Positions 1 through 64,000 of a stretch of 64,000 bases of DNA are shown in pieces. The notes under the pieces were generated by a model, which saw only the letters and a program-made list of their open reading frames with translations, searched no databases and was not told the DNA's origin. Made by a program: the position numbers and the translations under genes. The stretch lies in contig JAVJSI010000010.1 in assembly GCA_040219515.1 (NCBI GenBank), positions 1 to 64,000 of the forward strand, given 5' to 3'. The stretch is from Acidimicrobiales bacterium. Lineage in GTDB: Bacteria; Actinomycetota; Acidimicrobiia; Acidimicrobiales; Aldehydirespiratoraceae. The stretch's first letter is position 1, and every line of letters begins with the position of its first letter.

Positions 1-24
1 GTGTTGCGTCCTAGCGTGAATCAC

Positions 25-83
25 GAGCCCTCCGGAGTGACGTAGTGAGTTGTCGAAGACCCACAGCCTCACTCGGAGGGCTC
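25..83. repeat. Imperfect inverted repeat at the window edge
   Basis: Two arms, GAGCCCTCCGGAGTGA (25-40) and TCACTCGGAGGGCTC (69-83), are reverse complements except for one extra G, with a 28-base loop. It lies downstream of the minus-strand alcohol dehydrogenase that stops at 143, so it could end that operon's transcript, but the long loop and absence of a T run make this weak. No gene is visible in bases 1-142. Confidence 0.4.
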
Positions 84-142
84 ACCTCACCGGGGGACCA
101 CCCACCCCAAACCGCCAGGGACAACGTCCCGGGTCATCACAA

Positions 143-1336
143 CTAGCCGCCGGGAAGACCGCGTCGTTTTTCGTCACGGAGGTCGAAGGCGATCTTGACG
201 GCCCCGCGTCCCCCGGCATTCGCGGCGTGATCGATCGCATCGACGTAGCGATCGAGGGGATACGTGGCCGAGATCATCCTGTCGAAGGCCACCTTGCCGG
301 CGAGTTCGAGCGCCAGCGCGAAACTGGACGCGGTACGGCCGTCCCTGGTGGTCTCGGTGCCGTACGTGTACGCGCCGACGAGCTCGGTCTCGCGATGCCA
401 GAGCGGGGTGAGGTCGATGGCGACGTGACCGGGCATTCCCAACAGCACGACGCGGCCACGGGGTCGACAGAGCCCGATCGCCTGGGTGATCGACGCCTCG
501 GACCCGACGGCGTCGATGACGACATCGGCCCCGCCCGAGAGACGCTCGCCGATCATGAACGAGCCGGTGGCCCGCCGCACGGCGCGGGTGAGCTCACCCG
601 GCGCCGTGATCACGTCGGCGCCGAACTCGGCGGCCAGCTCGCGCTGCGCCGGATACTTCGCACCCACGACGATCGAACCCGGATCGGTCAGGTGGCGCAG
701 GGCGGCGACCGTGACCAGGCCCATCGGACCGGCTCCGATCACCGCGACGGTGTCGCCGTCGGTCACGCCGGCTCGCAGGGCCGCGTGGACGCCGCCGGCG
801 ACGGGTTCGATGGTGACGGCGAGCTCGTCGCTCATCCATTCGGGCACGTCGTGGAGTTGGCTGTCGTGGGCGATGAACTCGGTGGCCCAACCACCGCCGG
901 TGCTCTCGCAGAAGCCGATCTGGATGCCGGGTTCGAGATGACCGCAGGTGAGGTGGCGGTAGTCGTTGCCGTCGCCGGGTGCGGCGCCGGGGAAGGGCAG
1001 TTCGAAGCCGCGGGCGGCGTGGCCGAGCACGGGTTCGATGACCACACGGCGACCGTCGGCCATGTCACCCACGATCTCGTGACCGGGCACGAACGGGAAC
1101 GAGACGAAGTCCTCGAAGTAGCGGGAGCTGTGCCCGTCGATGGTCGACAGGTCGCTGCCGCAGATGCCGGTGAGTCGCGGGTAGACCCGCTGCCAGCCGG
1201 CGGCCGGGATCTCCGGCGGGTCGTCGTCGATCAGGTCGAGTGGGCCGACTGCGGCACCCGAACCCGGACGAAAGCGGGATGCCACCATCGCCGCGGCATA
1301 GCGGGCTTCCTTGCGGCTGAAGCGGAGGGCTTTCAC
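143..1336 (-). CDS. Zinc-dependent alcohol dehydrogenase (MDR family)
   Basis: Medium-chain dehydrogenase/reductase of 397 residues, the usual family length, predicted to oxidise an alcohol with NAD(P). The catalytic zinc site is readable: GICGSD with Cys59, PGHE with His86 and Glu87, and a later TIEP segment. The Rossmann nucleotide motif GAGPMG is at residues 201-206. The four-cysteine structural zinc loop of classical enzymes is not clearly present. The ATG start overlaps the stop of the MFS gene by four bases (ATGA), so it is the last gene of a coupled three-gene operon. The substrate is unknown; threonine- or sorbitol-dehydrogenase-like enzymes share this architecture. Confidence 0.88.
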   Translation of the reverse strand: MKALRFSRKEARYAAAMVASRFRPGSGAAVGPLDLIDDDPPEIPAAGWQRVYPRLTGICGSDLSTIDGHSSRYFEDFVSFPFVPGHEIVGDMADGRRVVIEPVLGHAARGFELPFPGAAPGDGNDYRHLTCGHLEPGIQIGFCESTGGGWATEFIAHDSQLHDVPEWMSDELAVTIEPVAGGVHAALRAGVTDGDTVAVIGAGPMGLVTVAALRHLTDPGSIVVGAKYPAQRELAAEFGADVITAPGELTRAVRRATGSFMIGERLSGGADVVIDAVGSEASITQAIGLCRPRGRVVLLGMPGHVAIDLTPLWHRETELVGAYTYGTETTRDGRTASSFALALELAGKVAFDRMISATYPLDRYVDAIDHAANAGGRGAVKIAFDLRDEKRRGLPGG

Positions 1337-2796
1337 GGGGCGGATGCTAGTGCCTGGTCCCGGGTGCGCACGAGGCGCAGCGCGCTCGGGATCGAGGCGG
1401 CCACCACAACGGCCAGCGCGGCGATCGCGATCGCGTAACCGTCACTGATCGAATCCAGGAGGTCGACGGGCACGGCGACGTCGTCGCCCGAGAGCAGGTC
1501 TCGCACCGATTCGATGTCGCCGGTGCGGGCGTCGACGACGGCGAGGGTGATCGCACCCACGGCGGCGATGCCGAGCGTGAGGGCGATCGTGCGCAGGAAC
1601 TGGTGGGCGCCGGTGACGCGACCCATCTCGGCCGGGCGCGTCCGCGACTGGAGCAGCGCGGCGCCGGTCGAGGTGACCATGCCGACGCCGGCCCCCAGCG
1701 AGAAGAACGCTGCGTAGACCACCGGAACGGGTGCGTCGAGGTGGACGCACGCGGCCGTGAACACGACGGCGGTGGTGGCGATGGCCGATCCCAGCAGGCT
1801 CACCCATTCGCCACGCCATCGTTCCTGCAGCCAGCTCGCGACATAGGCGCTGGCCGTCCAACCGACGGTGAGGAACATCACGCCGAAGGCGGCCACCCCG
1901 GTGCTCTGGCCTCGGGTCGTGCGCAGATAGAGCGGGAGGAACGAGTTCGCGCCGACGCCCCCGGCCAACACCGCCATCGAAGTCACGTGGACCGTGCGGT
2001 AGCGGGGTTCGAGCAGATGGGGGAGACGAACGACCGGGTCGGGCGTGCGGTGCGCCCAGCGGACGTAGAGCGGGACGGCGAGCGCGAGCGTGGCCAGCGC
2101 AATGGCGATGACCACCGGCGAATAGGTCGCCAGCGCGAGGGCCGCCGTGGTGATGGCGGCCACGAGGGCGAGCCCGACCCGGTCGACGCGGTGGGCCGGC
2201 GCGCCGTCCTGGCGGTCGGGGATGCGATGCCATCCCAGCGCGGCGGCGATCACCGTCACCGGCACGTTGACGACGAAGATCGCCCGCCAACCCACCGTGG
2301 CCACGAAGATCGCAGCGATCGCGGGGCCGGCGACGCCCATCACGCCCCACACCGAGGACGTGAACGCGAAGGCCTTCGGTCGCAGCCGGGCAGGGATCGC
2401 GAGGCCGATGCTGGCCACGCCGACGGTCATGAGGGCACCGGCGAAGATGCCCTGCACGGCTCTCGCCGCCAGCAGCAGGGGCATGGTCGGGGCGGCGGCG
2501 ACGGTGAGCGACATGACCACGAAGCCGACGGTCGCGACGCGATAGACCCGGCGGGCGCCGAGGCTGTCGACGACCGCGCCTGCGGCGAGCACGGCGACGG
2601 CCGAGGTGAGCAGCTCGAGCGTGATGACGAAGGGGAGCAGCCCGATGTCGCCGAGGTCGTCGCCGATGTCGGGCAGGGCGGCGGTGGCCGAGAGGTTGTT
2701 GTACGACGCGATCGCGATCAGCGACATGACCGCCACCACGACCGGTCGGCGGCCCTCGCCGAGGAGGCGGTTGTCCAGCAGCGGGCTCTCTGTCAC
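1333..2796 (-). CDS. MFS transporter, DHA2-like (about 14 TM)
   Basis: Major facilitator superfamily protein of 487 residues, long enough for the 14-helix drug:H+ antiporter type. Hydrophobic helices run through almost the whole length. After the second helix comes a typical loop (VDSLGARRVYR), and a GPAIAAIF segment lies in helix 5. I start it at the GTG of 2794-2796, which overlaps the upstream TGA (GTGA). The open frame extends further upstream, but that part is Arg/Pro-rich shadow of the DUF2889 gene. It is coupled at both ends to its neighbours, which suggests it moves a compound handled by the downstream alcohol dehydrogenase. Substrate and direction are unknown. Confidence 0.85.
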   Translation of the reverse strand: MTESPLLDNRLLGEGRRPVVVAVMSLIAIASYNNLSATAALPDIGDDLGDIGLLPFVITLELLTSAVAVLAAGAVVDSLGARRVYRVATVGFVVMSLTVAAAPTMPLLLAARAVQGIFAGALMTVGVASIGLAIPARLRPKAFAFTSSVWGVMGVAGPAIAAIFVATVGWRAIFVVNVPVTVIAAALGWHRIPDRQDGAPAHRVDRVGLALVAAITTAALALATYSPVVIAIALATLALAVPLYVRWAHRTPDPVVRLPHLLEPRYRTVHVTSMAVLAGGVGANSFLPLYLRTTRGQSTGVAAFGVMFLTVGWTASAYVASWLQERWRGEWVSLLGSAIATTAVVFTAACVHLDAPVPVVYAAFFSLGAGVGMVTSTGAALLQSRTRPAEMGRVTGAHQFLRTIALTLGIAAVGAITLAVVDARTGDIESVRDLLSGDDVAVPVDLLDSISDGYAIAIAALAVVVAASIPSALRLVRTRDQALASAP

Positions 2797-3644
2797 TGCC
2801 GTTGGTCGAAATCGGCGAGGAGAAGGTCTTCGTGGTCGGTGAAGTCGCGCCCCGAGCCCTTGCGGCGCAGGGCCACCGGCGCGACGGCGGGTTGGAACGC
2901 ATGGCAGATGCCGCTCATGACGTGGAGCAGCTCGGCCGCGTTGGCGACGTCGTCGAGGTCCTGCTGGCGGCCGGCGCTGATGTCGCAGGCCCGGCGGAGG
3001 GCCACGGCCGCTTCGCCGAGGTCGTCGTCGAGTTCGCGTCCGGCCCACGGGATGAAGCCCTGCCACAGCGGTGCGTCGACCCACTCGGCCGGCCCGATGA
3101 CCGTTCGCTCGTGGAGATGCCACTCGAGCACCGCCGTGCCGTCGCGCCAGAGACGGGCGTGGCGCTCACGGGCCTCACCTCGCTGGTCGTCGACGGCCAT
3201 GTCGTAGAGCCGGTCGCCGTCGACCCCGCGCGCCGCGTGGGTGACGACGAGCCCGGCGAGGTCGAACATGTGTGTGCAGTTCTGGCGAGCGTCGAGAGCA
3301 GACAGGGCCAGCGGCCCGGTGGTCAGGGGCGTGCCGACCATGGCCTGCAGTGGCCGGCCGGCATCGAGACATGCCGTCCACGGCGATCGCACACCCGCGC
3401 CGATCACGTCGACGACCTCGTTCTCGTCGTGGTGGAGTTCGACCCGGAAGTGATGGAAGTCGTCCTCGAGTTCGCCCCAGCAACGATCGCCGTCGAGGCG
3501 CACCAGGATGCGCCGCCGGTAGATCCCCTCGCCGTAGGCGCGTTCGGCCGTGCGGGGGGTTTCGTCTCGACGGTCGAACAGTTCTCTCGCCGAGCGGCGG
3601 GGAGCGGGGGGCGCCGAGCGGCGGGGAGCGGGGGGCTCAGTCAT
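2793..3644 (-). CDS. DUF2889 family protein
   Basis: 283 residues. The central part (about 40-150) has the features I associate with DUF2889: an YRRR start, a CWGELEDDFHHF segment, an aspartate-containing APW-like turn (SPWTAC) and a cysteine in QNCTHMFDLAG. The function of this family is not established. The N-terminus carries an eight-residue duplication (PPAPRRSA twice) caused by a 24-bp tandem repeat. It is the first gene of the operon with the MFS transporter and alcohol dehydrogenase. The start ATG is eight bases from a TAGCGT -10 box, so the mRNA is probably leaderless. The family call is by pattern memory and moderately sure. Confidence 0.72.
   Translation of the reverse strand: MTEPPAPRRSAPPAPRRSARELFDRRDETPRTAERAYGEGIYRRRILVRLDGDRCWGELEDDFHHFRVELHHDENEVVDVIGAGVRSPWTACLDAGRPLQAMVGTPLTTGPLALSALDARQNCTHMFDLAGLVVTHAARGVDGDRLYDMAVDDQRGEARERHARLWRDGTAVLEWHLHERTVIGPAEWVDAPLWQGFIPWAGRELDDDLGEAAVALRRACDISAGRQQDLDDVANAAELLHVMSGICHAFQPAVAPVALRRKGSGRDFTDHEDLLLADFDQRQ
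3588..3635 (-). repeat. 24-bp tandem duplication in the DUF2889 gene
   Basis: Two adjacent identical 24-bp units (3588-3611 and 3612-3635) lie in the 5' end of the gene and duplicate eight residues of a proline/arginine-rich tail in frame. Confidence 0.85.
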
Positions 3645-3652
3645 CGTGGGCG

Positions 3653-3658
3653 ACGCTA
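3653..3658 (-). promoter_or_regulatory. -10 box TAGCGT, leaderless promoter
   Basis: TAGCGT on the minus strand, eight bases before the ATG of the DUF2889 gene. This places the transcript start at or next to the start codon, the usual leaderless arrangement in Actinobacteria. No Shine-Dalgarno sequence fits in the gap. Confidence 0.55.
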
Positions 3659-3706
3659 CCGGCCGACCCGCCGAGGGTGGATATCGTCCGGGCCCGTCCG
3701 CCGGAA

Positions 3707-3712
3707 TAGGGT
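3707..3712 (+). promoter_or_regulatory. -10 box TAGGGT, leaderless promoter
   Basis: TAGGGT six bases before the ATG at 3719. It drives the luciferase-like oxidoreductase and crotonase pair, divergent from the DUF2889 operon. Confidence 0.55.
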
Positions 3713-3718
3713 CCGACC

Positions 3719-4771
3719 ATGAAGCTCGGATTCGGACTCGACCTCTATCGCGCCGCCACTCTCGAGGTGCCGGTCGAACGGGTGAAGCTCGTCGAGTCGC
3801 TGGGCTACCACTCGGTGTGGACGGCCGAGGCCTACGGCTGCGACGCCATGACGCCGCTGGCGTATCTCGCAGCCCACACCAGCCGCATCAAGCTGGCCAC
3901 CGGCATCGTGCAGATCGCGGCCCGCACCCCGGCGGCCACGGCCATGCAGGCGATGACCATCGACGCGCTCGCCGGCGGGGGGCGGGTGATCATCGGTCTC
4001 GGCGTGTCGGGTCCGCAGATCGTCGAGGGATGGTACGGCCAGCCCTGGGGTTCGCCGGTCAACCGGCTTCGTGACTATGTGGCCATCATGCGCAAGGTGA
4101 TCGCCCGGGAGGAGCCCGTCACCCACGACGGCGCCGAGATCTCGCTGCCGTTCACCGGTCCCGGGTCGATCGGGCAGGGCAAACCGCTCAAATCGATCCT
4201 GCATCCGGCCGGCGACATCGAGATCTGGATCGCGGCGGGCGCGCCGCTCAACACCGCGCTGGCCGCGGAGATCTGCGACGGCTGGCTGCCCATGGGCTAC
4301 GGCGCCGATGGCTGGGACATCCACGGGCCGAATCTCGAGAAGGGATGGGCCCGCCGCGGTGGTCGACCCGAGGACTTCGACATCATGGGCGGGATCACGA
4401 TCGAGATCACCGACGACGTGCAGGCGGCGATCGACGCCAAGAAGCCGCTCACCGGCATGTACGTGGGCGGCATGGGCAGCGAGTCGAAGAACTTCCACAA
4501 GGACGCCATGGCCCGCCGCGGGTTTCCTGAGGCGGCCGAGCGCATCCAGGAGCTGTGGCTGGCGGGCCGCAAGGACGAGGCGATCGCGGCGGTGCCCGAC
4601 GAGTACATCGATGCCGGCGCCCTCTTCGGTCCGGTCGACCGCGTCCGGTCCCGCTGGCACGAGGTGATCCCGCCGGGGGTGAACGGTTTGACCGTGCGCA
4701 CCGACTCCGACGAGGGGCTGGCGGTCGCGGCCGAGATGGCCGGAACCCGAGACGAAGGAGCAGCCGAATGA
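3719..4771 (+). CDS. LLM-class (luciferase-like, probably F420-dependent) oxidoreductase
   Basis: 350-residue TIM-barrel protein of the bacterial luciferase-like family, a cytosolic flavin/F420-dependent oxidoreductase. Supporting segments are the N-terminal MKLGFGLDL strand, a VWTAEAYG segment, TSRIKLATGIVQI, the RVIIGLGVSGPQIVEGW stretch typical of the F420-binding half, and IWIAAGAP later. Length fits the family. The start is the ATG six bases after a TAGGGT -10 box. The stop overlaps the next ATG (ATGA), so it is coupled to a crotonase, suggesting a shared CoA-ester or fatty-acid-like pathway. Substrate unknown; FMN cannot be excluded. Confidence 0.85.
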   Translation: MKLGFGLDLYRAATLEVPVERVKLVESLGYHSVWTAEAYGCDAMTPLAYLAAHTSRIKLATGIVQIAARTPAATAMQAMTIDALAGGGRVIIGLGVSGPQIVEGWYGQPWGSPVNRLRDYVAIMRKVIAREEPVTHDGAEISLPFTGPGSIGQGKPLKSILHPAGDIEIWIAAGAPLNTALAAEICDGWLPMGYGADGWDIHGPNLEKGWARRGGRPEDFDIMGGITIEITDDVQAAIDAKKPLTGMYVGGMGSESKNFHKDAMARRGFPEAAERIQELWLAGRKDEAIAAVPDEYIDAGALFGPVDRVRSRWHEVIPPGVNGLTVRTDSDEGLAVAAEMAGTRDEGAAE

Positions 4772-5565
4772 GCAGTGACCCGAGTGAACTGATCACGGTG
4801 GAGGAGGCGGCGCCGTTCGTCCGCTACGTCACCCTGAACCGGCCCGAGAAGCGCAACGCGATCTCGACGCCGTTGCGCACCCAGCTGTTCGACGTGCTCC
4901 ACGCCCACGACCACGACGACGACGTGCGCGTGTCGATCGTCCGGGGCGCCGGAGTCTGCTTCTCCTCCGGCTACGACCTCGGCAGCGCGCTGATGGAAGA
5001 TCCGCCGTATCCGTCGGCGCCCGGCGACGGCCAGTGGGCCCGTCAGGCCACCGACGGATGGTTCTCGATCTGGGACCTGGCCAAGCCGGTGATCGCCCAG
5101 GTCCACGGCTACGCCATGGCGGGCGCCACCGAGCTCGCATCGGCCTGCGACCTCGTCTACGTCGCCGACGACGCGAAGATCTCCTATCCCGTGGTGCGGG
5201 TGGCGTCGCCGCCCGACTGGCAGTACCACGAGCCGCTGATGGGCATGCGCCACGCGATGGAGACCATGTTGACCGGCGACGCCATCGACGGTGTCGAGGC
5301 GGCCCGCATGGGGTGGGCGAACCGGGCCTACCCCGCCGACCGTCTCGATGCCGAGGTGCTCGCCGTGGCCGAGCGAATCGCCGGCGTGGCCACCGACCTG
5401 TCGCAGATCCTCAAGCGGATGGTGCATCGCCAGTTCGACGTGCAGGGTGGGCGCGCCGCCATGCGCGCCGGCCAGGAATTCCAGGCGCTGGCCGGCCATC
5501 AGGCGTCGGTCGAGGCCTTCCGGGCCGACCCGCTGGCCGCGGTCAAGCGCGCCGCGGCCCAGTAG
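4768..5565 (+). CDS. Enoyl-CoA hydratase/isomerase family protein (crotonase)
   Basis: 265 residues, normal crotonase length. The N-terminal RPEKRNAIS motif and the oxyanion-hole segments GAGVCFSSGYDL and GYAMAGATELASACDLV are clear. The position of the first hydratase glutamate is kept (Glu122), but the second, 20 residues later, is Val142 in YPVVRV. It therefore lacks one of the two catalytic glutamates of classical hydratases and may act as an isomerase, hydrolase or decarboxylase. The ATG at 4768 is used because it overlaps the preceding stop (ATGA); the longer frame upstream is shadow of the oxidoreductase gene. Confidence 0.87.
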   Translation: MSSDPSELITVEEAAPFVRYVTLNRPEKRNAISTPLRTQLFDVLHAHDHDDDVRVSIVRGAGVCFSSGYDLGSALMEDPPYPSAPGDGQWARQATDGWFSIWDLAKPVIAQVHGYAMAGATELASACDLVYVADDAKISYPVVRVASPPDWQYHEPLMGMRHAMETMLTGDAIDGVEAARMGWANRAYPADRLDAEVLAVAERIAGVATDLSQILKRMVHRQFDVQGGRAAMRAGQEFQALAGHQASVEAFRADPLAAVKRAAAQ

Positions 5566-5591
5566 CGGCGCAGGCCGCGCCTTCGTTGTTT

Positions 5592-5610
5592 GCAAGGATC
5601 CCTTGCTTTT
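5592..5610 (+). terminator. Short hairpin with T run after the crotonase gene
   Basis: GCAAGG (5592-5597) and CCTTGC (5601-5606) form a six-base stem with a three-base loop, followed by TTTT. It lies 26 bases after the crotonase stop and before the WXG100 gene. The stem is short, so the call is tentative. Confidence 0.45.
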
Positions 5611-5687
5611 GGTTGCGCCCACTGGCAGGGTGAGAACCTATGAGATGCACTCACAAATCGTGAAGTGCGCGAACAGAGGAGGCGACG

Positions 5688-5963
5688 ATGGCAGGCGACA
5701 TGCTGGTCATGAGCAAGTCACAGATGGAGCAACTGGCCGCGACATTCGGTCAGCAGAGCCAGGCGGTGCAGGACGTGATCCGGGCGATCCAGGGCGGTGT
5801 CGATGGCACCACCTGGCAGGGCAGTCGGGCCGATCGGTTCCGCCAACTGTGGGACACCGAGTTCCGGCCCAACCTGGTGAACCTGGTCGACACCCTGGGC
5901 GAACACTCGGCCTTCATCGGCCGTGAACTCCAGGCCGGCGTCACCGCCCTCGACACCGTCTGA
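5688..5963 (+). CDS. WXG100 (ESAT-6-like) protein
   Basis: 91 residues, the standard size for a WXG100 protein. These are small helical-hairpin substrates and partners of type VII secretion. The central turn carries the signature in TTWQGSRADRF (Trp-Gln-Gly) between two amphipathic helices. A strong ribosome site AGAGGAGG (5675-5682) precedes the ATG by five bases. The EccC-type ATPase follows 26 bases later on the same strand, so the two are surely one operon. The C-terminal YxxxD/E export signal of mycobacterial substrates is not obvious, which leaves open whether the protein is itself exported. Confidence 0.9.
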   Translation: MAGDMLVMSKSQMEQLAATFGQQSQAVQDVIRAIQGGVDGTTWQGSRADRFRQLWDTEFRPNLVNLVDTLGEHSAFIGRELQAGVTALDTV

Positions 5964-5989
5964 CGGTCACCCGGTCGGTCGGGGGAGCG

Positions 5990-8900
5990 ATGCGCATCGT
6001 GCACCGAGCGGCGGGCGGTGACCGGGTCGTCGAGATCGACATCGACGACCCGACCCGCACCGTCGGCGATCTCGTCACGGCGCTCACCCCCGAGACAGGG
6101 TCCGCATCGACAGGGTCCGCATCGACACGTTCACCCTTCGAGCCCGTCATCGACGGTGCTCCGGTCACCTCCGACGTCCCCCTGTCGGCGGTGACCATCT
6201 GCGAGGGCTCGGTCGTCGACACGACGGCCGAGCCTGCCACCACCACCCCTCCGGCCCGGACCGTCGTCGTCATCGGCGGCATCCGGGCCGGAGTCGCGGT
6301 CGGCGCCGACGGTAGTCTCACGATCGGTCGGGACGACGGCTGCGACCTGTGTGTCGACGACGCGGCGATGTCGGGTCCTCACCTCCTCCTTCGCGAGGGA
6401 CGGCTCCGCGACCTGGGTTCGCGCAACGGCACCGCCGTCGAGGGCCATCCGCTTCTCGGCTCCGTCGAACTCGCGCCCGGTGCAGTGGTCCGGGCGGGCA
6501 CCAGCCGCCTGGCCGTGCGTGCGCACTGCGATGATCGCCCGGCGGCGGTGGTCCATGGTCTCGGTGCTCGTGGCGGCACGATTCCGTTCAACCGTCCGCC
6601 TCGGGTGGTCCCGATGGCCGAGGCCACACCGCTCGGGGTGCCCGCATCGGCCCCCGCCCCACCGGCCGGTGAGCCGCTGTCGATCGCCGGCATCGTCCTT
6701 CCGATCGTGGCGGGCGCCGTCGTCGCCGTGTTGTTCTCGCCGTTCATGGCGGTGTTCGCCGCGTTGGGCCCGGTGCTCACGATCGGCACCTGGTGGGAGC
6801 GACGGCGCCGTTCTCGCCGCGCCCACCGTCGAGCGGTGGCCGACGTCGAGGCCGCCATGGGCGCGCTCGACGGGCAGATCGGCATCGCTCGGGATCACGA
6901 GATCCTCCGACGACGGGCGCTGCATCCCGACCCCGCCGAGGTGGTGCGCCGAGCCGAGCAGCCCTCGGTACGGCTGTGGGAGCGGCGCCCCGATCATCTC
7001 GACGCGTTCTCGGTTGCGATCGGTGTGGCCGACGAGCCGTTCTCGGTGCCGCTGCATCCGTCCGACGGCGACGTGGCGGCCCCGGAAGCGGTGGCCATGG
7101 TGGCCGCTGCGCCACCGATGCCCGATGTGCCGGTCGCCGTCGACCTGTCACCCGGACGGGTCGTCGGGCTGGTCGGCGATCGGTCGGCCACCATGGCCGT
7201 GGCTCGATCGCTGTTGCTCCAGATGGCGACCCATCACGGTCCCGCCGATCTCTCGGTACTGGTTGCGGCCGACCACACGATCGACTGGCGGTGGGCCACA
7301 TGGCTACCCCACACGGCCGACCACGCGACCGGACGTCGGGGCGTGGCGTTGTTGCAGACCCTCGAGGTGTCGGCCGCCGTCGGGTTGATGACGGGTGGCG
7401 ACGACCGGGCCTGCCTCGTCCTGCTCGACGGCGACGATCCGTTCCAGGGTCGCGGCACCGTCGGCCGATCGGCGTTGGCGCGGCCGTCGACGGCCGCCGT
7501 GGTGCTGGTGTCCGACGAACACCGCCTTCCGGCCCGATGCGACCTGGTGGTGCGGGCCGATGCCCTCGGTCGGCTCACCCTCACCGATCCGCGGCGGGCC
7601 GAGCGCGGCCGACCGGTCCTCGGCTGGGGCGTGTCCGCCGCAGTGGCCGAACACGGCGCCCGGCGCCTGGCCCGGCTCGACGATCCCGAGCTCCCGATCG
7701 CCGGCGCCGGTGTGCCGGCTGCGGCGCCACTGCTGCGACTGCTCGGCATCTCGGGCGACGACATCGGTGAGATCGAACGACGCTGGCGGCAGGCCGACGG
7801 CACCGCCCATCTGCACACGCCGATCGGGTCCGACGGTGAGGGTGTGGTCGAACTCGACTTCGTGGCCGATGGCCCCCACGTCCTCGTGGGCGGGACCACG
7901 GGGTCGGGCAAGTCGGAGTTGTTGCGTTCGATCGTGGCCGGCGTCGCGGCCACGGCCGATCCTGACCATGTCGCGATGGTGCTCGTCGACTACAAGGGCG
8001 GCGCGGCGTTCGACTGCTGTGCCGAACTCCCACACGTCGCCGGACTGGTCACCGACCTCGACGCCGAACTCGCGGCGCGCGCCCTGCGCTGCCTCGAGGC
8101 CGAGCTGCGTCATCGCGAGCGGCGGCTGCGAGCGGTAGGGGCCGACGACATGGCCTCCTTTCGGGCCGCGACGGCGGGCGATGCGGCGGCTGAGCCCCTG
8201 CCACGGCTGCTGGTGATCGTCGACGAGTTCGCATCCTTGGCCGCCGACCTTCCCGACTTTCTGTCCTCGCTCGTCGGCGTGGCCCAGCGGGGAAGAAGTC
8301 TCGGCGTCCACTTGGTGCTGGCCACCCAACGTCCGGCCGGCGTCGTCACCGACGACATCCGGGCGAACACCGGATGCCGGGTCGCGTTGCGGGTCACGGA
8401 CCGCGGCGACTCCATCGACGTGATCGGTTCGCCCGACGCCTCTGCCATCCCCCGTGATCGCCCCGGGCGGGCCGTCGTCCGGTTCGGGCCCGGCGACCTC
8501 GTCCCGTTCCAGGCGGCGTTCGTCACCGGCCATGCCGACCAACGGGCGGGCGTCGTCGTGCACACCGGCCCCGATCGCGTCGTCGACGACGGTACGCCGA
8601 CCGACCTGCGGCGTCTCGTCGGGACGATCGTGGGCGCCCACGAAGCCCGCGGCGGGCGTCGCACCCGCTCGCCGTGGCCGGCACCGCTGCCCGACGACCT
8701 CCGCCGCGACGACCGGCGCGCGGCCGCGCCGGGCCAGTGGTTTCTCGTGGACTGCCCCGACGAGCAATGTCGACGCGACGAGGGCTGGACACTCGACGAC
8801 GGACACCTCGTGGTCATCGGTGGTCCCGGCGCCGGCACCACGACCACCTTGGCGACGGCGGCCCTGGCCGTCACCCGGGGGCAGGGAACCGACGCGCCCC

Positions 8901-10096
8901 ACGTCCACGTGCTCGATCTCGATTCGGGCGCGCTGACGGCCCTGGCCGACCTGCCCAGCACGGGCACGGTGGTCGGTCCCTCCGACGGTGTGCGCCGGCA
9001 TCGCCTCGTGCGCTGGCTCGACGACGAGGTGGGTCGCCGGCGTGGCGCCGGTATCGGGATCGATGATCCGCGGATCCTCCTCGTGGTCGACGACCTCGGC
9101 GGTCTCGCCCGGTCCCACGACCCGGTTCGAGAGCCGGCCATCCACGATCGTTTCCACCGGATCTGGGCCGACGGACCGGCCGTCGGCATCACCGTGGCGG
9201 TCTCGCTGCGACGCGCCGCCGACCTTCCGCCGGCCCTCACCGCCACTGCGGGCACCGTGCTCATCCAGCGGGGGACCGACCAGTCGGATGCGCTGCGGTT
9301 CGGGGTCAAGTCGTCGGCCGACCGGTTCCCGCCGGGGCGGGCGGTGCGGGCCACCGATGGGGCGGTGATCCAGGTCGTCCGAGACGGCGCCACCGTCGCG
9401 CGGGCCGCCGACGGCCGACGCAACGACCCGTTGCCGCGACTGCCACCGCACGAGGTCGGCGAACTTCGCCCCGAGATCCGATGGTCCGAGGCCACCCCGC
9501 TCGTGGTGCTCGACGGGTCCACTGCCCGACTGCGGTTCGCAGTTCGCGATCGCGACCTCGCACTCGCCGATCTGGTCCTGCACCGCGGCGAGCACGCGGT
9601 GGTGCTCGGACCGCCGCGGTCGGGGCGGACCACGGCGTTGGCCACCCTGGCCCGGGCGGCCGGCGCGGCGTGCATCGTCGTCGGCCGGGCGCTGGCCGAC
9701 CGCAGCGGTCTCGACGCCGCCTCGCCCACCGACATCGAGGCTCGGCTGGCCGCCATCGAGGGTCCCGCGCTCGTCCTGGTCGACGATGCGGTCGATCTCG
9801 ACGACCCGACCGGGATCCTCGGCCGTCTGGCCACGACACCCCCTGCCGGGGTGCATCTCGTGGTGACGGGGCGGGCCGACCGTTTCCGATCCGCCTACGG
9901 GCACTGGGCGGCCGACATCAAGAGCTCGCGGGCGGGTCTGCTGCTTCGCCCCGACCCGATCGACGGGGACCTACTCGGCCAGCAGTTCCCGGCCCGTCTC
10001 GCACCGATGCCCGTGCCCGGCCGCGGCATGCTCGTGAGCGACGGGGTCGTCGAGCTCGTCCAGACCGTCCTGCCCGACGATCAATCGGCGCCGTAG
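5990..10096 (+). CDS. eccC: Type VII secretion EccC/EssC-type ATPase with FHA domain
   Basis: 1368 residues. A short N-terminal region (about 1-70) may be a ubiquitin-like fold. An FHA domain follows at about 90-165 (IGRDDGCD from Ile112; SRNG at 144-147). A hydrophobic double segment lies at about 232-266 (membrane anchor), followed by a basic stretch. Three FtsK/SpoIIIE-type ATPase modules come next. Module 1 has GGTTGSGKS at 634-642 and the Walker B acids Asp745-Glu746. Module 2 has a degenerate loop GGPGAGTTTT at 944-953. Module 3 has GPPRSGRT at 1207-1214, with Arg where Lys is expected. So only module 1 looks fully catalytic. Start ATG follows GGGGGAG. FHA at the N-terminus is typical of EssC rather than mycobacterial EccC. 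No EccB, EccD, EccE or mycosin gene is nearby. Confidence 0.9.
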   Translation: MRIVHRAAGGDRVVEIDIDDPTRTVGDLVTALTPETGSASTGSASTRSPFEPVIDGAPVTSDVPLSAVTICEGSVVDTTAEPATTTPPARTVVVIGGIRAGVAVGADGSLTIGRDDGCDLCVDDAAMSGPHLLLREGRLRDLGSRNGTAVEGHPLLGSVELAPGAVVRAGTSRLAVRAHCDDRPAAVVHGLGARGGTIPFNRPPRVVPMAEATPLGVPASAPAPPAGEPLSIAGIVLPIVAGAVVAVLFSPFMAVFAALGPVLTIGTWWERRRRSRRAHRRAVADVEAAMGALDGQIGIARDHEILRRRALHPDPAEVVRRAEQPSVRLWERRPDHLDAFSVAIGVADEPFSVPLHPSDGDVAAPEAVAMVAAAPPMPDVPVAVDLSPGRVVGLVGDRSATMAVARSLLLQMATHHGPADLSVLVAADHTIDWRWATWLPHTADHATGRRGVALLQTLEVSAAVGLMTGGDDRACLVLLDGDDPFQGRGTVGRSALARPSTAAVVLVSDEHRLPARCDLVVRADALGRLTLTDPRRAERGRPVLGWGVSAAVAEHGARRLARLDDPELPIAGAGVPAAAPLLRLLGISGDDIGEIERRWRQADGTAHLHTPIGSDGEGVVELDFVADGPHVLVGGTTGSGKSELLRSIVAGVAATADPDHVAMVLVDYKGGAAFDCCAELPHVAGLVTDLDAELAARALRCLEAELRHRERRLRAVGADDMASFRAATAGDAAAEPLPRLLVIVDEFASLAADLPDFLSSLVGVAQRGRSLGVHLVLATQRPAGVVTDDIRANTGCRVALRVTDRGDSIDVIGSPDASAIPRDRPGRAVVRFGPGDLVPFQAAFVTGHADQRAGVVVHTGPDRVVDDGTPTDLRRLVGTIVGAHEARGGRRTRSPWPAPLPDDLRRDDRRAAAPGQWFLVDCPDEQCRRDEGWTLDDGHLVVIGGPGAGTTTTLATAALAVTRGQGTDAPHVHVLDLDSGALTALADLPSTGTVVGPSDGVRRHRLVRWLDDEVGRRRGAGIGIDDPRILLVVDDLGGLARSHDPVREPAIHDRFHRIWADGPAVGITVAVSLRRAADLPPALTATAGTVLIQRGTDQSDALRFGVKSSADRFPPGRAVRATDGAVIQVVRDGATVARAADGRRNDPLPRLPPHEVGELRPEIRWSEATPLVVLDGSTARLRFAVRDRDLALADLVLHRGEHAVVLGPPRSGRTTALATLARAAGAACIVVGRALADRSGLDAASPTDIEARLAAIEGPALVLVDDAVDLDDPTGILGRLATTPPAGVHLVVTGRADRFRSAYGHWAADIKSSRAGLLLRPDPIDGDLLGQQFPARLAPMPVPGRGMLVSDGVVELVQTVLPDDQSAP
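6095..6124 (+). repeat. 15-bp tandem duplication inside the EccC gene
   Basis: Two identical 15-bp units (6095-6109 and 6110-6124) encode a Gly-Ser-Ala-Ser-Thr duplication between the N-terminal region and the FHA domain. Confidence 0.85.
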
Positions 10097-11070
10097 CGCA
10101 CGCCGAGCGTGGCGCGGATGGCATCGAAGCGTTCGATGACCGCGCGACTCGTCGCCCATGGCATCCGGGGGCTCTCCCGCTCGCCGGCTCGCAGGCATCG
10201 ATGCACCTCGACGACCTGGTGATGCAGACCCGCCGGCTCGGCCGTGATCTCCTCGCTCTCGCCGGCGTAGCGCAGCGTCATCCGGTCGGTGCAGTGGGCG
10301 GGGAGCGGGAGCTCGATCGTGCCTTTCGTGCCCTCGATGCGTGCCGCCAGCGTGCCGTCGAGCCGCAGGCCTGCGGTGAGCAGCGCCGTGGCGCCGCCCT
10401 CCCAGCCGCACAACATGGCGACTTCGTCGTCGACGCCGGTGTCGGCCACGTGGCCGGTTGCATCGACGGAGGTGGGCGGGCCGAGCAGCCACCACGCGAG
10501 CGTGAGCGGATAGATTCCGAGGTCGAGCAGTGCGCCGCCGCCCTTGCGGCGGTCCCACAGTCGGTGATCGGCATCGAACGGCAGGGCGAACGAGAAGTCG
10601 GCGATGACCCGCCGTACCTCGCCGATGGCCCCGGCCTCGATCCTCCGAACCATCTCCACATGGGCCGGGTTGAAGCGCATCCACATCGCTTCCATCAGGA
10701 AGCGGTCGTTCCGCTCGGCGGCCGCGATCATGGTGTCGACCTCGCCGGCGTCGAGCGCCAGCGGTTTCTCGACGAGCACGTGCTTGCCGGCGTCGAGGAA
10801 CATCACCGCCTGTTCGGCATGGACGGGATGGATCCCGGCGACGTAGACGATGTCGATCTCGGGGTCGGCGGCGAGCTCCTCATAGGTGCCGTGGGCCCGG
10901 GGAATCCCGTGCGTCGCCGCGAACGCGTCCGCCGATGCCCTCGACCGTGAGCCGACGGCGCCGATCTCGGAATTGCCGGTGTCCAGTCGGGCGAAGTCGC
11001 TGACGAAGCTCGCGGCGATGCCGCCGGTGCCCGCGATGCCCCAGCGAATCGGTCCGGTCACGGGTGTCAT
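10081..11070 (-). CDS. Gfo/Idh/MocA family oxidoreductase
   Basis: 329 residues. The N-terminal Rossmann motif GIAGTGGIAASF, the EKPLALDAGE segment characteristic of the family, and a following MEAMWMRFNPA helix identify an NAD(P)-dependent sugar- or inositol-type dehydrogenase; the variants nearest to this pattern act on diols or trans-dihydrobenzenediol. The ATG at 11068-11070 is preceded by a good AAGGAG ribosome site, and the longer frame upstream is shadow. Its 3' end overlaps the converging EccC gene by 16 bases (10081-10096). It starts 46 bases from the divergent S9 peptidase. Substrate unknown. Confidence 0.87.
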   Translation of the reverse strand: MTPVTGPIRWGIAGTGGIAASFVSDFARLDTGNSEIGAVGSRSRASADAFAATHGIPRAHGTYEELAADPEIDIVYVAGIHPVHAEQAVMFLDAGKHVLVEKPLALDAGEVDTMIAAAERNDRFLMEAMWMRFNPAHVEMVRRIEAGAIGEVRRVIADFSFALPFDADHRLWDRRKGGGALLDLGIYPLTLAWWLLGPPTSVDATGHVADTGVDDEVAMLCGWEGGATALLTAGLRLDGTLAARIEGTKGTIELPLPAHCTDRMTLRYAGESEEITAEPAGLHHQVVEVHRCLRAGERESPRMPWATSRAVIERFDAIRATLGVRYGAD

Positions 11071-11116
11071 CGGCGGTCTCCTTCCCTCATCGGCTCGGAC
11101 GGGCCACCATACGCCC

Positions 11117-13198
11117 ATGAGTTCGTCGTCTTCCTTCCCGCGTCGCCAGGCCGTCACCCGGCGGTTCACCCTGGGCGCGCCGCGCAACATCCGCGTGGCC
11201 GACGACGGTCGCCGGGTGTTGTTCCTGCGTTCGGCCGGACCCGTCGACCCGGTGAATTCCCTGTGGGAGTTCGACGTCGCCTCGGGGTCGGAGCGGCTCG
11301 TGGTCGACGCCACCGCCCTCGGCGCCGATGATGGCGACCTGCCACCGGAGGAACGGGCCCGACGCGAACGGGCCCGCGAATCAGGCGGCGGCATCGTGGC
11401 CTTCGATGCCACCGACCCACTCGACGTCGCCGTCTTCGCGATCGGTGGCCAACTCGCGCGGGTGGACGTGCCCACGGGCGAGGTGGCGCTGCTGCCCGCA
11501 GCGGAAGGGGTGTTCGACCCCCGGCTGTCGCCCGATGGGGCAACCGTTGCCTATGTCAGTGGCCCGGAACTCCGCGCCGTGGTCCGCGGCACCGACCGAT
11601 CGGTGATCGGCGAGCGCGGCGACACCGTGAGCTGGGGCTCGGCCGAGTTCGTGGCCGGCGAGGAGATGGGGCGCACCCGCGGTTTCTGGTGGAGCCCCGA
11701 CAGCCGTCGCGTGCTGGTCGAGCGGGTCGACGTCGCGCCGGTGGGGCAATGGTGGATCGCCGCGCCGGTCACCCCTGCGCTGGTACCCACGCCGGTGCGC
11801 TACCCGGCGGCCGGTACGGCGAACGCTCGTGTCGGTCTGGCCATCGTGGATGTCGAGGGTGACGGCCGACTCGACATCGATTGGGCGAGCGGCGGCTGGG
11901 AGTACCTGGCCGACGCGTTCTGGGACGACGACGGCATCTGGCTGACGGTGCAGGATCGCAGCCAGCGGGTCACCGCAGTGCTGTTCGTCGACCCGGCGAC
12001 GGCCACGATCGAGGAGCAGTATCGGTTCGACGACCCGCAGTGGACCGAGCTGATTCCCGGTACACCGACCCGCCACGATGGTCGACTGATCACGGTCGAG
12101 GACCGGGGTGCGGCTCGTCGCCTCTGTGTCGACGGTGCTGCGGTCACCGACGACGAGATGCAGGTGCGTCGGGTCATCGAGGCGACCGACGAGGGTGTGC
12201 TCGTCGCCGCGTCGCGCGAGCCCACCTCGGTCGACATCGCTCTGGTGTCGTGGACGGGAGAGGTCGAGTGGCAGACCGAACGGGACGGTGTGCACTCGAT
12301 GGTCGCCGGTGGAACGACCTCGGTGCGGGTGAGTCGCAGCATGGCGTTCGACCGGGCGACGGCGACCGTGGTGGCCGGCGGTGCGGTGGTCGGTCGGCTG
12401 CACGACCTCTCGGAGACCCCGGAGGTCACCCTGCGCGTCCGCCTCGTCCAGCTCGGCGAACGGCGGCTGGAGAGCGCCCTGTTACTCCCGGCCGACGCGG
12501 CCGACGATGCCCGCCTGCCAGTGCTGCTCGATCCGTACGGGGGTCCGCATGCCCAACGGGTGCAGCAGGCCCGCTCGCTGTTCCACGCGTCCCAGTGGTT
12601 CGCCGACCAGGGTTTCGCCGTGCTCGTCACCGACGGCCGAGGCACCCCCGGCCGTGGGCCGGCCTTCGAGCGCGAGGTGCGCGGCGACCTGGCCGCGCCG
12701 GTGTTGGAGGACCAGATCGACGCCCTCCACGCCGCGGCCGTCCTGGAGCCCCGTCTCGACCTCGACCGGGTGGCGATCCGGGGCTGGTCGTTCGGCGGCT
12801 ACCTCGCCGCGCTCGCGGTGCTCCGTCGACCCGATGTCTTCCATGCCGCCGTCGCCGGCGCCCCCGTCACCGACTGGCGGCTCTACGACACGCACTACAC
12901 CGAGCGCTACCTCGGTCACCCCGATGTCGAACCCGAGAACTACGTGCGCAGCGATCTCACGCCCGACGTGGCCCGGGTGGCACCCGGCGCGCTGCCGCCG
13001 CTGATGCTGATCCACGGGTTGGCCGACGACAATGTCGTGGCCGCGCACACGCTGCGGTTGTCCCGGGCCCTGCTCGAGGCAGGACAACCCCACACCGTCC
13101 TGCCGCTGTCGGGTGTCACCCACATGACACCGCAGGAGGAGGTGGCCGAGAACCTGCTGCTGCTGCAGTTGTCGTTCCTGCGTGCTGCCCTGTCCTGA
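11117..13198 (+). CDS. S9 family peptidase (prolyl oligopeptidase / DPP IV-like)
   Basis: 693 residues. The N-terminal two thirds look like a beta-propeller (repeated Gly/Asp/Trp-rich strands, for example GFWWSPDSRRVLVERVD). The C-terminal third is an alpha/beta-hydrolase domain. The catalytic triad is visible: Ser558 in GWSFGGY, Asp637 or Asp638 in GLADDN, and His669 in GVTHMTP. No signal peptide is present, so it is probably cytosolic, cleaving peptides after proline or similar residues. This order and length fit dipeptidyl-peptidase IV-like S9 enzymes. The ATG at 11117 is chosen because the family sequence begins there; no clear ribosome site precedes it. Confidence 0.9.
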   Translation: MSSSSSFPRRQAVTRRFTLGAPRNIRVADDGRRVLFLRSAGPVDPVNSLWEFDVASGSERLVVDATALGADDGDLPPEERARRERARESGGGIVAFDATDPLDVAVFAIGGQLARVDVPTGEVALLPAAEGVFDPRLSPDGATVAYVSGPELRAVVRGTDRSVIGERGDTVSWGSAEFVAGEEMGRTRGFWWSPDSRRVLVERVDVAPVGQWWIAAPVTPALVPTPVRYPAAGTANARVGLAIVDVEGDGRLDIDWASGGWEYLADAFWDDDGIWLTVQDRSQRVTAVLFVDPATATIEEQYRFDDPQWTELIPGTPTRHDGRLITVEDRGAARRLCVDGAAVTDDEMQVRRVIEATDEGVLVAASREPTSVDIALVSWTGEVEWQTERDGVHSMVAGGTTSVRVSRSMAFDRATATVVAGGAVVGRLHDLSETPEVTLRVRLVQLGERRLESALLLPADAADDARLPVLLDPYGGPHAQRVQQARSLFHASQWFADQGFAVLVTDGRGTPGRGPAFEREVRGDLAAPVLEDQIDALHAAAVLEPRLDLDRVAIRGWSFGGYLAALAVLRRPDVFHAAVAGAPVTDWRLYDTHYTERYLGHPDVEPENYVRSDLTPDVARVAPGALPPLMLIHGLADDNVVAAHTLRLSRALLEAGQPHTVLPLSGVTHMTPQEEVAENLLLLQLSFLRAALS

Positions 13199-13414
13199 TC
13201 TCCGGAAAGATGTCCGGAAGATGTCGGAGGCCTTGACCCGATCTGAGAAGTAGCGCAACATATGGCGTCCGTCACGTCCGAATGAATGCTGCCGCCGGCG
13301 TGACACACGGTCACCGAGACCCCTCCGGGGTGCTCGGGAACGCGGGGCGGTGGTGCGCACCCATGGGGGAGGAGGTGCGCTCCACCGCCGCCGCCCTCCG
13401 CCGGGTCCGGTGCG
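13199..13414. other. Intergenic region between converging genes
   Basis: 216 bases between the S9 peptidase stop and the TetR stop, the longest gap in the window. It begins with near-direct repeats around TCCGGAA and AGATGTC (13200-13230). It also contains a TTGACC followed 17 bases later by CAACAT, which could be a stray promoter-like sequence, and one weak hairpin (13314-13337). No convincing gene was found: the frames crossing it lack a start with a ribosome site and run into the shadow of the TetR gene. Confidence 0.5.
13314..13337. terminator. Possible hairpin terminator between converging genes
   Basis: CCGAG and CCCC pair with GGGG and CTCGG around a TCC loop, with one unpaired base on the left and two on the right. 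No T run follows on either strand, so this is only a candidate. Confidence 0.3.
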
Positions 13415-14011
13415 TCAGGCCCGCCAGCCGGCGAGCAGGCCGCCGACGACGTCTTCGATCAGTGCGTCGGTGTCGATTCCGGGGGCGAGACCGGCGACGG
13501 TGGCGACGCCGTGGACGGCGGCCCAGAGCGCGAGGCCGTAGCGAAGAGGGTCGGCCGGTCGGAGGTGGCCGTCGTCGATCGCAGTGGCGAGGTTGGCGAG
13601 CATCGAGTCGAAGACCGTCGTGGCCCCGCCGTGTTCGATGTCGGCGTCGACCGCGATCTCGATCGCGTCGGGGCGATAGAGGAACATCAGCGAGAAGAGC
13701 TCGGGTTCCTCGATCGCGTACGTGACATAGCTCCGGCTCGAAACCCAGATCATGTCCATCGCCGAGGCCGGCTCGCCCTTGTGGAATCGGGTGTCGAGCT
13801 CGTCGTAGCCGACCTGGGCGCACGCTCGGAGCAGCGCGTCCCGATTCGTGAAGTGCGCGTAGAGCGCTGGTGCCGTGACGCCGAGGCGCATGGCGAGCGC
13901 CCGCATCGAGAGTGCGTCGACGCCGAGCTCGCGGATCAACGCGATGGCTTCCTCGACGATGCCCGTTGCGTTGAGGGCCGGGCGGGGACTGCTGGTGTTG
14001 GTCGGGTTCAT
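13415..14011 (-). CDS. TetR family transcriptional regulator
   Basis: 198 residues. The N-terminal helix-turn-helix is clear (MRALAMRLGVTAPALYAHF, then NRDALLRA), followed by an all-helical ligand domain that resembles the WHG-type TetR C-terminal region. The ATG overlaps the stop of the LivHM permease (ATGA), so it is the last gene of the importer operon and probably senses the imported compound or its CoA ester. A palindrome TTAACA-G-TGTTAA at 17440-17452, upstream of the operon, is a good candidate binding site; that link is inferred from position only. Confidence 0.88.
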   Translation of the reverse strand: MNPTNTSSPRPALNATGIVEEAIALIRELGVDALSMRALAMRLGVTAPALYAHFTNRDALLRACAQVGYDELDTRFHKGEPASAMDMIWVSSRSYVTYAIEEPELFSLMFLYRPDAIEIAVDADIEHGGATTVFDSMLANLATAIDDGHLRPADPLRYGLALWAAVHGVATVAGLAPGIDTDALIEDVVGGLLAGWRA

Positions 14012-15969
14012 GATCGGGTCCTCGCCCGTCTCGCGACACGAGACGATGCACCCACGATGCCCGACGGGAATCGGATTGCGGCGATCATCAGGAAGAGACC
14101 GCTGACCGCGAACTGGTACTGGGATGCGTCGTCGTCGAGCCGATCCATGCCGACGGTGAGCAGTCCCTTCTCGGTGAGCGCGCCGGCGACCAGGGCTGCG
14201 GCGGGCGCGGCGATGCCCGACAGGTAGGTCATGGCGACGAGCACGAGTGACTTCAACGACGCGAAGCTCGAGGCCGAGACGAATCCGCTCTGGTAGGCGG
14301 TGAGGGTGCCGCCGATACCGGCGAGGAACGCGGCGACGGCGTTGGCGGAGAGCTTCACCTGCGGGGCGGAGATCCCGATGGCCTCGGCCGCTCGCTCGTT
14401 GGCCCGCACGGCCAACCACTGCCGGCCGGTGGGACTGCGTCGGAGGTTGACCACGACGTACATGGCGAAGAGCAGGAGCCCGAGGGCGAGGAACCCGAAC
14501 TCCTTGCGAGGAAAGAGGGCGCCGGGGGCCGAGATCTGGAGATCGATGCCGGGAAGTCGGGGCGGGTCGACCTGGGCGCCCCCGAGGCCGCCGCTGAGCC
14601 AGTTCCACTTGAACAGCAGTTCCTCGATGGCGATGGCCGCCGCCAGTGAGGCGATCGCCAGCGTGAGCCCACGGATGCGGATGGCGGGAAGTCCGGCGAG
14701 GGTGCCGAGCGCGACGGCGGCGAGGGTGCCGAGCAGCGGGGCCCACGGGAACCCGAGTCCCCACAGCGAACCGACCTTCACCATCGTGAATCCGGCCGTG
14801 CCGGCCAGGGCGAACGTGGCCAGCGAGATCTGGCCGACGAACCCGGTCAACAGCACGACGGAGAGCGCCATGATGCTGGCGATCGACGTCAGGATGATGG
14901 CGTTGCGCCAGTCGCTCTCGAGGGTGAAGAGGCCGACGACGCCCGCGATGACGAAGGCGAGCGTGACGGGCATCGTGAGTCGTGGCGACGGGGCCGGTGG
15001 GAGTCGACTCGACGGGAGGTCGCCCCGCCCGACCGTGCGATCGCTGCGCAGCGTGAGGGCGATGAGCACGATGATGAACGGCAGCCCCTGCTGGAGGCCG
15101 ATGCCCTTGAGCGCATCCCATTCGGATTGTGCGGCCTGGATCTCCGACATGAGCATGCCGATGCCGATGCCGGCCGCCGCGGCAATGCCGATCGAACTGA
15201 AACGGCCGAGCAGGGCGGCACCCAGGGCGGGCACCACGAGCAGACTCGTGGTCGGCGGGTCGAGGTTGTTGAGGATCGGGGCGGCAAGGATCATCGCCGC
15301 GCCGGCCAGCACCGAGGCGAGCATCCAGTTCAACGCGCTGATGCGGTCGGCATGGATCCCGAGCAGGACCGCACCGGTCTCGTTCTCGGCATTGGCACGG
15401 GTGGCCAGCCCGAAGTTCGTGAACTTCCCCATCAGGCTGATGGCGATGGCGGCGGCGACGACGCCGCCGGCGAGGAGATAGCGGTCGGCGTTGATGCTGA
15501 CGTTGCCGAACGTGACGAGATCGTTGGGCAACGGTCCCTCGAGCACATTGCTCACCGCCCCGTTGGTGGGGAAGCGCACCTGCATGACGCCGATGAGATA
15601 GGTCATCAGACCGAGCGACGCGACAACCCGGGCCAACGGCGGTGACAGCCGCAGTGGCCGGAACAGCAGCCAGTAGGTGGCGAGGCCCACGAGCGCGGCG
15701 ATCACCAGGGTGACGATCAGTGCGCTGACCACGACCGGTCGGTCGAGCAGGTGGAAGCGAGCGGGTACGAAGGGGAGGAGCAGGGGTTGGACGATGTCGC
15801 CGGTGGCCCGGAACTCGTAGTACACGAGCGCCAGATAGGTGCCGATCGCGGCGTGCGCGAAGTTGACGACATTGCTGGCGCGATGGGTGACCACCACGCC
15901 GATCGCGAGGGCCGCGATCACCCCGCCGACGCCGAGCCCGAGCAGGAGGTTCGAGAAGAGGGTGGTCAC
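14008..15969 (-). CDS. Fused LivH-LivM permease of a HAAT-type ABC importer
   Basis: 653 residues, twice the size of one LivH or LivM protein. Residues about 1-310 match LivH (VVNFAHAAIGTYLA near the start; the NAENETGAVLLGI loop that contacts the ATPase). Residues about 325-635 match LivM (GFVGQISLATFALAGTAGF, and ANERAAEAIGISAPQVKL). It is a membrane protein with roughly 16 or more helices forming the full translocation path for branched-chain amino acids or, often in this family, organic acids, urea or amides. It lies 18 bases after the binding-protein gene. The matching ATPases are probably LivG/LivF at 20412-21868. Confidence 0.88.
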   Translation of the reverse strand: MTTLFSNLLLGLGVGGVIAALAIGVVVTHRASNVVNFAHAAIGTYLALVYYEFRATGDIVQPLLLPFVPARFHLLDRPVVVSALIVTLVIAALVGLATYWLLFRPLRLSPPLARVVASLGLMTYLIGVMQVRFPTNGAVSNVLEGPLPNDLVTFGNVSINADRYLLAGGVVAAAIAISLMGKFTNFGLATRANAENETGAVLLGIHADRISALNWMLASVLAGAAMILAAPILNNLDPPTTSLLVVPALGAALLGRFSSIGIAAAAGIGIGMLMSEIQAAQSEWDALKGIGLQQGLPFIIVLIALTLRSDRTVGRGDLPSSRLPPAPSPRLTMPVTLAFVIAGVVGLFTLESDWRNAIILTSIASIMALSVVLLTGFVGQISLATFALAGTAGFTMVKVGSLWGLGFPWAPLLGTLAAVALGTLAGLPAIRIRGLTLAIASLAAAIAIEELLFKWNWLSGGLGGAQVDPPRLPGIDLQISAPGALFPRKEFGFLALGLLLFAMYVVVNLRRSPTGRQWLAVRANERAAEAIGISAPQVKLSANAVAAFLAGIGGTLTAYQSGFVSASSFASLKSLVLVAMTYLSGIAAPAAALVAGALTEKGLLTVGMDRLDDDASQYQFAVSGLFLMIAAIRFPSGIVGASSRVARRARTRS

Positions 15970-15987
15970 GGGTTGCGCTCGCGTCGG

Positions 15988-17394
15988 CTATTCGGCGAAG
16001 GCGCTCTCGAACAACGCCACGGTGTCGATCCAGTCGGTGACGAACGTGATGTTGTTGTCGGCGTCGAACGTGAACAGCGCCTGCTGCGGTGCGCACAGCG
16101 ACGGCAGGCCGGGCACCTGGTCGCCGTCGCACGTGTACGGGTGACCCCAGAAGCTCTCGCGGTCGACGGAGCTCTCGAGGATCTCGATGATGCCCTCGCT
16201 GCTGATCTGGTCACCGCCGAGCTCGACGAGCACGGCGTAGAGGTTCATCATTCCGCGGAAGGCCACCGTGCCGGCGGCCTGGGCGTTGCCCTCGTTGTAT
16301 TCGGTCGACGCGAGATTGAACACCGTGCCCTCGGGGTCGCCGCGGTCCGGAGGTCCTTCGCCGTTGAAGACCACGCCGTCGGTGACGCCGCCCGCTGCGG
16401 CGATGATCTCGTCGGCCGCGCAGGCGCCGAAGAGGTAGAGCGTTCCCTCGAAGCCGAAGTCACGGAAGCCCTCCATCACGGGAACGCATGCCGCATCGGC
16501 CGCGTTGATGACCACGGCGTCGGCGCCGAAGGACTTCGCGTCGTTCAGCACGCTCGTGTAGTCCGCGCCGAACAGCGGGAAGGCATGGAGCCTGACCTCG
16601 AGACCGAGATCCTCGCCGACCCGGGCGCCGTAGTCTTCGGCCGCGATCTGGAACGCCTCGAACTCGCCGTAGGCGATGAACGCCTTCTCGTGGCCCTGTT
16701 CGGCGGCGTGGGCCATGAAGGCGGCCATGCCGCCGGCGGTGCCGCCGGAGAACGAGAAGGACGAGGGGCTGCGCTGTTCGGCGAGTCCGGCGGGAATGCC
16801 GCCGACCATCGGAAGGCCGTTCTGTTCGAGCACCGGGAGTGCGCCCTGGGCGAGGACGTCGATGCCGCCGACGAGGGCGACGACCTCCTCGAGGACGAGC
16901 TCCTGCGCGCAGGCCTGGGAGCTCTCGACACTGAAGTCGGTGATGCAGGGGACGAGTTCGAGGGGACGACCGTCGACCCCGCCCAGCTCGGTGTTGATGA
17001 ACGTCACGGCGGCGCCCGCGGCGAAGCGCAGTTCCGGGTAGGAGCCGGCCGGGGTGTTCTCCTGGTTGATCATCCCGATGCGGATCGGTTCGAGTGCGTC
17101 GTCGGCCGCGACGGGCAGCGCCGGGATCGTGCCGAGGAACCATTCCTCGCCGGCAAGGCGTTCGACGATGGAGCTGCCGTCGCCCGCCGGTGTCGTGTCG
17201 TCCGGTGTGTCCTCGCCCGGTGCGGTGTCGTCTGGTGGACCGTCGTCGGACCCATCCGACCCGATGTCGGCCGACGTGGTCGACCCCTCACCGGTGGTCG
17301 TGGTGTCGTTGCCTGCATCGGTCTCGGGCTCGCTGCACGCGGCGCCGATCAGTGCGCACACCGCAATGACGATCAATAGCCTCTGTCGCTTCAC
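15988..17394 (-). CDS. HAAT-type ABC importer substrate-binding lipoprotein
   Basis: 468 residues. A lipoprotein signal ends in LIGAAC with Cys20, followed by a long Thr/Asp/Gly-rich linker (about 21-75), then a type I periplasmic-binding fold (IRIGMINQENTPAG near residue 103; ALVGGIDVLAQGALPV; GADYTSVLNDAKSFGADAVVI). It is anchored outside the membrane and delivers the ligand to the fused LivHM permease just downstream. The GTG start at 17392-17394 follows AGGAGGGG by six bases. Its promoter region is shared with the divergent carotenoid oxygenase gene. Ligand unknown; the fold binds amino acids, amides, aromatic acids and others. Confidence 0.9.
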   Translation of the reverse strand: MKRQRLLIVIAVCALIGAACSEPETDAGNDTTTTGEGSTTSADIGSDGSDDGPPDDTAPGEDTPDDTTPAGDGSSIVERLAGEEWFLGTIPALPVAADDALEPIRIGMINQENTPAGSYPELRFAAGAAVTFINTELGGVDGRPLELVPCITDFSVESSQACAQELVLEEVVALVGGIDVLAQGALPVLEQNGLPMVGGIPAGLAEQRSPSSFSFSGGTAGGMAAFMAHAAEQGHEKAFIAYGEFEAFQIAAEDYGARVGEDLGLEVRLHAFPLFGADYTSVLNDAKSFGADAVVINAADAACVPVMEGFRDFGFEGTLYLFGACAADEIIAAAGGVTDGVVFNGEGPPDRGDPEGTVFNLASTEYNEGNAQAAGTVAFRGMMNLYAVLVELGGDQISSEGIIEILESSVDRESFWGHPYTCDGDQVPGLPSLCAPQQALFTFDADNNITFVTDWIDTVALFESAFAE

Positions 17395-17439
17395 CGGGTC
17401 CCCCTCCTGGTTCGTCGCCGGACAATAGCGCTGATCGAC

Positions 17440-17468
17440 TTAACAGTGTTAACCACCCGCGATAGGTT
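17440..17468 (+). promoter_or_regulatory. Promoter with overlapping palindromic operator
   Basis: TTAACA (17440-17445) and TAGGTT (17463-17468) are separated by 17 bases, an ideal actinobacterial sigma-70 spacing for the plus-strand carotenoid oxygenase gene. The -35 box is the left half of a palindrome TTAACA-G-TGTTAA (17440-17452), the size expected for a small TetR operator. The site also lies 46 bases upstream of the minus-strand binding-protein gene, so one regulator could control both directions. Confidence 0.65.
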
Positions 17469-17490
17469 CGGGTCGAACCGAGGGGGACGA

Positions 17491-18837
17491 ATGACGACGA
17501 CCGATCCGCAGACCGCCGAGGGCGAGGCCCGTGAGTTGCCGTGGCATCTCCGCGGGAACTTCGGGCCCATCGAGGACGAACTCGATCAGGCCGATCTCGA
17601 GGTCGAGGGCGTCATCCCGGAGGCGCTCGACGGCGTCTACATGCGCAACGGGTTCAACCCGGTCTCCGGGTGGAGCGATCACTGGTTCTTCGGCGACGGC
17701 ATGATCCATGCCGTCGACCTCCGGGAAGGGAAGGCGTCGTACCGGAATCGCTATGTGCGCACGCCCGTGCTCGAGGCCGGCACGGGCGCGTTGTCGATGA
17801 AGCCCCAGGACTCGCCGGCCAACACCAACATCGTCCGTCATGCCGGCCGCTACCTCGCGCTCGAGGAGGCGCACGGCGCCTACGAACTCGATGCCGACCT
17901 CGACACGATCGGACATCAGACGTTCGGCGGGCAGATCCCGGGAGCGTTCACGGCTCACCCGAAGATCTGCCCGGTCACCGGTGAGATGCTGGCGTTCGGC
18001 TACGACGTCGTCGGCCCCGAGTTCCTGCGCTACCACCGCTTCGATGCCGGCGGTGCACTCGTGCAGTCCGAACCGATCGCCCTCCCCCGCGGGGTGATGA
18101 TGCACGACTTCAACATCACCCGGAACCATGTCATCTGGATGGACCTCCCCGTGTGCTTCGACCTCGATGCGGCCGTGAACGGCGACGCGCCGTTCGGGTG
18201 GCGGCCCGAGCACGGAGCCCGCCTCGGCGTGATGCCCCGCACCGGCACCGATGCCGACGTGCGCTGGTTCGAGATCGAGCCGGGCTACGTCTTCCATCCG
18301 GTCAACGCCCACGAGGAGGGACCCCGCATCGTGCTCACCGTCTGTCGTTCCGAGCGGGCCATGGCCGGTGGCTTCGACGATATTTCAGCCAAGGCGAGCC
18401 TTTGGCGCTGGACGATCGACACTGTCACCGGCGAGGTTGCACAGGAGCAACTCGACGACCGCAAGTCCGACTTCGCCCGGGTCGACGACCGACGGCTCGG
18501 ACTCGAGGCCACCTTCGGCTACACGATGCAGCTGGGCACGACGCCCGACAATCCGAGCATGGGAACGGAGGTCTACAAGTACGACCTCCGCACCGGTGTG
18601 CCCGAGGTACACGACATGGGCGCGGTCACGGGCGGTGAGCCTCTGTTCGTTCCTCGTACCGACGGCGGCGCCGAGGACGACGGCTGGATCATGTTGTACA
18701 CCTACGACCCCGAGGCCGATCGCAGTGAGCTGCGCATCATCGATGCGCAGGACTTCGGCGGTGACCCGGTCGCCCGGGTGTTCACCCCCCGACGGGTGCC
18801 CTACGGCGCCCACGGCAACTGGATGGCTCGCGGCTGA
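17491..18837 (+). CDS. Carotenoid oxygenase family protein (CCD/RPE65-like)
   Basis: 448 residues, normal for bacterial carotenoid cleavage or lignostilbene dioxygenases. These use a four-histidine Fe(II) site at the axis of a seven-bladed propeller to cleave a C=C bond with O2. Candidate ligands are His156 (TAHPK), His205 (MMHDF), His269 or His274 (FHPVNAH) and His441 (GAHGNW), with spacings close to those of known family members. ATG at 17491 follows a GAGGGGGA ribosome site; a 22-base leader separates it from the -10 box. The gene overlaps the acyl-CoA ligase by one base (TGATG), suggesting that a cleaved product is converted to an acid and CoA-activated. Confidence 0.9.
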   Translation: MTTTDPQTAEGEARELPWHLRGNFGPIEDELDQADLEVEGVIPEALDGVYMRNGFNPVSGWSDHWFFGDGMIHAVDLREGKASYRNRYVRTPVLEAGTGALSMKPQDSPANTNIVRHAGRYLALEEAHGAYELDADLDTIGHQTFGGQIPGAFTAHPKICPVTGEMLAFGYDVVGPEFLRYHRFDAGGALVQSEPIALPRGVMMHDFNITRNHVIWMDLPVCFDLDAAVNGDAPFGWRPEHGARLGVMPRTGTDADVRWFEIEPGYVFHPVNAHEEGPRIVLTVCRSERAMAGGFDDISAKASLWRWTIDTVTGEVAQEQLDDRKSDFARVDDRRLGLEATFGYTMQLGTTPDNPSMGTEVYKYDLRTGVPEVHDMGAVTGGEPLFVPRTDGGAEDDGWIMLYTYDPEADRSELRIIDAQDFGGDPVARVFTPRRVPYGAHGNWMARG

Positions 18838-20399
18838 TGGCCATCCTTCTCGAGTCCCACGCGGCCGCTCACCCCGACCGTCCGGCGCTCATCGACGAGG
18901 ACGGCACCACCACCTGGGCCGAGCTGTGCGACCGGGTGATCCGGTTGTCCAACGGCTTCGCCGCTCGAGGCATCGGCTCGGGCGACACGATCGCCGTCAT
19001 GATGGGCAATCGTCGTGAGCTCTACGAGGTACTTCTCGCCGCGGCCCACACCGGGTTCACCGTCGTCCCCGTGAACTGGCACTGGGTGGCCGACGAGCTG
19101 GCCTACGTGATCGAGGACTCGGGTGCCCGGGCGCTCGTCGTGGGCGAGCGGTTCGCCGACGTCGCGACGACGGCACTCGCCGATCCTCGTGCCGCGGGGA
19201 TCGAGTTCTCGGTCGTTGCCGGCACGGACGCGGACCGCACCGGCCTCGACGCCTACGAGACGCTGGTGGCCGACGGCAGCGACACACCGCTCACCGAGCA
19301 GCTCCTCGGCGGGCCGATGTTCTACACCTCGGGCACCACCGGTCGGCCCAAGGGCGTGCGCGGCATGCTCTCCGGTGGGCAGGGCATTCCGAGCGAGATC
19401 TTCTCGCTGATCAGCGCCAGCATGAATGAGTTCGTGCCGGCCGATGGCACCACGCTCCTGGCGGGCCCGGCCTACCACTCGGCCCAGTGGGCGTTCAGCT
19501 TCATGCCCCTCGTCAACGGCTCGACCGTGGTGATGCGGCACAAGTTCGATGCGGCCGAGACCCTTCGGCTCGTCGATGCCCACGGCGTCACCAACACCCA
19601 CCTCGTGCCCACCCAGTTCAAGCGGATGCTCGACCTTCCCGAGACGGTCCGCTCGAGCTTCGACGGCTCATCGCTCACTGCGCTCTGGCACGGCGCCGCG
19701 CCCTGCCCACCCCCGTGGAAGAAGGCGATGATCGAGTGGGTGGGGCCGCTCGTGCACGAGTACTACGGCTCGACCGAAGGCGCGTTCATCTCGACCATCC
19801 GGGCCGAGGACTGGCTTCTTCGTGGGGGCAGCGTCGGTCGGCCGCTGCCGACGATGGAGGTGTTCGTCGTGGACGACGACGGCAACCATCTCGGTGCCGA
19901 CGAAACCGGCACCCTCTACTTCAAGAGCGCGATGGGTGCGGACTTCGAGTACCACAACGACCCCGACAAGACCGCGGCGGCACACCTCGAGCCGGGTGTC
20001 TTCACGACCGGCGACATCGGCCATCTCGACGGCGACGGCTACCTGTGGCTCTCCGATCGCAAGATCGACATGATCATCTCCGGTGGGGTCAACATCTACC
20101 CCGCCGAGATCGAGGCGGTCCTGGCCGACCACGAGGCCGTCGTGGACGTCGCCGTCATCGGGGTGCCCAACGACGAGTTCGGCGAAGAGGTGAAGGCAGT
20201 CGTGCAGGTCGCCGAGAACGTCGTCGACACCGCGGGCGTCGAGGCCGACCTGATGGCCTCGTGTGGCATCCTCCTGGCCGGCTACAAGCGTCCCCGGTCG
20301 ATCGACTTCATCGCCGAGATGCCTCGTACCGGCACGGGCAAGATCCTCAAACGTGAGCTTCGCGAGCCCTATTGGGCCGATGTCGATCGCGTGATCTGA
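18837..20399 (+). CDS. Acyl-CoA synthetase (AMP-forming, ANL superfamily)
   Basis: 520 residues. Core motifs appear in order: YTSGTTGRPKG (ATP phosphate loop), YYGSTEG (adenine/acyl pocket), GDIGHLDGDGYLWLSDR (hinge), ISGGVNIYPAEIE, and TGTGKILKREL with the C-terminal catalytic lysine. It ligates a carboxylic acid to CoA via an acyl-adenylate in the cytosol. Coupled by a one-base overlap to the carotenoid oxygenase, it probably activates the acid derived from that enzyme's aldehyde product. Substrate class (fatty, aromatic or isoprenoid) cannot be told from these motifs. Confidence 0.93.
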   Translation: MAILLESHAAAHPDRPALIDEDGTTTWAELCDRVIRLSNGFAARGIGSGDTIAVMMGNRRELYEVLLAAAHTGFTVVPVNWHWVADELAYVIEDSGARALVVGERFADVATTALADPRAAGIEFSVVAGTDADRTGLDAYETLVADGSDTPLTEQLLGGPMFYTSGTTGRPKGVRGMLSGGQGIPSEIFSLISASMNEFVPADGTTLLAGPAYHSAQWAFSFMPLVNGSTVVMRHKFDAAETLRLVDAHGVTNTHLVPTQFKRMLDLPETVRSSFDGSSLTALWHGAAPCPPPWKKAMIEWVGPLVHEYYGSTEGAFISTIRAEDWLLRGGSVGRPLPTMEVFVVDDDGNHLGADETGTLYFKSAMGADFEYHNDPDKTAAAHLEPGVFTTGDIGHLDGDGYLWLSDRKIDMIISGGVNIYPAEIEAVLADHEAVVDVAVIGVPNDEFGEEVKAVVQVAENVVDTAGVEADLMASCGILLAGYKRPRSIDFIAEMPRTGTGKILKRELREPYWADVDRVI

Positions 20400-20411
20400 G
20401 GCTCGTCCCCG

Positions 20412-21119
20412 TCAGCCGAGGTAGCCGGCTTCGATGCGACTGGGGTCGGCTCGGAGCTCGGCCGCGTCGCCGTCGAGTACCACCTGGCCGTTGACCATCA
20501 CGACGGCACGGTCGGCGAGTTCGAGCGCCAGATGGATGTGTTGTTCGACGACGACCACGGCGGCTCCCAGCTCGTCGGCGACCCGGCGGACGACGGGCAG
20601 CATCTCCTCGACGATGACCGGCGCCAACCCGAGACTCATCTCGTCGACGAGCAGCAGGTCGGGTTCGGTCACAATCGCGCGGGCGACCGCCAGCATCTGC
20701 TGTTCGCCACCCGACAGGAGACCGGCCTTGCGGTCGAGCAGGGGGGCAAGGGCGGGGAAGACGTCGACCGCACGGTCGTAGGCGGCTCGGCGATCACGTC
20801 GTTTCAGGCCGGGCGCGAGGCGCAGGTTCTCCTTCACCGTGAGCCCCGGAAAAAGGGATCGGTCCTCGGCGACATGGGCCACCCCTCGCCGAGCGACACG
20901 GTACGGGTGACGACTGTCGGTCGGCCCACCGAGCACGTCGATCTCGCCACCGATGATCGGTAGGAGTCCGGAGATCGTGCGAAGGGTGGTGGTCTTGCCC
21001 GCGCCGTTGGGTCCGAGCAGGGCCACGACCTCGCCGCCCTCCACCGTCAGATCGAGGCCGCGGACCACGGCCACCCCGTCGTAGCCGGCGTCGAGACCGG
21101 TGAGTCGCAGGACCGTCAT
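20412..21119 (-). CDS. HAAT-type ABC importer ATPase, LivF-like
   Basis: 235 residues, the LivF size. Walker A GPNGAGKTT, Q-loop region RSLFPGLTVKENL, signature LSGGEQQML, Walker B LLLVDEMSLGLAP (the LivF-type replacement of the usual Pro) and VEQHIHLAL. ATG overlaps the LivG stop (ATGA, 21116-21119). Together with LivG it should power the LivHM permease and binding protein at 14008-17394, which lack ATPases next to them. It converges on the acyl-CoA ligase gene with 12 bases between stops. Confidence 0.92.
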   Translation of the reverse strand: MTVLRLTGLDAGYDGVAVVRGLDLTVEGGEVVALLGPNGAGKTTTLRTISGLLPIIGGEIDVLGGPTDSRHPYRVARRGVAHVAEDRSLFPGLTVKENLRLAPGLKRRDRRAAYDRAVDVFPALAPLLDRKAGLLSGGEQQMLAVARAIVTEPDLLLVDEMSLGLAPVIVEEMLPVVRRVADELGAAVVVVEQHIHLALELADRAVVMVNGQVVLDGDAAELRADPSRIEAGYLG

Positions 21120-21868
21120 GTCTGTGCCGCGCGGCCGAGGTAGGCGCTCACGACGGCCGGGTCGGCGCGGATCTCGTCCGGGGTGCCGGACGCGATCACC
21201 ATGCCGAAGTCGAGGACGTGGATGTGGTCGCAGACGTCGAGCACGAGGCCCATGTCGTGATCGATGAGGATCACCGTGACCCCGGTGGCGGCGATGGCCC
21301 GCAGCCGGTCGCCCAGGGCCAGGCTCTCGGCGGAGTCGAGGCCGGCGGCCGGCTCGTCGAGAAGGAGCACCTTGGGGTCGGCGGCGAGCGCGCGGGCGAC
21401 CCCGACGAGTCGGCGCCGTCCATGGCTCAGATCGGCGGGCAGACGATGGCGGTCGTCGGCGACGCCCAGAAGCTCGAGGGCGGCTTCCACGGCGGGTTCC
21501 GGTGGGGTGGTGCGGCGGGGCACGAGCGCATCGAGGACGAATTGCCACCACGGGGCCCGGTGGGCGGCGGCGGCGAGATTGTCCTCGACCGTGAGGTCCT
21601 CGAAGAGTTCGAGGGTCTGGAAGGTCCGAACCAGGCCGAGGCGGGCTCGCTCGTTGGCGCTGAGCCCACTGATGTCGCGGCCGTCGAGCTCGACCTGTCC
21701 CTCGGTGGGCACCATTCCCGTGATGGCATCGATGAACGTGGTCTTGCCCGCGCCGTTGGGACCGATCAGCCCGGTGATGCCGCCGGCGTCGACGGTGAGA
21801 TCGACGTCGTCGAGCGCCCGGAGGCCGCCGAACGACACGGACAACGAGACGGTGCGCAGCAGTGACAT
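21116..21868 (-). CDS. HAAT-type ABC importer ATPase, LivG-like
   Basis: 250 residues. Walker A GPNGAGKTT, the long LivG-specific insertion after TFQTLELFEDLTVEDNL, a modified signature LSHGRRR, Walker B LLLDEPAAGLD and the switch histidine in LIDHDMGLV. It pairs with the overlapping LivF gene. The SDR gene ends 23 bases upstream. A TACCGT -10 box nine bases before the ATG suggests that livG-livF can also be transcribed separately as a leaderless message. Confidence 0.92.
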   Translation of the reverse strand: MSLLRTVSLSVSFGGLRALDDVDLTVDAGGITGLIGPNGAGKTTFIDAITGMVPTEGQVELDGRDISGLSANERARLGLVRTFQTLELFEDLTVEDNLAAAAHRAPWWQFVLDALVPRRTTPPEPAVEAALELLGVADDRHRLPADLSHGRRRLVGVARALAADPKVLLLDEPAAGLDSAESLALGDRLRAIAATGVTVILIDHDMGLVLDVCDHIHVLDFGMVIASGTPDEIRADPAVVSAYLGRAAQT

Positions 21869-21877
21869 CGGACGGTC

Positions 21878-21883
21878 ACGGTA
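21878..21883 (-). promoter_or_regulatory. -10 box TACCGT before livG
   Basis: TACCGT on the minus strand, nine bases before the ATG of the LivG gene, in the 23-base gap after the SDR gene. It fits the leaderless pattern seen across the window. Confidence 0.45.
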
Positions 21884-21891
21884 GGCCGTGG

Positions 21892-22680
21892 TCACACCGC
21901 CGTCCATCCTCCGTCGACGGGGATGACGGTGCCGGTCATGAACGAGGAACTGTCGGATGCCAGCAGCAGCAGCACGCCATCGAGTTCTCCCTCGACACCG
22001 GCGCGGCCCATCGGTGCGCCGTCGACCATGTAGGCCGAGGAACGGTCGTCGCGGAACATCTCGCCGTTCATCTCCGTCTCGAACCATCCCGGCGCGATGG
22101 CGTTGACCCGCACGCCCTTGCGGGCCCACTCCGAGGCCAGCTCTCTCGTGAGGTTGTGGATCCCGCCCTTGGCCGCCGCGTAGCCCGGGACCCGCAGCCG
22201 CCCGCCGGCGACCTCGCCGAGCACCGAGCCGATGTTGATGATGCTGAGCGGGTGCGCGGCGTCGATGGCCCACTTCGCGGCAGCACGAGCCACGCCGTAG
22301 GGCGCCACGAGATCGATCTCGATCTCGCGGCGGAACCTCTCGACGTCGAAGTCCAGGGCCGGTACGGCGGAGCTCACCCCGGCGTTGTTCACCACGATGT
22401 CGATCCGGTCGTAGTGCGCGAGCGCGGCGTCGACGAGGTCGTCGCCGGCTCCGGGCGCGGTGAGGTCGATGGGCACCGCGTGGGCATCGGGGAGTGCGGC
22501 GACGAGGGCATCGAGCCGGTCGGCGCGGCGGGCGGCGACCACGACCCGTGCCCCGGCGGCCGAGAGCACCCGGGCGAAGCGCTCGCCGAGCCCCGAGCTG
22601 GCGCCGGTCACGACGGCGACGCGCCCGTCGAGCCGAAACCCGGCCAGGGGGTCGAGTGCGCCGGTCGTGTCGGAGGTCAT
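21892..22680 (-). CDS. Short-chain dehydrogenase/reductase (SDR)
   Basis: 262 residues. Classical SDR motifs: TGASSGLG (cofactor loop), NNAG in VVNNAGVSS, catalytic Ser in NIGSVLGE, and YAAAKGG with the Tyr-x3-Lys pair. C-terminal PVDGGW closes the fold. It reduces or oxidises a carbonyl/hydroxyl with NAD(P)H in the cytosol. The ATG at 22678-22680 overlaps the ModC stop (ATGA), and LivG follows after 23 bases, so it links the molybdate operon to the LivGF genes on one possible transcript. Its place suggests a role with the LivGF substrate rather than with molybdate. Substrate unknown. Confidence 0.9.
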   Translation of the reverse strand: MTSDTTGALDPLAGFRLDGRVAVVTGASSGLGERFARVLSAAGARVVVAARRADRLDALVAALPDAHAVPIDLTAPGAGDDLVDAALAHYDRIDIVVNNAGVSSAVPALDFDVERFRREIEIDLVAPYGVARAAAKWAIDAAHPLSIINIGSVLGEVAGGRLRVPGYAAAKGGIHNLTRELASEWARKGVRVNAIAPGWFETEMNGEMFRDDRSSAYMVDGAPMGRAGVEGELDGVLLLLASDSSSFMTGTVIPVDGGWTAV

Positions 22681-23321
22681 GACCGGAGAGTCTTGCGCAC
22701 CACAGTGCCGTCGAAGGAGATGCGCGCCGCCCCCGGGTCGATGTCGGCCTGGTCGTGAGAAACCCACACGACCGTCTGGTGCGTCGCGCCGTGAAGCCGA
22801 TCGCGGATGAACGCGCGGCCGGCTTCGTCGATCGCGGCGAGTGGTTCGTCGAGCAGCAGCACCTCGGCGGGGGTGGCCAGGGCTCTCGCGAGCGCCGCTC
22901 GCTGGCGTTGTCCGACGGAGAGTTCGGCCGGCCGGCGTCGGGAGAGGTCGGCGAGTCCCACTGCGTCGAGGTGGGAACGAGCGGCGGCGCGGGCCGGACG
23001 GGCCCGCTCGCCCCGCCGCCGAGCCGGGAACGCGACGTTGTCGAGTACCGACAGGTGGGGGAACAGACGGTGATCCTGGAACGCCATGGCGATCGGGCGC
23101 TGGTGGGCGGGAACGAACCGGCCGTCGGCGGGGGCGTCGACGATCCGACCGTCGAGCTCGACGGTCCCGTCGTCCAGCGCCTCGAGACCGGCGATGAGCC
23201 GGAGCAGCGTCGACTTCCCGACGCCGTTCGGACCGACCACGAATGTCACGCCGGCGCCGATCTCGAGGTCGATGTCGAGTGCGAGTTCGCCGCGGGTCGA
23301 GCGGCCGTGGACCGAGATCAT
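22677..23321 (-). CDS. modC: Molybdate-type ABC importer ATPase, ModC-like without TOBE
   Basis: 214 residues. Walker A GPNGVGKST, Q-loop in MAFQDHRLFPHLSVLDNV (typical of ModC-type ATPases), a variant signature LSVGQRQR, Walker B LLLDEPLAAID and VSHDQ. Standard ModC has about 350 residues with a C-terminal TOBE domain that binds molybdate; here the protein ends right after the ATPase fold. I start at the ATG of 23319-23321 because it overlaps the ModB stop (ATGA); a GTG four codons upstream is possible. A TOBE domain is found instead on the regulator at 24819-25208. Tungstate or sulfate transport is an alternative. Confidence 0.85.
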   Translation of the reverse strand: MISVHGRSTRGELALDIDLEIGAGVTFVVGPNGVGKSTLLRLIAGLEALDDGTVELDGRIVDAPADGRFVPAHQRPIAMAFQDHRLFPHLSVLDNVAFPARRRGERARPARAAARSHLDAVGLADLSRRRPAELSVGQRQRAALARALATPAEVLLLDEPLAAIDEAGRAFIRDRLHGATHQTVVWVSHDQADIDPGAARISFDGTVVRKTLRS

Positions 23322-24106
23322 CGCGTGAGCCACCGGCCCCGCAGCACCGCGAGCACGCTGAGGCTCACCGCCAGCAGCAGCACGCTCACGGCGATTGCGG
23401 TCTCCGGGTCCTGTTCGAGGGCGAGAAAGGTCTCGACCGGCAGCGTCCGGGTTCGGCCGCCGAGGCTGCCGGCGAAGGTGATCGTGGCCCCGAACTCACC
23501 GAGCGCCCGAGCCCAGGACAGCGCCACGCCGGCGGCCACCGCCGGTCGCAACACCGGCAGGGTCACGTGGACGAAGGTCCGCCACGGCGATGCGCCAGTG
23601 GCGGCGGCTGCCTCTTCGAGGTCGACGCCGCCGTCTCGCAATGCCGACTCGACCGTGGTGACGAAGAAGGGGAGGGCCACGAACGACGCCGCCACCACGG
23701 CGCCGGCGGTGGTGAAGGGGAGCGTGACGCCGAGCCCGCGGTCGAGCCATTCGCCGAAGAGTCCGCGACGGCCGAGGGCGAACAACAACGCGGTGCCGCC
23801 GACCACCGGCGGCAGCACCATCGGGAGGAGGACGAGGACCCGGAGCGCGCTGATGAGGGGATGGTCGTGGCGGGCGAGGACCCACGCCAACGGAAGGCCG
23901 AGGACGATGCAGACCAGCGCGGCGCTCAGCGAGACGATCAACGAGATCCGGACGGCGTCGAGGATCTCCGGCGAGGTGAGCCGGGTCGCCATCGTCGACC
24001 ACGGGGCGCGTTGGAGCAGTCCCACCACCGGCAGCGCGAGCAGGGCCACACCGACGACCGCAGGGATGGCGATCGGGAGGGGTGTGCGCCTCGGCGGTGC
24101 GGTCAC
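23318..24106 (-). CDS. modB: Molybdate-type ABC importer permease, ModB-like
   Basis: 262 residues, about six membrane helices. The EAA-like loop that contacts the ATPase is visible (EEAAAATGASPWRTFVHVTLP), followed by GVALSWARALGEFGATITFAGS, a stretch strongly typical of ModB and CysT/W permeases. The GTG start at 24104-24106 overlaps the ModA stop (GTGA). It forms the channel of the importer with ModC. Confidence 0.9.
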   Translation of the reverse strand: MTAPPRRTPLPIAIPAVVGVALLALPVVGLLQRAPWSTMATRLTSPEILDAVRISLIVSLSAALVCIVLGLPLAWVLARHDHPLISALRVLVLLPMVLPPVVGGTALLFALGRRGLFGEWLDRGLGVTLPFTTAGAVVAASFVALPFFVTTVESALRDGGVDLEEAAAATGASPWRTFVHVTLPVLRPAVAAGVALSWARALGEFGATITFAGSLGGRTRTLPVETFLALEQDPETAIAVSVLLLAVSLSVLAVLRGRWLTR

Positions 24107-24822
24107 GAGACGATGAACCCGTCGTCGGACAGGAGTCGACGGCCGGCCGGCGACCGGAGGAAGTCGACGATCTCGTGGGCGGAACCGTGCACGGCAACGG
24201 CGAGATACTCGGTGACGAACGGATCCAGCTCGGCGGCGCGAAGGGTCTCGAGTCCGAGGTCGGCGGCGTCGGTGGCATAGACCAGCCCGGCGTCCAGCTC
24301 GCCGGTTTCGATCTTCAGGGCGAGGGCTCGCACGTTGGGCTCCTCGGTGTCGACGGCGACGTCGATCGAGAGCGCGGTCTCGGCCTCGGCGGCCAGGCGT
24401 CCGCACGGTACTTCGGCGGCGCACACCCCGAGGAGGAGGGTGGGGTCCTCGAGGTCGGCCAGGTCGTCGAGTCGGCCCGGGTTGCCGGGGGCGAGGGCGA
24501 CGACGAGCCGATTGCCGGCGATGACGACGGGCTCGCCCTCGACGAGTCCTCGGGCGACGGCGTCCCGCATCGTCTCGGCGTCGGCGGTGATCAGCACGTC
24601 GGCTCGGGCCCCGTCGGCGAGTTGGCGCACGAGACGGCTGCTGCCGGCGATCACCCAGGCGGTCTCGGTGCCGAGCGCGTCGTCGACCGGTTCGGTCACG
24701 CCGGTCAACGACGAGGGCACCATCGCCACCGTGCCGGTGTCGTCGCCGCAGCCTGGCGTCAGGAGCGTGAGGGTGGCCAGGAGGCCGGCCAGCCCGCGCC
24801 GCAGCGGTGTCGTGAAGATCAT
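24103..24822 (-). CDS. modA: Molybdate-type substrate-binding lipoprotein, ModA-like
   Basis: 239 residues, the ModA length. A lipoprotein signal ends in LLTPGC with Cys25. The mature part has the ModA order of segments: a Ser pair in IAGSSRLV, ADVLITADAETM, GNRLVVALAPG, and GELDAGLVYATDA. Molybdate or tungstate binding is inferred from these and from the operon. The ATG overlaps the regulator stop (ATGA). The N-terminal oxyanion-binding serine region is less conserved than in enteric ModA, so the exact anion is uncertain. Confidence 0.85.
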   Translation of the reverse strand: MIFTTPLRRGLAGLLATLTLLTPGCGDDTGTVAMVPSSLTGVTEPVDDALGTETAWVIAGSSRLVRQLADGARADVLITADAETMRDAVARGLVEGEPVVIAGNRLVVALAPGNPGRLDDLADLEDPTLLLGVCAAEVPCGRLAAEAETALSIDVAVDTEEPNVRALALKIETGELDAGLVYATDAADLGLETLRAAELDPFVTEYLAVAVHGSAHEIVDFLRSPAGRRLLSDDGFIVS

Positions 24823-25208
24823 GGTGTCTCGATGACCACGTTCGTCGACTTGATGGACGCGACGGCGGGCGACCCCACGTCGAGCCCGAGCGCGTCGACT
24901 GCCTCGGACGAGATCAGCGAGACGATCCGGTGGGGACCGGCCTGGATCTCGACCTGCGCCATCACCTTGTCGCGTACGACCCGGGTCACGAGCCCGGGGA
25001 ATCGGTTGCGGGCCGAGACCGACGCTGCGCCCTCATCGGGTTGCTCGCCCAGTTCGAGGGCGACTCGGGCCAGTTCGGTACCGAGTACCTCGCGATGGCC
25101 GCCCTCGGTGCGGGAGGTCTCGAACCGGCCCTGGTCGGCCCAACGGCGGACGGTGTCCACGCTCACGCCGAGAAGTCGGGCGGCTTCGCCCATACGAAAC
25201 TGGTGCAT
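24819..25208 (-). CDS. MerR-like helix-turn-helix regulator with TOBE (molybdate-binding) domain
   Basis: 129 residues. The first half is an excisionase/MerR-type winged helix (MGEAARLLGVSVDTVRRW, then a TEGGHRE wing). The second half (about 68-127) is a TOBE/Mop-type domain (NRFPGLVTRVV, VMAQVEIQAG, IVSLISSEAVDALGL, PAVASIKSTNVVIE), which binds molybdate or tungstate. It is the first gene of the modABC operon, coupled by ATGA to modA. It probably senses intracellular molybdate and controls its own operon. Two adjacent palindromes at 25234-25250 upstream are possible operator halves. The ATG at 25206-25208 lies eight bases after a TACTCT -10 box. Confidence 0.9.
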   Translation of the reverse strand: MHQFRMGEAARLLGVSVDTVRRWADQGRFETSRTEGGHREVLGTELARVALELGEQPDEGAASVSARNRFPGLVTRVVRDKVMAQVEIQAGPHRIVSLISSEAVDALGLDVGSPAVASIKSTNVVIETP

Positions 25209-25216
25209 GCGGGCAC

Positions 25217-25222
25217 AGAGTA
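25217..25222 (-). promoter_or_regulatory. -10 box TACTCT of the mod operon
   Basis: TACTCT on the minus strand, eight bases before the ATG of the TOBE regulator; leaderless arrangement. Confidence 0.5.
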
Positions 25223-25233
25223 TCAAGAATCTT

Positions 25234-25250
25234 AGATCTGCGAGATATCT
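25234..25250. promoter_or_regulatory. Paired palindromes, candidate operator
   Basis: AGATCT (25234-25239) and AGATATCT (25243-25250), each self-complementary, lie three bases apart just upstream of the mod operon -10 box. The AT-rich pair stands out in this GC-rich DNA and sits where a repressor would block the promoter. It does not match the classic ModE box closely. Confidence 0.4.
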
Positions 25251-25283
25251 GGTCCGGTCCACCGGCCGTGCAGGGTCCCGCCG

Positions 25284-25289
25284 TAGTTT
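25284..25289 (+). promoter_or_regulatory. -10 box TAGTTT of the MscS gene
   Basis: TAGTTT seven bases before the ATG at 25297; leaderless arrangement, divergent from the mod operon. Confidence 0.45.
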
Positions 25290-25296
25290 CGCGGGC

Positions 25297-26379
25297 ATGA
25301 CCTCCTTCCAGGCCGCCGAACCCGCCGTTGCCGATGCCTGTGGCGATGAAGATGCCTCGTTCCTCTGCGAGAAGGTCTTCGAGTGGACGGACAGCGAGAC
25401 CCTCGCCCGGGCGGCGGAGTGGCTCCTCGACCGCCCCATCCGGATCGTCTTGATCGTGATCCTCGCCTGGGTGGCCTCCCGGGTGCTGCAGCGTGTCATC
25501 GGCCGGTTCGTGAGGCGGGTGGCCGCGTCGCCGACCGATCAGCGCTTCCAGGCCCTACGCGAGCGGGGCCCCGGCCGGCTGCTCATCGAGGAGACCGAAC
25601 AGAAGCGGGCGTCGGCCCGAGCCGAGACGATCGGGCTCGTCCTGCGGAGCCTCGCCGCCGCCGGCGTGTGGTCGATCGCCTCGCTGTTGGTGCTCGGCCA
25701 ACTCGACATCGACCTGGCCCCGCTGATCGCCGGCGCCGGCATCGGCGGCATCGCCCTGGGGTTCGGTGCGCAGTCCGTGGTGCGCGATTTCCTGTCCGGA
25801 CTGTTCATGCTGATCGAGGACCAGTACGGGGTCGGCGACATCATCGACATCGGGCCGGCCACCGGCACCGTCGAGAAGGTCTCACTCCGCTCGACGGCCA
25901 TCCGAGACATTCAGGGAACGGTGTGGCACGTGCCCAACGGCGAGATCACCCGGGTCGGCAACTTCAGTCAGCTCTGGTCGCGAGCGCTCATCGACGTCGA
26001 GGTGGCCTACGACACCGACATCGAGTTCGCCCAGGGCGTGATCCAGCGCGTGGCCGACGAGTTGTGGGACGACGGGCGGTGGGGCGGCGACGAGGTCATG
26101 GAGCGCCCCGAGGTGTGGGGCGTCCAGAGTCTGGGCTCGGACTCCGTCGCCATCCGACTGGTCGTCAAGACCGAACCGTCGGAGCAGTGGAGGGTGGAAC
26201 GCGAGCTCCGCATGCGGCTCAAGAACGCCCTCGACGCGGCGGGCATCGAGATCCCGTTCTCACAGCGCACGGTCTGGCTCCGCCACCAGGGCGACCATCC
26301 GGTACCGCCGGCGCCCGACCCCGCTTCGGTCGTCACCCATCCGCCGGCCGAGGCGCACGACGACGAAGCGTCGGTCTAG
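25297..26379 (+). CDS. MscS-family mechanosensitive ion channel
   Basis: 360 residues. An N-terminal helix (about 45-65) is followed by a second and the pore helix rich in Gly/Ala (LAPLIAGAGIGGIALGFGAQSVVRDFLSGLF), then the beta domain with YGVGDIIDIG, TGTVEKVSLRSTAIRD and WHVPNGEI, all diagnostic of MscS. The C-terminal domain ends in a Pro/Ala-rich tail. It should open under membrane tension to release solutes. Start at the ATG after a TAGTTT box; the long frame upstream is shadow of the mod operon. It is divergent from the mod operon and unrelated to it in function. Confidence 0.92.
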   Translation: MTSFQAAEPAVADACGDEDASFLCEKVFEWTDSETLARAAEWLLDRPIRIVLIVILAWVASRVLQRVIGRFVRRVAASPTDQRFQALRERGPGRLLIEETEQKRASARAETIGLVLRSLAAAGVWSIASLLVLGQLDIDLAPLIAGAGIGGIALGFGAQSVVRDFLSGLFMLIEDQYGVGDIIDIGPATGTVEKVSLRSTAIRDIQGTVWHVPNGEITRVGNFSQLWSRALIDVEVAYDTDIEFAQGVIQRVADELWDDGRWGGDEVMERPEVWGVQSLGSDSVAIRLVVKTEPSEQWRVERELRMRLKNALDAAGIEIPFSQRTVWLRHQGDHPVPPAPDPASVVTHPPAEAHDDEASV

Positions 26380-26392
26380 GCATCCCACGAGC

Positions 26393-26447
26393 GCAACGGG
26401 GGTCTGACCCCAACTGCAACGGGGGTCTGACCCCCGTTGCAACGGGG
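26393..26447. repeat. Two copies of the GGGGTC-N-GACCCC hairpin repeat
   Basis: Copy A (26393-26411) reads GCAACGGGGGTCTGACCCC. Copy B (26416-26440) is a near-perfect palindrome with 12-base arms around one central T, and its outer arm starts again at 26439. They fill the gap between the converging MscS and O-methyltransferase genes. Related hairpins occur at 45312-45346 and 51147-51181. They could act as a bidirectional terminator, though no T run is present. Confidence 0.8.
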
Positions 26448-27119
26448 TTATGGGGAGCGGCGGCGGATCATCGTGACGCCGTCACCGATGGTGAGCTGTG
26501 CGACGTCGACGCGGTCGTCGGTGGCCAGGAAGTCGTTGAGCTCCCGCAGGGCCGTCGTGTTCTCGTCGTCGGAGCCGGAGCCGGAGTCGGGGAGCACGGC
26601 ACCGGACCAGAGGGTGTTGTCGATGAGGATCACGCCGTTGGGCGCCAACCGCTCGAGGATCGCCTCGTAGTAGCTGCGATAGCCGGGCTTGTCGGCATCG
26701 ATGAAGGCGAAGTCGATCGCCGGCTCGGCCGGGAGCGCCTCGAGTGTCTCGATGGCGGGCGCGATCTCGAGGTCGATGCGGTCGGCGATGCCGGCCATCT
26801 CCCAGTGTTCGCGCCCGATCGAGGTCCATTCCTCGCTCACGTCACAGCAGAGCAGACGACCGCCCGGGGCCAGGCCCCGAGCGATGCAGATGGCCGAGTA
26901 CCCCGTGAAGGTGCCGACTTCCACCGCGAACGACGGTTGCAGCGTGGACACGAGGATGTGCATGAACGCGCCCTGATCGGGCCCGATCTGCATCATCGCC
27001 GCGCCTCCAGCCCGCTCGGTCGTGGCCGCGATCAGTGCGGTCAGGACCGAGTCCGGCTGCTGACTGTGCCCTGCGGCGTAGTCGGCGATGCCGGATTGGG
27101 CGATGGAGGGGCGGTTCAT
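26448..27119 (-). CDS. SAM-dependent O-methyltransferase (family 3)
   Basis: 223 residues, the size of caffeoyl-CoA/catechol-type O-methyltransferases. SAM-binding EVGTFTGYSAICIA (motif I), the DVSEEW acidic strand, FIDADKPGYRSYYE with metal-binding aspartates, and IDNTLWSGAV are all present. It methylates a catechol-like hydroxyl in the cytosol using Mg2+ or a similar ion. The gene has its own -10 box inside the end of the upstream protease gene. Substrate unknown. Confidence 0.92.
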   Translation of the reverse strand: MNRPSIAQSGIADYAAGHSQQPDSVLTALIAATTERAGGAAMMQIGPDQGAFMHILVSTLQPSFAVEVGTFTGYSAICIARGLAPGGRLLCCDVSEEWTSIGREHWEMAGIADRIDLEIAPAIETLEALPAEPAIDFAFIDADKPGYRSYYEAILERLAPNGVILIDNTLWSGAVLPDSGSGSDDENTTALRELNDFLATDDRVDVAQLTIGDGVTMIRRRSP

Positions 27120-27128
27120 GGCGGAGCG

Positions 27129-27134
27129 AACCTA
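27129..27134 (-). promoter_or_regulatory. -10 box TAGGTT sharing the protease stop codon
   Basis: TAGGTT on the minus strand, nine bases before the O-methyltransferase ATG. Its first three bases are the TAG stop of the upstream protease gene (27132-27134). Leaderless pattern. Confidence 0.5.
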
Positions 27135-28724
27135 GATGTTGGCGATGAAGGTGTTGAGGGCCTGATCGGCGGCTTCGAGGTCTCGCTGCGACGGGGCCTG
27201 GACCTCGACGCGCACGAGATAGTCCGCATCGACCGGGGCTGCCGCGAGGATGATGTAGTAGGTCTCGGTGCCGCCACAGCTGCCGTAGATCTGCAGGGTG
27301 CCCACGTAGAGACCGTCGTCGTAGGGCTCGGCCCCGAGATCCTCACACACCTCGGAGAAGTTGCGCTCCTGGAGGAGGAGGTCGATGTCCGAGGCCGGAC
27401 GGTCGGGGGCCGACTCGACGATGATGCCGGGGACTTCCCAGCTGTCGAGATAACCCTGGAGATCGGGCGACGCCCAGATGCTCGGTCCGAAGTCGGGGTT
27501 GGCAGAACCGTCGACGTCGCTCCACGAGGCGGGGATCGACACCGAGATCAGGCCCGAATCGTCGGTGGCCGTGACGTAGGTGTAGGGCGCCTCGCCGCTG
27601 CCGACGTCGCCGCTGGTGTCACCCATGGACTCGCCGCCTTCCTCGATGACGGTCTGGGTGATGAGCGGCACCTCGATCGCCTCGCCGTTGACCTGACCGG
27701 TGAGGACCAGGTCGAGCGAGGGACGATAGACCTCGATGTCCATGGTTGCATCGGCACCCTGGGTGCGCAGCACGTCGCAGTAGTCGCTCATCGTGCCGTC
27801 GGTGGCGAGCACGAGGTTCTCGAGGGTGATCAGCACGTCGCCGGGCTCGATGCCGGCGTCGTCGGCGGGCGAGCCGCTCTCGACGCTGGCGATGAAGATG
27901 CCGGAGAGGCCGTTGTCGAAGAGCTGTGCCGTGCCGTTGATGCCCAGTGAGTCGACGTCCTGGCCGGCGATGAGCTGGTCGAGGACCGGGCGGGCGTCCT
28001 GCGCGGCGATGGCGAAGTTGGTGTCGAACTGGTCGTTGCCGGCGTAGTTGACGCCGACGACATCGCCGAACTCGTCGACGAGCGGGCCGCCGGAGTTGCC
28101 ACCGAGGATGCGGGCGTCGTGCTGGAGCACACCGTCGACCGAGGCCCACGAGGTCTCGCCGCTGGCGTTGACCGAGCCGACGATGCCGTTGGTGAGGGTG
28201 TAGTCGAGGTTGTCGAAGTCGATCTCGTCGGACGCCGGGAAGCCGGCCGAGAAGACCTCGATACCGACCGTGACCTCGTCGTCGCGGAACTCGAGGGGTG
28301 TGTAGCCGTCGCCATCGAGATCGATGACCGCGAGGTCGCTGCACTCGCTCACGCCGAGGATCCTGGCGTTCATCGGATCGCCGTCGGAGAAGCTCACCGC
28401 GAGGGTGGCGGCGCCCTGCACGACATGGTTGTTGGTCACCACGAGACCGTCCTCGCTGATGACGAAGCCGGTGCCGGTGAAGCCGACGTTGAAGGCCGCC
28501 GCGCCGCCCGAGTCGACGAAGGTGCCCTGTCCCTGGATCTGCACGACCGAGGCTTCGACATCGGAGATCTGGAAATCGGTGTCGGCCGCTGCCGTGGTGG
28601 TGCCGTCGTCGCCCACGGTCGTACTCGACGTGTCGCCGCCGGCGATGGCGTCGCTACTGTCACCTCCGCCACATGCGGCGCCCACCAACGCCAAAACCAT
28701 CAGTGCCACTGCCATCCGCCGCAT
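27132..28724 (-). CDS. Trypsin-like serine protease lipoprotein with PDZ domain (HtrA-like)
   Basis: 530 residues. The lipoprotein signal ends in LVGAAC with Cys18, then a Thr/Asp-rich linker (19-50). The S1C protease domain has a full triad: His100 (NNHVV), Asp130 (SDLAV) and Ser211 (GGNSGGPL). A PDZ domain lies at about 255-340 (SGIFIASVESGSPADDAGIEPGDVLI). A further C-terminal domain of about 170 residues (from about 360) resembles an extra beta-rich binding module I do not recognise; it holds two or three cysteines. It probably handles misfolded or processed proteins outside the membrane. ATG is preceded by GAAGGGAG. Confidence 0.9.
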   Translation of the reverse strand: MRRMAVALMVLALVGAACGGGDSSDAIAGGDTSSTTVGDDGTTTAAADTDFQISDVEASVVQIQGQGTFVDSGGAAAFNVGFTGTGFVISEDGLVVTNNHVVQGAATLAVSFSDGDPMNARILGVSECSDLAVIDLDGDGYTPLEFRDDEVTVGIEVFSAGFPASDEIDFDNLDYTLTNGIVGSVNASGETSWASVDGVLQHDARILGGNSGGPLVDEFGDVVGVNYAGNDQFDTNFAIAAQDARPVLDQLIAGQDVDSLGINGTAQLFDNGLSGIFIASVESGSPADDAGIEPGDVLITLENLVLATDGTMSDYCDVLRTQGADATMDIEVYRPSLDLVLTGQVNGEAIEVPLITQTVIEEGGESMGDTSGDVGSGEAPYTYVTATDDSGLISVSIPASWSDVDGSANPDFGPSIWASPDLQGYLDSWEVPGIIVESAPDRPASDIDLLLQERNFSEVCEDLGAEPYDDGLYVGTLQIYGSCGGTETYYIILAAAPVDADYLVRVEVQAPSQRDLEAADQALNTFIANI

Positions 28725-28826
28725 ATCGGCTCCCTTCGTCGTTCGACATATTGGCAGGTAGAACGCGAAGAGTGGTGATCGACCGAGAAGAATGTCGAGC
28801 TCGCCGGTGCGGCCGGCGGGAGCGGA

Positions 28827-31800
28827 TCAGTTGTCGCTGCGGTCGATCGCCCGGTCGTCGGTGCCGAGGTAGCTCGCGATGACGAGTGGGTCGTTGCGCA
28901 CGGTCTCGGGATCGCCCTCCGCGATCACCGACCCGGCCTCGAGGCAGTACACCCGATCGCTGATGCTCATGATCAACGGCATGTCGTGTTCGATGATGAG
29001 CATCGAGGCACCCATTTCCCGACGGATCTCCTGAATGAGCGGCCCGAATGCCTCGGTTTCGCGCTGGGCGACGCCGGCCGTCGGTTCGTCGAGGCACAGC
29101 ACGTCGGCATCGACGGCGAGGAGGCCGCTGAGCTCGACGATGCGTCGGGTGCCGGTCGACAGATCGGAGATGAACGAATCGGCATAACGACCGAGGCCCA
29201 GGAAGTCGATGAGCTCGTTGGCTTCGCTGCGCTTGCGGCGTTCCGTGGCCATGTCGAGGAAGAGCGCGCTGCGAGCGAACGACGAGCGATGCCGGCCTTC
29301 GAGCGCGACCTGGATGCACTCGCGCACCGTGAGCTCGGGAAAGAGCGTGGCGGCCTGGAAGGTGCGGCCCAGGCCGAGCGTGGCGCGCACGGGCGAGCCG
29401 AGCGACTCGACGTTTCGGCCCAGCAGTTCGATCCCGCCCGCGGCGGGCACGTAGCCGCCGATCGCGTTCATGAGGGTGGACTTGCCGGCACCGTTGGTGC
29501 CGATCAGCCCGACGATCTCGTCCTTGCCGACCTCGATGCTGACGCCCGACACCGCGACGTTTCCGCCGAAGCGGACGCTCACGTCATGGGTGGCGAGGGT
29601 GACCGACCGCCCGGCGGCCGAGACGTTGAGGTTCGGATACTCGCGAGCAGGACGGGGCGCGGCAGCGGCGACGTCACGGTGGAACCATCGGGTGATGAGC
29701 GCGGGCCACAGGAACGGGATCACCGGCTCGAGGAGCAGGTAGAGCGAGTAACCGGCCTTGGTGCCGCGCGAACCGAGGTGGGCAGCCGAGGTCTGCGAGA
29801 TCTCGACGAGCACCGCGAGGGCCCAGACACCCGAGACGGCGGCGAGGGCCATGTAGATGCCGAACCAGCCGTTGTCGCCGTCGCCGAGGAGGTGGTCGTA
29901 GGCGGTGTAGGCGGTGACACCGATGCTCGCGACCTTCAGGACGATCGTGATGCCGCTGAGGACGAACTCGACCATCGGCGAGGTCCGGTCGGGGGCCGGA
30001 GTGGTGGCCTCGCCGCCCCGTCGGAGTGCGTCGGGAGCGGTCGCTGAGCGGCCGACCCTCAAGTGCTCGTAGCGGGGCTCGACCCGGGCGACGATGCCGT
30101 CACGGACGCGGTAGAAGAGTTGGACGAAGCCGCCCGGGAAGTACATCAGCATCAAGAGGAAGCCGATGCTGCTGGTGAGCAGGCTGATCAGGGTGTTGTC
30201 GGGGAAGAGCGTGGGCAGTCCCTTCACCCAGAATGCGCCGATGACCGGGCCGATGACCGACCCGAGGCCACCGATGACGACCATGTTGACCACCTGTAGC
30301 GAGTCGGCGATCTGGAAGTGCGCCTCGCTGAAACGGATCTGCCGGGTGGCGTTGCCGAAGATCGCCCCGCCGAGACCGGCGATGCCACCGGCCACCGCGA
30401 AGGCCGTGAGCTTCATCCGTACGGGCGACACGGTGTAGGCGGACGCGGTGTCGGCGTTGTCACGCACGGCGATGATCGACCGGCCGACACCCGACCGCCG
30501 GAGTCGCCCGACGACCAGGATCGTGAGGGCGAGACAACCCACCGAGAAGTAGAAGAAGGTGCGCTGGTCCTGCAGGTCCCACCCGAAGAGCCAGCCGCGT
30601 TCGAAGGTGACCGAACTCTCGTTGTTGCTGAAGAACGGACGTTGGTAGATGTACTTCTCGGCCGCGATGGCGAAGGCGAACGTGGAGATCGCGAGCATGA
30701 TGCCGCGCACCCGGAGCGCGCCGATGCCGGTGATGGCCGCGACGCCGGCGGTGAAGAACACGGCCAGGATGATCGACGGGATCGTCGGGATGCCGCTCCA
30801 CTCGACGTCGAGGAGTCGGTTGCTGCCGTAGCCGATGTCGAGCTCGACGCCACGGTTGAACGCCGCAGCACTCAGCGCACCGATGCCGGCGTAGGCCATC
30901 TGGGCGAGCGAGACCTGGCCCGACCAGCCGGTGATGACCGTGAGCGAGGCGGTGACGATCGCGAAGGCGGCGATGGTGCTGTAGAGGAAGAACTGCGACG
31001 GTTTGATCCGGTCCGGTGGCATGTCCCAGAACCAGATGAACCGGTCGGCCCACTCGAACAACGTCTCGTGGTGCAGGGTGGCCAGGACCACGACGACCAA
31101 GAGGAAGCCGATGGCGATCCTCGGCATGTGGCGGATCCACCACACCCGCTGGAGATGCACGGGCAGCGGTGTGATCTTCGGCGCGAAGCTCAGCGGCGAT
31201 TCGTCGTTGTTGCCTCGACTCTGCCAGTAGAGCGCCACGATGACGGCGATGAACACCAGCAGCGTGGACAGGCCGGGGTCTCGCGTGAAGTTGAAACCGA
31301 AGATGTTGTCGGCCAGGGCGATCGCTATGCCGCCGGCCATCGCGCGGGGAAACGAGCGCATACCGGCGATGACCGCCGCGGCGAGCGCATTGGTGAGGGT
31401 GAACGGGCCCAGGTTCTCGATGCCCGTCGCCGCCTTGCCGCTGCTGAGCAGGATCATCGACAGGGTGGCGATGAAGCCGCCGAGCGTCCACACGACGGTG
31501 GAGACCACGTGGGGATTGATGCCCGAGAGACGGCTCAGCTCCGGGTTGTCGGCCGAGGCGGTGATCGACTTGCCGAAGGTGGTGCGGCTCATCATGAGCC
31601 CCAGCAGGATGGCGACGATCGGGACGACGAGAAGGATCTGGACCTCGGGGCCCTTGATCAGGATGCCGTCGTCCTCGGCCACGCCGAGGAACTCGAGTGC
31701 GGAGAATTCGCCCCCGACGCCGTCCCAGCTCTTTCCGATGGCCGCGGGATAGCGGGTCTGGGAGCCCTCGATCTCGGGGAACGCCAACAACACGATCGCG

Positions 31801-32156
31801 CGCCAGAAGTCGGCTATGGCCACGGTGGCGATGAGCAACACGATGCGCGGTCGATGGAAGAGCCGTTTGACGACCGTGACCTCGGTGACGAAGCCGAGCA
31901 GGGCGCCGACGATCAGGGAAAGGGCCAGTGCCGGCCAGAACGGCCAACCCCAGTTGATCATCAGCAGGGCGAACAGTGCGGCGCCGGGCAGGCCCATGTT
32001 GCCCACCGCGAAGTTGATGACCCGGGTGGAGCGGTAGATGAGCACGATGCCCATGGCCAGGAGCCCGAAGACCAGGCCCTGGACGATCGTCCAGAAGAGG
32101 ATCTGGCGCGTGACCCACGCGCCGAGCAACATCGTGGTGCCGAGGGTGGCGTCCAT
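28827..32156 (-). CDS. Fused LivH-LivM-LivG ABC importer protein
   Basis: 1109 residues carrying three normally separate HAAT subunits in one chain. LivH permease at about 15-335 (INFAVGNMGLPGAALFA; SADNPELSRLSGINP). LivM permease at about 344-675 (GWSGQVSLAQMAYAGIGAL; RDNADTASAYTVSPVRMKL). An extra hydrophobic stretch of about three to four helices at about 725-840 is not part of known Liv proteins. A LivG ATPase follows from about 857, with GTNGAGKS at 886-893, TFQAATLFPELTVREC, a variant signature LSTGTRR, LCLDEPTAG and IIEHDMPLI. Its ATG shares one base with the stop of the MFS-LivF gene. No binding-protein gene is adjacent. Continuous reading with good motifs throughout argues against a frameshift artefact. 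Confidence 0.9.
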   Translation of the reverse strand: MDATLGTTMLLGAWVTRQILFWTIVQGLVFGLLAMGIVLIYRSTRVINFAVGNMGLPGAALFALLMINWGWPFWPALALSLIVGALLGFVTEVTVVKRLFHRPRIVLLIATVAIADFWRAIVLLAFPEIEGSQTRYPAAIGKSWDGVGGEFSALEFLGVAEDDGILIKGPEVQILLVVPIVAILLGLMMSRTTFGKSITASADNPELSRLSGINPHVVSTVVWTLGGFIATLSMILLSSGKAATGIENLGPFTLTNALAAAVIAGMRSFPRAMAGGIAIALADNIFGFNFTRDPGLSTLLVFIAVIVALYWQSRGNNDESPLSFAPKITPLPVHLQRVWWIRHMPRIAIGFLLVVVVLATLHHETLFEWADRFIWFWDMPPDRIKPSQFFLYSTIAAFAIVTASLTVITGWSGQVSLAQMAYAGIGALSAAAFNRGVELDIGYGSNRLLDVEWSGIPTIPSIILAVFFTAGVAAITGIGALRVRGIMLAISTFAFAIAAEKYIYQRPFFSNNESSVTFERGWLFGWDLQDQRTFFYFSVGCLALTILVVGRLRRSGVGRSIIAVRDNADTASAYTVSPVRMKLTAFAVAGGIAGLGGAIFGNATRQIRFSEAHFQIADSLQVVNMVVIGGLGSVIGPVIGAFWVKGLPTLFPDNTLISLLTSSIGFLLMLMYFPGGFVQLFYRVRDGIVARVEPRYEHLRVGRSATAPDALRRGGEATTPAPDRTSPMVEFVLSGITIVLKVASIGVTAYTAYDHLLGDGDNGWFGIYMALAAVSGVWALAVLVEISQTSAAHLGSRGTKAGYSLYLLLEPVIPFLWPALITRWFHRDVAAAAPRPAREYPNLNVSAAGRSVTLATHDVSVRFGGNVAVSGVSIEVGKDEIVGLIGTNGAGKSTLMNAIGGYVPAAGGIELLGRNVESLGSPVRATLGLGRTFQAATLFPELTVRECIQVALEGRHRSSFARSALFLDMATERRKRSEANELIDFLGLGRYADSFISDLSTGTRRIVELSGLLAVDADVLCLDEPTAGVAQRETEAFGPLIQEIRREMGASMLIIEHDMPLIMSISDRVYCLEAGSVIAEGDPETVRNDPLVIASYLGTDDRAIDRSDN

Positions 32157-34363
32157 CAGCCGCCTTCTTTGCCGAGGAAGACGGCGCGAGCGAGATCGTC
32201 ACGCTCGGCCAACTCCTGGGCGGAGCCCTCGAAGCGGACCTGGCCCTTCTCGAGGAAGATCGCCCGGTCGGACACGGCCAGGGCGACGTTGAGCGACTGC
32301 TCGACGATGATCATCGTCTGTCCGGCCGCGCGCAGGCTGTCGATGTGAGTGAGCAGGTCCTGCACCACCGTGGGCGCCAGTCCGAGACTCAGCTCGTCAA
32401 TGATCAGCAGGTCCGGCTCGTGCAGCATGACGCGGGCGAGCGCCAGCATCTGCTGCTGGCCGCCGGACAGATCACCGGCTCGTTCGTCGAGCCGATCCGC
32501 GAGCGCCGGGAACATCTCGAGCACCCGAGCGATACGGCGGCGGACGTCGGCGGGGTCGTCGCGGTACTGGTAGGCGCCGACCTCGAGGTTGTCGCCGATG
32601 GTCAGGCTGGGCCACACGCCCTTGCCGCCGGGCAGCATCTGGATGCCGCGCTTGGCCCGTTCTTCGGGGCTGGCGAACGTGCAGGTCTTGCCGTGGTAGC
32701 GCACCACGCCGCGCTCGGGGGTCTCCAGACCGGCGATCACCTTGAGGATCGTCGACTTGCCCGCACCGTTGGTCCCCAGCAGGGCGAGCGTCTCGCCCTT
32801 GGCGACGTCGAACGACACGTCGAAGAGGACCTGGACCTGGCCATAGCTGAAGTCGATGTGGTTGACCTGCATCACGGGGATGTCGACGTCGTTGGACACG
32901 AGATCGAAGTAGGCCTGCTCCTCCTGGAGCTCCTCGACGACGAGCGAGAGGTCTCGGCGGATCGCCCGGCTTCCCTTGATGATGTTGTAACCGCCGATCG
33001 GCATCGCGACGATGGCCAGTGAGGTGATGGCGAACCTTTCGCCCCACTCGTCCTGCAGGAATCCGCTGAGCAGGCCGCCGCCGAGGCCGCCGATCGCCAC
33101 CATGAAGAAGGTGATGATCGCGGTGCCCATGCCCCGGAGTCGGTAGGGGACGACGCCCTGCACGGACGGCTGGATCATCGCGAACGCGGCGCCCAGGAAT
33201 GTGCCCGACAGCGTGGCAAGGATGGCGAACAGCCACACGTTGGGCATCGCGTACTGGATGGGGATGAGGATGCCGACCGGGATGAGGAGCGAGCCGACGA
33301 TGCGAAGGGCGCGATCGGGCGCCTTGCGGAACGTTCGGTCGAAGCGGCTGCCGATGAAGGGGAGGAACAGGATGATCAGCGCGCCGGTGGGCGCCACCGC
33401 GTAGCCGCGTTCGAGCGCATCGAGCCCGAACTCCTCCTCGAGGTAGAAGGACTGGATCGAGCCGGCCGGGAAGAGGGCGAAGCCGATCGCCGCCAGGCCG
33501 ATCGTCATGGAGCGGACGGTGTCGATGCGCCAGATGCGGTTGAACGCGGCGCCGACGGAGATCGGGATCTCGTCGACGTCGCTGCCGAAGCTGTGCCCGA
33601 GCACGTCCTTCTTCTCCCACTGACCTCGCTCCGGTTCGGGGATGGCGAAGGCGAGGATCGCCAGTACGGCGACGGGGATGCCCAGGAGCAGGTAGGCCCA
33701 TCGCCAGCCCTCGACGCCGCCCGCCCACACCGCGATCGCGCCGACGAGTACAGGGCTGGCCGCGTTGAAGACGCGCCCGACCGCGGCGTTGAGCGAATAC
33801 ATCCGACCGCGGATCGCGATCGGGTACGCATCGGCGAGCAATGTCGAGTGGACGGTGATGGTGTTCGCCTTGGACATGCCCGTGAAGAAGCGGGTCCAGA
33901 AGAACATGAAGGCGTTGACGGCGAGGCCGCCGAGGAAGGCGAAGATCGCGAAGCCCATGCTCGCGATCGCGACGATCGGTCCGCGCTTGTAGCGGTCGGC
34001 GAGGTAGCCCATGGGGCCGGCGCCGAGGACGAAGAACACGATCGAGGCCACCGAGATCTGCGTGATGGCGCCATCGGAGACCCCGAAGGTCTCGCCGATG
34101 TCCGGGCCGAGGATGTTGACCGCCGCGCTCTCGAGCTCGTCGAGGGAGTTGAGGGCGAGCAGCACGAGGAAGGTGTAGGAGCCGCCCTTGGCGAAGCCTT
34201 CCTTGAGGGTCATCTCCTCGGACCCGACGCCGGGGAGGAGGTCGTCGGCGAAGAGCACCTCCTTCGAGCGGGCGGCCTGCGCGGCCTGCCGGGATGCCTC
34301 CTCGTCGAGCACCGATGCCGTCAGCGACCTCGCCGACCCCGCGTCTGTTTGCGAATCGCTCAC
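32156..34363 (-). CDS. MFS transporter fused to LivF-type ABC ATPase
   Basis: 735 residues. After a 55-residue hydrophilic N-terminus, about 60-480 is a 12-helix MFS fold (MGYLADRYKRGPIVAIASMG in the helix 2-3 loop; RGRMYSLNAAVGRVFNAASP; GSRFDRTFRKAPDRALRI). A short linker leads to a LivF ATPase from about 497: Walker A GTNGAGKS at 530-537, QMLPGGKGVWPSLTIGDNL, LSGGQQQML, LLIIDELSLGLAP and IVEQSLNVAL. It is coupled (TGATG) to the LivHMG fusion, so together the two genes hold both permeases, both ATPases and a complete MFS carrier. GTG start at 34361-34363 with a GGGGGA ribosome site. Role of the MFS part is unknown: second path, sensor or scaffold. Confidence 0.9.
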   Translation of the reverse strand: MSDSQTDAGSARSLTASVLDEEASRQAAQAARSKEVLFADDLLPGVGSEEMTLKEGFAKGGSYTFLVLLALNSLDELESAAVNILGPDIGETFGVSDGAITQISVASIVFFVLGAGPMGYLADRYKRGPIVAIASMGFAIFAFLGGLAVNAFMFFWTRFFTGMSKANTITVHSTLLADAYPIAIRGRMYSLNAAVGRVFNAASPVLVGAIAVWAGGVEGWRWAYLLLGIPVAVLAILAFAIPEPERGQWEKKDVLGHSFGSDVDEIPISVGAAFNRIWRIDTVRSMTIGLAAIGFALFPAGSIQSFYLEEEFGLDALERGYAVAPTGALIILFLPFIGSRFDRTFRKAPDRALRIVGSLLIPVGILIPIQYAMPNVWLFAILATLSGTFLGAAFAMIQPSVQGVVPYRLRGMGTAIITFFMVAIGGLGGGLLSGFLQDEWGERFAITSLAIVAMPIGGYNIIKGSRAIRRDLSLVVEELQEEQAYFDLVSNDVDIPVMQVNHIDFSYGQVQVLFDVSFDVAKGETLALLGTNGAGKSTILKVIAGLETPERGVVRYHGKTCTFASPEERAKRGIQMLPGGKGVWPSLTIGDNLEVGAYQYRDDPADVRRRIARVLEMFPALADRLDERAGDLSGGQQQMLALARVMLHEPDLLIIDELSLGLAPTVVQDLLTHIDSLRAAGQTMIIVEQSLNVALAVSDRAIFLEKGQVRFEGSAQELAERDDLARAVFLGKEGG

Positions 34364-34469
34364 CCTCGAATCCCCCGGGCCCTGTCCCTCGATGCGTCCC
34401 CATGGGCGGAGATGCAGAGGCGCACACTACTCGTCGCCCTCGTTTCGTTCCTAGCCGTGCGGTGCTAAA

Positions 34470-34482
34470 CAACGCATCGTTG
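34470..34482. promoter_or_regulatory. Inverted repeat in divergent promoter region
   Basis: CAACG and CGTTG flank CAT in the 142-base gap between the MFS-LivF gene (minus) and the SDR gene (plus). It may be an operator for one or both. No clear TANNNT box at leaderless distance is visible for either gene, and otherwise I see nothing in this gap. Confidence 0.35.
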
Positions 34483-34505
34483 CCCGATGAACGGAAACCT
34501 CACGA

Positions 34506-35432
34506 ATGGCATTCGAAACGACGACGCACGACGTGATCGCCGGAGTCGACCTGCACGGCCCCGTGGCGGTGGTCACCGGCGCAACCACGGGCCTCGGTCG
34601 CGAGACGGCGCGTACCCTGGCCTCGGCCGGGGCCCATGTCGTCGTCTGTGGAAGGACGGCGGCGAAGTGCGAGGCGGCGATGGAGGCGATCGTCGAGGCC
34701 CATCCCGACGCATCGCTCGAGTTCGAGGCCTTCGACCTCGGCGATCTCGCGACCGTTCGCGTCGCCGCTGACGCGATCGCAGAGCGACACCCGTCGATCT
34801 CCATCCTGATCAACAACGCCGGTGTGATGTTCACGCCCGAGGGGCGAACCGCCGACGGGTTCGAGACCCAGTTCGGCACGAACCATCTCGGGCACTTCGT
34901 CTTCACCAATCACCTGCTGCCCTCGCTGCGAGCGGCGGCGCCGAGCAGGATCGTGAACCTCTCCAGCGCGGGCCACGGTATGAGCGACATCGTGTGGGAC
35001 GACCCGAACTTCGACGCCCGCCCCTACGACAAGTTCGAGGCCTACGGGCAGTCGAAGACGGCCAACATCTTGTTCACCGTCGGGCTCGAGGCCCGCGTCG
35101 CCACCGACGGCGTCCGGTCCAACGCAGTGCACCCCGGCATGATCATGACCGACCTGGCCCGCCACATGGACCAGCGGGACATGGAGGAACTCGGCGCCCG
35201 CGCCTCGAATCGGGCCGGGGAGGGCAGTGGCGGCGGACTTCCCCGGTTCAAGTCGATCGAGCAGGGCGCGGCCACCTCGGTCTTCGCTGCGGTGTCGCCG
35301 TCCCTCGAGGGAGTCGGTGGCCGCTACCTCGACGACGCCGATTTCGGTGACCCTGCGGCCTACGCGGTCGCCCCCGACGCGGCCGAGCGGCTGTGGACGA
35401 TGTCCGAGAGGCTCGTCGGCGAGACCTTCTGA
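34506..35432 (+). CDS. Short-chain dehydrogenase (retinol dehydrogenase-like SDR)
   Basis: 308 residues, longer than classical SDRs and close to the retinol-dehydrogenase/WWOX-like group. TGATTGLGRETARTLA, NNAGVM, NLSSAGHG and YGQSKTANILF (Tyr-x3-Lys) are present, with a PG motif in VHPGMIMTDL. An NADP(H)-dependent oxidoreductase on hydrophobic alcohols or ketones is likely. It is divergent from the fusion transporter operon and converges on a LuxR-type regulator with seven bases between the genes. The ATG lacks a clear ribosome site. Confidence 0.9.
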   Translation: MAFETTTHDVIAGVDLHGPVAVVTGATTGLGRETARTLASAGAHVVVCGRTAAKCEAAMEAIVEAHPDASLEFEAFDLGDLATVRVAADAIAERHPSISILINNAGVMFTPEGRTADGFETQFGTNHLGHFVFTNHLLPSLRAAAPSRIVNLSSAGHGMSDIVWDDPNFDARPYDKFEAYGQSKTANILFTVGLEARVATDGVRSNAVHPGMIMTDLARHMDQRDMEELGARASNRAGEGSGGGLPRFKSIEQGAATSVFAAVSPSLEGVGGRYLDDADFGDPAAYAVAPDAAERLWTMSERLVGETF

Positions 35433-35439
35433 GGTCCGC

Positions 35440-36477
35440 TCAGCCGAGCAGTCGACGGAGGGCGACCACCGCCGCGGTGCGACTGTCGACACCGAGTGAG
35501 CGAAAGACGCTCTCGAGGTGCTTCTTCACGGTTCCCTCGGCGACATCGAGGCTCCGGCCGAGTTGTGCGTTCGTGCCGCCGCTCTCCGCCAGCGCGATCG
35601 CGATCTCGGCCTGGCGTTGCGTGAGCCCCAGGTCGCGCAGCGGCGCGGTGTCCAGCTCCGTCGGTTCGATTCGTCGCACGGCGACCACCGTGGGACCGCA
35701 CACGACCGGGTGCACGACACAACGCCAGATGTCGCCGCCGATCACGACGTCGTGACTCGTCGCCGCCGCATCGTCCTCGTCGATCCCGTCGGTCCCCAGC
35801 AGCAGTGCGACGACTTCCTCGGGCATCCGTTCGCCCGCTCGCAACGGTGACGAGAGTTCGGCCGACGAAGTCGCCTCGATCACGCCGTCGGAACGCACGG
35901 TGACCACCGCCCAGCGATCGCGGTCGGCCTCGGCCGCCATCGCCCGAGACCGGTCGTCGTGCAGGACCATGCGGTGGTGCATGGCGAGGTGGCCCTCCAG
36001 CGAGTTGAGTACCTCGACGTCGCGGTCGCTGAACTCGCCCTCGTCCGGGGACCGGTTGAGGGCGTAGCCCACGGTGACGTCCGACGGCGAGGGCAGCGAC
36101 ATGACCATCTGGTAGCGGACCCCCATCGGCCGGTAGAACTCCCGGTACAACGTGGTCCCGATGATGTCGTCGTCGGCGTCACAGAACCGCTGGGCCCCGT
36201 GGCCGATGGGGCCACCCAGGTCGTCGATGAGTGGATGCTCGTGCATGTTGCGGTCGAAGGCGGGCTTGAGCCGAGCCATCAACGCCTCGTCGGGCACCGG
36301 CACCATGACGTACCGGAAGTCGCCCGTGGCCCAGGCGAGGTCGTTGAACGAGGCACTGGTGCAGTGGACGAGTCGGCGCAGCAGGGCGAGCACGTCGGCG
36401 AAGTCGGGCACCGGTGTCGCCACCAGGAGGTTGGCCGCGTCCAGCACGGCAAGAGTGTCGTCAGGATCGAGGGCCAC
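35440..36477 (-). CDS. LuxR-type (GerE HTH) transcriptional regulator with unknown sensor domain
   Basis: 345 residues. The C-terminal 65 residues are a GerE/LuxR helix-turn-helix (LGLTQRQAEIAIALAESGG; NAQLGRSLDVAEGTVKKHLESVFRSLGV). The N-terminal 230 residues look like a sensory domain of GAF-like or unrecognised type, with Cys/Trp-rich helices, and lack the response-regulator phosphorylation acids. The GTG start is nine bases after a TAGCGT box. An inverted repeat TACGTC-GAAT-GACGTA overlaps the spacer just upstream, consistent with autoregulation. It may control the SDR or the divergent lipoprotein gene. Confidence 0.85.
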   Translation of the reverse strand: MALDPDDTLAVLDAANLLVATPVPDFADVLALLRRLVHCTSASFNDLAWATGDFRYVMVPVPDEALMARLKPAFDRNMHEHPLIDDLGGPIGHGAQRFCDADDDIIGTTLYREFYRPMGVRYQMVMSLPSPSDVTVGYALNRSPDEGEFSDRDVEVLNSLEGHLAMHHRMVLHDDRSRAMAAEADRDRWAVVTVRSDGVIEATSSAELSSPLRAGERMPEEVVALLLGTDGIDEDDAAATSHDVVIGGDIWRCVVHPVVCGPTVVAVRRIEPTELDTAPLRDLGLTQRQAEIAIALAESGGTNAQLGRSLDVAEGTVKKHLESVFRSLGVDSRTAAVVALRRLLG

Positions 36478-36486
36478 GGTCCGCCG

Positions 36487-36510
36487 ACGCTATCTACGTC
36501 GAATGACGTA
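36487..36510 (-). promoter_or_regulatory. -10 box TAGCGT and adjacent operator-like palindrome
   Basis: TAGCGT (36487-36492, minus strand) lies nine bases before the GTG of the LuxR-type gene. Directly upstream, TACGTC and GACGTA (36495-36500 and 36505-36510) form a perfect six-base inverted repeat around GAAT, where a regulator would contact RNA polymerase. Confidence 0.5.
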
Positions 36511-36602
36511 TGGCGAAACCCCTTCGAGCTGTCGAACATGATGGCGGGCCGCGAGTGTCCCGGCGCTGCGTCGCCGGGTCTTGCCGATGATCGAGGTGGC
36601 CA

Positions 36603-37697
36603 GTGAAACGAACGAACCGAAGCCCGCTCCTGGTGATCGCCGTCGCGGCGGCGCTCTGCGTTGCCGCAGCCTCGTGTGGCGATTCGTCCGACGAGCCGTC
36701 GGGCGCGCCGCCGATCGATACGTCCACCGATGGGGGCGAGACCGACACGACACTCGATGCGCCGCCGGATACCACCGACGGCGGGAGCGACGCCGACCCG
36801 ACCGAGGCCGCGGATGTACTCGCTCCGGTCGCCACTTTCCCCATCGACGACGGCGAACTGATCAACTCGTTGGCCGTCTCCCCCGACGGCGCGACGATCG
36901 CCGTGTCGTTGCAGGAAGCCCTCGGCGAGCCCGTGACGATTCGGCTCTACGACGCCCTGACGGGTGAGGCCGGCGCGGAGACAACGTTCGATGCGATCGG
37001 CATTCGCCCGCTCTACTGGATGGCCGACAATCGTGTGGTGGCCGTCGACGAGGTCGACCTGCTCTGGCACAGCTTCGACGGCGAAACGCTCGACGAGTTC
37101 CCGGCCCAGCCCTTCGAGTACGACTGTCGGTCGACCGAAGTCGATCTGATCGCCGGCTACGCCTACTCGATCGTCGAGAACGAGAGCGCTGTGTGCCGGA
37201 CCGATCCCGACACCGGTGAGATGGTGCGCACCGCCCCCGGCACCGTGACCGACGTCGAGTCGATCTGGGCTCGACCCGGGACCGGCGAGGTTCTGGTGGC
37301 GCACTACCCCGATCCCGACGGTCCACTCGAACTTCTCGCCCTCGATGGTGCCGAAATGGCCGCCGGCGAATCGACCGCCCTGGCCTTCGGCGACCAGGTG
37401 CGAGCGGTCGGCGCGACGACCTGGGTCGACTACTTCGAGCCGCGCGAGTCACTTCTGCAGCCAGGGTCCCTGCCCGCACCCGACATCCGCGACACGTTGT
37501 GGGAGAGCACGGCCGGCACGTACTTCGTCTCGGGCAACGGCAACGACGACAGCATCTACATCGACGCCGCCGACGGCACTGTGGTCGGCACCACGGCTGC
37601 CGCATGGAACCCCGCCCTCTTCCTCGGCTGGTCGGCCGACGACTCGGTCATGCTCCGGCTCGGTCTCGACTATCAGATCGAGCGCTACGAGTTCTGA
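36603..37697 (+). CDS. Lipoprotein with beta-propeller-like repeats, unknown function
   Basis: 364 residues. A lipoprotein signal ends in AAASC with Cys25, followed by a Thr/Asp/Gly-rich linker to about 75. The rest shows repeated strands of the WD40/YVTN type (LAVSPDGATIAVSLQ; RLYDALTGE; LGWSADDSVMLRL), so a propeller fold on the outer face of the membrane is likely. I do not recognise a family. GTG start at 36603 after GAGGTGG. It is divergent from the LuxR-type gene and its last 13 bases overlap the converging nitroreductase gene. Confidence 0.8.
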   Translation: MKRTNRSPLLVIAVAAALCVAAASCGDSSDEPSGAPPIDTSTDGGETDTTLDAPPDTTDGGSDADPTEAADVLAPVATFPIDDGELINSLAVSPDGATIAVSLQEALGEPVTIRLYDALTGEAGAETTFDAIGIRPLYWMADNRVVAVDEVDLLWHSFDGETLDEFPAQPFEYDCRSTEVDLIAGYAYSIVENESAVCRTDPDTGEMVRTAPGTVTDVESIWARPGTGEVLVAHYPDPDGPLELLALDGAEMAAGESTALAFGDQVRAVGATTWVDYFEPRESLLQPGSLPAPDIRDTLWESTAGTYFVSGNGNDDSIYIDAADGTVVGTTAAAWNPALFLGWSADDSVMLRLGLDYQIERYEF

Positions 37698-38425
37698 GCA
37701 TCGGGGGCGCTCGGCGGACCCGCTCGGGTGTGCCGGGTGCCGGCGGGGTCGACGGCCCAATCGGCCGGGGAGCCCCACACCCCTTCGTAGACGAGCTCGG
37801 ACAGCGGCACCCGACGAACGGGTCCGTGTGACCCCTCGGGCCTGCCCAGGGTGATCGTGGCGGCGATCGTCGCGTCGTCCGGAAGCTCGAGCAGCGCGGC
37901 GAGTTCGTCGTGCACGTGGGCGTGCCACATCGTGAGCACCCCGCCGTAGCCGAGTCCTCGTGCCGCGAGGAGCAGGTTCTGGCACGCGGGGTAGATCGAT
38001 GCGCCCTCGGTCGGGTTCGGTGGACGGACCCGGACCAGGCAGGGCAGCACGAGCACGGGGACCCGGTCGATCTCGTCGACGTAGCGCTCCATCGAGCGGG
38101 CCATACGAGCCTTGGGGGAGTCCGGGTCGTTGCCCGATCCGCGGTCGTACCCTTCGCGGGCTCGTTTGGCCGCCCACACGGTGCGGGCGCCCTGACCGAT
38201 GAGGGCCTTCGCTTCGGCCGCGACCGGACCGTCTCGCAACACGATGAACCGGAACGGTTGCCGATTGGATCCGCTGGGCGCCCGGGTGGCCGCGAAGAGC
38301 ATGTCCCGCAGCACCGAGTCGGGGACCGGATCGTCGGTGTAGCGCCGGATCGACCGGGTGGTCGTGAGCCCTTCGAGCAGTCCGACGGTGTCGGCGGCGA
38401 CCGGACGGTCGCGTGGCGAGGTCAC
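37685..38425 (-). CDS. Nitroreductase family protein
   Basis: 246 residues. The N-terminal RSIRRYTDDPVP and ATRAPSGSNRQPFRFIV segments bind FMN in nitroreductase-fold proteins, and the later LLLAARGLGYGGVLTMW segment completes the site. It reduces nitro, quinone or related groups with NAD(P)H. The GTG start overlaps the stop of the phosphotriesterase-like gene (GTGA), making a two-gene operon. Some members of this family are F420- or FMN-dependent and dehalogenate or cleave rings, so the reaction is open. Confidence 0.9.
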   Translation of the reverse strand: MTSPRDRPVAADTVGLLEGLTTTRSIRRYTDDPVPDSVLRDMLFAATRAPSGSNRQPFRFIVLRDGPVAAEAKALIGQGARTVWAAKRAREGYDRGSGNDPDSPKARMARSMERYVDEIDRVPVLVLPCLVRVRPPNPTEGASIYPACQNLLLAARGLGYGGVLTMWHAHVHDELAALLELPDDATIAATITLGRPEGSHGPVRRVPLSELVYEGVWGSPADWAVDPAGTRHTRAGPPSAPDAQNS

Positions 38426-39450
38426 GCGCCGTCCGGCGGGGAGGACTGAAGCGACGCGCCGTCTCTGCTGAGACCCACGCCTTCGAAGAAGTGTCGCGGG
38501 TTGTCGTGGGTGAGTCGGTGGATGTCGTCGTCGCCCACGCCGAGGTCGGTCAGCTTCGGGACGATCTCCTCGTCGAATCGGGTGGGCACGAACTGCTCGG
38601 CGATGCGGGAGCGCAGGGCGACCGGCCACGGGTTGCCCTTCCAGCACCAGACCGAATCGTGTGACACCACGATCCGGTCGCCGGCGCCGGCCGCGACGAG
38701 ACGGGCGAGGGCCGCGGCGCGGTCGTCGTCGGCGACGGTGGGGATGCCGAATCGGTCGAACCCGAGATAGCTACCGCCGCCCGCGATGCGCAGGTGGTAG
38801 TCGGTGTCGGTCGACCCGCAGGAGTGACCGATGACGATGCGACGGGCCGGTACGCCGGCCTCGACCAGCACCGTCTGTTGGAGGTCGCCGAGGGTGCCGT
38901 CCTCGGTGTGGGTGGTGACCGGAACCCCGGTTGCCACCGATGCCCGTGCGGCGGCGGCGAACACGGCGGACTCGTGCGTCGTGATCGAGCCGAGGCCCGT
39001 GCCGACCTTGATGATGCCGGGGCGAACGCCTGTCGTCCCGATGCCCTCGGTCAACTCGGCGATGAAGAGGTCGGTCATCACCGCGCTGATGTCCTCGAAG
39101 CGGGCTCGGAAACCCCAGTGCGCGTGGCCGCCCTCGTGCTCCTTGTAGAGCCCGGTCGCGCAGATGATGTTGAATCCGGTGGCCTCGGCGACGGCGACCA
39201 TCAACTCGATGTCGCGGCCGAGGTCGTTGGGGCACGGGTCGATCATCGAGGAGTAGCCGAGCGCCTTGAGTCGCTCGACATGGTCCACGCAGACCCGTGT
39301 CGCCTCGGCTCGGTCGAACGGCTCGTCGGTGGCCGACTCCCATCCCGGGTAGCCGATGGCGAGGTGTTCGTGCATCAGGGTACGGCCGAGTTCGTGCGGG
39401 GCGATCGGCCCGGTCACGGTCTGGATGGTGGGTGGCGGCGCTGCGCTCAT
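38422..39450 (-). CDS. Phosphotriesterase-like metal hydrolase (PTE family)
   Basis: 342 residues. All six metal ligands of the binuclear site can be placed: His27 and His29 (MHEH), bridging Lys148 (IIKVGTG), His181 (THTEDG), His209 (IGHSCGS) and Asp265 (SHDSVW). Family members hydrolyse phosphotriesters, lactones or amides. The rest of the barrel is of normal length. Coupled to a nitroreductase gene, which suggests a shared xenobiotic-like or lactone substrate. ATG at 39448-39450, seven bases after a TACCGT -10 box on this strand. Confidence 0.92.
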   Translation of the reverse strand: MSAAPPPTIQTVTGPIAPHELGRTLMHEHLAIGYPGWESATDEPFDRAEATRVCVDHVERLKALGYSSMIDPCPNDLGRDIELMVAVAEATGFNIICATGLYKEHEGGHAHWGFRARFEDISAVMTDLFIAELTEGIGTTGVRPGIIKVGTGLGSITTHESAVFAAAARASVATGVPVTTHTEDGTLGDLQQTVLVEAGVPARRIVIGHSCGSTDTDYHLRIAGGGSYLGFDRFGIPTVADDDRAAALARLVAAGAGDRIVVSHDSVWCWKGNPWPVALRSRIAEQFVPTRFDEEIVPKLTDLGVGDDDIHRLTHDNPRHFFEGVGLSRDGASLQSSPPDGA

Positions 39451-39457
39451 GAGGGTC

Positions 39458-39463
39458 ACGGTA
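39458..39463 (-). promoter_or_regulatory. -10 box TACCGT of the phosphotriesterase operon
   Basis: TACCGT on the minus strand, seven bases before the ATG; leaderless pattern. Confidence 0.5.
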
Positions 39464-39473
39464 GGCGAACCAT

Positions 39474-39479
39474 TAACCT
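39474..39479 (+). promoter_or_regulatory. -10 box TAACCT of the kinase-like gene
   Basis: TAACCT eight bases before the GTG at 39488. It supports this start over an ATG at 39449, which would overlap the neighbour's start codon. Confidence 0.5.
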
Positions 39480-39487
39480 TCGCACTC

Positions 39488-40657
39488 GTGCCGACCTTCA
39501 TCCCTTCCTCGCCGGCCGACATCACGCCCGAGTGGGTCACCGAGACGATGCGATCCGCCGGCGTTCTCCCCGCCGGAGAAGTGACGGCGGTCGTGGTCTC
39601 CGATCTGGGCGGCGGCGGCACCGGATTCACCGGCGACACGGTGAGGGTGACGCTGAACTACGACGGGGACGGCGAAGGGCCGGCGTCGGTGATCGCGAAG
39701 TTCCCGACGAGTGACCGTCAGACCCGGGGGATGCTCGAGCAGTTCGACGCCTATGCCCGTGAGATCCGGTTCTACCGACACTTCGCGCACCGGATGCCCT
39801 GTCCGGTGCCGGGTTTTCTCGGCGCCGATTTCGACGAGAAGGGGGCCCGCAGCACCGGTCCCCGCATGTCGAAGCTCATCGACGCGTTGCCCGATCGAGT
39901 GCAGCTCGCGGTCACCTACGACGTCACGAAATTCATGCGGGCCACCACCCGTCGCTACGCGCTGCTGATCGAGGATCTCGGCGCGGCGACCACGGTCCAC
40001 GACATGACGGAGCCGCCGAGCGTCGATGGTGTGCGCCGGGCCCTCGAGACACTGGCCGCGGTGCACGCCGAGTTCTGGGACGACCCGTCCCTCGCCGGCG
40101 ACCCGGCCTTTCGACCGATCCTCACGACCACGCCCGGCCTCTACCGCACGGTCGGTCACAAGCGCTGTCTGCCGATGGCACAGACTCGGTGGCGCGACTG
40201 GCTCACCGACGAACAGGTCGGGTTGATACGCGAGTCACTCGACCGTTTCGCCGAGGATGTCGCGATCATCAACGAGCCACTCACGCTCATCCACGGCGAC
40301 CCTCGCTCCGACAACATCTTGTTCCGCGACGACGGTCAGCCGGTGTTGCTCGACTGGGCGCTCACGGGCAATGCCCACCCGGGATTCGACGTCGGCTATC
40401 TGCTGTCGAGCTGTCTCACCGTCGAGCAGGCCGACGATCGCAACGGCCTCGTCGCCGACTACGAAGCCGCGCTCGCCGGTCAGGGTGTGACGACCGATGG
40501 ACGACAACTCCGCACCGTGATCGACTCGACCTATCGGGCGCTGGCGGTGCAGCAGCTGATGAGCATCGTGGTGCTCAACAACGAGAGCTACGGCGACGCC
40601 GGCATCTACGACCTGTGGATGCCCAGGCTTCTCGCCGGTCTCGCCACCGACTGGTAG
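39488..40657 (+). CDS. Aminoglycoside-phosphotransferase-like (kinase-fold) protein
   Basis: 389 residues. The kinase-like fold is shown by LIHGDPRSDNILF (catalytic loop from His269, Asp271, Asn276) and the metal-binding LLDWAL. The N-terminal lobe has a Gly-rich loop (LGGGGTGFTGDTVRV) and a VIAKFP lysine. Such proteins near fatty-acid or steroid degradation genes are the ACAD10-type kinase relatives, but the substrate is unknown, and this is not evidence of drug resistance. The GTG start follows a TAACCT box by eight bases. It converges with the SnoaL-like gene, 18 bases apart. Confidence 0.85.
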   Translation: MPTFIPSSPADITPEWVTETMRSAGVLPAGEVTAVVVSDLGGGGTGFTGDTVRVTLNYDGDGEGPASVIAKFPTSDRQTRGMLEQFDAYAREIRFYRHFAHRMPCPVPGFLGADFDEKGARSTGPRMSKLIDALPDRVQLAVTYDVTKFMRATTRRYALLIEDLGAATTVHDMTEPPSVDGVRRALETLAAVHAEFWDDPSLAGDPAFRPILTTTPGLYRTVGHKRCLPMAQTRWRDWLTDEQVGLIRESLDRFAEDVAIINEPLTLIHGDPRSDNILFRDDGQPVLLDWALTGNAHPGFDVGYLLSSCLTVEQADDRNGLVADYEAALAGQGVTTDGRQLRTVIDSTYRALAVQQLMSIVVLNNESYGDAGIYDLWMPRLLAGLATDW

Positions 40658-40675
40658 TCGTCCCGCCCGTCCGGA

Positions 40676-41185
40676 TCAGCCGATGTCGCGGAGCCCGATC
40701 TCGGGCAGCGGGAACACGGTGAGGTCGTCGGTCTCGTCACCGACGTTGGTGCGGGCGTAGGACTGGTAGCGGCGCCGGGCGAACCACCAGCGGCCGTCGT
40801 CGTCTCGATCGAACCGATCGTGGTACACGCCGTAGACGTCGGCCCGGGTGCCGCCGGCGATGAACTGGCGGGCCTCCTGCATGTACATGCGCGCTCCCGC
40901 CTCGCCGGCGGCTGCGTCGATCTCCATCACCGTGTTGAGGATGACGAACTCGAAGAAGTCGAACTGCCGGAGTTGGTCGCCGATGAAGTCACCGATGGCC
41001 TGCGGTCCGTCGAAGTCGATGGCTCGGTCGATGACATCGACCGTGACGACGCAGTCCGGTCGCATGATCTCGTGGAGTTCGGGCCAGTCGCGTCGTGTGA
41101 CGATGTCGGCGTAGCGGTTCTGGAGTCGCCGGATCGCCGTGTAGGCGATCATCTCGGCCACGTCGTTCTCGTGCGGGGTCGGCAT
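40676..41185 (-). CDS. SnoaL-like / NTF2-fold protein
   Basis: 169 residues of the NTF2-like cone fold. Typical segments are IRRLQNRYADIVTRRDWPELHEIM with the conserved Tyr/Asp pattern, FVILNTVMEID and WWFARRRYQSYAR near the end. Family members include polyketide cyclases and limonene-epoxide-hydrolase or aromatic-ring-dioxygenase small-subunit types; the function here is not known. The start is seven bases from a TACCGT -10 box shared back to back with the divergent oxidoreductase gene. Confidence 0.82.
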   Translation of the reverse strand: MPTPHENDVAEMIAYTAIRRLQNRYADIVTRRDWPELHEIMRPDCVVTVDVIDRAIDFDGPQAIGDFIGDQLRQFDFFEFVILNTVMEIDAAAGEAGARMYMQEARQFIAGGTRADVYGVYHDRFDRDDDGRWWFARRRYQSYARTNVGDETDDLTVFPLPEIGLRDIG

Positions 41186-41191
41186 GGGCCG

Positions 41192-41198
41192 TACGGTA
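41192..41198. promoter_or_regulatory. Overlapping back-to-back -10 boxes
   Basis: TACGGT (41192-41197, plus) and TACCGT (41193-41198, minus) overlap by five bases and lie nine and seven bases from divergent start codons that are only 21 bases apart. RNA polymerase could bind in only one direction at a time. Confidence 0.55.
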
Positions 41199-41206
41199 GG
41201 CCGCCC

Positions 41207-42130
41207 ATGCGGATCGGTATCAATTACTCCAACACCACCATGATCGACTCGCTCGAGCCGGTGCTCGAGTCGGCCCGGCAGTGCGACGCCGACGGGTTCG
41301 CGCACTGGTGGCTTCCCCAGGCCGGCTATCTCGATGCCCTCACGATCTTCGGCGCCGTCGCCGAGGCCGCGCCGCGGATCGAGATGGGCACGGCGGTCAT
41401 CCCGACCTGGCTCTACCCGCCGCACACGCTCGCCGCGAAGGCACTCACCACTGTCGCCCTCATCGGCGACCGGCTGACCCTGGGCGTCGGCCTCTCCCAT
41501 CAGGCGGTGGTCGAGAAACGACTGCGGATGACGTGGGCGAAGCCGATTCGCCATGCGATCGACTACCTGTCCGTCCTCGGGGCGATGCTCGACGACGGCC
41601 AGGTCGACTACGACGGCGAGATCCACGCAGCCAACGGTCGCTACGCGATGTTCACCGAGCACCGACCGTCGGTACTGCTCGGTGCGCTGGGTCCACAGAT
41701 GTTGGGCGTCGCCGGGCGGCAGACCGACGGCACGATCACCTGGCTCACCGGACCTCGCACGATCCGCGACCACATCGCGCCGACCCTGCGGGCCGCGGCC
41801 GAGAAGGCGGAGCGACCCGCGCCGCGCATCGTGGCGAGCCTGATCGTCACCGTCACCGACGACGAGCAGGGCGTGCGGGAACGCCACGCAACGAACCTGG
41901 CCGGCTACGGGTCGCTGCCCACGTACCGCGCCATGCTCGACCGAGAGGGAGTGGAGGACCCCGGCCAGGTCTGCCTCGTCGGCGACGAGTCGTCGGTCCG
42001 TGAGCAACTCGCGGTCGTCGCCGCCGCCGGCGCCACCGACTTCGCTGCGGTCGAGGTCGGTACCAACCCCGAAGAGAAACAACGGACGAGGGCACTGCTC
42101 AAGGCGGTCGCCTCGGAAGGAGCCCCATGA
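41207..42130 (+). CDS. LLM-class (luciferase-like) oxidoreductase
   Basis: 307 residues. MRIGINYSNTT start strand, FAHWWLPQAGYLDAL, RIEMGTAVIPTW, RLTLGVGLSHQAVVEKRL and VLLGALGPQMLGVAG are the expected barrel segments of the F420/FMN-dependent luciferase-like group. It is coupled to the following SDR by a four-base overlap (ATGA), so the two enzymes likely act in sequence on one compound. It belongs to a group with few characterised members and the reaction is unknown. Confidence 0.87.
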   Translation: MRIGINYSNTTMIDSLEPVLESARQCDADGFAHWWLPQAGYLDALTIFGAVAEAAPRIEMGTAVIPTWLYPPHTLAAKALTTVALIGDRLTLGVGLSHQAVVEKRLRMTWAKPIRHAIDYLSVLGAMLDDGQVDYDGEIHAANGRYAMFTEHRPSVLLGALGPQMLGVAGRQTDGTITWLTGPRTIRDHIAPTLRAAAEKAERPAPRIVASLIVTVTDDEQGVRERHATNLAGYGSLPTYRAMLDREGVEDPGQVCLVGDESSVREQLAVVAAAGATDFAAVEVGTNPEEKQRTRALLKAVASEGAP

Positions 42131-42984
42131 CCAGCCAGACACCCGCGCAGGTCCCGCCCATCGAGGACTGGAACCGGCTCCTCGACGGGCGGGTCGCCGT
42201 CGTGACCGGTGGCGGCGACGGCATCGGTGGTGCGATCAGCCGGCTCTTCGCCGAGCACGGTGCCATCGTCGAGGTCGCGGAGATCGACCCGGCCCGGGCC
42301 GAACAGGCGGTGGCCGACATCACCGGGGCCGGTGGCACGGCGCGGGCCCACGTCGTGGACGTCCGCCGCATGGACGACGTGCAACGCCTTCGTGATGCCG
42401 TGCTCGCCGACCACCCGGCCCCCGACGTGCTGGTCAACAACGTGGGCGACTATCGCCCCATCCTGCGCTTCCATGACTCGACGCCCGAGTCGTGGAACGA
42501 GATGTACGAGGTCAACTTCCTGCACGCGGTGCAGGTCACCCAGGCCTTTCTCCCGTCGATGATCGCCAACGGTGGCGCGTCGATCGTCAACCTTCACTCG
42601 GTCGAGGGAATGCGGGGCTATCCGGGTGACCCGGTCTATGGCGCGATGAAGGCGGCCATGGCGCACTTCACGACCTGCCTGGCGGCCGGCTACGGCCGCA
42701 AGGGGATTCGGGCCAACGGCATCGGACCCGACGTCACCCAGACACCACAGGTCGACTACCTCACCGGCTACGAGGATGCCGACGACCTGTGGGAATCGTG
42801 GGCGCCGGTCGGCCGGCTCGGGTGGCCCGACGACCCGGCGCGCGTCGCGCTGTTCCTGGCCAGCGACATGTCGTCGTTCGTCACCGGCCACAACATCCCG
42901 GTCGACGGCGGCACGAAGGCCGGTGGTGGCTGGTTCTACAGCCCGACGGCCAAGCGGTTCGTCAATCGTCCGAAGACGCTCTGA
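42127..42984 (+). CDS. Short-chain dehydrogenase/reductase (SDR)
   Basis: 285 residues. TGGGDGIGGAISRLFAE (cofactor loop), NNVG, catalytic Ser in NLHSVEGM, YGAMKAAMAHF (Tyr-x3-Lys) and a C-terminal PVDGGTKAGGGW. Asp in EVAEIDPARAEQ after beta-2 suggests NAD(H). Longer C-terminus (SPTAKRFVNRPKTL) than classical SDRs. Coupled to the LLM oxidoreductase; converges with another SDR after 13 bases. Confidence 0.9.
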   Translation: MTSQTPAQVPPIEDWNRLLDGRVAVVTGGGDGIGGAISRLFAEHGAIVEVAEIDPARAEQAVADITGAGGTARAHVVDVRRMDDVQRLRDAVLADHPAPDVLVNNVGDYRPILRFHDSTPESWNEMYEVNFLHAVQVTQAFLPSMIANGGASIVNLHSVEGMRGYPGDPVYGAMKAAMAHFTTCLAAGYGRKGIRANGIGPDVTQTPQVDYLTGYEDADDLWESWAPVGRLGWPDDPARVALFLASDMSSFVTGHNIPVDGGTKAGGGWFYSPTAKRFVNRPKTL

Positions 42985-42997
42985 GCGAGCCGGGTCC

Positions 42998-43939
42998 TCA
43001 GATGGGCATGCCGTGGTGGGGTGGCACGTCGAGCGCGCCGACGGCGTCGGCGCGGCGATGCAGCAGGGCCACGGTGTCGCCGAGATCCATCGTGATGATG
43101 TAGCGCCGGGCCGCCGTCTCGGCGACGACGTGATCGCCCTGCGCGTCGAGGTCGGCTTCCCGCACCACGCGTCCGGACTTCTCGAGCATCGACTTCATCT
43201 CGTCGAAGGTCATGCTCTTTCGGCCGGTGCCCTGACCGACGCGCTGGAGCTCGTCGGGACGGTTGCGACTGGCGGTGAACAGACCGGTGCGCTGCAATCC
43301 TCCGGAGGGGTAGAACACCGATGCTCGGAGCTGTGTGTCCTCCATCACGAGATTGTGGTGGAGTGCTTCGGTGAAGCAGCTCACTGCGGCTTTCGAGGCG
43401 GCGTAGACCGATGCGGTGGGCACCGGCGCGAAGCCTCCGTCGCCGGACGAGGTGTTGATCACCTGACCCGGTTCGCCGCCTTCGAGCATGCGGGGCACGA
43501 ATTCCGATGTGCAGATCGCGGTGCCGAAGACGTTCACCCCGAAGCACCAACGCCAGTCGTTGGGCTCCTGTTGCCAGGGCTTGCCGCCGCCGCCGGAGGT
43601 GACCCCGGCGTTGTTGTAGAGCAGATTGACCTTGCCGTGCCGTTCGTAGACCTGGTCGGCCAGCGCCTTGACCGAGGCCTCATCGGTGATGTCGGTGCGC
43701 ACGCCCGAGACGGTCGCGCCGGCGGTACCCATCGCCGAGAACTCCTCGACGGTCGCGTCGATGGTGTCGTTTTCGATGTCGGCGATCACGACCGAGGACC
43801 CGGCTCGCAGCAGGGCACCGACGATGCCCTTGCCGATGCCGCCGGCGCCGCCGGTGACGACGGCGACGGTGCCCTCGATGTCGATGTCGGCGATCTCGTC
43901 GGGAGCGCTGCCGTCTGGGGTTGATCCGTCGTCGCTCAC
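42998..43939 (-). CDS. Short-chain dehydrogenase/reductase (SDR)
   Basis: 313 residues. TGGAGGIGKGIVGALL, ADIEND (Asp after beta-2, suggesting NAD), NNAGVTSGGGG, NTSSGDGG and YAASKAAVSCF (Tyr-x3-Lys). A long C-terminal tail of about 70 residues after the substrate loop is unusual. GTG start at 43937-43939 overlaps the amidohydrolase stop (GTGA), giving a two-gene minus-strand operon. Substrate unknown. Confidence 0.9.
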   Translation of the reverse strand: MSDDGSTPDGSAPDEIADIDIEGTVAVVTGGAGGIGKGIVGALLRAGSSVVIADIENDTIDATVEEFSAMGTAGATVSGVRTDITDEASVKALADQVYERHGKVNLLYNNAGVTSGGGGKPWQQEPNDWRWCFGVNVFGTAICTSEFVPRMLEGGEPGQVINTSSGDGGFAPVPTASVYAASKAAVSCFTEALHHNLVMEDTQLRASVFYPSGGLQRTGLFTASRNRPDELQRVGQGTGRKSMTFDEMKSMLEKSGRVVREADLDAQGDHVVAETAARRYIITMDLGDTVALLHRRADAVGALDVPPHHGMPI

Positions 43940-45270
43940 GCGACCTCCTGCACCTGGTTGAGGGGGTTCATGCCCGGGCAGCCCTTGGCCCGCTCGGGTA
44001 TTTCGGCATAGTCGATGGGTGTCTCGACGAACTCCTTCGTCGGACAGAACTGCTCGGCGAGGGGCCGCAACGCGTCGAGATCGAAGTTGTAGATCTTGGC
44101 GGCGTTGTCGGTGAGCATCGTCGTGGTCTCTTCACGCGTCATCTGGGCGAAGGTCAGCCGCAGGTGCTCGTGGGTGTGGGGGTACGAGCCCTCGATGTGG
44201 GGATAGTCCGACCCCCACATGACGCGATCGATGCCGACCTCGCGGGCGATCTCGGCTTCGGCTGGGCGAAGGAACGACGCACCGATGTAGCACTGGCGTT
44301 CGAAGTACTCCGACGGGGTGAGCGACATCTGGGCGACGGCCTGGCCACCGAAGATCGACTCGGAGCCGTATTTCGAGTGCTTCATCCGGTGGTGGAAGCT
44401 GTCGAGCTTGGCCAGCGTGTCGGGCACCCAGGCGGTACCGGTCTCGGTGATCACGTAGGGCATGTCCGGGTAGCGCTCGAACACGCCGGAGAACATCAGG
44501 TGCCACAGGGCCCGCTGCGTCCACCACTGCACCTCGAGCATGAACATGGCGAGCGACGCGGGGAAGTGGTTGCCGTAGTTCGGTGTGGCGCCGCCGGCGT
44601 GATGGTTGAGCGGCATGCCGGCGGCGGCCGCGGCGGCCCAGATCGGCTCGTAGGCGGCCGAGTACAGCGGCTCGAAGGGCGAGTCGGGCGGGGCGCCCGG
44701 CACGAGGATGCCCCCGCGCAGGCCCTGCTCGGCCGCCCACTCGATCTCCTTGACCGAACCCTCGACGTCGCCGAGGAAGATCTGGATGATGCCGGCCCGA
44801 CGTTCGGGTGCTTCGCTCACGAAGTCCGCGAGCCAGCGATTGTGGGCACGAAGGCCGGCCCAGCGGTTCTCGAAGTTGTCGCTGTAGGGCGGCGCTTCGA
44901 ACGACGTGGCGGCGGGCGGCGAGAACGGGGGCTGCGTGTTGGGGAAGAGGACCGCGGCGATCACGCCGTCTTCCTCCTGCTCGCGCAGCCGCTTGGCCGA
45001 GTCGAAGTTGCGATATCCGAACTCGTCGGGATCACCGTCGACACCCACCTCCATGGGGGTGCGCTCCATGTCCTTGAACAGTTCCTTGCGGCGCTCGTGG
45101 TCCTCCTGCATGAAGGCGGCCCAACGGTCGAACTCGTCGAGGTACTTCGCATCCAGGTAGGGCCGATACCCCAGCAGGTCGGCACCGCAGTGGGTGTCCG
45201 CACTGATCACGATGTGGTGAGAGGAGTCGTGGCTCGAGGATGTGTGGTGAGAGGTCTCGGGGGAGCTCAT
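43936..45270 (-). CDS. Amidohydrolase family 2 (ACMSD-like) metal-dependent enzyme
   Basis: 444 residues from the ATG at 45268-45270 (a GTG two codons upstream is possible). The N-terminus is Ser/His-rich (HHTSSSHDSSHH), then SADTHCGADL with the Asp-x-His metal site. Further ligands are in NHHAGG and GSDYPHIEGSYPH (Asp/His). These are typical of ACMSD/gamma-resorcylate-decarboxylase-type amidohydrolases that decarboxylate or hydrolyse ring-derived acids. Longer than the average 330-400 residues. Coupled to an SDR. A hairpin repeat (45312-45346) lies in its promoter region. Confidence 0.88.
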   Translation of the reverse strand: MSSPETSHHTSSSHDSSHHIVISADTHCGADLLGYRPYLDAKYLDEFDRWAAFMQEDHERRKELFKDMERTPMEVGVDGDPDEFGYRNFDSAKRLREQEEDGVIAAVLFPNTQPPFSPPAATSFEAPPYSDNFENRWAGLRAHNRWLADFVSEAPERRAGIIQIFLGDVEGSVKEIEWAAEQGLRGGILVPGAPPDSPFEPLYSAAYEPIWAAAAAAGMPLNHHAGGATPNYGNHFPASLAMFMLEVQWWTQRALWHLMFSGVFERYPDMPYVITETGTAWVPDTLAKLDSFHHRMKHSKYGSESIFGGQAVAQMSLTPSEYFERQCYIGASFLRPAEAEIAREVGIDRVMWGSDYPHIEGSYPHTHEHLRLTFAQMTREETTTMLTDNAAKIYNFDLDALRPLAEQFCPTKEFVETPIDYAEIPERAKGCPGMNPLNQVQEVA

Positions 45271-45311
45271 GTGCACAGTCTGCCGCGAACCACCTCCCGA
45301 AACGAAACCGC

Positions 45312-45346
45312 AGTTGGGACGCTGGGGTCAGACCCCCGTCCCAACT
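45312..45346. repeat. Intergenic hairpin repeat (GGGGTC-N-GACCCC family)
   Basis: Outer arms AGTTGGGACG (45312-45321) and CGTCCCAACT (45337-45346) enclose GGGGTC-A-GACCCC, forming a long near-perfect hairpin. It is the same element as at 51147-51181 with the same outer arms, and related to 26393-26447. Here it sits between two divergent genes, so it is not simply a terminator. Confidence 0.85.
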
Positions 45347-45445
45347 TGGCGGTGTGGAAGTGGGGGAGCGGGCCATGGGCGACTGATTCCCGGCGGGCGG
45401 GCCGCGGGAACTACGTTGACGGCGGACACTCTCGAAGGAGCAGGC

Positions 45446-46312
45446 GTGGGCGCGACGGTCGGATACATCGGATTGGGTGCGATGGGCGGAGCCATGGCCG
45501 GGCGCCTGGCCGAGAGCGGATTCGACCTCAGGGTGTTCGACCTGAGCACCGACGCCGTCGCTGCCGCGGTCGCCAAGGGCGCGGTGGCCGCCGCGTCGGG
45601 CGCGGCGCTCGCCGGGGAGTGCGCCCACATCAGCATCTGCGTGCCCGACGATGCCGCCGTGATGGAGGTGGTCACCGGCGAGAAGGGCATCCTCGAGTCG
45701 TGTGCCGCAGGTGCGACCATCGCGGTGCACTCGACCGTGCATCCCCACACCGTGCGCGATCTCGCCGTGCTCGCAGCTGAAAGGGGTGTCGCCGTATTCG
45801 ACGCCGGTGTGGCCGGCGGGGCGGCGGCGGCGGAGGTCGGCGATCTGTCGATCATGGTCGGCGTGCCCGAAGGCGGTCTCACCGATGTCGCCCGCAGCGT
45901 GCTCGATTGCTGTGGCGGTGCGGTGTTCGAGGCCGGGCCGGTGGGCGCGGGCATGGCCATGAAGGTCGCCTTCAACGTGATGACCTACTTCCAGCAAGCC
46001 GCCGTGAGTGCGGCCCACCAGGTCGTGGTGAGCGAGGGCAGCGACCCGGAGCAACTGCTCGCGGCCTGGCGTCACGTCGGCCAACTGGGGACGTTGTCCG
46101 AGCGGTTCTTCCCGCTCGTCACGATGGCGGCCGACACGAAGGTCGGCGACTTCGGTTCGTTCCTCGACAGCAACATCTATCTCGCCGAGAAGGACCTCGA
46201 ACTCGCTGCGAGTCTCGGTCGGGAGTCGGGTCGGCCGATGCCGGTCGTCGAGACGGTGCGCGATTCGATGCGACTCGTCTACGGAATGCCCGCCAACGAG
46301 GAGGAGAGCTGA
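45446..46312 (+). CDS. 3-Hydroxyisobutyrate dehydrogenase-like NAD(P)-dependent oxidoreductase
   Basis: 288 residues. N-terminal GYIGLGAMGGAMAGRL (Rossmann), a substrate-binding segment around STVHPHT, and the catalytic lysine in GAGMAMKVAFN identify a beta-hydroxyacid dehydrogenase. The GTG at 45446 has AAGGAG five bases upstream, and a TACGTT box at 45412-45417 could be its -10. First gene of a plus-strand run followed by CMD-like, LLM and alpha/beta hydrolase genes. Substrate unknown. Confidence 0.9.
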   Translation: MGATVGYIGLGAMGGAMAGRLAESGFDLRVFDLSTDAVAAAVAKGAVAAASGAALAGECAHISICVPDDAAVMEVVTGEKGILESCAAGATIAVHSTVHPHTVRDLAVLAAERGVAVFDAGVAGGAAAAEVGDLSIMVGVPEGGLTDVARSVLDCCGGAVFEAGPVGAGMAMKVAFNVMTYFQQAAVSAAHQVVVSEGSDPEQLLAAWRHVGQLGTLSERFFPLVTMAADTKVGDFGSFLDSNIYLAEKDLELAASLGRESGRPMPVVETVRDSMRLVYGMPANEEES

Positions 46313-46313
46313 G

Positions 46314-46712
46314 ATGCCCCATCAGGTCGATCCGGAGAAGTGGGCCCGCGGGGCCGCGAAGATGGAGGACGTCTACCAGGGCGTCGTGCCGGTCGTGCCG
46401 CAGGGCTTCATGGACTTCGCCGACATCATGACCGAGGACCTCTTCGGTGCGGTGTGGACCCGCGACGCGCTCGACGTGCGCGATCGGCGGCTCATCATCA
46501 TGGGTGTCATCGCCGCCATCGGTGGGACACAAACCTGGAAGATCCAGTGTCTGGCGGGGTTGCGGCGCGGTGACTTCGACGAGCACGAGCTCCGCGAGGT
46601 GCTCATCCAGGCCACCCCGTACGTCGGCTACCCGCGGGCCGCCGAGTTCACCGTCATCACCGAGGAAGCCATCACCGAACACCAGCGCGAGAGCAAGAGG
46701 GACGACAAGTGA
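46314..46712 (+). CDS. Carboxymuconolactone decarboxylase-like protein
   Basis: 132 residues, the PcaC length. The all-helical AhpD/CMD fold is shown by VWTRDALDVRDRRLIIMGVIAAIGG and the DFDEHELREVLIQATPYVGYPRA segment. It has no CxxC, so it is not an alkylhydroperoxidase type. The ATG follows the previous stop by one base, and the stop overlaps the next GTG (GTGA), so it is translated in one operon. Ring-cleavage lactone decarboxylation is the family's known reaction but the substrate here is inferred. Confidence 0.86.
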   Translation: MPHQVDPEKWARGAAKMEDVYQGVVPVVPQGFMDFADIMTEDLFGAVWTRDALDVRDRRLIIMGVIAAIGGTQTWKIQCLAGLRRGDFDEHELREVLIQATPYVGYPRAAEFTVITEEAITEHQRESKRDDK

Positions 46713-47656
46713 GCGCGATCAACGCCGGCGACGGTTGGACCCACGGAATCCAGCTGCCGATCCAGACCCTGACCCGCACCCTGGTCGACCCCTGGGAGGA
46801 CGCCGCCTCGGTCGACGATCTCGTGGCGATCGCCAAGCGCTGCGACGAGCAGCACTACGACTTCGTCGGCGTCTGTGACCATGTCGCGATTCCCGACAAC
46901 GAGTACGCGTCGCGGATGACCACCACCTGGTACGACACCGTTGCGACCCTCGGGTTCCTGGCCGCGCACACGAAGGACGTACGGCTCCTGTCGGTCGTGT
47001 GGATTGCCGCCTATCGCCATCCGCTGCAGACCGCGAAGGCGTTCGGCACCCTCGACCATCTGTCCGGAGGGCGGGCCATCCTCGGCGCCGGCGCCGGCCA
47101 TGTGGAGGCGGAATTCGAGGCGCTCGGCGTCGACTTCAGCACCCGGGGCAAGCGACTGGACGAGACGCTCGATGCCGTGCGCGGGGCCTTCGCCGACACC
47201 TACGTCTCCCACGAGGGCGACTTCTACTCGTACGCCGACGTGGGCGTGGCGCCCCAGCCCGCCGGCGACCTGCCCATCTGGATCGGTGGGAGCGGAAAGG
47301 CGGCCTGGCGTCGCACCGGGCGAGTCGGTGACGGCTACATCCCGATGGGGAACCAGAAGGAGCAGTACGGCGAGATCGTCGACACCATCCGGTCGTCGGC
47401 GGCCGCCGCTGGTCGACCCGACGCCGGGTTCGACATCGGCTACATGCCCCCGTGGGCGTACCTGTTGGGCGACGTGCCCGAGGGTGTGATGGCGTTGACC
47501 GGCGGCGTCGAGCCGCTGGCCGAGGACATCCGGGCGGCCCGTGAAGTGGGGGCCAACACCATCCATCTGAAGTTCCGGGCCCGCGACCTGCCCGAGTACC
47601 TCGACCAGATCGACGCCTTCGCCGAGCAGGTCGTCCCGCTGGTGAACGAGAGTTGA
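46709..47656 (+). CDS. LLM-class (TIGR-type F420) oxidoreductase
   Basis: 315 residues. HGIQLPIQTLTRTLV, FVGVCDHVAIPD, VRLLSVVWIAAYRHPLQTAKAFGTLDHLSGGRAILGAGAGHVEAEFEALG split across the expected strands, and LPIWIGGSG. The SGGR loop and GHVEAEF region are typical for F420-binding luciferase-like enzymes. The GTG start overlaps the preceding TGA. It is followed after four bases by an alpha/beta hydrolase. An oxygenation or reduction step in a degradation route is likely. Confidence 0.88.
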   Translation: MSAINAGDGWTHGIQLPIQTLTRTLVDPWEDAASVDDLVAIAKRCDEQHYDFVGVCDHVAIPDNEYASRMTTTWYDTVATLGFLAAHTKDVRLLSVVWIAAYRHPLQTAKAFGTLDHLSGGRAILGAGAGHVEAEFEALGVDFSTRGKRLDETLDAVRGAFADTYVSHEGDFYSYADVGVAPQPAGDLPIWIGGSGKAAWRRTGRVGDGYIPMGNQKEQYGEIVDTIRSSAAAAGRPDAGFDIGYMPPWAYLLGDVPEGVMALTGGVEPLAEDIRAAREVGANTIHLKFRARDLPEYLDQIDAFAEQVVPLVNES

Positions 47657-47660
47657 GGAC

Positions 47661-48491
47661 ATGTCGCTGCCGGATCTGACGAAGACGTTCGAGGTCGAGG
47701 GATTCAGCCTGGCCTGGGACGAATGGGGGAGTGGCGACGGACCACCGCTCGTCCTGATCCACGGCTTCTCCGGTTCGGCCCACGACTTCGCGCTGCACAT
47801 CCCGACGCTGGCCCAGCATCGGCGGGTGCTGGCCATCGATCATCGCGGCCACGGTCGGTCGACGAACTCGCTCGACGAGGCCACCTACACGGTCGACCAT
47901 ATTCTCGACGACGTCATCGACTGGCTCGCCCACACGATCGACGGTCCGGTCGACATGCTCGGCCACTCGATGGGTGGCGCGGTCGCTCTGCGCTTCGCCC
48001 TCGCCCGACGCGACCTGCTGAACTCCATGATCCTGATGGACACGACGGCGGGGAAGTTCGGTACGGACGACCCGGCCGTCGCCGAGATGATCGTCGGCTA
48101 CTTCTCGTCGATCACCGTGGACACCTCGATGGATGGCGGCCCCGTCACTGCCGAGACACCGCTGATCGAGTCCGCCACCCCCGCCGACTGGCAGGCTCGC
48201 AAGGCGGAGTTGAGCTCGGCCTTCGACCCGATGGCGTGTCGGGCGCTCGGACTTGCGCTCTTCGCCGACAAACTCCAACCGGTCGATCACCTGCTCGGCG
48301 ACATCGACATTCCGGTTACGGTTATCGCCGGTGAGCACGACCACCCGTTCGTCGATCAGGCCCAGCAAATGGCCGACGAGCTCGGCGACGGACAGTGCGT
48401 GATCATCGACGGTGCCCATCACTCGCCCCAGCTCACTCATCAGGCCGAGTGGTTGGCTGCGGTCGAGGCCCATCTCGCTCGCGTTGCGTAA
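47661..48491 (+). CDS. Alpha/beta hydrolase
   Basis: 276 residues. Catalytic triad candidates: Ser103 in GHSMGG, Asp227 in GEHDHPF and His253 or His254 in GAHHSP. The oxyanion loop is LIHGFSGSA. Close to meta-cleavage (MhpC/BphD-like) and lactonase-type hydrolases in length and pattern. It lies four bases after the LLM gene and six bases before an amidohydrolase-like gene, in the same run. A role in opening a ring or ester product is plausible. Confidence 0.88.
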   Translation: MSLPDLTKTFEVEGFSLAWDEWGSGDGPPLVLIHGFSGSAHDFALHIPTLAQHRRVLAIDHRGHGRSTNSLDEATYTVDHILDDVIDWLAHTIDGPVDMLGHSMGGAVALRFALARRDLLNSMILMDTTAGKFGTDDPAVAEMIVGYFSSITVDTSMDGGPVTAETPLIESATPADWQARKAELSSAFDPMACRALGLALFADKLQPVDHLLGDIDIPVTVIAGEHDHPFVDQAQQMADELGDGQCVIIDGAHHSPQLTHQAEWLAAVEAHLARVA

Positions 48492-48497
48492 CCGACC

Positions 48498-49361
48498 GTG
48501 AGTCGCCCGAGGGACGTCGCCGCGATCGACACGCTGATCGGGTTCCGCTCGCCGGCCGATGTCGATCGCAACCCGGCCAACGTCCGCCCGTCGCAGCGAG
48601 GCGTCGATCACCCGGCCGACTACATGTATCGCGACATCCCTGCCTCCTCCGGGGTCGACGACGACGAGAGAGCGATGATCGCCGGCACGTTGGCGGCGAT
48701 GGACGCGAACGGGGTCGGCGTGGGACTCATCACGCTCGGCCATCCTGCGGCCATCCCGGCGGCGGTCGCATTTCCCGACCGGTTCGTGCTCGCCACCCAG
48801 GTCGACGTCCACGACGTCATGGGGTCGGTGCGTCAGATCCGCACCGATCGCGCCGCCCACGACGTGCGGGCGGTCGGCGCGTTCCCGGCCGGCACCTCAC
48901 CACCGCTCGCCATCGACGACGCGCACTGGTATCCGGTCTATGCGACCTGCGTCGAACTCGGCCTCCCCTTCTTCGTGACGGCGGGTGTGCCGGGGCCACG
49001 GGTCCCGATGATCAGCCAACTCGTCGAGGGCATCGACCGGGTGATGTACGACTTTCCGGAGCTGGTCATGGTGCTGCGTCACGGCGCCGAGCCATGGGCT
49101 GAGCTCGCGGTGAAGCTCATGCTCAAGTGGCCGGGACTCCACTACTCGACATCGGCCTTTGCGCCGAAGCACTACCCCGCGGCGATCATCGACTACGCCA
49201 ACACACGAGGGACCGAGAAGGTGCTCTACGGCGGCTACCACCCGTTTGCACTGGAGCTCGACCGGATCTTCGCGGAGATGGACGACGTGCCGTTCCGCGA
49301 CCATGTCTGGGAGCCGTTCCTGCGGGGCAATGCGGCCCGCATCCTCGGACTCCCGGCGTGA
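48498..49361 (+). CDS. Amidohydrolase-like protein lacking canonical metal ligands
   Basis: 287 residues with the length and order of amidohydrolase family 2 (PADYMYRDIP, ATLAAMDANGVGVGLI, FPELVMVLRHGAEPW, NAARILGL at the end). The N-terminal Asp-x-His metal site reads IDTLIGF here. The usual GSDYP segment near the C-terminus reads YGGYHPF, so its metal aspartate is gone. It may not be a metal hydrolase or may bind differently. GTG start at 48498 just after the hydrolase stop. It ends five bases before the converging CoA-transferase gene. Confidence 0.75.
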   Translation: MSRPRDVAAIDTLIGFRSPADVDRNPANVRPSQRGVDHPADYMYRDIPASSGVDDDERAMIAGTLAAMDANGVGVGLITLGHPAAIPAAVAFPDRFVLATQVDVHDVMGSVRQIRTDRAAHDVRAVGAFPAGTSPPLAIDDAHWYPVYATCVELGLPFFVTAGVPGPRVPMISQLVEGIDRVMYDFPELVMVLRHGAEPWAELAVKLMLKWPGLHYSTSAFAPKHYPAAIIDYANTRGTEKVLYGGYHPFALELDRIFAEMDDVPFRDHVWEPFLRGNAARILGLPA

Positions 49362-49365
49362 GCGG

Positions 49366-50586
49366 CTAGGTGACCGCGCCCTTCACCTTGAGGTCGATCA
49401 CGTCCTCCATGTCCATGCCGAGGTCGCCGGTGAGGATCTCGTCGCCGTGCTCGTTGAAACCCGGTGCGCGCCCGACCGGCGACGCTGAACCGTTGAACTG
49501 CACCGGTGTGGTCACGAGCTTGAACGGCACGCCGGCCGCGTTCTCGAGGTCCTGGACGTAGTCGTTGGCGACGGACTGGGGGTCGTCGATGATCTCGAGC
49601 GAGTCGAGCACGGGTGTCCACTGCCCGTCGAAGTCGGCCAGATCGCGACGCACCTCGTCGAGGGTGCGGGTGACGATGAACTCGTCGACCACCGCCTTGG
49701 CCTCGGCCGCGTTCGCGGTGAGGCTCTCGTGCGTCGAGAAGCGCTCGTCGCCGATCAGTTCCTCGCGTCCGATCACCCGGCAGAAGCTCTGCCAGTACTT
49801 CAGCGGCTGAAGGCAGGTGATGTTGATCATGCGCCCGTCGGCGGTGGGGAACGTGCCGAGCAGCGGGTTGAAGGTCATGCCGCTGAGGTCGAAGGGCCGC
49901 CACGCAGATCCGTTGACATGACTCATGGCGATGCCCGATGCCATCGCCCACATGCCTGTGGCCAGGAGCGACACCTCGAGCGACTGGGGCTCGCCGGTGC
50001 GCTCCCGCTTCAGCAACGCGGCGCTGATGCCGCCGGCGATGGTCATGGCGCCCATCGAGTCGCCGTAGGCCGGCCCCGGCTGGTTGGGCATGCGTTCGTC
50101 GTCGACGAACCATGCGCCCATCGCCGCCCCGGATCGGCACCAGAACGAGGTCATGTCGTAGCCGCCGCGGTCGCCCTCGGGGCCCTTCGGCCCCCACGCC
50201 GTGCCGGCCGCGTAGACGATCGACGGATTGTGGGCGCGTACCTCGGCCTCGGTGATCTGCAGCCGTTCGCGCACTGTGGGGGGCTTGTTGACCAGGAACA
50301 CATCACTGATGGCGATGAGTCGATGGAGCACCGAGAGACCGTCGGGATGCTGCAGGTCGAGGCCGAGACTGCGTTTGCCGCGATTGGCGTGCTCCATGAT
50401 CGCGTGCACGTCGCCCGACAGGTCGACCGCGCCACTCTGGCCGAGACCGCGCGCCGCGTCGCCGCGCACGGCGTGCTCGATCTTGACCACGTCGGCGCCC
50501 CAGTCCGACAGGATCGCTGAGGCCGCGGGCACGAAGGTGTGATCGGCGACCTCGAGGATGCGAATTCCGTCCATGACTCCACTCAT
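49366..50586 (-). CDS. CaiB/BaiF family CoA transferase
   Basis: 406 residues, family length. GIRILEVADHTFVPAASAILSDWGADVVKIEH, the family's start; NRGKRSLGLDL; and the catalytic aspartate in AYGDSMGAM. Transfers CoA between acids without hydrolysis. ATG at 50584-50586, followed in the protein by another Met five codons on. It is divergent from the carbonic anhydrase gene, 45 bases away. Partner acid unknown. Confidence 0.9.
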   Translation of the reverse strand: MSGVMDGIRILEVADHTFVPAASAILSDWGADVVKIEHAVRGDAARGLGQSGAVDLSGDVHAIMEHANRGKRSLGLDLQHPDGLSVLHRLIAISDVFLVNKPPTVRERLQITEAEVRAHNPSIVYAAGTAWGPKGPEGDRGGYDMTSFWCRSGAAMGAWFVDDERMPNQPGPAYGDSMGAMTIAGGISAALLKRERTGEPQSLEVSLLATGMWAMASGIAMSHVNGSAWRPFDLSGMTFNPLLGTFPTADGRMINITCLQPLKYWQSFCRVIGREELIGDERFSTHESLTANAAEAKAVVDEFIVTRTLDEVRRDLADFDGQWTPVLDSLEIIDDPQSVANDYVQDLENAAGVPFKLVTTPVQFNGSASPVGRAPGFNEHGDEILTGDLGMDMEDVIDLKVKGAVT

Positions 50587-50631
50587 GGCCCATGTCCTAT
50601 CACGGTCCGGTTTGCGATAGATCTTGGAGCG

Positions 50632-51147
50632 ATGACTGACGACGTGTTCCAACCGAGTGCCGACCAGTTCGTGGCCCGCAATGCCGAGTGGGCGGCGGGC
50701 TTCGCTCACGCCGGTCTGCCGGTCAGCCCGCGACGCCATGTCGCCGTGGTGGCATGCATGGATTCCCGCATGCCGATCTTCGGCATCCTGGGTCTCGACC
50801 AGGGCGATGCCCACATCATCCGCAACGCCGGTGGCGTCGTCACCGACGATGTGATCCGTTCGCTCACGTTGTCACAACGGGCGCTGGGCACCCGCGAGAT
50901 CATCCTTGTCCACCACACCGACTGTGGTCTGCAGAAGGTGACCGAAGCTGGGTTCAACCAGGAGCTCGAGGACGAACTCGGTGTGCGTCCTCAGTGGGCG
51001 CTCGAGTCGTTCGCCGACCCCTATGTCGACACACGCCAGTCGATGCAACGGCTCCGGCTGTCGCCCTTCATCGCCTACAAGGACCACATCCGCGGCTTCG
51101 TCTACGACGTCGACAACGGTCGCCTCGACGAGGTCATCCCCGACTGA
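50632..51147 (+). CDS. Beta-class carbonic anhydrase
   Basis: 171 residues. Zinc ligands Cys42 (in CMDSR, with the Asp44-Arg46 dyad), His95 and Cys98 (HHTDC) are all present. It interconverts CO2 and bicarbonate in the cytosol. ATG at 50632 with GGAG upstream. Its stop TGA (51145-51147) overlaps a hairpin repeat. It may supply bicarbonate for carboxylases or remove CO2 from decarboxylation in this region, which is inference. Confidence 0.93.
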   Translation: MTDDVFQPSADQFVARNAEWAAGFAHAGLPVSPRRHVAVVACMDSRMPIFGILGLDQGDAHIIRNAGGVVTDDVIRSLTLSQRALGTREIILVHHTDCGLQKVTEAGFNQELEDELGVRPQWALESFADPYVDTRQSMQRLRLSPFIAYKDHIRGFVYDVDNGRLDEVIPD

Positions 51148-51181
51148 GTTGGGACGGGGGTCTGACCCCAACGTCCCAACT
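51147..51181. repeat. Intergenic hairpin repeat overlapping two stop codons
   Basis: Arms AGTTGGGACG (51147-51156) and CGTCCCAACT (51172-51181) flank GGGGTC-T-GACCCC (51157-51169). The left end is the last base of the carbonic-anhydrase stop, and the right end lies in the TAG stop (51180-51182) of the converging acyl-CoA ligase. It exactly fills the intergenic space. Confidence 0.88.
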
Positions 51182-52757
51182 AGAGGGTGGCGGTGGCGCG
51201 GTCGCGGAGCTCGTACTTGAGGACCTTGCCGCTCGCGTTGAGGGGGAGGGCGTCGACGAACTCGAAGTAGCGGGGGCACTTGTAGTTGGCCATCTCGGCG
51301 CGGCACCACGTGCGGAGCTCGTCGGCGTCGAGCGTCGCGCCGGGGGCGAGGATCACGAAGGCATAGCCGACCTCGCCGAGGCGCTGATCGGGCACCCCGA
51401 CCACGGCGACCTGACCGATGCCGGGATGGTTCATCATCAGGTTCTCGATCTCGGCGGGATACGCGTTGAATCCACCGTTGATGAACATGTCCTTCACGCG
51501 GTCGGTGATGTCGATGTTGCCGGCCTCGTCCATCACCCCGATGTCGCCGGTGTGGAGCCATCCGTCGGCATCGATGGTCTCGGCCGTCTTCTCGGGGTCG
51601 TTGAGGTAGCCCTTCATCACGTTGTAGCCGCGGACGACGATCTCACCCGGCTCGCCGCGGGGCACCTCGTGGCCGTCGGGGTCGTGGATCTCGACCTCGA
51701 CGTCGTCGACGGCGCGGCCGCTGGTCTTCGCGATGATCTCCGGGTCGTCGTCGTGGCGGCACATCGTGGCCATGCCCGACGACTCGGTCAGGCCGTAGCC
51801 GGTGACGACCTTCTCGAAGCCGAGTCGCTCGCGCATCTGCACGATCATCTCGACGGGAATCGCCGCCGCGCCGGTGACCGCGAGCCGAAGGGAGCTCATG
51901 TCCCACTGGTCGAGGTCCTCGGTGTTGAGGATGGTCTGATAGATGGCCGGCGGACCGGGAAGCATCGAGATGCGTTCCTCGGGAATCCGCTTCATGACCG
52001 AGGGCACGTCGAAGACGGGGTGAGGAAGGATCGTCGAGCCGGTCATCAAGCAGGCGAGAATGCCGGCATTGAGGCCGAAGGAGTGGAAGAAGGGGTTGAT
52101 GATCAGGTAGCGATCCTGATCGAGGCCGATCACGCTCGCCCACGACAGATACGCACGGCAGATCGCCGAGTGGCCGAGCATGGCGCCCTTCGGGTCGCCG
52201 GTGGTACCCGAGGTGAACATGATGTGGCAGAGGTCCTCGCCGGTCACAGTGGCGGTGCGTTCAGCCCGTGCGGCGTCGTCGACCTGATCAGCTCGGGCGA
52301 GGAAAGCGGCGAACGAGGTGGTGCCCTCCGGCACCGCGCCCCGCATGACCACGATCTCTTCGAGCGTCGGGGGCACGTTCGCGTCTCGTAATGCAGCCAC
52401 GTAGTCGGTGTCGAGGAAGTCGGTGACCGTGAAGAGCATCTTGGCGCCGCTGTTGCCCAGGACGTACTCGGCCTCCCGCCCTTTCCAGCGGGTGTTCACC
52501 GGCACGACCACGCCGCCGGCCACGTGCACGCCCAGGGCGGCCACGGCCCACTCCCAGATGTTCGGGGCCCAGACGGCGACGGTGTCGCCCTTCTCGACGC
52601 CGCTCGCCATCAGCGCGCGGGCGGCGCGGCGGATCTCGTCGCGGAACTCGACGAAGTTCCAGCGGACGTCCCCGTCGACCATTGCCTCGTTGTCGCCGAA
52701 TCGAGCGGCGGCGTCGTCGATCAGTTCGGGAATGGTTGCCCACGGTGCTGTGCCCAT
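51180..52757 (-). CDS. Acyl-CoA synthetase (FadD3-like)
   Basis: 525 residues. FTSGTTGDPKGAMLGH (P-loop), GYGLTESSG, GDIGVMDEAGNIDITDRVKDMFINGGFNAYPAEIE and NASGKVLKYELR with the catalytic lysine. The GYGLTESSG/KDMFINGG combination resembles FadD3, which activates the steroid-derived HIP acid, but substrate assignment from these motifs is only a hint. ATG is eight bases after TAGGGT. Divergent from an SDR. Confidence 0.92.
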   Translation of the reverse strand: MGTAPWATIPELIDDAAARFGDNEAMVDGDVRWNFVEFRDEIRRAARALMASGVEKGDTVAVWAPNIWEWAVAALGVHVAGGVVVPVNTRWKGREAEYVLGNSGAKMLFTVTDFLDTDYVAALRDANVPPTLEEIVVMRGAVPEGTTSFAAFLARADQVDDAARAERTATVTGEDLCHIMFTSGTTGDPKGAMLGHSAICRAYLSWASVIGLDQDRYLIINPFFHSFGLNAGILACLMTGSTILPHPVFDVPSVMKRIPEERISMLPGPPAIYQTILNTEDLDQWDMSSLRLAVTGAAAIPVEMIVQMRERLGFEKVVTGYGLTESSGMATMCRHDDDPEIIAKTSGRAVDDVEVEIHDPDGHEVPRGEPGEIVVRGYNVMKGYLNDPEKTAETIDADGWLHTGDIGVMDEAGNIDITDRVKDMFINGGFNAYPAEIENLMMNHPGIGQVAVVGVPDQRLGEVGYAFVILAPGATLDADELRTWCRAEMANYKCPRYFEFVDALPLNASGKVLKYELRDRATATL

Positions 52758-52765
52758 GGGCGGTG

Positions 52766-52771
52766 ACCCTA
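52766..52771 (-). promoter_or_regulatory. -10 box TAGGGT of the acyl-CoA ligase gene
   Basis: TAGGGT on the minus strand, eight bases before the ATG; leaderless pattern. Confidence 0.5.
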
Positions 52772-52840
52772 CTGCGCCCGCATTCGTCCGTAGAAAGGCG
52801 GCCGCGCGATGATTCCTGCCGAACGCAGGGGAGAGCGAAC

Positions 52841-53608
52841 ATGCAGATCAAGGGACTACGAGCCGTGGTGGTCGGTGGCGCGTCGGGCATGGCCCGGGCG
52901 ACGGTCGAGGCCATCGTCGCGGGTGGCGGCACGGTGGCGATCCTGGATCTCGCCTCGTCGGACGGCGACGCAGTCGCCACCGAGATCGGCGGCGGTACCA
53001 CGTTTCATGCCTGTGACGTGACGGACTTCGACGGCACTGAGACGGTGCTCGCCGCGGCCGCCGCGTCGCTCGGTGGGCTCGACGCGGTCGTCAACACCGC
53101 CGGCGGCGGCGTGGCCAAGCGCACACTGTCGAAGGACGGGCCCCATCCACTCGACGACTTTCGTCGTGTCGTCGACCTCAACCTGGTGGCCTCGTTCAAC
53201 ATCAATCGCCTGGCCGCCGCGATCATGAGCGAGAACGAGCCGAACGAGGACGGCGAGCGTGGTGTCATGATCAACACCGCGTCGATCGCCGCCTTCGAGG
53301 GTCAGATCGGGCAGGTCGCCTACACCGCGGCCAAGGCCGGGATCGCCGGGATGTGCCTCACGATGGCACGGGATCTCGGGTCGCTCGGCATTCGGGTCAA
53401 CGCCATCGCCCCGAGCCTCTTCGCCACCGGTCTCACGAAGGGCATCCCCGACGAGTTCGCCGACGCGCTCACCAAGGACGCTGCGTTCCCGAAGCGTCTC
53501 GGCCGGCCCGAGGAGTACGCCAAGCTCGCGCTCGCCATCATCGACAATCCGATGCTCAACGGCGGCTGCCTGCGTCTCGACGCCGGCCAACGCTTCGCTC
53601 CTCGCTGA
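52841..53608 (+). CDS. SDR, 3-hydroxyacyl-CoA dehydrogenase type II-like
   Basis: 255 residues. VGGASGMARATVEA (cofactor loop), ILDLASSDG with the NAD-preferring Asp, NTAGGGV, catalytic Ser in NTASIAAFEG, and YTAAKAGIAGMCLTMARDL. The ASxxAFEGQxGQxAY pattern is typical of HSD10-type 3-hydroxyacyl-CoA dehydrogenases, so a beta-oxidation role beside the acyl-CoA ligase fits. ATG at 52841 follows GGGGAGAG. Confidence 0.9.
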   Translation: MQIKGLRAVVVGGASGMARATVEAIVAGGGTVAILDLASSDGDAVATEIGGGTTFHACDVTDFDGTETVLAAAAASLGGLDAVVNTAGGGVAKRTLSKDGPHPLDDFRRVVDLNLVASFNINRLAAAIMSENEPNEDGERGVMINTASIAAFEGQIGQVAYTAAKAGIAGMCLTMARDLGSLGIRVNAIAPSLFATGLTKGIPDEFADALTKDAAFPKRLGRPEEYAKLALAIIDNPMLNGGCLRLDAGQRFAPR

Positions 53609-53609
53609 C

Positions 53610-53647
53610 CAACCCCGTGCGGATCAACCCCGTGCGGATCAACCCCG
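53610..53647. repeat. 15-bp direct repeat, two and a half copies
   Basis: The unit CAACCCCGTGCGGAT occurs at 53610-53624 and 53625-53639, and its first eight bases again at 53640-53647. It starts just after the SDR stop, and the third copy forms the end of the TPR gene, including its TGA. Confidence 0.85.
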
Positions 53648-55075
53648 AAGTTCGTCGAGCAGGTCTTCGGCCTGCGGGGCGTCGATGGGGTCGAACGTCG
53701 GGTTGAGCGTCAACGCAGCGTCGAGCAGGCCGATCGCCCGCTCATCGTCGCCGACCGCAGCGGCGACCACGCCGGCTCGGTGGAAGAGCTCGGCGGACAT
53801 GGGCCCGTTCGCCACCGCCTGCTGCATCAGCGGATCGGCCTCGGCCGATCGTCCGGCCGCGTGAAGCGACCATCCGAGCATGTCGTAGGCGCCGGCATCC
53901 TGTCGTTCGGCCAGATCGGTCTCTGCGAGACGCACGGCTGCTTCGGGGTCGTGGTCCACGAGGAACGACGCGAGATGTCGGCGCTCAGCGGGGTAGGAGT
54001 CCATGGTCTCGGCCGCGAGGTCGAGACCGAGTTGCACCTGGGTGTCGGCATCGGCGTCGTTGCCTCCGAGGCGAAGGAGACGGGCGAGTTCTCCGTGCAG
54101 GTCCGCGGCGGGTCCTCGTGCGAGCAGACCTTCGTAGATCGCGATCGCCTCGTCGAAACGTCCTTGACTGGAACGCACCCGACCCAGCAGTTCGTTGGCC
54201 CCCGGGTGTTCCGGCGCGATTCCGACAGCGTTCTCGAGCGCGGCCGCGGATCCTTCGACGTCGCCGCCTTCGAAGAGCACGTAGCCGAGCTGGAACCAGT
54301 AGAAGGCCGCGTCGGACGGACGCAGCGGGAGACCTTGGGCCAGTTCGAGCGACTCGACGGCCAAGTCGGCGGCCTGAGCGGTGTCGCCGTCGAGGTACGC
54401 GGTCCGGCTGAGTCGCGAGACGACGCCGGCGTTGCGGTCGAGTTCCGCGAGCTTCGTGAAGGTGGCCTCTGCGGCGGCGGTGTCGCCGAGCGACAGTTGG
54501 GCGTCACCCAATGCCGCGAGCGCGTCGACGTTGTCAGGCTCGCGTTCGAGTATCTCCGAACTGGCTTCGAGGGTGGCGGCGAACTCGTGGCGGGCGGCGA
54601 GTGCGTTGATGAGCAGGAGCTGGCCATCCGTGCTGCTGGGTGCCAGCTCGAGCACCTGTTCGGCGACCGCCTCGGCCTCGGAGTAGAGGTCGAGGTCGGC
54701 GTCCTCCCTCGCCTGGGAGAGCAACACGGAGCCGAGCAGGGTGAGCGAGACGTGGTCGTCGGGTGCCGCCGCGACGCGAGTTCGGAACTGCTCGGCGACC
54801 TCGGCGAGCGGCGCGCGGGTGTTGTCGATCTCGAGGCTGATGCCGAGCGACTGCGGATCGACCGGATCGATGGGCGCGACAGCATCGACCGACGCCGGAG
54901 GCGCGGTCGGCGTGTCTTCGACGTCGACGGCGTCATCGGCGTCGACGGCGTCATCGGCGTCGGCCGACGCTGAGGTCGGCGAGTCGCCGAGGCGTGCCCA
55001 ACCGAGAGCGATGACGAGGCCGGCAGCGATGACCGCGAGGCCGGAGAGGAGGAGGAAGCGGACGGACCGACTCAT
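53639..55075 (-). CDS. Membrane-anchored TPR protein
   Basis: 478 residues. An N-terminal membrane helix (about 7-25) is followed by an Asp/Ala-rich linker (with a tandem six-residue duplication). About eight tetratricopeptide repeats follow (for example ALAALGDAQLSLGDTAAAEATF and AFYWFQLGYVLFEGGDVEGSAAALENAV), ending in DALTLNP-like repeats. It is anchored with the TPR superhelix outside the membrane and likely binds other proteins. It lies 106 bases after the DUF4331-SLH gene across a strong hairpin, suggesting a partner role. Confidence 0.88.
   Translation of the reverse strand: MSRSVRFLLLSGLAVIAAGLVIALGWARLGDSPTSASADADDAVDADDAVDVEDTPTAPPASVDAVAPIDPVDPQSLGISLEIDNTRAPLAEVAEQFRTRVAAAPDDHVSLTLLGSVLLSQAREDADLDLYSEAEAVAEQVLELAPSSTDGQLLLINALAARHEFAATLEASSEILEREPDNVDALAALGDAQLSLGDTAAAEATFTKLAELDRNAGVVSRLSRTAYLDGDTAQAADLAVESLELAQGLPLRPSDAAFYWFQLGYVLFEGGDVEGSAAALENAVGIAPEHPGANELLGRVRSSQGRFDEAIAIYEGLLARGPAADLHGELARLLRLGGNDADADTQVQLGLDLAAETMDSYPAERRHLASFLVDHDPEAAVRLAETDLAERQDAGAYDMLGWSLHAAGRSAEADPLMQQAVANGPMSAELFHRAGVVAAAVGDDERAIGLLDAALTLNPTFDPIDAPQAEDLLDELRG
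54923..54958 (-). repeat. 18-bp tandem duplication in the TPR gene linker
   Basis: Two adjacent identical 18-bp units (54923-54940 and 54941-54958) duplicate six residues of the Asp/Ala/Val linker after the membrane helix. Confidence 0.85.
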
Positions 55076-55134
55076 GTCGAGAAACCTTCGAGAGAGGGGA
55101 GGGGATGGCGAGCGAGAAGTGGGAGGGGGCAGGA

Positions 55135-55170
55135 GGGGCCCAGCGAACGGGCGGGCGTTCGCTGGGCCCC
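55135..55170 (-). terminator. Strong hairpin downstream of the DUF4331-SLH gene
   Basis: Fifteen-base perfect arms (55135-55149 and 55156-55170, GGGGCCCAGCGAACG and complement) with a six-base loop, 12 bases after the minus-strand DUF4331-SLH stop. It has no long T run. It likely ends or attenuates transcription before the TPR gene. Confidence 0.65.
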
Positions 55171-55181
55171 GAGCGTGCCGA

Positions 55182-57476
55182 TCAGCTGGTGATCGGGCGG
55201 GCGCCGAGGACCCTCGTCAGGAAGCCGGCTTCCTGGCTTCGGGTGACGGTGTCGCTCGGTGAATACGTCGTGCTCGAGGTGCCGGTGGTGATACCGGCGG
55301 CGAACAGGGCGTTGACGTCGGCGGTGTAGTACCTACCGCCGGTGTCGGTGAACGGACCGCTCGACGCGGCCGGGAACTTCAGCGCTCGGTTGAGGAACGC
55401 TGCCATCTGGCCACGGGTCATCGGCTCCTCCGGCGAGAACGTCGTCGGAGATGTACCGGTGGTGATACCGGCGGCGTAGAGCCGATTGATGTGGTCGGTG
55501 TAGTACCTGCCGGCGATGTCCGTGAACGGGCTGGGGCCAGCGTCCGGCAACCCGAGTGAACGGCTGATGAAGGTCGCCATCTGACCACGCGTCACCGGGG
55601 CGTCCGGTTCGTACGTGGTGGGTGATGTGCCCGTGGTGATCGATGCGGCCGCAAGCAGGTTGATCTCCGGCTCGAAACGATCTCCGGTGTCGTCGCCGAA
55701 GGCATCGACGATCTTGACCACGGTCAACGAAGCAGCCGGCTCGTCCCAGCCATGGGCGGGGAGCAGGTCGCCAACGGTGCCGTCGACGCCGGGATGGGCG
55801 GCGATGACGCCGACCGGGTCGGTGTCGACCGCAGCGGAGTCGTCGTTGCCATCGGGATCACCGTCGAGAACCACCGGACCGAGGTCCGAGCACGCATCGA
55901 CGATGTCCTCGGACATCTCGGTGTTCTCCTCGCTACCGGCGTCGTAGCCCCTCAAGCTGAAGGTCTCCGACTGGTCCGGGAGCTCACCGCGGTCGAGGCC
56001 GGTGAAGCCGTCGTTGGTGCAGATGAGCATGCCGAACACCGACAAGACATCGCCGGGGCGAGCATCGATGGTGTAGACGGCGCGGTCCGCGAACCCGCTG
56101 ATGCGAGTGTCGGACGGCGGCAGTGGTCGGCCGAGGTCGACGACGTCGGTGATGATCGCCGGCGACAACACCTTTTCGGCTTCGAGCGCAGCCACGAGCG
56201 GTGCAGGGTCGCCGTCGCGGGCGATTGCATTGAGCTCGTCACTTGCCTCGGCACCGAGTTCGGCGACCGTCACGGCGGTCGGGAGACCGGCGTTGTGCGT
56301 CACCGCGACCGGCGGCGAGAAGGGCTGTGCATCGGTGAGGTTCTCGAGGATCAGCGCATACGTCGTCGTTTCCGCGGGAGCGGAAGCGTTGGCGGCTGCG
56401 AGATACGGGAACGAGTCCGAGAACGGCTTGTCGTTGGCATCGACACAGTCGGTCGTGAGTGTGACCGTACCGACGTTGGGGCCACCAACGGCGCTCGCGT
56501 CACCGGTGACAACCGGCAGCGAGATGTCGATGACATCGTCGGCGAGGCCACGACCGTTCAACGGCGCGCCATAGCCGGCGGGGTTGCTGACGTCGATCGT
56601 CAAGATGTCCGGCAGGAACGCATCGGCCAAGGCGTCGGCCTCAGCAGGCGTGTAGCCGGTGTCGCCACCGAACGCGCTCAGCGCTTCGAGCGAAGCCGAA
56701 GCGGCATCGGCGAAGTTCGCCTGGTCGTTGTCGGGATCGGCAGCGTTGTACGCGTCCTCGGCACCGTCGGGAACCAGAACCGTCGCGATTGCCGGACGAC
56801 CCATGCGGTCGACCTGGTCGATGCCGTCCCTGCCGGTCTCGGCCCAGACCCCGATGTTCGTGCCGGCGTCGGTGATCGAGTCGGAATCGACCTCGAGAAC
56901 GATGGCGCTCACATTGAAGCCTGCGAAGAAGTCGACACCGGTGGTGTCGCCCTCGAGCTCACAGAACTGCGCGGAGCCCATTCCCTTGACCGTGCCTTGG
57001 AACGCGGCGAAGTCGAAGAAGAACGGATCGTCGTAGAGGCCGGCGATGGCGGTTCCGCCGTCGTCCAACGAGAACTCGGTGCCCGTCGTGCCGCTGCCCG
57101 ATACCGCGCCGGAAACGGTGACGGCTTGGTCGCCGCCGGCGTTGGGGGTACCGAAGTCGATCGAGATCGTCTTGTCCTTCGAGGCGTCGTCGTCGCCACC
57201 GAGCGTCGCGTCGGTGTCGACGTGGAACTCGTAGGTGCCGGAGGGGTCGAACGTGGTCGGACTGAGGGCACCGGCTGCCGGGTTCACGGTCATCACGAGC
57301 ACCGTCTTCGACGGATCCTCCGGTGACTGGAACGCGTACAGGTCGTTGATGTCAGTTCGTCCGTCTGCTTGCGCGAGCGGTGCTTCGAGGTGGTCAGCGG
57401 CCTGGGAAGGCGTGATGCTGACGACGCTCGCCGCGAGCGCAAGCGCTGCTATCAGCGCTGCTCTTTTACGTGGCAT
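55182..57476 (-). CDS. Exported DUF4331 protein with three SLH repeats
   Basis: 764 residues. Signal peptide with a likely cut near TPSQAADH. DUF4331 domain from about residue 28 (DHLEAPLAQADGRTDINDLYAF, and MTVNPAAGALSPTTF). C-terminal three S-layer-homology repeats, about 600-764, each with ITTGTSPTTYxP followed by TRGQMATF-like helices; the last has a Ser/Gln variation (TRSQEAGF). SLH repeats usually bind cell-wall polymers. AGGAG five bases before the ATG. The function of DUF4331 is unknown. A palindrome at 57531-57542 in its upstream region could be an operator. Confidence 0.88.
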   Translation of the reverse strand: MPRKRAALIAALALAASVVSITPSQAADHLEAPLAQADGRTDINDLYAFQSPEDPSKTVLVMTVNPAAGALSPTTFDPSGTYEFHVDTDATLGGDDDASKDKTISIDFGTPNAGGDQAVTVSGAVSGSGTTGTEFSLDDGGTAIAGLYDDPFFFDFAAFQGTVKGMGSAQFCELEGDTTGVDFFAGFNVSAIVLEVDSDSITDAGTNIGVWAETGRDGIDQVDRMGRPAIATVLVPDGAEDAYNAADPDNDQANFADAASASLEALSAFGGDTGYTPAEADALADAFLPDILTIDVSNPAGYGAPLNGRGLADDVIDISLPVVTGDASAVGGPNVGTVTLTTDCVDANDKPFSDSFPYLAAANASAPAETTTYALILENLTDAQPFSPPVAVTHNAGLPTAVTVAELGAEASDELNAIARDGDPAPLVAALEAEKVLSPAIITDVVDLGRPLPPSDTRISGFADRAVYTIDARPGDVLSVFGMLICTNDGFTGLDRGELPDQSETFSLRGYDAGSEENTEMSEDIVDACSDLGPVVLDGDPDGNDDSAAVDTDPVGVIAAHPGVDGTVGDLLPAHGWDEPAASLTVVKIVDAFGDDTGDRFEPEINLLAAASITTGTSPTTYEPDAPVTRGQMATFISRSLGLPDAGPSPFTDIAGRYYTDHINRLYAAGITTGTSPTTFSPEEPMTRGQMAAFLNRALKFPAASSGPFTDTGGRYYTADVNALFAAGITTGTSSTTYSPSDTVTRSQEAGFLTRVLGARPITS

Positions 57477-57530
57477 GTGGTCTCCTGTGGAAAGGCGCGG
57501 ACAGCGGGGTTGCCGAAGGCGCAGCGCAAA

Positions 57531-57542
57531 TGAGATTTCTCA
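57531..57542. promoter_or_regulatory. Palindrome upstream of the DUF4331-SLH gene
   Basis: TGAGA and TCTCA flank TT in the 183-base gap between the DUF4331-SLH start and the crotonase stop. AT-rich for this region and possibly an operator. I see nothing else in this gap. Confidence 0.35.
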
Positions 57543-57659
57543 CCTCCGCGTAAGCGGTTCGGAGCGGCGGACTCGATGGATTGGTGCCGCAGCCGAACCC
57601 GGGGCAGTTGCTACCCGTTCCGGCAGGCCTACAAACGTCGGGTCCAGACGGAGCGGGCG

Positions 57660-58469
57660 TCAGCGCCCGTCGAAGTCCGGGGGCCGCTGCTCGCGTCGCG
57701 CTCGGCTCGACTCCTTGAAGTCGCCGGAACGGCTCGACAACTCGATGGCCATGGCCTCGTCGGCGAGGTGCCGTGGGAGTTCGGCCGTCAGCGAGCGGTG
57801 GACGAGCCCCTTGGCCAGACCGACGGCGACGGTGGCGCTCGTCGAGAGCTGCTGGACCAAAGCGGTCGCGTCTTCCTCGACCCGATCGGCGTCGACCGAT
57901 GAGTGGACCAGGCCCCATTCGGCCGCAGTGACGCCGTCGATCTCTTCGCCCAGCATCAGCAGTCGTTTCGCCCGGGCCACGCCGACGAGGCGGGGCACCA
58001 GCCAGGAGATGCCGCTGTCGGGGGTGAACCCGGACCGCACCATCGGCGCCGAGAGCCGAGCGTCGTCGGCCACGATCGCGAAGTCGGCGGCGAGCACGAG
58101 GCCGAGTCCGAGGCCCATCGCCGCGCCGCGGGCCGACACGACGATCGGCGTCTGTGTCTCGAGCATCGTCGGGATGAGTTCGTTCACCTGCCAGCGCATC
58201 CGGCGCTGGGTCGAGCCGGTTCGCGGTGGCGTGTCGGGCTTGGACCGGCCGGCGAGGTCGAACCCGGAACAGAAATGGTCGCCGGCGGCGTGAAGGTGGA
58301 TCACCCGGGCATCGTCGTCGGAACCGGCCGCCTCGACGACCGTGATCAACGCCTGCACGATCTCGTCGGTGACGGCATTGCGTCGCGCCGGACGGTTGAT
58401 CTCGACCCCGACGACGCCGCCCTCGCGTGTCACTGCGAGACCGTCGATCGGTGCGGGGTAGGGCTTCAT
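57660..58469 (-). CDS. Enoyl-CoA hydratase/isomerase family protein, PaaG-like
   Basis: 269 residues. RPARRNAVT and AGDHFCSGFDL are crotonase segments. The first hydratase glutamate is Gly123 (GLGLGLVLAAD) and the second is Met143 (APMVRS), while FTPDSGISWLVPRLVG keeps the Asp (151) seen in PaaG-type isomerases. So an isomerase role is more likely than hydration. The ATG at 58469 lies 28 bases from a TAGCGT box (58498-58503), which would give a short leader. Confidence 0.88.
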   Translation of the reverse strand: MKPYPAPIDGLAVTREGGVVGVEINRPARRNAVTDEIVQALITVVEAAGSDDDARVIHLHAAGDHFCSGFDLAGRSKPDTPPRTGSTQRRMRWQVNELIPTMLETQTPIVVSARGAAMGLGLGLVLAADFAIVADDARLSAPMVRSGFTPDSGISWLVPRLVGVARAKRLLMLGEEIDGVTAAEWGLVHSSVDADRVEEDATALVQQLSTSATVAVGLAKGLVHRSLTAELPRHLADEAMAIELSSRSGDFKESSRARREQRPPDFDGR

Positions 58470-58554
58470 CTTCGCTCGACTCGGGTCATGGAGGGTGACG
58501 CTAGTGGGAGCGGACGGGTGACCTGGATCGAACGCGACGTGATAGTCAAAGCGG

Positions 58555-58995
58555 ATGGAGCAATGGGAACTCGATGCCCGCGAACAGATCCGTGACCTGG
58601 TCGCCCGCTACAACGCCAACGGTGACGCCGGTAGGTTCGGACCGGTGCTCGCGCTCTTCACTCCCGACGCAGTGATGCACATTCCGTCGGGCTCGCATCG
58701 CGGGCTCCCCGAGATCGAGGCGATGTTCGCCGGCGCGGCGGCGAAGACCGGTGGCGGCGAGTCCGCTCGGGCCCGCTTCATCCGCCATTTCACGGCCACC
58801 CTCCAGATCGATCTCGAGTCGCGGGACACGGCGTCCAGCCGGTGCTACTACCAGGTGCTGACCGACCGCGGACTCGACCACTGGGGCCGCTACATCGACC
58901 GCTACCGCTGCGTCGACGGGCGCTGGCTGTTCGCCGAGCGCAAGGTGACCATCGACGGTGGCATGCGGGGTGGGTGGGGAGACCAGAGTGGCTGA
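58555..58995 (+). CDS. SnoaL-like / NTF2-fold protein
   Basis: 146 residues. The NTF2-like pattern is visible: IRDLVARYNANGDAGRF, LFTPDAVMHIP, IEAMFAGA, and WGRYIDRYRCVDGRWLFAERKV. Family members are ketosteroid-isomerase-like or small dioxygenase subunits. The next gene starts at a GTG overlapping the end of this gene by eight bases, so it is translationally coupled to a DapA-like aldolase. Function unknown. Confidence 0.82.
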   Translation: MEQWELDAREQIRDLVARYNANGDAGRFGPVLALFTPDAVMHIPSGSHRGLPEIEAMFAGAAAKTGGGESARARFIRHFTATLQIDLESRDTASSRCYYQVLTDRGLDHWGRYIDRYRCVDGRWLFAERKVTIDGGMRGGWGDQSG

Positions 58996-59947
58996 TCTCG
59001 ACAGAGTCGATCTCGATGTCACGTCGATGCTCCGGCCGCGACGGGCGATCACCGGGATGTCGGCGGTGCTGTTGCCGCACACGGCCGAGGGTGGGATCGA
59101 TTGGGCGGCCACCGAAGCCCACATCGCCCGTACCCACGAGGTCGGCTTGGTGCCGGGGGTGAACATGGACACCGGCTACGTGCAGCTCCTCGACGCGGCG
59201 ACCAAGTTGCGCGTGCTCGACCTGGCGCGAGAGGTGACGGGCGGCCGGTTCGCAGCCGGTGCCTTCGTCGCCGACCACGCGGGCGATCCGGTCGACGTCG
59301 GCGCGTATCTGGCGGCGGCGACCGACATCGCCGACCGCGGGGGAACCCCCGTGATCTTCCCGAGTCACGGCCTCAACGAAGGCACCGAGGGCGAGTGGAT
59401 CGAGGCCCTCGCCTCGATCGGCGCCGGTCTCGACGAGTTCCTCGGCTTCGAACTCGGCCCGATGTTCGTCCCCTACGGCCGGATCTTCTCACTCGACACC
59501 TACCGGGAATTGCTCGACATCCCGCAGTGCGTGGGCGCCAAGCACTCGTCGCTCAGCCGGGAGCTCGAGTGGGCACGCCTCGCGCTGCGTGATGCGGTGC
59601 GCCCCGACTTCAAGGTGATGACGGGCAACGATCTCGGCATCGACATGGTGATGTACGGGTCGGACTATCTCCTCGGCCTGTCGACCTTCGCCCCCGACCT
59701 CTTCGCTCGTCGCGATCGTCTGTGGCGCGACGGCGATCCGGGGTTCTACGAACTCAACGACATGTTGCAGTACCTGGGGCATTTCACCTTCCGACCGCCG
59801 GTACCCGGTTATCGCCACGATGCCGCGATGTTCCTCGAGCTCCGAGGTTGGGCGTCCTCCGACAACGTCCCCGACGGCGCGCCCCGCCGCCCCGAGTCCG
59901 ACCGAGCGGTCCTGCGTGACATCGGTGAACGACTGGGAGTGCTCTGA
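58988..59947 (+). CDS. DapA-like (dihydrodipicolinate synthase family) aldolase
   Basis: 319 residues. The family's Schiff-base lysine is Lys185 in VGAKHSSL. Further segments are GMSAVLLPHTAEGGIDW at the start and GMFVP-like ELGPMFVPYG, where a Tyr pocket lies in classical members. These enzymes cleave or join pyruvate- or aldehyde-type units. Starting at GTG 58988 gives the full N-terminus and an eight-base overlap with the preceding gene. It is coupled by a one-base overlap to an OYE-type flavoenzyme. Confidence 0.85.
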   Translation: MADLDRVDLDVTSMLRPRRAITGMSAVLLPHTAEGGIDWAATEAHIARTHEVGLVPGVNMDTGYVQLLDAATKLRVLDLAREVTGGRFAAGAFVADHAGDPVDVGAYLAAATDIADRGGTPVIFPSHGLNEGTEGEWIEALASIGAGLDEFLGFELGPMFVPYGRIFSLDTYRELLDIPQCVGAKHSSLSRELEWARLALRDAVRPDFKVMTGNDLGIDMVMYGSDYLLGLSTFAPDLFARRDRLWRDGDPGFYELNDMLQYLGHFTFRPPVPGYRHDAAMFLELRGWASSDNVPDGAPRRPESDRAVLRDIGERLGVL

Positions 59948-61362
59948 TGCCACGGTTCACCCAGGTGAAGAAGCTGACCGATGTCGGCGCGTTCCGGGAT
60001 CATCTGGCCTCACTCGGCGTGGAGATCCCGATCGACGACGAGATCGACCCGGCTGGTGTGCTCGCCGCGCCGATGACGATCACCGACGGCAGCGCCGGCA
60101 CCCGGTTCGCCCCCAACCGATGGGCCGTGCTGCCGATGGAGGGCTGGGACGCCGAACCCGACGGACGTCCCTCCGATCTCGTCCGTCGCCGGTGGGGGCG
60201 TTTTGCGTCGAGCGGTACCGGCCTCGTGTGGGGTGAGGCCACGGCGGTGCGCGAGGACGGCAAGGCCAACCCCCGCCAACTCGTGCTCGACGAGACCACC
60301 GTCGACGACATCGCAGCGTTACGCGAGCTGCTCGACCCTCGCCAGGTGGCCGTGCTCCAGCTCACCCACTCGGGACGCTACGCCCGCCCCGATGCGTCGG
60401 GGCCTGCGCCCCGCACCCTCTACCGTCATCCGCTGCTCGACCGTCGGGTCGGGTCGGCCGATGGTGAGATCCTCACCGATGACGAGATCGACGAACTGGT
60501 CGAGCAGTTCATCGATCGCGCCGTGCTCGCCCATCAGGCGGGCTTCGACTTCGTCGACGTGAAGGCCTGCCACGGCTATCTGGGCCACGAGTTCCTCAGC
60601 GCCCACGACAGGCCCGGCCGCTATGGCGGCGACCTCCTCGGCCGCACCCAGTTCGTCCGCTCGGTGGTGGAGGGGATCAGGGCCAGGGCGCCGGGCCTCG
60701 GTGTGGGGATCCGATTGTCGTTCTTCGACCTCGTGCCCCATGTGCCCGGTGAGGGCGGCGTGGGCACGCCCGAGACCACCGGCGACTACCCGTATGCGTT
60801 CGGTGGTGACGGCACCGGTCACGGCATCGATCTCCGCGAGACCCATGCGCTGCTCGACGTGCTCCACATGCTGGGCGTCGGCCTCGTGTGCGCCACCGTC
60901 GGCAGCCCGTACTACGTGCCCCATGCGCAGCGCCCTGCGTTCTTCCCGCCCTCCGACGGCTACCAGCCGCCGGAGGATCCGTTGGTCGGGGTGGCCCGCA
61001 TCATCGCCGCCACCGCCGAGGTGACGAACCACCACCCGGGGATGCGCATCGTCGGCGCCGGCCTCTCGTATCTCCAGGAGTGGCTGCCCAACGTCGGCCA
61101 GGCCATGGTGGCCGCGGGCGCGGCCGACTCGATCGGGCTCGGCCGCATGATCCTCTCCTACCCGCACATGCCGGCGGACGTCATGGCCGGCCGAAGCCTC
61201 GATCGACGGCTGTTGTGTCGCACGTTCTCCGACTGCACCACCGCACCTCGAGGGGGGCTGATCTCGGGCTGCTATCCCCTCGACGACTTCTACAAGGAGC
61301 GCGAGGAACGGGTGCAGCTGACGGTCTTCAAGAAGGAGGCGAAGGCGCGCCTCAAGGGCTGA
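59947..61362 (+). CDS. NADH:flavin oxidoreductase (OYE family) with an unusual active-site pair
   Basis: 471 residues. FMN-binding barrel of the old yellow enzyme family: LQLTHSGRYARPD, FDFVDVKACHGYLGHEFLS, and VGAGLSYLQEWL with the later phosphate-binding IGLGRMIL. At the substrate site, the usual His/Asn or His/His pair reads Lys206 and His209 (VKACHGYL). A longer chain than simple OYEs, possibly a 2,4-dienoyl-CoA-reductase-like subgroup without the C-terminal iron-sulfur module, although the iron-sulfur cysteines are absent. Coupled upstream (TGATG). Confidence 0.87.
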   Translation: MPRFTQVKKLTDVGAFRDHLASLGVEIPIDDEIDPAGVLAAPMTITDGSAGTRFAPNRWAVLPMEGWDAEPDGRPSDLVRRRWGRFASSGTGLVWGEATAVREDGKANPRQLVLDETTVDDIAALRELLDPRQVAVLQLTHSGRYARPDASGPAPRTLYRHPLLDRRVGSADGEILTDDEIDELVEQFIDRAVLAHQAGFDFVDVKACHGYLGHEFLSAHDRPGRYGGDLLGRTQFVRSVVEGIRARAPGLGVGIRLSFFDLVPHVPGEGGVGTPETTGDYPYAFGGDGTGHGIDLRETHALLDVLHMLGVGLVCATVGSPYYVPHAQRPAFFPPSDGYQPPEDPLVGVARIIAATAEVTNHHPGMRIVGAGLSYLQEWLPNVGQAMVAAGAADSIGLGRMILSYPHMPADVMAGRSLDRRLLCRTFSDCTTAPRGGLISGCYPLDDFYKEREERVQLTVFKKEAKARLKG

Positions 61363-61374
61363 CCCGTGCCCGTC

Positions 61375-62532
61375 TCACATCCAGGACTCGTTGCCCAGGC
61401 CGAGATCGGGCCACGGGCCGCTGGCGATCGGCTGACAGTTGCCCCACCCCTCGGCCTCGCCGACCGGGTCGACGAGGCGCACCGCGGTGTCGCGGATCTG
61501 GTGGAGTCGACGGGCCATCTCGGGCGTGCTGCAGTCCGCGATGTGTTCACCGTCGATGTGGTCGACGCCCCGCCATTCGCCGTGGTGGTGACCGTCGAAC
61601 CCGAAGTAGAGACCGGCACCGAGATGCACACCGGTGTCGCCCATGACCTCGATCGTGATCGGCCGGGCCGAACCGTCGGCCATGCGACAGTCGAGGGTGC
61701 CGCCGAGCAGTCGCCGGTTGTCGGGGTCGAAGCGGAGATGGGGGACGATGTCGACGATCTGATCCCTCGAACCGTCGGAGTGTTCGACCTGAGCCGTGAC
61801 CATCTTCTGGCCGTGGTCACCGACGGCGTGCCAGGTGAAGTGCAGGTGCAGGGCGTAGTGGGAGCCGTCGGCGCGCTGCATCAGGGCCGGGCACCAGATC
61901 ATCTGGAACCCGACGCCGTCGGGAATGCCGTCGCCGGGCTGGGTGTCGGTGGGCGGTGTGCCCACGTCGTAGCGCACGCCCCACGAGTGGTCACGGGTGC
62001 TCACCCATGAATCGGGTGTCATCTCGGTGCGCACACCGTCGACCTCGATCCAACCCGAGCACACGCCGGTCTGGTGGTAGCGCACCAGGTTGGTGGCCGT
62101 GCGATAGGCGCGGCGCCGAAACGACCGCTCCTCCTCGAACGGAGGCACGACCGCGTCGAACAGCCAGTCGAACGCGATGGGCTGGGTGTCGTTGGCCTCG
62201 AGCCGAAACCGCACCTTCTGCAGCGGTTCGACGACCTCGTAGTGGAGGGGTCCGATGATCGTGGTGGTCGGCTGCGGTTCGAGTTGCCGGCTGGCCCGCA
62301 CGGTGAACTGCTCGACGCCCCGGCTCACTGCGCCGTAGCCGTCCATGACGTTGCGGTTGGTGTACTTGCCGAGCCCGAAGCCGATCTGGAGGCTGCCGTC
62401 GCGGGCCATCGCCATGGCGCAGACCTTCTCCGTCCACGACGGATCGCTCGATGCGACCTGGGCGAACGTCTCCGGGATCTGATGGGTGAACCCCTCGTCC
62501 TCGGGAAGCAGCGGGCCGAGCGGGTTGGTCAT
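61375..62532 (-). CDS. Conserved protein of unknown function
   Basis: 385 residues, beta-rich, no signal peptide or membrane helix. Repeated Trp/His/Tyr-containing strands (SWVSTRDHSWGVRYDVG, HYALHLHFTWHAVG, GFDGHHHGEWRGVDHI) suggest a lipocalin- or tocopherol-cyclase-like barrel, but I do not recognise the family with confidence. The ATG overlaps the kinase-like gene's stop (ATGA), so both are one operon and probably act on the same compound. It converges on the OYE gene, 12 bases away. Confidence 0.75.
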   Translation of the reverse strand: MTNPLGPLLPEDEGFTHQIPETFAQVASSDPSWTEKVCAMAMARDGSLQIGFGLGKYTNRNVMDGYGAVSRGVEQFTVRASRQLEPQPTTTIIGPLHYEVVEPLQKVRFRLEANDTQPIAFDWLFDAVVPPFEEERSFRRRAYRTATNLVRYHQTGVCSGWIEVDGVRTEMTPDSWVSTRDHSWGVRYDVGTPPTDTQPGDGIPDGVGFQMIWCPALMQRADGSHYALHLHFTWHAVGDHGQKMVTAQVEHSDGSRDQIVDIVPHLRFDPDNRRLLGGTLDCRMADGSARPITIEVMGDTGVHLGAGLYFGFDGHHHGEWRGVDHIDGEHIADCSTPEMARRLHQIRDTAVRLVDPVGEAEGWGNCQPIASGPWPDLGLGNESWM

Positions 62533-63674
62533 CGGTCCCACCAGCTTCCGTCGATCATCTGCTCGAGCACATGGCGATGAGGGATCACGTCGTCGATGTC
62601 GTCGGGCCACTCGCCCTCCCCGAAGTGCACCGAGCGCTCACGGACGCGAGCCATGACGATGGCATGCCGTAGCGCCGCGTAGACCTCGAACCACTCGAAG
62701 TTCTGCACTCGACGGCCCGATCGGGTCTCGTAGGTGGCGATCACGTCCTCGCGCCGCAGGAAGCCGGGCATGCCGGGGATCTCGAGGGCGTTGGCGATCT
62801 CCTGGAAGAAGGTGTGCAGAAACACCATCCAGGCGAGGTCCATCTCCTGGGGCGCCAGCGCGGCCATCTCCCAGTCGAACGCGGCGACCGGCGCGAATCC
62901 ATCGGCCTCGTACATGACATTGCCGATGCGGCTGTCGCCCCAGCTGATCACCGTCGGACCCTCATCGGTGGGCCAGTTCTCGTCGAGCCAGGCGAAGGTG
63001 CGCTCGATGATCGGATGCCGACGATCGCCACGAATCCAGTCGTAGTAGTTCCGCTGGTACTGCACGTGGCGGGCGAGGGGCGTGCTGCCCGACGCCGGTG
63101 TGTCCAGGAACTCGACGTCGAGTCCGTCGATCGCGATGCCGTGGAGGTCGGCCAGGATGCCCACGGTGTGGTCCTGGAGTTCCCGTTGTTGCTGTGGCGA
63201 TGCCTGCAGGAGCCACCCGTCCATCAGATACGGCGGGATGTCGGCCGGTACGCGACCGCTGACCCGGTCCATGACGAAGAACGGCTTGCCGAGCGGACCC
63301 GGGTCGGCTTCGTACCAGCGGGTGTTCGGCACCGGCACGTTGCTGTTGGCGCCGACCAGGTCCATCACCCGGTACTGGAGTTCGAGGTCGTAGGTGGGGA
63401 AGACCGGCACGTCGGCATCGTCGGGCTCCACCCGGGCGACCAGCGCCTGGGTTTCCCGGGATCCCCCCTCCGTCCACGTGGCGTCGAACAGCAGCGTTTC
63501 GCTGGACATGCCGCTGCCATCGGGACTCGTGACCTCCCCGAGGGTGACGTCGGCATCGGCGCCGAGCCGGGAGGTGAGCCAGGCGGTCATGGCGCTGCGA
63601 AGCTCGTTGCGATCGCGACTGGAACGGGTGGGGATGTCGACGGTGTCGGCGTCGTCGTGTGGGGACTCGGACAT
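62529..63674 (-). CDS. Aminoglycoside-phosphotransferase-like (kinase-fold) protein
   Basis: 381 residues. Kinase-like catalytic loop in ISWGDSRIGNVMY (Asp and Asn kept; first His replaced by Trp) and metal-binding FDWEMAAL. A Met-rich N-lobe ends in QALVARVEP. Similar kinases lie beside acyl-CoA dehydrogenases (ACAD10-type); here an acyl-CoA dehydrogenase starts at 63760 in the divergent direction, which strengthens that link. The ATG is seven bases after TAGGTT. Confidence 0.87.
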   Translation of the reverse strand: MSESPHDDADTVDIPTRSSRDRNELRSAMTAWLTSRLGADADVTLGEVTSPDGSGMSSETLLFDATWTEGGSRETQALVARVEPDDADVPVFPTYDLELQYRVMDLVGANSNVPVPNTRWYEADPGPLGKPFFVMDRVSGRVPADIPPYLMDGWLLQASPQQQRELQDHTVGILADLHGIAIDGLDVEFLDTPASGSTPLARHVQYQRNYYDWIRGDRRHPIIERTFAWLDENWPTDEGPTVISWGDSRIGNVMYEADGFAPVAAFDWEMAALAPQEMDLAWMVFLHTFFQEIANALEIPGMPGFLRREDVIATYETRSGRRVQNFEWFEVYAALRHAIVMARVRERSVHFGEGEWPDDIDDVIPHRHVLEQMIDGSWWDR

Positions 63675-63681
63675 GGCGGCG

Positions 63682-63687
63682 AACCTA
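63682..63687 (-). promoter_or_regulatory. -10 box TAGGTT of the kinase-like operon
   Basis: TAGGTT on the minus strand, seven bases before the ATG at 63674; leaderless pattern. Confidence 0.5.
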
Positions 63688-63744
63688 CTCTGACGCGCTG
63701 ATGACCACGAAGTGCCCAGCTGCGTGGCGAGGGTTCGGCGCGCC

Positions 63745-63750
63745 TACCAT
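63745..63750 (+). promoter_or_regulatory. -10 box TACCAT of the acyl-CoA dehydrogenase gene
   Basis: TACCAT nine bases before the ATG at 63760; leaderless pattern. Confidence 0.45.
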
Positions 63751-63759
63751 CAGCGGCCG

Positions 63760-64000
63760 ATGGACTTGCGCTACACCGAGGAAGAGGAGCACTTCCGCGA
63801 CGAACTGCGGTCGTGGCTCTCCTCCACCCTCCCCGACGTTCCGCCGCTGCCGGCCGACCACACCGACCTGGTCGCTCGGCGCGCCTACGACACGGCGTGG
63901 CAGGCCAGATTGCACGAGGCCGGCTACGCCGGGATCCACTGGCCGGCCGAGTTCGGCGGCCGGGGGAGCACCCCCACCGAGCACCTCATCTTCCTCGAGG
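63760..64000 (+). CDS. Acyl-CoA dehydrogenase, N-terminal part (cut by window end)
   Basis: About 80 residues visible. MDLRYTEEEEHFRDELRSWL start helix, AWQARLHEAGYAGIHWPAEFGGRGST and a following helix are typical of the N-terminal domain of FAD-dependent acyl-CoA dehydrogenases. The frame is open to the end of the window. It is divergent from the kinase-like gene. Confidence 0.85.
   Translation, partial: MDLRYTEEEEHFRDELRSWLSSTLPDVPPLPADHTDLVARRAYDTAWQARLHEAGYAGIHWPAEFGGRGSTPTEHLIFLE

Follow-up and report, generated by a model that had tools for sequence, protein, structure and literature searches.

The two genes studied here lie on the minus strand of the window (the whole stretch of 64,000 nucleotides analysed, from an Acidimicrobiales bacterium) and join a complete carrier of the MFS type, in frame, to the LivF-type ATPase of a HAAT-type ABC importer. 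The fusion is genuine and ancient, and it is widely distributed among Acidimicrobiia, with further occurrences in some other actinomycetes. From sequence comparisons, the MFS may be a working side carrier within an importer fed by binding proteins, a reading to which we give about an even chance; beyond the architecture itself, we infer that the MFS assembles with LivHM, that it transports and that it may be coupled to the ATPases. Transporters powered by ATP and those powered by gradients usually work apart from each other, and a conserved lineage in which the two kinds are covalently joined is a natural setting for asking if an MFS fold can be gated or powered by an ATPase. The named strains of Embleya and Yinghuangia that carry the fusion make this question testable.

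Gene 1 (32156..34363, stop codon included) starts with GTG and encodes a protein of 735 residues, delineated by its open reading frame, Pfam, alignment and an AlphaFold2 model, in which Pfam detects MFS_1 at residues 79-426 (E 3.9e-37) and ABC_tran at residues 514-657 (2.3e-30). The spinster-like MFS domain spans residues 60-465 (32969..34186), with twelve transmembrane helices in the model, and is followed by a linker (residues 466-495, 32879..32968) with a predicted helix at 468-490, in which D471 is invariant among the aligned gene 1 homologues, and by the LivF-type ATPase domain (residues 496-735, 32159..32878), assigned by Pfam and NCBIfam, whose best Foldseek match is 1ji0. The model (mean pLDDT 83.5) thus runs from the MFS helices through helix 468-490 into a complete ATPase domain. 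GTNGAGKS occupies residues 530-537, and the core residues of the Walker and signature motifs are invariant across 57 aligned homologues.

Gene 2 (28827..32156, stop codon included; defined by open reading frame, Pfam, alignment and model) encodes 1109 residues and overlaps gene 1 by the single base 32156, the A of TGATG. Pfam and profile searches place a LivH-type permease domain at residues 1-335 (31152..32156) and a LivM-type one at residues 345-690 (30087..31124), seen by Pfam as two BPD_transp_2 stretches (7.4e-53); the LivG-type ATPase domain (residues 853-1109, 28830..29600), which Pfam, NCBIfam and Foldseek all recover, contains ABC_tran (2.2e-23), the LivG C-terminal motif BCA_ABC_TP_C, GTNGAGKS at residues 886-893 and the signature STGTRR, with Walker and signature core residues invariant across 50 aligned homologues. 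Between LivM and LivG, the predicted model (mean pLDDT 78.3) contains an insert of four extra helices (727-757, 763-788, 797-808 and 816-832; residues 727-832, 29661..29978), found only in the closest clade of the window system. Both permease domains of a HAAT importer are therefore present, together with LivF and LivG ATPases bearing Walker A, Walker B and signature motifs. The best NCBIfam models for the two ATPases are UrtE/LivF and LivG/UrtD, with scores under the equivalog cut-offs. Foldseek searches with both full chains gave ATPase-led matches only and no solved MFS-ATPase chain. An earlier note made from the DNA alone had described an MFS carrier fused in frame to a LivF-type ATPase, a second chain with both HAAT permeases and LivG sharing one base with the first, three to four extra helices and intact nucleotide-binding motifs, and this description agrees with the reading frames, the Pfam domain search that the note had proposed and the models, the helices being four.

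The note had also conceded that its case would fall if the fusion were unique to this assembly. It is known from about 120 loci, mostly in metagenome-assembled genomes (MAGs) of Acidimicrobiia, plus Yinghuangia soli and Embleya sp. NBC_00888, the complete record of which encodes MFS~LivF, LivH~LivM~LivG and a binding protein consecutively; a scan of genome contigs alone yielded 79 distinct loci, nearly all in Acidimicrobiia MAGs, plus Y. soli. The majority of relatives being MAGs, an assembly or sequencing error that removed a stop codon might be suspected; the open frame is, however, common to about 120 loci whose MFS identity falls to about 25-35%, and it is present in both named strains, so that homologues with the same fusion rule out an artefact, which is hardly conceivable. 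Besides the pair of genes described here, the genome of the window has three other full-length copies, one on each of contigs C7, C5 and C1. In a sample of 148 genomes of the class, 46 have an MFS match at E <= 1e-12; the strongest matches lie nearly all in frames of more than 700 residues, except those truncated by contig ends or gaps, and stand-alone MFS relatives are mostly found at the weak end of the scores. Beyond Actinomycetota, occurrence was checked by close-relative peptide patterns and plasmid records. One locus titled Terriglobia bacterium (ALOHA) has the same operon layout and match scores as a marine Acidimicrobiales locus, and its label may be wrong.

Two main gene layouts occur: MFS~LivF with LivH~LivM~LivG (layout I), and LivH~LivM with MFS~LivF~LivG (layout II), as exemplified by the C1 copy; the genome of the window has three systems of layout I and one of layout II. 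Annotation of 124 fused loci, some of which share a genome, with profiles built in this analysis gave 104 without LivG in the MFS chain and 20 with it. A few loci have three separate genes (LivH~LivM, MFS~LivF and LivG). The nearest MFS-less LivF proteins belong to single-chain LivH~LivM~LivF~LivG transporters, to a LivF~LivG protein or to separate genes. Three loci (L176:6414-10364, L177:4497-8336 and L178:4561-8397) encode such a whole Liv importer without an MFS in a single frame of about 1280-1320 residues, and the LivF~LivG protein of L175:5997-8864 has an in-frame N-terminal part that resembles a helical membrane segment, not the MFS.

In the LivF tree, MFS~LivF proteins cluster together with the sole exception of L192, which has LivG as its own gene and falls inside the layout II group, with unfused single-chain forms beside it. 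In a quick MFS tree with denser outgroups, a branch with SH-aLRT 99 sets apart the core fused domains together with the unfused L166 and L198. In L179 (5787-8030) the MFS is also fused to a LivF-type ATPase, but it falls among stand-alone spinster-like proteins, a placement on which another MFS tree agrees. In our interpretation the MFS was captured once, long ago, the ATPase was later lost at least once (L166), and a fusion arose a second time. This last event, at L179, is likely rather than certain, since it is known from one locus only, whose LivF branch is long; the fused MFS domains would then form essentially one lineage plus one apparent second fusion. The two unfused members of the fused lineage (L166:5837-7780 and L198:6529-8046) were found with no Liv genes in their fetched flanks, and L166 retains Arg319, a residue discussed below.

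In the earlier note, the lack of an adjoining binding-protein gene was seen as fitting a receptor job for the carrier domain. The observation holds for the window, where no such gene adjoins the two fusion genes and the nearest one (15991-17439) is part of another Liv cluster; it does not hold for most homologous loci. With a profile that included binding proteins from these same loci, 46 of the 66 layout I loci having at least 3 kb of 5' and at least 6 kb of 3' flank were found to have a type I binding-protein gene no more than 3.5 kb from the fusion gene, on either side of it and on either strand. Of the 20 loci with none within that distance, eight carry the helical insert, that of the window among them, and 12 do not. 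The divergent neighbour of the C5 copy was also matched (E 2e-33) by a profile made without its subgroup, and the neighbour of the C7 copy is a Pfam Peripla_BP_6 protein; assignments for layout II are weak and come from a profile partly built from those loci. Separately, the region 13415-23245 of the window encodes LivH~LivM, a binding protein, LivF and LivG, a Liv-type cluster of more ordinary make-up that has no MFS.

Binding proteins of the same family are encoded away from the fusion genes as well. The genome of the window has seven close members, six of them without a Liv gene in the surrounding 5 kb or so, and members (1 to 22 each) are encoded by all 15 other genomes, selected for having no binding-protein gene in the fetched flanks of the fusion locus. 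In the genome with 22, some adjoin its other fused systems, and four small marine genomes combine a single MFS fusion with one or two binding proteins. The C7-type family occurs in 14 of the 148 genomes of the class sample, 13 of these being among the 27 counted as carriers of layout I (Fisher p 1.7e-10, genomes treated as unrelated). Family membership and this co-occurrence suggest that the orphan binding proteins may pair with the window system, and they supply candidate binding proteins for a large, mostly uncultured group of Acidimicrobiia. Judged by gene content, the importer probably keeps the partners usual for its type, with binding-protein genes that are often unlinked. A receptor role of the MFS fold in place of a binding protein agrees with the absence of an adjoining gene in the window and its closest clade, but such genes adjoin most homologous loci and every searched genome without a linked gene encodes the family elsewhere; the inference from a missing gene fails for these reasons, and we regard this role as very unlikely and have set it aside. 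The genome with 22 family members (that of L025, G510; e.g. L234 and L248) has six layout I systems and one layout II system, a possible hub-and-spoke arrangement in which numerous receptors would serve a small number of transporters.

In the mechanism that we favour, genes 1 and 2 would encode the membrane part and the ATPases of an ABC importer of the HAAT (Liv/Urt) type that depends on binding proteins. LivH and LivM would form the path, LivF and LivG would hydrolyse ATP, and the solute would be brought by extracytoplasmic type I binding proteins, whose genes lie close by or in other parts of the genome. LivF would permanently bear the spinster-like 12-helix MFS on its helical linker and, since it is so tethered, a single complex should hold the carrier next to LivHM. 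Rather than a relic, the MFS would be a working carrier, a side unit of the importer that transports another molecule from the same pathway (a related, an exchanged or a lipophilic one) and whose cytoplasmic gate may be exposed to the ATPase cycle.

The best solved relatives of the MFS profile are HnSpns (6e8j, E 5.7e-21) and SPNS1 (1.1e-19), and positions were compared by alignment to HnSpns, with roles taken from PMC9440201 and PMC13192786. The spinster features described there are the motif A charge relay Asp87-Arg91-Asp142, the Arg233-Gly234 tether between TM6 and TM7, Asp41 in TM1, the proton switch Glu129 in TM4 and an extracellular Asp(TM2):Arg(TM7) pair involving Arg289 (PMC9440201, PMC13192786). 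Together with the twelve predicted helices and the similarity to solved Spns proteins, the window MFS keeps the relay (D123, R127 and D178) and the tether (R246-G247), and has E78 in place of Asp41. The gate residues D123/R127/D178, R185, R221, G247 and R410 are invariant or nearly so across deep divergence. On the other hand, Glu129 corresponds to Lys165, Glu being absent from the commonest residues at this position in both layouts, and Arg289 is replaced by Glu310, although the partner Asp is kept as D97; the Arg of this pair is rare among core fused MFS domains (5 of 57) and frequent among stand-alone relatives (13 of 18). We consequently do not regard the carrier as a true spinster protein. 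By these comparisons the cytoplasmic gate, with its conserved relay and tether, is strongly constrained, and the extracellular gate and proton switch are unlike those of spinster proteins.

Arg319, at the start of TM8 (33407..33409), came out of the residue comparison of fused and stand-alone MFS domains: all 57 core fused domains have it, as does the unfused L166, against 1 of the 18 other stand-alone relatives, and L179 has Ala at this position. The case for reading it as a sign of fusion itself is weakened by L166, which lies within the fused lineage and retains the residue although unfused, and by L179, which was fused separately and lacks it; the residue marks the lineage instead.

For a working side carrier speak the MFS remaining joined to LivF in two main layouts, and apparently joined twice, the retained gate motifs, the association with binding proteins, the catabolic neighbours and a rate of MFS divergence about that of LivH/LivM and much faster than that of LivF/LivG, as expected of a solute-handling part. 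The changes to Lys165 and Glu310 would, however, also suit a carrier turned regulator. The MFS would in that case no longer transport and would serve as a membrane-embedded regulator or scaffold, its conformation, set by a solute or by the state of the membrane, switching the LivF/LivG ATPases or fixing the position of the importer. Loss of the TM4 switch and of the extracellular pair, the direct route to regulation that fusion to a nucleotide-binding domain offers and the new invariant residue Arg319 all fit this possibility. Against it, the relay and tether residues needed for alternating access are kept, acidic residues in TM1 are frequent, and loss of the TM4 Glu is no mark of lost transport, since nearby stand-alone relatives often lack it too; we hold such a non-transporting regulator or scaffold to be possible, if doubtful.

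Another alternative is that LivF and LivG power the MFS, which would then be an ATP-coupled (primary) carrier, acting in addition to LivHM transport or in place of it. The rigid helix predicted between TM12 and the nucleotide-binding domain, the presence of both ATPases on the MFS chain in layout II and the absence of the spinster proton switch are consistent with this, and the authors working on mef(A)-msr(D) proposed an MFS working with separate ABC ATPases (PMC6079230). That precedent is nonetheless weak because deletion of mef(A) left efflux unaffected (PMC6079230). The genes for LivH and LivM, with which these ATPases normally work, moreover always lie next to theirs; we consider an ATP-driven MFS quite unlikely. 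Unlikely as well, if conceivable, is a broader scheme in which the ABC ATPases drive or gate the MFS in one complex, LivHM importing the delivered solute and the ATP-coupled MFS moving another molecule, which would make the system a primary/secondary hybrid served by many dispersed binding proteins.

With known HAAT importers (LivFGHM with LivJ/LivK; UrtABCDE), the system shares LivH/LivM and LivF/LivG and has, likewise by profile, candidate type I binding proteins; it differs by the fusion of the subunits in two chains, the complete MFS on LivF and the often unlinked binding-protein genes. Unlinked binding-protein genes are also a trait of TTT transporters, which are not ABC importers and differ in having no MFS domain. 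In TTT systems such as TphC-TpiBA, binding-protein genes lie mostly apart from the transporter genes and near catabolic genes (PMC8556258). The Spns carriers HnSpns (6e8j), SPNS1 and SPNS2 have in common with the window MFS the motif A relay and the TM6-7 tether, unlike it in the Lys at the TM4 switch, the Glu for the extracellular Arg, the invariant Arg319 and the fusion to an ABC ATPase. In the macrolide efflux pair mef(A)-msr(D) (PMC6079230), an MFS is likewise proposed to work with ABC ATPase domains, but the pair differs in its separate genes, another type of ABC protein, efflux, and the lack of LivH/LivM and of a binding protein. No curated NCBIfam or Pfam model covers both MFS and ABC ATPase in one chain, and no paper on an MFS-ABC fusion family was found in the open-access literature, a well-characterised family of this kind being something that the earlier note had named as a refutation; the MFS~LivF lineage seems undescribed.

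The neighbouring genes offer a hint about the substrate. Near the window operon and its relatives are genes for a PTE-family hydrolase, a nitroreductase, an SDR and an O-methyltransferase; acyl-CoA dehydrogenase genes flank the C7 copy, and the orphan binding-protein genes have P450, RPE65-type oxygenase, amidohydrolase and alpha/beta-hydrolase genes as neighbours. Because of these enzyme genes, which are mixed, the substrate is probably one or more organic compounds other than branched-chain amino acids. Beside the operon, the region 34506-40657 of the window contains SDR, LuxR-type regulator, nitroreductase, PTE-family and kinase-like (APH/EcKL) genes, several of them syntenic in the relatives L022, L025 and L028, suggesting a linked catabolic pathway. 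An MscS-like mechanosensitive channel is encoded by a frame at 24082-26379 of the window, and a relative of this protein lies near the operon in 19 fetched loci, marine ones included.
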